Part shown: positions 1-18,774 of the stretch, in pieces
How positions within the stretch are numbered: position 1 is the first letter of the stretch
Layout of the letters: each line of letters begins with the position of its first letter
NCBI GenBank assembly: GCA_001303705.1
Contig: LJUI01000037.1
Span: forward strand, 1 to 18,774
DNA from: a candidate division TA06 bacterium SM23_40
Lineage (GTDB): Bacteria > LJUI01 > SM1-40
DNA length: 18,774 bases
Direction of reading: 5' to 3'
Notes under the pieces: model-generated
The model's database searches: none
What the model was told of the DNA's origin: nothing
Seen by the model: the letters and a program-made list of their open reading frames with translations, nothing else
Made by a program: the position numbers and the translations under genes

Positions 1-62
1 AGATTTGCCGAAGCTGTGAGCGCTAGGGCGGTCGCCAGCGAAGCAATGCTTGGAAAGCCCAT
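1..62 (-). CDS. Secreted protein, N-terminal fragment (runs off left edge)
   Basis: Only the first 20 codons are in the window. The minus strand reads ATG at 62-60, preceded by AAAGGAG with about 8 nt to the start, a convincing ribosome binding site. The peptide MGFPSIASLATALALTASAN looks like a signal peptide: a hydrophobic Ala/Leu core ending in a small-residue ASA cleavage-like motif, although it lacks the usual early Lys/Arg. The gene would be exported through Sec and its mature part lies outside the window, so no function can be given. The opposite strand also stays open from base 1 to a TGA at 127-129, but nothing supports that reading except being open. The call rests on RBS plus signal-peptide character. 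Confidence 0.45.
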   Translation of the reverse strand, partial: MGFPSIASLATALALTASAN

Positions 63-300
63 ACGGCAATCTCCTTTCGCTCCAGACGGCGCTAACATGG
101 CCTTGCTCGGTCAAGCGCGAGTCAAGTGAGTCTCGCTGGGACCGCTTCCTGCTCATTTTCAAGAAAGGCTCACTCGAGAGACCCCAGGGAGGGGGAGATG
201 CGTGTCAATCAGATACGGCAGAGCGCCGTTGCGCGCCGCGGACCTGCGTACCACTCTTATGCTGTAGCCTGTGGCCCTGCACCATCCGCCTGGGAGTGGC

Positions 301-813
301 ATGGAAAGGCCAGACTGGAGAGCGATTCGCGGCGGACTGATACCGTGGTCGGCCTCGGAATATCACGAGGTCCTGGAAGAGGCACATCGCCTCATGCAGA
401 CTCCTCACGACGATTGGGATCGTCGGCCCCAGAGATTCACCATCTATGACGAGGACACCGGCGAGGAGCAGGCACTCGAGGTCGACGTTGACAATGTTGC
501 CTTCCAGATCGACAACCTGATCCTCAAGCGCTACGCCGATCAGCCTCAAGATGTGGTCCTGAGTCACGTCTACAGGTTTCGCATGATCTTCAGGTTCATA
601 GAGGACAACCTCGAACGGCTCGTGGTAGAAGGACTCATAAAGGACGAGCCCGAAGCGATGCAGGTCGCCGAGGGACTGATTGAGGTGCTCGCGACGGCGA
701 GGTACGAAGCCACCAGGATCGAGGGCGACGAAGAGGTCAGCGTTTTCGATTGCGATCAGGTTGTGGACGGAGCCAAGCGGTTACAAGGAGACATGGAAGA
801 GGAATCGAGCTGA
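301..813 (+). CDS. Hypothetical acidic protein, 170 aa
   Basis: I do not recognise the family. The ATG at 301 is chosen because GGGAG lies just upstream (292-296); an in-frame GTG at 271 has no such site. The protein is soluble, strongly acidic and probably mostly helical, with no signal peptide or membrane segment. It has a Trp-rich start (MERPDWRAIRGGLIPW), a middle stretch rich in Asp/Val, and a helical C-terminal half around EDNLERLVVEGLIKDEPEAM that ends in a run of Glu (MEEESS). The codon pattern is that of a real gene (strong third-position G/C), and the overlapping open frames are its shadows. It converges with the lipoprotein gene at 858-1355, leaving 44 bp between stops. It could be a regulatory or partner protein, but nothing in the sequence says which. 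Confidence 0.6.
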   Translation: MERPDWRAIRGGLIPWSASEYHEVLEEAHRLMQTPHDDWDRRPQRFTIYDEDTGEEQALEVDVDNVAFQIDNLILKRYADQPQDVVLSHVYRFRMIFRFIEDNLERLVVEGLIKDEPEAMQVAEGLIEVLATARYEATRIEGDEEVSVFDCDQVVDGAKRLQGDMEEESS

Positions 814-857
814 CCGTCGCCGCGCGATCGCTGCAGAGAGCCTTCGCTGCACAGAGC

Positions 858-1355
858 CTACGGCGCCGAACGCGTCGCCGTGACCGACACCTCGAGGTCG
901 TAGTCGATATCGTCGCAGGTTAGCGGGACCGTTCCGGATTCCGCGATCAGCTCATCGCCCGAGAATGTTCCGGTGAGGTTCTGGCCAGCCTGGCCGCTGC
1001 ACGTGAGACCTGTAGCGCCCGTCTCGTCGTTGATCCACTCCTCGAAGAGACCCCTGATTGTCACGGCCCCACTCGCCTGGACTGTACCGGTAAAGCCACC
1101 TGCCGCGGCCCTGCAATCCGAGGGCTGGATAGTGAAGTCGCCTGAGAAGTTCTGACCCCGCTGGCCGGTGATGCGCAGAGTGCCCGGGCAGGTGCCGGAA
1201 CTGCCCCCTCCTGTGAAGGTGGTCTCGAAGCTGTAGGTGGCGTCGTAGGTCCCCTTCACGTCCGGTGGAGTCGATGGCCCGGTACCGTCATCTCCGCAGC
1301 CGACCAGCGTCATTCCTAAGATCACGCCCAGCGCAATCTTGGCCGACGGCGTCAT
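858..1355 (-). CDS. Small secreted lipoprotein, 165 aa
   Basis: The start ATG (1355-1353) is preceded by AGGAGG with a 5-nt gap, an excellent ribosome binding site. Residues 1-20 form a lipoprotein signal peptide with lipobox LVGC (Cys20), so the protein should be exported, lipid-modified and anchored in a membrane. The mature end begins CGDDGTGP, a Gly/Asp/Pro-rich linker common in lipoproteins of Gemmatimonadota (recollection, not a search). The rest is Gly/Thr/Ser-rich and predicted to be beta-rich, with two loosely similar units (residues about 55-100 and 110-160) each containing a GQ-N(F/L)(S/T)G motif and paired cysteines, consistent with a periplasmic disulfide-bonded beta fold. It lies 67 bp downstream of the TIR/SLOG-like gene on the same strand and could be read through from it. 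Function unknown. Confidence 0.75.
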   Translation of the reverse strand: MTPSAKIALGVILGMTLVGCGDDGTGPSTPPDVKGTYDATYSFETTFTGGGSSGTCPGTLRITGQRGQNFSGDFTIQPSDCRAAAGGFTGTVQASGAVTIRGLFEEWINDETGATGLTCSGQAGQNLTGTFSGDELIAESGTVPLTCDDIDYDLEVSVTATRSAP

Positions 1356-1422
1356 GCTATCCTCCTGAGCAGCGGTCCGCAGCCTGCAGTCAGAGCTGCA
1401 CCAGGACCGCAGTGTCTTCAGG

Positions 1423-2295
1423 TCACACGAATGCGAGGAGTGTGCTCACTCCCTGTCCCTGGAAGTACCGCACCATCTCTTGTGTCCCCGAGCTCTTCCC
1501 ATCCCAGAAGAGGATGATGAGGTCCGACTTGATGCAGAACAGCACATCACGCGGGCTCGGCCCTTCTACGCCCCTGGGCAGCGATTCAACGGAAGCGTCG
1601 AGGAACTTGAGTCTCCCTTCTTTGACCATTTCGCGTAGCCCCGGCGCGCAATCGAATCGGTCGTAGCCGACGGCGGCGACCTGCTGATCGTGCTTGAGCA
1701 GGAAACGAATCGCGGCAAGGTCCACGGTTCCTTCGGATCCCACCAGCCAAACCGTCTGCTCTGAGAGATACGGTGTGAGAAGACCCTCGATTCTTCGGCC
1801 GGCTGCGACTTCATCTGCGCGCATTGACCCGGTCACCGCGATGGTCCGCTGCTCGGCCATCGTAGAGGACGGCAACGTGGCGACGCCGGTCGTCTTCAAC
1901 TCGTAGCGGGCCAGTGTGTCGCGTACGGCTTTTGAGAGCTTGTCCTTGAGATCACCCAGCCGCTCGGGCGAGTATTCCAGAACACGGTGCGACCGGAGAT
2001 CGAAGGGCAGCGAGTCGATGTTCTGCCCGATCAGGATCGTCGGCTTTCCCAGTGCCATCGCGTAACCGGTCTCCCACATGACGTTGGGGTTGTCTCCGGT
2101 GACGTCCGCGATGCAGAAAGTCGCCTCGGCGAGCCCGTGCATGATGTCATCGGTGATCCTGCCTGCGGCGTGGACATCCTTGAGCCAATAGCAGTCGAAG
2201 TCGGTGTCGGGAACGGCACTGGCCGCCACCTCGCTGACGGCCTGGAAGACCGGGTCAAAGGCTTCGGCGAAGGGCATGATGACAAAGCACTTCAT
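1423..2295 (-). CDS. TIR/deoxyribosyltransferase-like + SLOG-like two-domain protein
   Basis: A 290-aa cytosolic protein with two Rossmann-like halves. Residues 1-110 match the nucleoside 2-deoxyribosyltransferase/TIR-like fold: MKCFVIMPF at the first strand, FDPVFQAV helix, CIADVTGDNPNVMWETGY (61-78) with the probable catalytic Glu75, then ALGKPTILIGQ and PFDLRSHRVLEY. Enzymes of this superfamily cleave N-glycosidic bonds in nucleotides or NAD. Residues about 150-290 resemble a SLOG/LOG-type nucleotide-binding domain: VWLVGSEGTVDLAA (182-195), VAAVGYDRFD, and a closing DLIILFWDGKSSGTQEMV (258-275) with the Gly-Thr loop. In known defence systems such as Thoeris, SLOG domains sense a nucleotide signal and switch on a linked NAD-degrading enzyme; a similar job here is inference. 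A -10-like TATACT lies upstream at 2341-2346. The ribosome site is weak. It is an apparent single gene, without a recognisable partner. Confidence 0.75.
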   Translation of the reverse strand: MKCFVIMPFAEAFDPVFQAVSEVAASAVPDTDFDCYWLKDVHAAGRITDDIMHGLAEATFCIADVTGDNPNVMWETGYAMALGKPTILIGQNIDSLPFDLRSHRVLEYSPERLGDLKDKLSKAVRDTLARYELKTTGVATLPSSTMAEQRTIAVTGSMRADEVAAGRRIEGLLTPYLSEQTVWLVGSEGTVDLAAIRFLLKHDQQVAAVGYDRFDCAPGLREMVKEGRLKFLDASVESLPRGVEGPSPRDVLFCIKSDLIILFWDGKSSGTQEMVRYFQGQGVSTLLAFV

Positions 2296-2634
2296 CTTTA
2301 TGACTCGCGAAGGTAGCGTTCAGCGGTAGACCGTTGCCAAAGTATAACTCTGAGATTCGGGGCGCCGTGCTTCAAATTGCGCTGCTCGCAGTCTCAGATC
2401 AATGAGCGGAGGGATAGTCTCGTTGGCTGGGGGCAGTGTCGGGGCCGGACCTAGTCAAGTGCGAGTCGAGCGATAGGATCGTCTGTCTAACCTGGGCCCC
2501 CGACTCCCGCCAGCGCCACAAGGGTGAGGAACGTGAGGGGACGTCCGAGGAGCTGGCGAGCTGGGGCGATCAGGTAGGCTATCACGTAGGTATCATGTCG
2601 ATCATGTGACGATCATGCAGCTATCATTTGGCTA
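2296..2634. other. Intergenic region with possible promoter and repeat array
   Basis: This 339-bp gap separates two minus-strand genes. No protein-coding stretch is convincing. On the minus strand a TATACT (2341-2346) could be the -10 box for the TIR/SLOG-like gene; no good -35 was found at 16-18 nt. The right end holds an ATCATG repeat array, listed separately. The stretch between is GC-rich and I see nothing else in it. Confidence 0.4.
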
Positions 2635-2640
2635 TCATGT
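2569..2640. repeat. Short ATCATG-type repeat array, about 11-bp spacing
   Basis: Seven ATCA cores begin at 2569, 2581, 2592, 2601, 2612, 2623 and 2634. The steps are 12, 11, 9, 11, 11 and 11 bp, close to one DNA helical turn. The later copies extend to ATCATG(T), and three are preceded by GCT. The last copy contains the stop codon of the ClC gene read on the minus strand. This face-of-helix spacing suits cooperative protein binding, but a decayed simple repeat would look similar. Confidence 0.55.
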
Positions 2641-4689
2641 GGTGGGCCGGGGCACACCGCGGCGTAGATGGGAAAGCTCTTCATCCGGGCCCAACACCAG
2701 CATGATGTCACCTGGCTGGAAGACGTAGTCCGGCGTCGGGGCCGCGTTGATGCGGTCCTCGCCGGGCGCGGAAGTCTGTTTGATCATCAGGACGCTGACC
2801 CCGAAGTTGCGGCGGATGTCCAACTCGCCGATCGTCTTGCCGACGAAGCCCGCGGGGACGTCGATCTCGGCGACCACCGTGTGACGCTCGGTCGGCACCA
2901 GGTCGACCTTCCTCTCTCCGGTCACCGCTGACGCCACGCTGCCGGCCATGTCGCGCTTGAACACCTCGGTGTGGTAGCGCTCGATGACATCCTGCGGCCA
3001 GATCACACCCGCGAGGCGCCCGTTCTCGAGGACCGGCACCTCGCCGCGGTACGAGCTCAGAAAACGCATTACGTCGGCCAGCGAGCGGTCCGGGGTCACC
3101 GCCGGGAAGTCGGTTTCGGCCACGTCTTCTGCGATGACCAGCAGCTCGAAGCAGGCCGGGTCCCTCATCACCGGTCGTATATCGTCGGCGGTGATGACGC
3201 CTTCCAGACGGTCGTTCTCATCGACGACGAACAGGGTGCTGCCGGGATGATCGATGAACTTCGAGATGAGGGAATAGAGATCGGCATCTGGGCTAACGGT
3301 GACCACGTCGGTGCGCATCACCTCACGCACGGGCACGTGCTGGAGCACGTTCACCGCGCGGCCCCTTTGGATGTCGAGGCCGCGACGCACGAGCTTCATG
3401 GTGTAGATGGAGGCCCGCTGCACGCGGGTCGCCAGCAGCGTGCCGATGATGCAGCTGATCATCAGCGGCATGATGATCTTGTAGTCGCCCGTCATCTCGA
3501 AGATGATGAGGATGGCGGTGATCGGCGCGTGGGTGCCCGCGGCGACCACGGCGCCCATACCGACCAGTGCGTAGGCTCCCACGCCCGCCGTGCTGGTCGG
3601 CCAGAGGAGGTGGACTACGGTGCCGACGGCGCCGCCCAGCATGGCGCCGATGAACAGCGAGGGCGCGAAGATGCCGCCGGAGCCGCCGGATCCGATGGTG
3701 AGGGACACCGCGAGGATCTTGAGGACGACTAGAGCGGCCATGAACTGCCAGACGAGCCGACCGTGCAGCGCTTCGCCGATCGCCTCGTAACCGACGCCGA
3801 AGATCTGGGGCGCCCAGATGCCGATGACGCCGATGAGCGCGCCGCCGATCACGGTCTTCAGCGGAGGCGGCAACTTGATGCGGTCGAACAGGTCCTCGCA
3901 GCCGTAGAGGCTGCGGATGAAGGCGAGCGCCACGAGCCCGGCCAGGACTCCCAGGCCCGCGTAGGCGAAGAGTTCGGTCCAGTGGACCAGGCTGTACTCC
4001 GGGACCACGAAGGCCGGGAAGTCGCCCAGGAAATGGCGGCTCACGACGGTTGCGGCCACCGACGAGATGACGATCGGCGAGAACTGGGCGACGCCGAAGT
4101 CGCTGAGGATGATCTCCACGGCGAACAGCGCGCCGGCGACCGGCGCGTTGAAGGTCGCGGCGATCCCGGCGGCGGCGCCGCAGCCCACCAGCGTGCGCAG
4201 CCGCCGCCGATCGATCTTGAGCCACTGACCCAGCGCGGAGCCGAGCGCGGAGCCGATCTGCACGATCGGACCCTCACGGCCGACCGAGCCGCCGGAGCCG
4301 ATACAGATCCCGGAGGCGAACAGCTTGGCGATGACGACGCGCGGCCGGATGCGGCCGCCGCGCATCGCCACCGCCTCCATGACCTCGGGCACACCGTGCC
4401 CTTTGGCCTCGCGCGCGAACAAGTAGACGATGAGGCCGACGACGAGACCGCCGGCCGCCGGGGCCAGGATTTTCCACCAGAAAGGCAGGGCAGCGAGGTA
4501 GTCGAGCGTATAGGTGCCGCGCTGCCAGGCCAGCAACTGGATCAGCTGGATCAGCCGGCGGAAGGCGACGGCGGCGAGTCCACCCAGCACGCCGATCACC
4601 ACGGCCACCAGGACCATGTAGAGCCGCTCCGTCTCGCGGAGCCCGCGGTGCCAGGCTCTCAGGGTCGTGATCGCCGCCGTAATTCTCAT
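2635..4689 (-). CDS. ClC chloride channel/antiporter with CBS and RCK-C domains
   Basis: A 684-aa inner-membrane protein moving chloride (possibly in exchange for protons). Residues 20-435 are the ClC membrane core: chloride-site loop GSGGS (131-135), GREGP with gating Glu139, NAPVAGALF (181-189), GSGGSGGIFAP (333-343) and the helix-R Tyr429 in ASIYTMKL. Residues about 450-575 form a tandem CBS pair, a typical adenosine-nucleotide sensor. Residues about 590-675 match an RCK-C/TrkA-C ligand-binding domain (GFVGKTIGELDIR, YVFQPGDIMLVLGP). The start ATG has GGAG 5 nt upstream. Where E. coli ClC has Glu-Glu after the NAPLAG helix, this protein has Glu192-Ile193, so the internal proton glutamate seems missing, which may favour channel-like transport (inference). 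It is divergent from the HD-GYP regulator gene. Confidence 0.95.
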   Translation of the reverse strand: MRITAAITTLRAWHRGLRETERLYMVLVAVVIGVLGGLAAVAFRRLIQLIQLLAWQRGTYTLDYLAALPFWWKILAPAAGGLVVGLIVYLFAREAKGHGVPEVMEAVAMRGGRIRPRVVIAKLFASGICIGSGGSVGREGPIVQIGSALGSALGQWLKIDRRRLRTLVGCGAAAGIAATFNAPVAGALFAVEIILSDFGVAQFSPIVISSVAATVVSRHFLGDFPAFVVPEYSLVHWTELFAYAGLGVLAGLVALAFIRSLYGCEDLFDRIKLPPPLKTVIGGALIGVIGIWAPQIFGVGYEAIGEALHGRLVWQFMAALVVLKILAVSLTIGSGGSGGIFAPSLFIGAMLGGAVGTVVHLLWPTSTAGVGAYALVGMGAVVAAGTHAPITAILIIFEMTGDYKIIMPLMISCIIGTLLATRVQRASIYTMKLVRRGLDIQRGRAVNVLQHVPVREVMRTDVVTVSPDADLYSLISKFIDHPGSTLFVVDENDRLEGVITADDIRPVMRDPACFELLVIAEDVAETDFPAVTPDRSLADVMRFLSSYRGEVPVLENGRLAGVIWPQDVIERYHTEVFKRDMAGSVASAVTGERKVDLVPTERHTVVAEIDVPAGFVGKTIGELDIRRNFGVSVLMIKQTSAPGEDRINAAPTPDYVFQPGDIMLVLGPDEELSHLRRGVPRPTT

Positions 4690-5019
4690 GGTTGCTCCAT
4701 CCAGCCTCGGAAATGGGGCCCAGATCAGGCAGGCCAGCCGGTGGGAACGCCGGGCCGCCCACTGGGGTAGTGTTCGCTGCCGGACCTGCGAGCGCAGCCG
4801 CGCCGCAAGGTCCTGCCACCCCCCCTGGAAGCCCCACGGGGAGCCCCGTGCGAAGAAGAGTCGTTCCTTGGCTCGACCCGCCCAAACTTAGGCAAGCCCG
4901 GATTGCGGTGCTATGCCTTCGTGTATCTTGCTGGCGCCGCCGTAAGCTGTATGGTCGCTGGCGCGGCCGCCTGATCGAGGCGCCCCCCGCCGATTGTGAG
5001 ACAAGGGGAGGGTTCTGAG
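4690..5019. other. Divergent intergenic region, probable promoters
   Basis: This 330-bp space lies between the divergent ClC and HD-GYP regulator genes and must hold both promoters. On the plus strand two weak sigma70-like pairs can be picked: TTGCGG with TATCTT 15 nt later, and TTGCTG with TATGGT 16 nt later (about 4914-4956). A perfect 16-bp inverted repeat, CACGGGG-AG-CCCCGTG, lies at 4835-4850 and might be an operator or small hairpin. No gene is supported here. Confidence 0.35.
4835..4850. repeat. Perfect inverted repeat between divergent genes
   Basis: Arms CACGGGG and CCCCGTG are separated by AG. Its place in the divergent promoter region makes an operator possible; a chance palindrome in GC-rich DNA is equally possible. 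Confidence 0.35.
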
Positions 5020-6120
5020 ATGAAGGGTGCCGGGGAAGAGAAGCGACCGGCCAGCATTCTGATCGTTGATGACGAGGTCTCCGTTACCTCCCTCATCTCC
5101 AAGCAACTGAGGCGCGACGGGTTCGCCTGCCAGGAAGCGCTCTCGGCGGAGGAGGCGCTGGAGCACCTCGAGGGGAGCGACTTCGATGTGGTCGTCACCG
5201 ACATCAGGATGCCGCAGATGTCGGGGATCGACCTGCTGAAGATCGTGAAGCAGCGGGACCCCGAAGTCCAGGTCGTCATGATCACCGGCAACCCGAACGT
5301 CGATTTCGCCGTCGAGGCGATCCGCCTGCAGGCCGACGATTACCTGGTCAAGCCGTTCGAGCTCGGCCAGCTCAGTCACGCGGTGGCCCGGGCGCTGGAG
5401 CACCGCGAGCTGTTACAGGAGAACCGGCGCTACCGGGAGCGGTTGGAGATTCGCGTGGAAGAACAGTCGCAGGAGATCGAGCGGCTCTTCCTCGACGGGC
5501 TCTCCGCGCTCGCCGCGGCGATCGAGGCGCGTGACCGCTACACCGGCGGCCACGTGGACCGGGTCAGCCGCTACGCGTTGGCCACGGCCGACGCGATGGG
5601 GCTGGAGGATCAGAAGATGTGGGCCGTGTGGCTGGCCTCGATGTTCCATGACGTGGGCAAGCTGGCGATCCCCGACTCCATCCTCAACAAGCCGGGCCCG
5701 CTGACTGAGGAGGAGTACGCGGAGATGAAGCTGCACCCGGTGCTGGGGGCACAGATCGTGAAGCGGGCCTCGTTCCTCATCCCGGCGGCACTGGGCATCC
5801 TCCATCACCAGGAGCGTTGGGACGGCCGGGGCTACCCCTCGGGCCTCAGGGGCGACCAGATCTCCATCGAAGGCCGCATCCTCGCCGTGGCCGACGCCTT
5901 CGACGCCATGCTCACCGACCGTCCCTACCGACCGGCGCAGACCGAGGAGTACGCGGTGTCGGAGCTCGAGCGCTGCGCCGGTACCCAGTTCGATCCGGTG
6001 GTGGTGCGCGGCTTCCTGGAGGCCCGGGCCAATGGGTTCCCCGGCCCGTCGCCCCACGAGCAGTACCCGCTGCAGCGTGTGGCGGAGTGGTCGGGTAACG
6101 CGGGCAAGCGGGACTACTAA
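5020..6120 (+). CDS. Response regulator with HD-GYP phosphodiesterase output
   Basis: A 366-aa cytosolic two-component regulator. The start at 5020 follows GGGGAGG with about 8 nt spacing; an in-frame GTG at 4996 lies before that site and is less likely. Residues 12-125 are a receiver domain: acidic DDE (17-19), phospho-acceptor Asp61 in VVVTDIRMP, Thr89 and Lys111 in YLVKPF. A coiled-coil-like linker (about 126-155) leads to an HD-GYP domain (160-340) with FHDVGK (HD at 210-211), LHHQERWDGRGYPSGL (261-276, GYP intact), and ADAFDAMLTDRPYR. HD-GYP proteins hydrolyse cyclic di-GMP through a metal centre; all visible metal ligands are present, so it should be active and controlled by phosphorylation. 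No sensor kinase gene lies beside it, so the partner is encoded elsewhere. The residues after about 340 are a short unstructured tail. Confidence 0.95.
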   Translation: MKGAGEEKRPASILIVDDEVSVTSLISKQLRRDGFACQEALSAEEALEHLEGSDFDVVVTDIRMPQMSGIDLLKIVKQRDPEVQVVMITGNPNVDFAVEAIRLQADDYLVKPFELGQLSHAVARALEHRELLQENRRYRERLEIRVEEQSQEIERLFLDGLSALAAAIEARDRYTGGHVDRVSRYALATADAMGLEDQKMWAVWLASMFHDVGKLAIPDSILNKPGPLTEEEYAEMKLHPVLGAQIVKRASFLIPAALGILHHQERWDGRGYPSGLRGDQISIEGRILAVADAFDAMLTDRPYRPAQTEEYAVSELERCAGTQFDPVVVRGFLEARANGFPGPSPHEQYPLQRVAEWSGNAGKRDY

Positions 6121-6169
6121 CGCCGGGTTGACCCTCCAGAAGGTGGCGCGTAGATTGCCGTGTCCCGGC

Positions 6170-6241
6170 GCCACCGTAGCTCAATGGTAGAGCACGTCAT
6201 TCGTAATGACGGGGTTGTCGGTTCGAGTCCGACCGGTGGCT
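6170..6241 (+). tRNA. tRNA-Thr (anticodon CGT)
   Basis: Folds as a full cloverleaf: acceptor GCCACCG/CGGTGGC, D arm GCTC...GAGC, anticodon stem CGTCA/TGACG with loop TTCGTAA (anticodon CGT at 6202-6204), T arm GTCGG-TTCGAGT-CCGAC. The discriminator base is T and no CCA is encoded. It is the first of four tandem tRNA genes. Confidence 0.96.
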
Positions 6242-6262
6242 CTTGGGGTTAGGTTCCCGTGT

Positions 6263-6335
6263 GCGGGCGTAGCTCAGTTGGCAGAGCGCAACCTTGCCAA
6301 GGTTGAGGTCGCCGGTTCGACCCCGGTCGCCCGCT
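6263..6335 (+). tRNA. tRNA-Gly (anticodon GCC)
   Basis: Acceptor GCGGGCG/CGCCCGC, D arm GCTCAGTTGGCAGAGC, anticodon stem CAACC/GGTTG with loop TTGCCAA (anticodon GCC at 6296-6298), T arm GCCGG-TTCGACC-CCGGT with one end pair G-T. No encoded CCA. It lies 21 nt after the Thr tRNA, so joint transcription is likely. Confidence 0.96.
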
Positions 6336-6433
6336 CTGCGGCGTATCCGAGGGATGCCCGGGGAGGAGGAAGCCAAGGGCGGGCTTACGGCCGGCCTGCG
6401 GTGTAAACTCTCCGGGCCTCTGACTATCGAAAG

Positions 6434-6507
6434 CGGGGAGTAGCTCAGCCCGGAAGAGCGCTGCGTTCGGGTCGCAGAGGCCGCGGGTTCAAATCCCGCC
6501 TCCCCGA
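6434..6507 (+). tRNA. tRNA-Pro (anticodon CGG)
   Basis: Acceptor CGGGGAG/CTCCCCG, D arm GCTCAGCCCGGAAGAGC, anticodon stem CTGCG/CGCAG with loop TTCGGGT (anticodon CGG at 6468-6470), T arm GCGGG-TTCAAAT-CCCGC, discriminator A, no encoded CCA. A 98-nt gap without a gene separates it from the Gly tRNA. Confidence 0.96.
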
Positions 6508-6529
6508 TTCCCGCTCGCTGGTTGTTACT

Positions 6530-6603
6530 CGGGACGTGGCGCAGCCCGGTAGCGCGCCTGAATGGGGTTCAGGAGGTCGCGGGTTCGAATCCCGCCGTCC
6601 CGA
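6530..6603 (+). tRNA. tRNA-Pro (anticodon GGG), likely integration target
   Basis: Acceptor CGGGACG/CGTCCCG, D arm GCGCAGCCCGGTAGCGC, anticodon stem CCTGA/TCAGG with loop ATGGGGT (anticodon GGG at 6564-6566, G37 as expected for Pro), T arm GCGGG-TTCGAAT-CCCGC, no encoded CCA. It is the last tRNA before the integrase gene, so its 3' half is the most likely attachment site of the island. I found no second copy of this 3' end further right in the window. Confidence 0.96.
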
Positions 6604-6690
6604 TTACGATAACCTGCCGTAGACAAAGTAGTTAGAGTATCCAGATCCTCGCTTGTAACCCGCCCTTCTGGTCCCGCAGTGTCAAGAACA

Positions 6691-6719
6691 GTGACAAAAG
6701 GCTCACTTTGGGCTATATT
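6691..6719 (+). promoter_or_regulatory. Sigma70-like promoter for the integrase gene
   Basis: A -35-like GTGACA (6691-6696) and a -10-like TATATT (6714-6719) are separated by exactly 17 nt. The pair lies 47 bp upstream of the integrase start codon, a sensible leader length. Confidence 0.5.
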
Positions 6720-6766
6720 CATGGGCAGACCCGCCTTTCCAGTCCCGCCGAGGAGGCAATGCCCAC

Positions 6767-8011
6767 GTGGCCCGCAGGAAGCCGCGAAACCGCATCTACT
6801 GGCGAAGTCAGGGCAGGGCGCGTCGTGCCTACGGTGACTTCCGCGACTACTCCGATGTGGGAGGGGGCCGTGAGGCTCTTATCGCGCCGGGAGAGGCTCG
6901 GGCAACGACCGATCCTGACGTGGCTCAGAAGCTCGTAGCGGACAGGGTTAAGGAGCTAGAGTCTCGACGACGGAACAAGACCCTCCTCGGCCTTGAGAGA
7001 CCCGCCCGGCTCGGGGAGTTCGCGCAACATCACCTGACCGAGAAAGCCAAGAGCGGGAATGTCAGCGAAGCGTGGTTGGCTCAGAGTCAGTACCAGTTGC
7101 AGGCTGCTCTCGAATTCCTCGGTGACCGCGATCTTACTTCCATCCGTGTCTACGATGTCCAGAGGTTCGCGAACCATCTGAGGCAACTTGGAAATGGTCG
7201 CGGCGGCAAGCTCAGTAGTGCAACCATCAGGCTGTACCTGAACTCCCTGTCCAACCTCTACACTCGCGCTGCCAGCGAGGGATGCGTGCCACCCGGATAC
7301 AATCCGGTGTCGGCGATCATGGACAAGCCGGTGGCGCGTCGGAGGGAGGCACGTTGGCTTGAGATTCACGAGGCTGCTCTGCTTCTTGAATCGGCGCGGA
7401 TCTATCGACCGCAGGCTGATGCCTTTCCGTTCATGTATCCTCTCCTCGCGACCTTCCTGCTCACAGGCGGACGCAAAGCCGAAGTCCTCGGCCTCGAAGT
7501 GGAGGACGTAAGCTTCGACCGTAGGACCGTGACGTTCCGGCCCAACAAATGGCGGGGATTGAAGACGAGCACCAGTCACCGGAGCGTACCATTGTGGCCT
7601 CAAGTCGAAGAGATCCTCAGGGAGTACGTGTTCGGCGGAGAGGCTCCCCTCGGCTCGCTGCTGTTCCCATCAGCGCGTGGTCGAGAGGATCTGATGATTA
7701 CCGACCTGCGGAAATCGCTGGATGCGATAGCTGCGAAGGCCGGTTGGAAGGCTGGTGAGATCAGGACAAAGATCTTTCGGCACACGTACTGCGCCACTCG
7801 CCTTCAGACCCTAGATCGTGGAGCACCCGTCAGCGAGTACACGGTCGCCAAGGAACTCGGACACGGTGGGCGGGCGATGGTCGAGCGGGTCTACGGTCAC
7901 TTGGGGCAGGTCAGGCACCGTGCCGAGGTGGTCGAGTACAGGGTAGAGCAACATCGGGATGTGTTGGGTGAACGGTTGACCGCTCTTCAGGCATCGGGGG
8001 CAACACGATAG
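6767..8011 (+). CDS. Tyrosine recombinase/integrase
   Basis: A 414-aa site-specific DNA recombinase that would insert and excise the island by cutting and rejoining DNA through a phosphotyrosine. The GTG start (6767) follows AGGAGG (6751-6756) with 10 nt spacing; an ATG at 6759 is in another frame. Residues about 85-190 are the N-terminal core-binding (SAM-like) domain. The catalytic domain follows, with Arg in LTGGRKAEVLGL, Lys in the NKWRGLKTSTSHRSVPL hairpin, HTYCATRL (FRHTYC, the H-x-x-R box), GHGGRAMVERVYGHL containing the second His and the nucleophile Tyr. All visible catalytic residues are present, so it should be functional. Its place directly after a tRNA gene fits a tRNA-targeting integrase. 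No excisionase is adjacent; the HTH protein at 16430 is a candidate. Confidence 0.95.
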   Translation: MARRKPRNRIYWRSQGRARRAYGDFRDYSDVGGGREALIAPGEARATTDPDVAQKLVADRVKELESRRRNKTLLGLERPARLGEFAQHHLTEKAKSGNVSEAWLAQSQYQLQAALEFLGDRDLTSIRVYDVQRFANHLRQLGNGRGGKLSSATIRLYLNSLSNLYTRAASEGCVPPGYNPVSAIMDKPVARRREARWLEIHEAALLLESARIYRPQADAFPFMYPLLATFLLTGGRKAEVLGLEVEDVSFDRRTVTFRPNKWRGLKTSTSHRSVPLWPQVEEILREYVFGGEAPLGSLLFPSARGREDLMITDLRKSLDAIAAKAGWKAGEIRTKIFRHTYCATRLQTLDRGAPVSEYTVAKELGHGGRAMVERVYGHLGQVRHRAEVVEYRVEQHRDVLGERLTALQASGATR

Positions 8012-8036
8012 ACGTGGTTTGGCCGACTTAGCACAT

Positions 8037-8080
8037 CCGATCTCCCGGCTGGCGGCACTCAAGCGCCAGCCAGAGATCGG
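8037..8080. terminator. Strong hairpin between convergent genes (likely bidirectional terminator)
   Basis: Outer arms CCGATCTC (8037-8044) and GAGATCGG (8073-8080) and inner arms GGCTGGCG (8047-8054) and CGCCAGCC (8064-8071) pair perfectly, with a 2/1-nt bulge and a 9-nt loop. It lies between the stop of the integrase gene and the stop of the convergent gene at 8121-8438. There is no T tract on either side, so it may be a factor-assisted terminator or an RNA-stabilising structure. Confidence 0.6.
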
Positions 8081-8120
8081 AGGCGGTCTCAGGGTAGCCC
8101 ATGCAGCCTTCCCCGCAACC

Positions 8121-8438
8121 CTACGTTAGAACTACTCGGTTCTCAGGACCGCTCACGCTTGAGCGGGGGGTCTGTTTGTCGTAGGCATATGCACCGTTGG
8201 GCAAGACGAATGCCTTCGCAACCTTGTCGGCCTCGGCTGACCCTAGCTCGTCGGCGGCCCAACGCCAAGTTTCACGAATGAGGGTATAGGTGCCTCGTTT
8301 CCCCTCGTAGCTTGAACCGTAGTTCGTATGAATGCCGTTGCGGTTCAGGTGCTCAGCTAACTCATCCCCCGACATGGTCATACCGTGGTGCCTCAGGAAG
8401 TCAGCGAGCTTCCACACGTAGAGCTTCTTGTTAGTCAT
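8121..8438 (-). CDS. Small conserved-looking hypothetical protein, 105 aa
   Basis: The start ATG is preceded by AGGAGG with a 4-nt gap, an excellent ribosome site, and the reading frame has gene-like codon use. The protein (MTNKKLYVWKLADFLRHHGM...) is soluble, with a helical N-terminal half containing MSGDELAEHLNRNGI, reminiscent of a helix-turn-helix or winged-helix fold, then GKRGTYTLIRETWRWAADEL and an AFVLPNGAYAYDK strand. I do not recognise a named family; the middle part feels like small proteins seen in other mobile elements, but that is impression only. It converges with the integrase gene, sharing the hairpin at 8037-8080, and diverges from hsdR. That position would suit a regulator of the restriction operon or of integration, which is inference. 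Confidence 0.75.
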   Translation of the reverse strand: MTNKKLYVWKLADFLRHHGMTMSGDELAEHLNRNGIHTNYGSSYEGKRGTYTLIRETWRWAADELGSAEADKVAKAFVLPNGAYAYDKQTPRSSVSGPENRVVLT

Positions 8439-8555
8439 CTTACCTCCTTGTTAGTCCGCTCTCCCAACACATAAGCGTCGTTTCTCTCTTATCCGGTCGC
8501 CGAACCTTAGCGTGCTCTCGGCCCAAGGGTGGGTGGCTTGACATCTCAGTGTCGA

Positions 8556-8585
8556 TTGCCCGTAGCTCAAGGGGCAACATATATT
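8556..8585 (+). promoter_or_regulatory. Candidate promoter for the hsd operon
   Basis: TTGCCC (8556-8561) and TATATT (8580-8585) are separated by 18 nt and lie about 65 bp before hsdR. A perfect TTGACA also occurs at 8538-8543 but has no good -10 at the right distance. Both are by eye only. Confidence 0.35.
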
Positions 8586-8651
8586 TGCGGTACTAGAGAA
8601 GCTGATGTCTCCCCCGCAGCCTAGCATCCCTACTCCTGCAAACGACACTCA

Positions 8652-11420
8652 GTGAAACCAGAAGACAGAGCCCGACAGGACATCGACCGCCAGTTGGCGG
8701 AGTGCGGTTGGCTCGTTCAGGACCACAGGTCCATGAACATCGGCGCGGGTCTGGGGGTGGCGGTTCGGGAGTTCCCGCTCGAAAAGGGATTCGCCGATTA
8801 CCTCCTCTACGTGGACGGGAAGGCTATCGGCGTCATCGAGGCCAAGCCTGCGGGCCACACGCTGACCGGCGTGGAGGAACAGTCAGCCCTCTACACGAGG
8901 AGCCTGCCGGACGGCATCCTCCTCCACGGCCTTCCGCTTCCCTTCGCTTATGAATCGACTGGAATCGAGACCCGGTTCACGAGTAGGCTCGACCCCGATC
9001 CCCGTAGCCGGGGAACGTTCGCCTTTCATCGGCCGGAGGAGTTGCTCCGTGTCGTCAGCCTCGACGGCCAGCTTCGTCAGAACCTAAGAAACCTGCCTCC
9101 ACTGAAGACCGAGCGTCTGTGGCCGGTTCAGGTCGAGGCGATACGGAATCTCGAAAGGTCTCTGGCTGAGAATCGACCGAGGGCACTCATCCAGATGGCT
9201 ACAGGTAGTGGAAAGACGTTTTGCGCCTGCACCTTCTCCTACAGGCTCATCAAGTTCGCCAAGGCCAAGCGGATCCTCTTCCTCGTGGATCGGAACAACC
9301 TCGGCAGGCAGGCTCTGAACGAATTTCAGCAGTACCACAGCCCGTACAGCCAGTACACGTTCACCGAGGAGTATCCGGTCCAGCGGCTTCGGAAGAATGT
9401 GATCGATCCGGCCAGTAAGGTCTGCATCACCACCATCCAGCGGCTCTACTCGATCCTGAAGGGCGAGGAGGAGTGGCCCGAAGAGAACGAGGAAGACTCC
9501 ATGTTCGAGGCTGAAGCGCCTCTTCATGTGGAGCCGATGCCTGTTGTCTACAATCCGAATGTTCCCATCGAGACGTTCGACTTCATCGTGGTCGATGAGT
9601 GCCATCGCTCAATTTACAACGTCTGGCGTCAGGTCCTCGACTACTTTGATGCCTTCATCATCGGCCTCACGGCAACTCCGACGAACCAGACCATCGGCTT
9701 CTTCCATGGAAACGTCGTGCAGGACTATTCCCACGAGAAGGCTGTCGCGGACGGAATCAACGTCGGGTATAACGTCTACCGTATCGAAACGGAGATCACG
9801 AAGGAGGGTGCAACGCTCAAGAAGGAACCCGGTCTACTGATCCCTCGCCGGGACAAGCGAACTCGTCAGATGAGGCTGGCCGAACTCGACGACGATTTGA
9901 CGTATACTGGCAGCCAGCTTGACCGCGATGTTACAAACCCGAGCCAGCTTCGACTAGTCATTCAGACGTTTCGGGATCGACTCTATAGCGAAATATTTCC
10001 CGGTCGTACTGAGGTTCCGAAGACGCTGGTGTTCGCAAAGAATGACAATCACGCCGAGGACATCGTCAAAGTGTTCCGGGAGGAGTTCGCTAGAGGAAAC
10101 GATTTCTGCCAAAAGATCACGTCCAAGACGACGGGCAAGAAGCCCGAGGATCTGCTGAATGAGTTCCGTAATTCCTTCAACCCGCGTGTCGCCGTGACGG
10201 TGGACATGATCGCCACCGGGACAGACGTGAAGCCCTTGGAGTGCCTGCTCTTCATGAGGAACATCGCCTCGGCATCGTACTTCGAGCAGATGAAAGGTCG
10301 CGGTACGCGGGTTATTAGCTCCGATGATCTGAGGCAGGTAACACCGGATACTGTACATAAGACGCACTTCGTGATCGTCGATGCGGTCGGGGTGTGCGAG
10401 AACGACAAGACGGCTTCCAAGCCACTGGACCGTAAGCCCTCGGTTCCGCTTCAGAAGCTGCTTCAGATGGTCGGTGAAGGCAGAGTGAGCGCAGAACTCG
10501 TATCGACCGTGGCAGCACGACTAGCGCGATTGCACCGGGAAACCACAGACGACCAGCGAGCAGAGATCGCGGCAGCCGCTAAGGGGAAATCCCTCGCCGA
10601 GATGACCAGCGACCTGCTCACGAGCCTTGATCCTGACGCCAGCGTCGAGCGGGCAGTCCAAAAGTTCAGGATACCTGAGGGGGAAGAACCCACGGATCAG
10701 CAGCTTCAGGAGGTCGAGCGGGAGAGCATGGCTGAGGCCCTGAGCCCGTTGTACGATGCAGGGCTTCGCGACAAGATCCTGACGATCAAAGCTTCTCTGG
10801 AACAGATCTATGATGAGATAACACAGGACAGGATTCGGAAAGTCGGGTTCGACTCACAGGCGAAAGATAAGGCCGAGTCACTCCTGAAGAACTTCCGGAC
10901 CTTCATCGAGGACAACAAGGACGAGATCGAGGCGATCCAGATCCTCTACAGCAAGCCTTACCGGGCGGGTCTGCGATACGGTCAAGTGAAGGAGCTTGCC
11001 GAGGCTTTGAAGCGGCCTCCCCTTTCCATCCGAGAGCCTGTCCTTCAGCTATGGCGAGCCTACGAGGCCGTCGAGCCCACGAAGGTGAAGGGCACCGCGA
11101 GCAGCTTGGTCGATCTCGTTTCAATCGTCAGGCACGCGATCTATCCTGATGAGCCGCTTGTCCCGGTCAGGAGTACTGTCGAGGAACGCTATCAGGAGTG
11201 GCTGATCGAGCAGGAAGCAGCGGGGGTGAACTTCACCCCGGAGCAGCAGCAGTGGCTCGACGCAATCAAGGACCACATCGCGAACAGTCTGACCATCGAA
11301 CAGGACCAGCTAGAGTACGCGCCGTTCACGCAACTTGGTGGCTTGGGGAAGGCGTACCGTCTCTTCGGTGATCGCCTACCGACACTACTCGGTGAGTTGA
11401 ACGGGAGGTTGGCAGCGTGA
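8652..11420 (+). CDS. hsdR: Type I restriction enzyme, R (endonuclease/translocase) subunit
   Basis: A 922-aa motor and nuclease subunit that pulls DNA through the HsdR2M2S complex and cuts it at a distance from unmodified recognition sites. Residues 1-90 form the PD-(D/E)xK nuclease: FADYLLYVDG (Asp49) and VIEAKPAG (Glu63, Lys65). The SF2 helicase follows: Walker A ATGSGKT (183-189), VVDECH (313-318), LTATPT (339-344), ATGTDV (521-526) and MKGRGTR (547-553). The C-terminal part from about 680 matches the EcoEI-type R C-terminal domain. The GTG start is assumed from ORF structure and the family's usual MxPExxARxxID beginning; no Shine-Dalgarno precedes it. Its stop overlaps the hsdS start by 4 nt (GTGA). 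All catalytic motifs are intact. Confidence 0.96.
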   Translation: MKPEDRARQDIDRQLAECGWLVQDHRSMNIGAGLGVAVREFPLEKGFADYLLYVDGKAIGVIEAKPAGHTLTGVEEQSALYTRSLPDGILLHGLPLPFAYESTGIETRFTSRLDPDPRSRGTFAFHRPEELLRVVSLDGQLRQNLRNLPPLKTERLWPVQVEAIRNLERSLAENRPRALIQMATGSGKTFCACTFSYRLIKFAKAKRILFLVDRNNLGRQALNEFQQYHSPYSQYTFTEEYPVQRLRKNVIDPASKVCITTIQRLYSILKGEEEWPEENEEDSMFEAEAPLHVEPMPVVYNPNVPIETFDFIVVDECHRSIYNVWRQVLDYFDAFIIGLTATPTNQTIGFFHGNVVQDYSHEKAVADGINVGYNVYRIETEITKEGATLKKEPGLLIPRRDKRTRQMRLAELDDDLTYTGSQLDRDVTNPSQLRLVIQTFRDRLYSEIFPGRTEVPKTLVFAKNDNHAEDIVKVFREEFARGNDFCQKITSKTTGKKPEDLLNEFRNSFNPRVAVTVDMIATGTDVKPLECLLFMRNIASASYFEQMKGRGTRVISSDDLRQVTPDTVHKTHFVIVDAVGVCENDKTASKPLDRKPSVPLQKLLQMVGEGRVSAELVSTVAARLARLHRETTDDQRAEIAAAAKGKSLAEMTSDLLTSLDPDASVERAVQKFRIPEGEEPTDQQLQEVERESMAEALSPLYDAGLRDKILTIKASLEQIYDEITQDRIRKVGFDSQAKDKAESLLKNFRTFIEDNKDEIEAIQILYSKPYRAGLRYGQVKELAEALKRPPLSIREPVLQLWRAYEAVEPTKVKGTASSLVDLVSIVRHAIYPDEPLVPVRSTVEERYQEWLIEQEAAGVNFTPEQQQWLDAIKDHIANSLTIEQDQLEYAPFTQLGGLGKAYRLFGDRLPTLLGELNGRLAA

Positions 11421-12961
11421 CGAGGGGTAACGATCTGCCCAGAGGCTGGGTAACTTCCACGCTCGGTGAGGTCTGCTCTCGACCACAATACGGCTGGACA
11501 ACCAAGGCTAACCCCTCAACTGGAACGGTTCGCCTACTGCGGACTACCGACATCACGCCGGGCTGGGTCGATTGGTCTTCTGTACCCTATTGTTCTGAGA
11601 ATCCGCCCGACATCTCAAAGTACCGGCTTCAAGAGAACGACATCGTGATCTCGCGGGCTGGTTCTGTTGGCGCGAGCTTTCTGTTGTCAGACGTACCAGA
11701 AGAGGCGGTCTTCGCTTCCTACCTCATCCGGTTCCAGCCGCTTGAGCCGATCAGCCCCAAGTTCATTGCGTACTTCCTACAGACTCCTGATTACTGGTCC
11801 GCGATTACCGAGCGGTCTTCTGGAATCGCCCTTCCCAACGTCAATGCGCGAAAGCTGGAAAGTATTCAGATACCATTAGCACCCAACGCCGAGCAACACC
11901 GCATCGTCGCCAAGATCGAGGAGCTATTCTCCGACCTCGACGCTGGCGTGGCTGCGTTGGGGCGGGCCAAAGCCAACCTCAAGCGATACCGTGCCGCCGT
12001 CCTCAAGGCCGCCGTGGAGGGCAAGCTGACCGAGGAGTGGCGCAAGGAGAATCCGCCGAGCGAGCCTGCTTCCGAGCTTCTGAAGCGTATCCTCGCTGAG
12101 CGTCGGAAGAAGTGGGAGGAGGAGCAACTCGGCAAGTACGAGGCGAACGGGAAGAAACCGCCGAAGAACTGGAAGGATACGTATAAGGAACCTCTCAGAC
12201 CTGATACGGAGAAGCTACCACCACTGCCGGATGGTTGGTGTTGGACCACGACTGATGCGCTGTTCACCTTTGTGACGAGCGGATCGAGGGGGTGGGCGAA
12301 GTACTACTCGGAGCTTGGCTCTCTCTTCCTTAGAGTAGGCAACCTCGACCGGTTATCGATCACGCTGGACTTGAGAGAGGTACAGCGGGTTACGCCTCCC
12401 AAGGGCGCCGAGGGACGGAGGACGAGGGTCCAAGAAGGCGATATCCTGATATCGATCACTGCTGATCTAGGGATGATTGCTCTAGTTCCCGACTACCTCG
12501 ATGAGTGCTTCATCAACCAACATGTCGCCTTGGCAAGGGCTGTGTCCTCGATTAGCCGTCCGTACGTGGCGTGGTTCCTCGCCAGTGAGTATGGGCAGCG
12601 CCAGTTCGGAAGGATGCAGCGCGGCGCTACCAAGAAAGGACTCGGTCTTGACGATATTCGAGGTGTGCAAGTCCCGTTGCCTCCTGTGAGAGAGCAAGAG
12701 GAGATTGCCGCAGCAATTGAATCACGTTTCTCAAACTGCGCCGCTGCTGAAGTGAATGTCTTGGTATCATCAGCCCGCGCACAACGTCTGCGCCAATCAA
12801 TCCTGAAGCGTGCCTTCGAGGGAAAGCTCGTCGAGCAAGACCCCAGCGATGAGCCCGCAAGTACCCTCCTCGAACGGATCAGGGGCGAACGTACGAAGTC
12901 AGGCGAGCCGAAGAAAGGCATCTTCCGGAAGGCAAAGAACAGTCAGCTGAAGTTGCTATGA
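11417..12961 (+). CDS. hsdS: Type I restriction-modification, S (specificity) subunit
   Basis: A 514-aa protein that reads the two halves of the bipartite DNA target for both methylation and restriction. Its layout is two target recognition domains each followed by a conserved helix: TRD1 residues about 5-155 (LPRGWVTSTLGEV... GIALPNVNARKLESIQIPL), the first coiled helix about 158-210 (RIVAKIEELFSDLDAG, VLKAAVEGKLTEEWR), TRD2 about 268-420 (LPDGWCWTTTDALF), and the second helix about 420-470 (LRQSILKRAFEGKLVEQ). Such internally repeated helices set the spacer length. A basic linker (about 215-265) separates the halves. GTG start overlaps the hsdR stop; its own TGA overlaps the hsdM ATG, so translation is probably coupled. 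The target sequence cannot be told from here. Confidence 0.95.
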   Translation: MTRGNDLPRGWVTSTLGEVCSRPQYGWTTKANPSTGTVRLLRTTDITPGWVDWSSVPYCSENPPDISKYRLQENDIVISRAGSVGASFLLSDVPEEAVFASYLIRFQPLEPISPKFIAYFLQTPDYWSAITERSSGIALPNVNARKLESIQIPLAPNAEQHRIVAKIEELFSDLDAGVAALGRAKANLKRYRAAVLKAAVEGKLTEEWRKENPPSEPASELLKRILAERRKKWEEEQLGKYEANGKKPPKNWKDTYKEPLRPDTEKLPPLPDGWCWTTTDALFTFVTSGSRGWAKYYSELGSLFLRVGNLDRLSITLDLREVQRVTPPKGAEGRRTRVQEGDILISITADLGMIALVPDYLDECFINQHVALARAVSSISRPYVAWFLASEYGQRQFGRMQRGATKKGLGLDDIRGVQVPLPPVREQEEIAAAIESRFSNCAAAEVNVLVSSARAQRLRQSILKRAFEGKLVEQDPSDEPASTLLERIRGERTKSGEPKKGIFRKAKNSQLKLL

Positions 12962-14445
12962 AGAACGACACCCAACAGATCGTCAATAAGGCTTGGAATT
13001 TTGCCCACGTCCTTCGGGACGACGGGCTCTCCTACATGGCCTACACGGAACAGATAACGTTCCTGCTCTTCCTGAAGATGGCAGATGAGCAGACGAAGCC
13101 TCCGTACAATAATCCGCCCATCGTTCCGCCAGAACTCGGCTGGCAGAGCCTCCTTAAGCTCGACGGTGATGAGCTAGAGATTCACTACCGGCATATCCTC
13201 GAAGAACTCGGGCGCAGAGGCGGGATGCTCGGCGAGATATTCAAGAAGGCTCGTCAGGAAATACAGAATCCCGCGACGCTGAAGCGGCTCATCGTAGACC
13301 TGATCGACGCTGAGCACTGGTCGTCGATGGAGGCCGATGTCAAGGGCGACATCTACGAAGGTCTGCTCGCCAAGAGCGCAGCGGAATCACCGAAAGGGGC
13401 AGGCCAGTACTTCACACCGCGAGAGCTGATTAAGGGGATCGTTGACGTGATGCAACCCAGTCCGGACGATACGATCTGCGACCCAGCTTGCGGAACCGGA
13501 GGCTTCCTTCTCGCCGCACACGACTACGTGGTGGGAGAACACGGTCGGACGTTGAATCCCGACCAGCAGAGGCACCTTCGCGAATGCTTCGTCGAGGGCA
13601 CGGACATCGTCCCGGCCACCGCCCGGCTCTGCATCATGAATCTGTACCTGCACGGCATCAATGCTGATCCGTGCCCGATCCGCTCGGGTGTAGACAGTCT
13701 CGCCAGCGACCCCGGTGACCGATACAGCATGATCCTCACCAATCCTCCGTTTGGGAAGAAGAGCAGCATCACCATCGTGAACGAGGAAGGCGAACTAGAG
13801 AAAGAAGATCAGGCATACGAGCGGCAGGATTTTTGGACGACGACGAAGAACAAACAACTCAACTTTCTTCAGCACGTCAAAACGCTGCTGCGGATCTACG
13901 GTCGTTGCGCCATCGTAGTACCCGACAATGTGCTTTTCGAGGGCGGAGCCGGTGAGGCAGTCCGAAGGAATCTCTTGAAGCAGTTCGATGTCCACACCCT
14001 GCTGCGTCTTCCCACGGGGATCTTCTATGCTCAGGGCGTCAAGGCGAACGTTCTCTTCTTCGATGCGAAGCCAGCGCAGGAGGCTCCGTGGACGAAGAAG
14101 CTCTGGATCTACGATCTCCGGACCAACATGCATTTCACGCTGAAAACGAAGCCGCTCAGACGCTCGGACCTCGATGAGTTCGTGGAGTGCTTCAAGCCGG
14201 GTCGGAGGCACGAGCGCGAGGAAACGTGGAGCGAGGATGATCCAGAGAGTCGCTGGCGAGTCTTCGAGTACGAGGAGCTAATCAAGCGAGACAAAGTGAA
14301 TCTGGACATTTTCTGGCTGCGGGACAGGAGCTTGGAGGACTCGGAAGACCTGCCCGAGCCTGATGTCCTTGCGCGGGAGATTGCGGATGATCTTCAGACT
14401 GCACTGGACCAGTTCACCGCCATCGTGGGTGAGCTAGGTGAGTAG
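12958..14445 (+). CDS. hsdM: Type I restriction-modification, M (adenine methyltransferase) subunit
   Basis: A 495-aa N6-adenine DNA methyltransferase that, with HsdS, protects the host's sites and is part of the restriction complex. The N-terminal helical bundle (1-120) is the HsdM N domain; GQYFTPREL (149-157) introduces the methylase fold, with S-adenosylmethionine motif I DPACGTGGF (175-183) and catalytic motif IV NPPFGKK (262-268). The C-terminal half contains the expected IVVPDNVLFEGGAGEAVRR and RLPTGIFYAQGVKANVLFF elements. The length is normal and no frame disruption is visible. It starts at an ATGA overlap with hsdS. The order R-S-M is not the commonest arrangement. The next gene to the right is convergent, so the operon ends here. 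Confidence 0.96.
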   Translation: MKNDTQQIVNKAWNFAHVLRDDGLSYMAYTEQITFLLFLKMADEQTKPPYNNPPIVPPELGWQSLLKLDGDELEIHYRHILEELGRRGGMLGEIFKKARQEIQNPATLKRLIVDLIDAEHWSSMEADVKGDIYEGLLAKSAAESPKGAGQYFTPRELIKGIVDVMQPSPDDTICDPACGTGGFLLAAHDYVVGEHGRTLNPDQQRHLRECFVEGTDIVPATARLCIMNLYLHGINADPCPIRSGVDSLASDPGDRYSMILTNPPFGKKSSITIVNEEGELEKEDQAYERQDFWTTTKNKQLNFLQHVKTLLRIYGRCAIVVPDNVLFEGGAGEAVRRNLLKQFDVHTLLRLPTGIFYAQGVKANVLFFDAKPAQEAPWTKKLWIYDLRTNMHFTLKTKPLRRSDLDEFVECFKPGRRHEREETWSEDDPESRWRVFEYEELIKRDKVNLDIFWLRDRSLEDSEDLPEPDVLAREIADDLQTALDQFTAIVGELGE

Positions 14446-14606
14446 AGAGCTTCTCTGTACTCGGAGGGAGGTATCCCCCGGCATCCATTGAGGGATAAGG
14501 CTCTCCTACGAGGAGCACAGAGTCTTCACAGCGCATTTCTGCCCCAGCCGAGGGTACGAGGTTGAGTTTCCGAAGGAGAACCCGAAATTGGGCTCTCAAC
14601 TGCGCC

Positions 14607-15215
14607 CTAGTCCCACGGCGTGCACTGGTGAGCGTCGCTACGTAACCTCAGTTCTGCGAGGTCCGTCCAGACAACCTCCTCTATCAGACCGTTCTCAAGG
14701 ACAACGATAAGCTCTGGCTGAGCAAAGCCGCACTCGAACAGCATGACCGTCTCTTCCTTCCGGTTGCGTCGTAGGCGCTGCACGATCAACGGGTGAAGGA
14801 AGCTCTCAGGTCGCCGCTCTGTTGGGTAGTAGTAGAGCGGATACGAGACATGGATGTCACCACCTGCCACGTACTCTTCCTCTCCAATCTTGAACACACC
14901 TTGGGGGCGGCGGTAGACGAAGTATCGGGAACCCGCCTGCTCTTCCCAAATTGTATCCGGCGGACCAACGACGATTCCTGTGAGTGCCGCGGGGTCTCCC
15001 GGCATGAACCTCTCAAGCTTGTCCTTGTGAACCAGTTGGAGTACCCGTGTAGCCGGGTCAGCAAAAACCGACAGCCACCGGTCATGCCGCTCGAAGGCAA
15101 CGATGGGGCCTTCTCCGGGTAACCGCTCTCGTTGCTCAGTACAGCCCGTAAGCGACTTGGCAACAGCCACGACGAGCAGGAGTACCGCTGGCATCCTTAC
15201 TCTGATCACAGGCAA
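14607..15215 (-). CDS. Small lipoprotein, unknown function, 202 aa
   Basis: A TTG start (15215) is favoured because AGGAGGA lies 5-6 nt upstream; an in-frame GTG (15209) and an ATG (15194) are possible. Residues 1-25 form a lipoprotein signal peptide: basic start, hydrophobic core AVLLLVVAVAK, lipobox LTGC with Cys25. The mature part is mixed alpha/beta with Trp, Tyr and charged residues (GEEEYVAGGDIHVSYPLYYY, RRPESFLHPLIVQRLRRN, a paired late Cys in ECGF and HQCTPWD) and no known motif that I recognise. It should be an envelope-anchored protein. It converges with hsdM across 161 bp and is the only envelope gene in the island, so it may be cargo or host DNA; function unknown. Confidence 0.6.
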   Translation of the reverse strand: MPVIRVRMPAVLLLVVAVAKSLTGCTEQRERLPGEGPIVAFERHDRWLSVFADPATRVLQLVHKDKLERFMPGDPAALTGIVVGPPDTIWEEQAGSRYFVYRRPQGVFKIGEEEYVAGGDIHVSYPLYYYPTERRPESFLHPLIVQRLRRNRKEETVMLFECGFAQPELIVVLENGLIEEVVWTDLAELRLRSDAHQCTPWD

Positions 15216-16089
15216 TCAGTTCCTCCTGAGAGACGCTGCGAGGCAAGTTACCTCTTGCTTGCAATCAGATGTGGCACAGGCATCTCGGTCCTCTGTCGAA
15301 AAAAATCCGCTGGGCAGAGAATACCGATTTTAGAGTTACACCAGTGCCGAGACTCCCAACAGTTCGATCACGACAGAGTGGCGTGCCAAACCACTCCCGT
15401 CCTCATCGTGATGCTGACCTGCTTGCAGGACTGGGTAGCGTACCTGCTTGGGTCACCAACCCAAGGACCATGAACCGAGAGGACCACCCCCTCCTCCGCA
15501 GTCTGGATGAACGCGGAGATGCCTTGTGAGGGGGAATTGGGAATCGGATCATCGTGCTCTCCTCTGACCTCCCATCGTCGGCTCGATGAGGATGCCAGAT
15601 GCTCGTCGCCAACATTTCCAACACAGGCCTGAGCGGATTCTCTCCACGCGATGAGGGTCTTTCCCATGGATCTTCCATCGCAATCGAGCAGCTCCTGGGG
15701 GACGAGTTGTCGTTCAAGACCGTGCGTCCACTGTGTCGCCCGCTCGACTTCAGGATGTGGGGTGTAACGACTGTAGGTAGAGGACGGGCTGCCATCGGAG
15801 CCAGAGAAGACGGAGAAGGACCAACTCGAAAGTCGGTCTCGTCGTGGATGGCAGCCCGCGTTCTTAGTGTTCCGATCACGACCTCATCTCCGTCACCAAA
15901 GCTCCGATTGAAGTGTAGGCTATCAACCTCGGTCCAGATCGTCAAGCTTTGGGATCAGAGCGGATACCTATTCCTCCAGTCTCTGCGGTCTCCGAAATTC
16001 CAACAGACGCCTCTTTCGGACACACGGAGATGCTGTACCTACGACATATTGGGCGAGATGAGACGCCTGTTTCTGTCTTTGAAGGATAA

Positions 16090-16140
16090 GGAGGAATCGT
16101 CGGGCTGAGAACCTGCCGGAGGAATCGGCCTGTCGGGCTG
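16090..16140 (+). repeat. Direct repeat GGAGGAATCG...TCGGGCTG
   Basis: GGAGGAATCG-TCGGGCTG (16090-16107) recurs as GGAGGAATCG-GCCTG-TCGGGCTG (16118-16140), the second copy having a 5-nt insert. The copies start 28 bp apart, just before the start-less peptide. It could be a local duplication that destroyed a gene start. Confidence 0.6.
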
Positions 16141-16258
16141 TGCTCTGCCAGATGACTTCGAGATTCAGGCCGCTCGACTGGCAGCCGAGTGGGGATTCAC
16201 CGGAATCGGTGCCGATCCCGATTACTTCTTCCGGGTTGGTGCAGGTAGACTCTGAGTG
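16109..16258 (+). pseudogene. Start-less gene-like fragment
   Basis: In this frame, after an in-frame TGA at 16106-16108, the sequence reads EPAGGIGLSGCALPDDFEIQ and continues through ARLAAEWGFTGIGADPDYFF to RVGAGRL and a TGA. The composition (acidic helix, then a Gly-Asp-Tyr-Phe-Phe end) looks like the C-terminal part of a genuine small protein, unlike the neighbouring frames. No ATG, GTG or TTG occurs in frame after the upstream stop. It is either a truncated pseudogene or a product that starts at a rare codon such as CTG at 16130 or 16145. Not recognised. Confidence 0.35.
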
Positions 16259-16429
16259 GCCTGTCCCGTGTCGGTGCGCCACAGGGAATCGCTATAACTG
16301 AACGCTCCGAAGTGCTCCCTTCTGTTGCCAAGCCAGACTCACCCCGATTCAACTGAGGATTCTTCAGACCCGTCGTCGTTACATCGGTGCAGGAGGGCAC
16401 ACCGAGGTTGATGCAGGCAAAGGGCAGGT

Positions 16430-16798
16430 ATGAGCGTCAGGAAGCAGTTAGACAGATTGGCGGAACACGGAGCGATGGTCATCGTCCCCGTACGCTGGCT
16501 GCTTGATCTGCTCGATCTGCTTGACGGCTTACGAGCGGGCGGAGACGGCGAGGAGCCTCTGGCTGACTTCACAGCCGAGGAAGCAGCCGTCGAGTTCAAC
16601 AGGAGCCCGCAGACTATCCGGAACTGGTGCCGAAGCGGGCTTCTTCCGGGTGCCTACAAGCTGTTGAATCGGGAGTGGCGGATTCCACGACAAGCGTTGC
16701 AGGCACTCCGCACGAGCCACCTAGACGGCGATGGCAAGAGCGTTCAGCAAGCCGGAACAGCCACCGATCTCGGAGCATGGAGGGCGCATGTCGAGTAA
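16430..16798 (+). CDS. Helix-turn-helix protein (excisionase/MerR-like), 122 aa
   Basis: The DNA-binding part is residues about 46-93: DFTAEEAAVEFNRSPQTI with RNWCRSGLLPGAYKLLNREW following, then RIPRQALQAL. This is the pattern of the excisionase-type or MerR-type winged helix (AAxxF-S-xTIRNWxRxGxLPxxxxxxxREWRIP). The N-terminal 45 residues include a Leu-rich helix (VPVRWLLDLLDLLDGL) that may dimerise; the tail past 95 is loose. It starts with ATG after a weak GGCAGG site. Close to an integrase-bearing element, a recombination directionality factor or regulator is the likely job (inference). It is followed after 72 bp by the M41-like gene on the same strand, probably in one transcript. Confidence 0.8.
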   Translation: MSVRKQLDRLAEHGAMVIVPVRWLLDLLDLLDGLRAGGDGEEPLADFTAEEAAVEFNRSPQTIRNWCRSGLLPGAYKLLNREWRIPRQALQALRTSHLDGDGKSVQQAGTATDLGAWRAHVE

Positions 16799-16870
16799 GG
16801 GACCTCTCAAGACAGGTGGCAAGTGGTAATCCTGAGGCAACCAAACGTCCCGCTGATTGGAGAGACAGCG

Positions 16871-17413
16871 ATGAAACGCAAGAAAAAGCTTGAAATCGCC
16901 TATCACGAAGCGGGACACGCAGTCGCGTGCTACCGGTTACGTGTGGCGTTTAACTACGTCACCGTTGAACCCACCGAGGATGCGTGGGGGCACATTATGC
17001 ATCCGTGTAACTATCTGGGCAAAGTGAGTGAATACGACGATGATCGCAGGGGCAGATGGAAGATTGAAAAGAACATCCTCGTGTTACTCGCAGGAGGTGC
17101 GGCAGAAGCCCTAGTTAGCGGACGCGAGGACTGGAACGAGAGTGGATCCTCGGACTATGAAGTAGCTCTGGCCCTCTCAGAACTCATCGAACCCACCTGC
17201 ACCGACGTTCACGGGAAGTACCTTGACTACATGATAGCACGGGCTAGGGCCTTCGTTAGACGGCGCGTGGTCCACTGCCCGATTGAACACCTCGCGCTGG
17301 AATTGATGGAACGACGCAGGATCGGCTCAAGGACTGCGAGACGAATTATCAGAAGGTCGCTTGAGAATGACAGCTTGACCGAGTGGCTCAAGAAACGGGA
17401 AGGGCGCCTCTGA
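16871..17413 (+). CDS. Stand-alone FtsH-like (M41) zinc metallopeptidase domain, 180 aa
   Basis: The ATG at 16871 is chosen over a GTG at 16823 because GGAGAG lies 6 nt upstream. The zinc site is YHEAGHAVA, HExxH at 12-16, matching the FtsH AYHEAGHAVV box. FtsH-like features follow: GGAAEALVSG (75-84), and SGSSDYEVALALSEL whose Asp95 aligns with the third zinc ligand of FtsH. The AAA+ ATPase and membrane anchor of full FtsH are absent, so it cannot unfold substrates itself. The C-terminal helices are basic (RRRIGSRTARRIIRRS). A role in cleaving a repressor or adaptor of the element is inference. An ImmA/IrrE-like peptidase (HEIGH type) is the alternative, but the GGAAE...SSD pattern favours M41. 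Confidence 0.85.
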   Translation: MKRKKKLEIAYHEAGHAVACYRLRVAFNYVTVEPTEDAWGHIMHPCNYLGKVSEYDDDRRGRWKIEKNILVLLAGGAAEALVSGREDWNESGSSDYEVALALSELIEPTCTDVHGKYLDYMIARARAFVRRRVVHCPIEHLALELMERRRIGSRTARRIIRRSLENDSLTEWLKKREGRL

Positions 17414-17469
17414 ACAGTCTGTCCGCTCGCCGGTAGGCTCCGTGACTCGTAGTTCGCGGAGTGCGACAA

Positions 17470-17494
17470 CGAGGGGAGTTTAGATCTTCCCTCG
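17470..17494. repeat. Short hairpin upstream of the winged-helix gene
   Basis: CGAGGG (17470-17475) pairs with CCCTCG (17489-17494) across 13 nt. It lies between the M41-like and winged-helix genes, where it may end a transcript weakly or act as a regulator site. No T run follows. Confidence 0.35.
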
Positions 17495-17541
17495 AACATG
17501 AATGACGCCGACTCCCGCCGCTACTGAAAAGGATGTGCGGT

Positions 17542-17970
17542 ATGAGCAAGCGAGGCGGTGTGAGGCGACCTGCCCCGAGGGAATGGCTGCGGAAGAACGA
17601 CCGAGGTTTTACCTGCGTTCCGAATGCCCTTTGGTGCATTGCACTCAGCAATGTCGCTCGGTGCGTGTGGGCTTTCCAGTGGAGCCTCGTGCGAGTCCGG
17701 AAAAACGGAGACGATTACCTGAGCTACGTTGCTCAGACCACGATTGCCCAGACGCTCGGCATCTCGACAAACACGGTCAGAAGATGTGACGTCGAGCTTG
17801 TGGATGCCGGACTACTTGAATTGGTGCAGGCGAAACCCCGGCGACCGAAGGTATACCGGGTCCGTCCTTCACGTTCGGATTGGACAATACCCGATCCCGT
17901 GGTCTGGGAAATCGAGTGCTCCGAAGAAGTTCACGAAGGAGGAATATCGACGGATGGTCGAAGAGAATGA
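17542..17970 (+). CDS. Winged-helix DNA-binding protein, possible frameshift at C-terminus
   Basis: ATG at 17542 has AAAAGGA about 8 nt upstream; an ATG at 17533 does not. The 142-aa product has an N-terminal basic part (MSKRGGVRRPAPREWLRKND), then YLSYVAQTTIAQTLGISTNT with VRRCDVELVDAGLLEL following, a winged-helix (HTH_36-like) core at about 59-95 with recognition helix STNTVRRCDVEL. Such proteins in mobile elements often act as replication initiators or regulators. The last residues (VHEGGISTDGRRE) look artificial, whereas the +1 frame from about 17924 reads KKFTKEEYRRMVEENEQAER and on to RDSAD, ending at 18019 just before a hairpin. That highly charged helix looks natural, so the gene may be frameshifted around 17923-17929, by mutation, sequencing error or programmed slippage. 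Confidence 0.75.
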   Translation: MSKRGGVRRPAPREWLRKNDRGFTCVPNALWCIALSNVARCVWAFQWSLVRVRKNGDDYLSYVAQTTIAQTLGISTNTVRRCDVELVDAGLLELVQAKPRRPKVYRVRPSRSDWTIPDPVVWEIECSEEVHEGGISTDGRRE

Positions 17971-18029
17971 ACAGGCAGAGCGAGAGCGGAAAAGACGTAG
18001 ACGAGACTCCGCAGACTAGGGATACTCTG

Positions 18030-18059
18030 ATCCCCAGCCAGTCCTGAGGACGCGGGGAT
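18030..18059 (+). terminator. Stem-loop just after the winged-helix gene
   Basis: ATCCCC (18030-18035) pairs with GGGGAT (18054-18059), with an inner stem GTCC-TGA-GGAC (18041-18051). A further GGGAT at 18019-18023 could pair with ATCCC in an alternative fold. No U tract, so intrinsic termination is uncertain. It begins 11 nt after the stop of the alternative C-terminal frame, which is a likely spot for an operon end. Confidence 0.45.
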
Positions 18060-18290
18060 AAACTGCTCAGATCCTGAGTGATAAGTGGGTAGGGTGACAG
18101 CGGCGTACCGTCACTTTCTGAGCATCGAATGCTCAAATAGTATGCCCTATAGAGATGGATGTAGTTAGTAGAGAGGGTAACTAGTAAGAGAGGGACAGAA
18201 ATAGAGACGCCTGCGGCAAGACAGCTTGGGAATGATCCCATTCTATCAGGTCAGAAGATTTCTCTTGAGTCACGTTTTCCTGATCTCAGA

Positions 18291-18360
18291 GTCTGGGCTG
18301 ATGAAACTCGAAATTGGTCTTGAGGTCACCATCCTGTCAGACAACTACATCTGCTGCGGT
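18291..18360 (+). pseudogene. Decayed copy of the HNH gene start
   Basis: The sequence from CTGGGCTGATGAAACTCGAA through CTTGAGGTCAC to TACATCTGCTGCGG matches 18541-18623 with substitutions and small gaps. From the ATG at 18301 it reads MKLEIGLEVTILSDNYICCG and ends at TAG (18370-18372), against MKLEDFNDLEVTTYDPVGYC with IYCG following in the intact gene. It is too short to fold as HNH and is best explained as a duplicated, decayed 5' end. Confidence 0.6.
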
Positions 18361-18551
18361 ATGACGGCCTAGAACGCGATTTCGACCCTTCAGGAGGGGT
18401 AGCTGTGGGTGAGGATAGAAGATGCGAAGAAGACGACTCAACTGCTCGACCACACCTGTAGTCGTGTCAGGTCAGCACGGACTTGATCGTGGTCTATCAG
18501 TTACAGAACTTTCTACTTTGATCTGATACTCTGGTGGCAGGCTCTGGGCTG

Positions 18552-18774
18552 ATGAAGCTCGAAGATTTCAACGATCTTGAGGTCACTACATACGATCCTG
18601 TCGGATACTGCATCTACTGCGGCTCAGTTGAAGACCTGAGCGATGAACACATCGTTCCTTACGGGTTGAACAGTCCCTGCCGATTACCTGCGGCCAGTTG
18701 TCGGCGATGTCGGAGGATTACAGGAAGATTCGAGGGGAAAGTCCTTCGTGGGCCGATGTGGCTGGTTCGGGCGA
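18552..18774 (+). CDS. HNH endonuclease, N-terminal part (runs off right edge)
   Basis: The frame is open from ATG 18552 to the window end, 74 codons. The protein carries CIYCGS (Cys20, Cys23), then SDEHIVPYGL with His33 of the HNH fold, LPAASCRRC (Cys50, Cys53) and RFEGKVLRGPMWLVR. Paired cysteine knuckles flanking DEHIVP are the hallmark of a zinc-stabilised HNH nuclease of the CIYCG...EHIIP type seen widely in mobile elements and defence islands. It should cut DNA with a metal at the HNH centre; the C-terminal half is outside the window. The start has only a weak GGGCTG upstream. The decayed copy 250 bp before it shows this locus has been duplicated. Confidence 0.8.
   Translation, partial: MKLEDFNDLEVTTYDPVGYCIYCGSVEDLSDEHIVPYGLNSPCRLPAASCRRCRRITGRFEGKVLRGPMWLVRA

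Follow-up and report, generated by a model that had tools for sequence, protein, structure and literature searches.

Among the described systems closest to the locus studied here, Thoeris ThsA is a SIR2-SLOG protein whose SLOG domain binds 3'cADPR and controls the fused NADase, the switch being thrown by cADPR isomers (PMC11204291). The SLOG domains of the STALD group were predicted to be nucleotide sensors for associated effectors (PMC7272460). In conflict systems, DrHyd domains are viewed as effectors with NADase activity or as cyclases, and TIR, DrHyd and SLOG are placed in a single clade (PMC9503650). Finally, Retron-Eco1, the effector of which is NDT-like, provides defence by NAD+ hydrolysis (PMC12405507).

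The stretch of DNA analysed here (the window, 18,774 bases) is a whole contig of a MAG of 2.88 Mb in 189 contigs that is 89.8% complete. On its minus strand an open reading frame with an ATG start and a stop codon at 1423-1425 encodes a protein of 290 amino acids, which joins a DrHyd-type half to a SLOG-type half (Table 1). The length, motifs and coordinates given for this frame in the original prediction were all exact upon rechecking: IMPF was found at residues 6-9 and CIADVTGDNPNVMWETGYAMALGKP at residues 61-85 with the Glu75 codon at 2071-2073, and the two glycine loops, GSEGT and WDGKSSGT, at residues 186-190 and 264-271. The gene is present as a single copy in its own genome, at the completeness given above, and E. 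coli genomes contained no nucleotide match to it. An origin of the two halves by recent internal duplication was rejected, the score of their global alignment being reached by 160 of 300 shuffles. A joint alignment of both halves was discarded. In it, SLOG rows were misaligned onto the DrHyd half. The halves were folded separately, and the models described below are those of the two single domains.

Table 1. Features of the window, with the residues of the fusion protein where these apply
Feature	Position	Strand	Basis or remark
Predicted 165-aa protein, lipoprotein-like start	858-1355		Beside fusion gene
DrHyd-SLOG fusion gene	1423..2295	(-)	ORF and full-length relatives P0002 (51% identity) and L233 (42%)
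Predicted N-terminal DrHyd / TIR-like domain, residues 1-134	1894..2295	(-)	PF05014, PADLOC TIR effector, AlphaFold2 and fold matches
IMPF loop after strand 1, residues 6-9	2269..2280	(-)	Pro8 in 113/128 and Met7 in 94/128 relatives
NPNVMWE motif, residues 69-75 (Glu75 at 2071-2073)	2071..2091	(-)	Conservation and DNPH1 alignment
Linker, residues 135-145	1861..1893	(-)	Between separately modelled domains; poorly conserved in alignment A10
Predicted C-terminal SLOG domain, residues 146-290	1426..1860	(-)	AlphaFold2, solved fold matches, YAcAr relatives
GSEGTVD loop, residues 186-192	1720..1740	(-)	First Gly and last Asp invariant in SLOG alignment
Arg-Asp, residues 249-250 (R104 of domain)	1546..1551	(-)	Conserved; Arg invariant in SLOG alignment
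WDGKSSGT signature loop, residues 264-271	1483..1506	(-)	W, D, G, S, G invariant, T nearly invariant (27 SLOG relatives)
ClC channel	2635-4689		Beside fusion gene
HD-GYP-type response regulator	4996-6120		
tRNA Thr, Gly, Pro, Pro cluster, then tyrosine recombinase and type I R-M (R, S, M), HTH and FtsH-M41-like genes	6170-18774		

Scanned alone, the N-terminal half matched PF05014 (nucleoside 2-deoxyribosyltransferase) over residues 41-95 with an E value of 5e-5 and 23.8 bits, which is under the curated gathering score of 28.8 bits; the same family was matched by 33 of the 42 members of the N-half alignment (E up to 0.01). Further profile matches were phrog_3634 (E 8.6e-21) and the PADLOC TIR effector PDLC00733 (E 9.2e-12). 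The latter was the only match labelled TIR, and no TIR family appeared among the Pfam hits up to E 1. The AlphaFold2 model, built from the 42 sequences, reached a pLDDT of 92.5 and has the Rossmannoid fold of the NDT/DNPH1 type. Its best Foldseek match among solved structures was the NDT 9emx_A (E 1.4e-5), while comparison with DNPH1 gave a Z score of 15.0 and an rmsd of 2.3 A over 119 residues, followed by MilB (Z 14.7) and the TIR domains of SPARTA (Z 14.4) and SfSTING (Z 14.1). DrHyd and TIR are thus not separable by the modelled fold alone; the sequence profile favours DrHyd, and we attribute residues 1-134 to a DrHyd, TIR-like domain.

A glutamate in the loop or helix after strand 3 is expected of the DrHyd family and is represented here by Glu75. 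In a profile alignment this residue coincided with the Glu of VGYELG in DNPH1, and the catalytic Asp of DNPH1 was aligned to Ile51, which adjoins Asp50. Over 128 DrHyd domains, Glu75 is kept in 126, Asp99 in 124, Asn71 in 123 and Val72 in all. Glu75 had been put forward in the original prediction as the probable catalytic residue, and its conservation agrees with that assignment.

Related DrHyd-type domains are widespread in bacteria; they were found in 15 of 191 other genomes of a wide sample, in 78 plasmid records and in 58 records from Streptococcus, Staphylococcus and Klebsiella phages. None of the plasmid and phage matches reached 80% protein coverage, and those listed lie in the N-terminal half or begin from it. 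In several proteins the DrHyd relative is tailed onto another N-terminal region. One sampled genome (L013) showed neighbouring open reading frames at 884-1357 and 1318-2001, each of which matched a DrHyd-type domain. The DrHyd/TIR-like proteins in phage records H42-H80 (Streptococcus, Staphylococcus and Enterococcus phages) are annotated as hypothetical; they may correspond to the 'distinct TIR' that has been mentioned for phages of Firmicutes (PMC9503650).

The C-terminal half had no direct match in a Pfam scan, and scans of genome contigs and viral contigs with the single sequence found nothing. Its SLOG relatives were fetched indirectly from viral contigs and genomes by searching with four alignments (A1-A4). 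Their rows 2-4 were invented to steer the peptide patterns searched and were used nowhere else; a tblastn comparison with the genuine window sequence confirmed each of the hits. In the resulting alignment of 27 members, 24 matched PF10686, YAcAr ('YspA, cpYpsA-related SLOG family'), the window domain itself lying below detection, and a profile built from the alignment matched DprA with E 2.5e-5. Every invariant residue of the alignment is found in the window domain, which has in common with its relatives a glycine loop ending in Asp, an invariant Arg and WDGxSxGT. Weak matches of this half also included DXP reductoisomerase-like and further unrelated proteins, which we dismissed as chance; the one exception was L025, a genuine SLOG. 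The AlphaFold2 model (pLDDT 94.1) was matched among solved structures by Moco carrier protein (Z 13.5), DprA (12.8), ShosA (12.4) and YpsA (12.4), and lower down by LOG (11.4), PpnN (9.6) and ThsA (8.4 and 7.5). We therefore attribute residues 146-290, by model and alignment, to a YspA/YAcAr-type SLOG domain. Fold searches of each half, which the original prediction had asked for, together with the profile and alignment searches bore out both of its domain assignments: the N-terminal half led to DNPH1, MilB, NDT and TIR domains and the C-terminal half to SLOG proteins.

The LOG motif PGGxGTxxE is replaced in the window by WDGKSSGTQEM, which has no PGG, and none of five SLOG members has a Glu at GT+3. 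Since all five lack the catalytic Glu of GTxxE, the SLOG half probably does not act as a LOG-type hydrolase; it is likelier to bind a ligand than to catalyse that reaction. With respect to the ligand pocket of STALD SLOG domains (Ser, Phe, Arg and Glu in ThsA), compared by motif only, a Ser after strand 1 and an invariant Arg are present and the Glu at GT+3 is absent.

The fusion of DrHyd to SLOG is real, conserved and rare. Three full-length examples were found, namely the window protein, P0002 on Phycisphaerales contig JANYKD010000467, which aligns over its whole length, and L233, from a genome that shares its phylum with a Blastocatellia MAG. The DrHyd halves of these proteins grouped as one clade with support of 100/100, and their SLOG halves as one clade (100/90) together with a remnant from Blastocatellia and a kinase fusion. 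Between the window protein and P0002 the DrHyd halves are 65% and the SLOG halves 41% identical; judged by these values, the SLOG half is the faster-evolving one. Glu75, Asn71 and Asp99 are all kept in these two proteins. L233 reads NPNVMWVAGYA where the window reads NPNVMWETGYA and PFNL where it reads PFDL, so that Val stands for Glu75 and Asn for the nearly invariant Asp99. As both residues are replaced, this copy is probably inactive. The catalytic Glu predicted for the family is thus retained almost throughout the 128 relatives and lost in one of the three full-length fusions. The Blastocatellia remnant (L102, contig JAHFUG010000237) has a SLOG half with 62% identity; it looks decayed because the DrHyd remnant before it is short and out of frame and the copy carries an internal duplication. 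This decayed SLOG copy (L102:1-744) directly precedes a type IIG restriction-methylase gene.

The kinase fusion is encoded at L234:9698-11278 on the minus strand in a planctomycete genome, where a Ser/Thr kinase (Pkinase, E 1.1e-38) is followed by a SLOG of the fusion's subfamily (36% identity); next to this gene, in divergent orientation, lies one for an ECF sigma factor. The presence of the same subfamily on a Ser/Thr kinase points to an interchangeable module, probably a sensor, and a single SLOG clade that spans DrHyd and kinase fusions suggests that one SLOG type has exchanged its outputs, which a sensor would be expected to do. We infer from these sequences a sensing module with several outputs, and the sensor-plus-effector layout that the original prediction proposed for the single protein is supported by the kinase. 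A lone and more distant SLOG was found in L235. Its kinship is unsure, since in the C-half tree a long branch sets it apart from the clade; its neighbours we take, by names read from the sequences rather than from scans, to be CHAT-like, effector-associated-domain-like and WD40 NTPase genes.

Taken together, the folds of both halves, the conservation of Glu75 and of the fusion itself, and the kinase joined to the same SLOG subfamily are consistent with a SLOG-gated NAD+ or nucleotide hydrolase, a reading to which we give an even chance. The C-terminal SLOG domain would bind a nucleotide-like ligand and control the N-terminal DrHyd/TIR-like domain on the same chain. By way of Glu75 the latter would cleave the N-glycosidic bond of NAD+, most likely, or of a (deoxy)nucleotide, and the cleavage would slow or kill the cell or make a signal, presumably in biological conflict, in a layout like that of ThsA with DrHyd replacing SIR2. 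Against this reading stand the loss of Glu75 and Asp99 in L233, the position of the DNPH1 catalytic Asp at Ile51, beside Asp50, and the rarity of the full-length protein with its three copies.

The genomic neighbourhood speaks against it as well. Neither the genes near the fusion in the window (ClC channel, HD-GYP regulator, lipoprotein-like protein) nor the transport and sugar enzyme genes around P0002 (L103) are defence genes. The region 6170-18774 resembles an integrative element at tRNA-Pro, for which no flanking repeats were found before the contig end. Membership of the fusion gene in this type I R-M island was rejected as unlikely, because its place is upstream of both the tRNA cluster and the integrase, with two unrelated genes in between. 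Imperfect short tandem repeats, rich in ATCATG and with a period of 11-12, occupy positions 2565-2640 in the stretch that separates the fusion gene from the end of the ClC gene, and an imperfect direct repeat of 33 bases occurs at 18280-18312 and 18531-18563 (82% identical, 251 bases apart).

Such housekeeping or unrelated neighbours in both genomes would suit a metabolic protein, in which the DrHyd domain is a DNPH1/MilB-like nucleotide N-hydrolase or a deoxyribosyltransferase and the SLOG domain binds ordinary metabolites or regulates by them, with no role in immunity. The solved structures closest by fold, DNPH1, MilB and NDT, point the same way. TIR domains, however, fit nearly as well (Z 14.1-14.4 compared to 15.0), the aligned position holds no counterpart to the auxiliary Asp of DNPH1, and the nearest profile matches are phage and defence families. 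The patchy spread over phyla and the decayed L102 copy are also unlike a core enzyme, and we consider this explanation unlikely.

The original prediction had seen no gene for a partner signal maker nearby. This was upheld and could be extended to the genome, which at about 90% completeness contained no match to TIR_2 or ThsB_TIR (PF13676, PF08937); the genomes of relatives have up to 28 TIR_2 matches. As no such signal maker was found, a Thoeris-like two-gene pathway is unsupported in this genome. The same result would fit a protein that makes and reads its own signal, the DrHyd domain producing an ADP-ribose-type molecule for the SLOG domain of its own or a neighbouring subunit, which would make a TIR partner unnecessary. 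Some DrHyd members are ADP-ribosyl cyclases, and cADPR isomers can be read by SLOG domains (PMC9503650, PMC11204291). This proposal is purely inferential, no downstream effector is visible besides the protein itself, and we hold it to be improbable.

The fusion gene of L233 lies in a one-strand cluster (L233:9376-19821, minus strand) with genes for an NB-ARC/TPR protein, a TIR plus cyclase-like domain protein, a TPR protein, Hsp70 and AAA proteins. This cluster possibly constitutes a separate conflict system, in which the TIR protein could be the enzyme. The neighbourhoods that the original prediction proposed to survey for defence genes are divided: in the window and in L103 they consist of housekeeping or unrelated genes, and the TIR/STAND/Hsp70/AAA cluster of L233 and the type IIG restriction enzyme beside L102 are of the anticipated kind. 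That both halves serve as sensors or scaffolds with vestigial catalysis and a separate enzyme as output, as the L233 protein without Glu75 and Asp99 beside its TIR-cyclase, NB-ARC/TPR, Hsp70 and AAA ATPase genes might suggest, is very improbable, given that Glu75, Asn71 and Asp99 are kept in the window protein and P0002 and that such partner genes are absent near the window gene.

The gated hydrolase that we prefer can be taken one step further, doubtful as that step is, to an immune or stress switch in one gene. Its DrHyd domain would make or destroy a nucleotide and the YspA-like SLOG on the same chain would read one, with no separate TIR or CD-NTase maker; the same SLOG type would also control planctomycete kinases, as a module shared by outputs. 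Phages and bacteria commonly carry SLOG domains of the YAcAr type, for which the cited literature establishes no ligand, and a natural fusion of such a domain to an enzyme with readable output offers a direct assay for the nucleotide that turns NAD+ or nucleotide cleavage on. Success of this assay would also reveal the window protein as a ThsA-like effector assembled from different parts, without a TIR partner. The combination looks new, while each of the two nucleotide-handling domains is well known; an earlier mention of it is possible in the NAR 2015 TIR-DrHyd-SLOG classification.

Compared with known proteins, the window SLOG shares with the YAcAr (PF10686) proteins of phages and bacteria the motifs named above, but it is below PF10686 detection, has a longer mid-part and is fused to DrHyd, whereas its YAcAr relatives mostly stand alone. 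From the kinase of L234, which carries the same SLOG subfamily, it differs by the output domain, there a protein kinase, and by the ECF sigma factor gene adjoining the latter. The N-terminal half resembles the nucleotide N-hydrolases DNPH1 and MilB in fold (Z 14.7-15.0) and in the aligned Glu; unlike them, it has the DNPH1 Asp off the aligned position and an additional SLOG domain, at an identity of about 15-22%. With the DrHyd/NDT-like effectors (PF05014, retron NDT, PDLC00733) it has in common the IMPF ... NPNVxxE ... PFDL core and the fold, but its partner is a SLOG domain, and neither a reverse transcriptase nor a CD-NTase was seen in the window. Finally, like Thoeris ThsA, the protein places a putative NAD-cleaving domain N-terminally and a SLOG domain C-terminally on one chain, and the SLOG model matches that of ThsA (Z 8.4 and 7.5). 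It has DrHyd in place of SIR2 and not the TM-macro architecture, its SLOG scores higher against Moco carrier protein, DprA and YpsA than against ThsA, and a ThsB TIR gene is absent from the window and was not found in the genome. While not a Thoeris system, the window protein is a structural parallel of ThsA.
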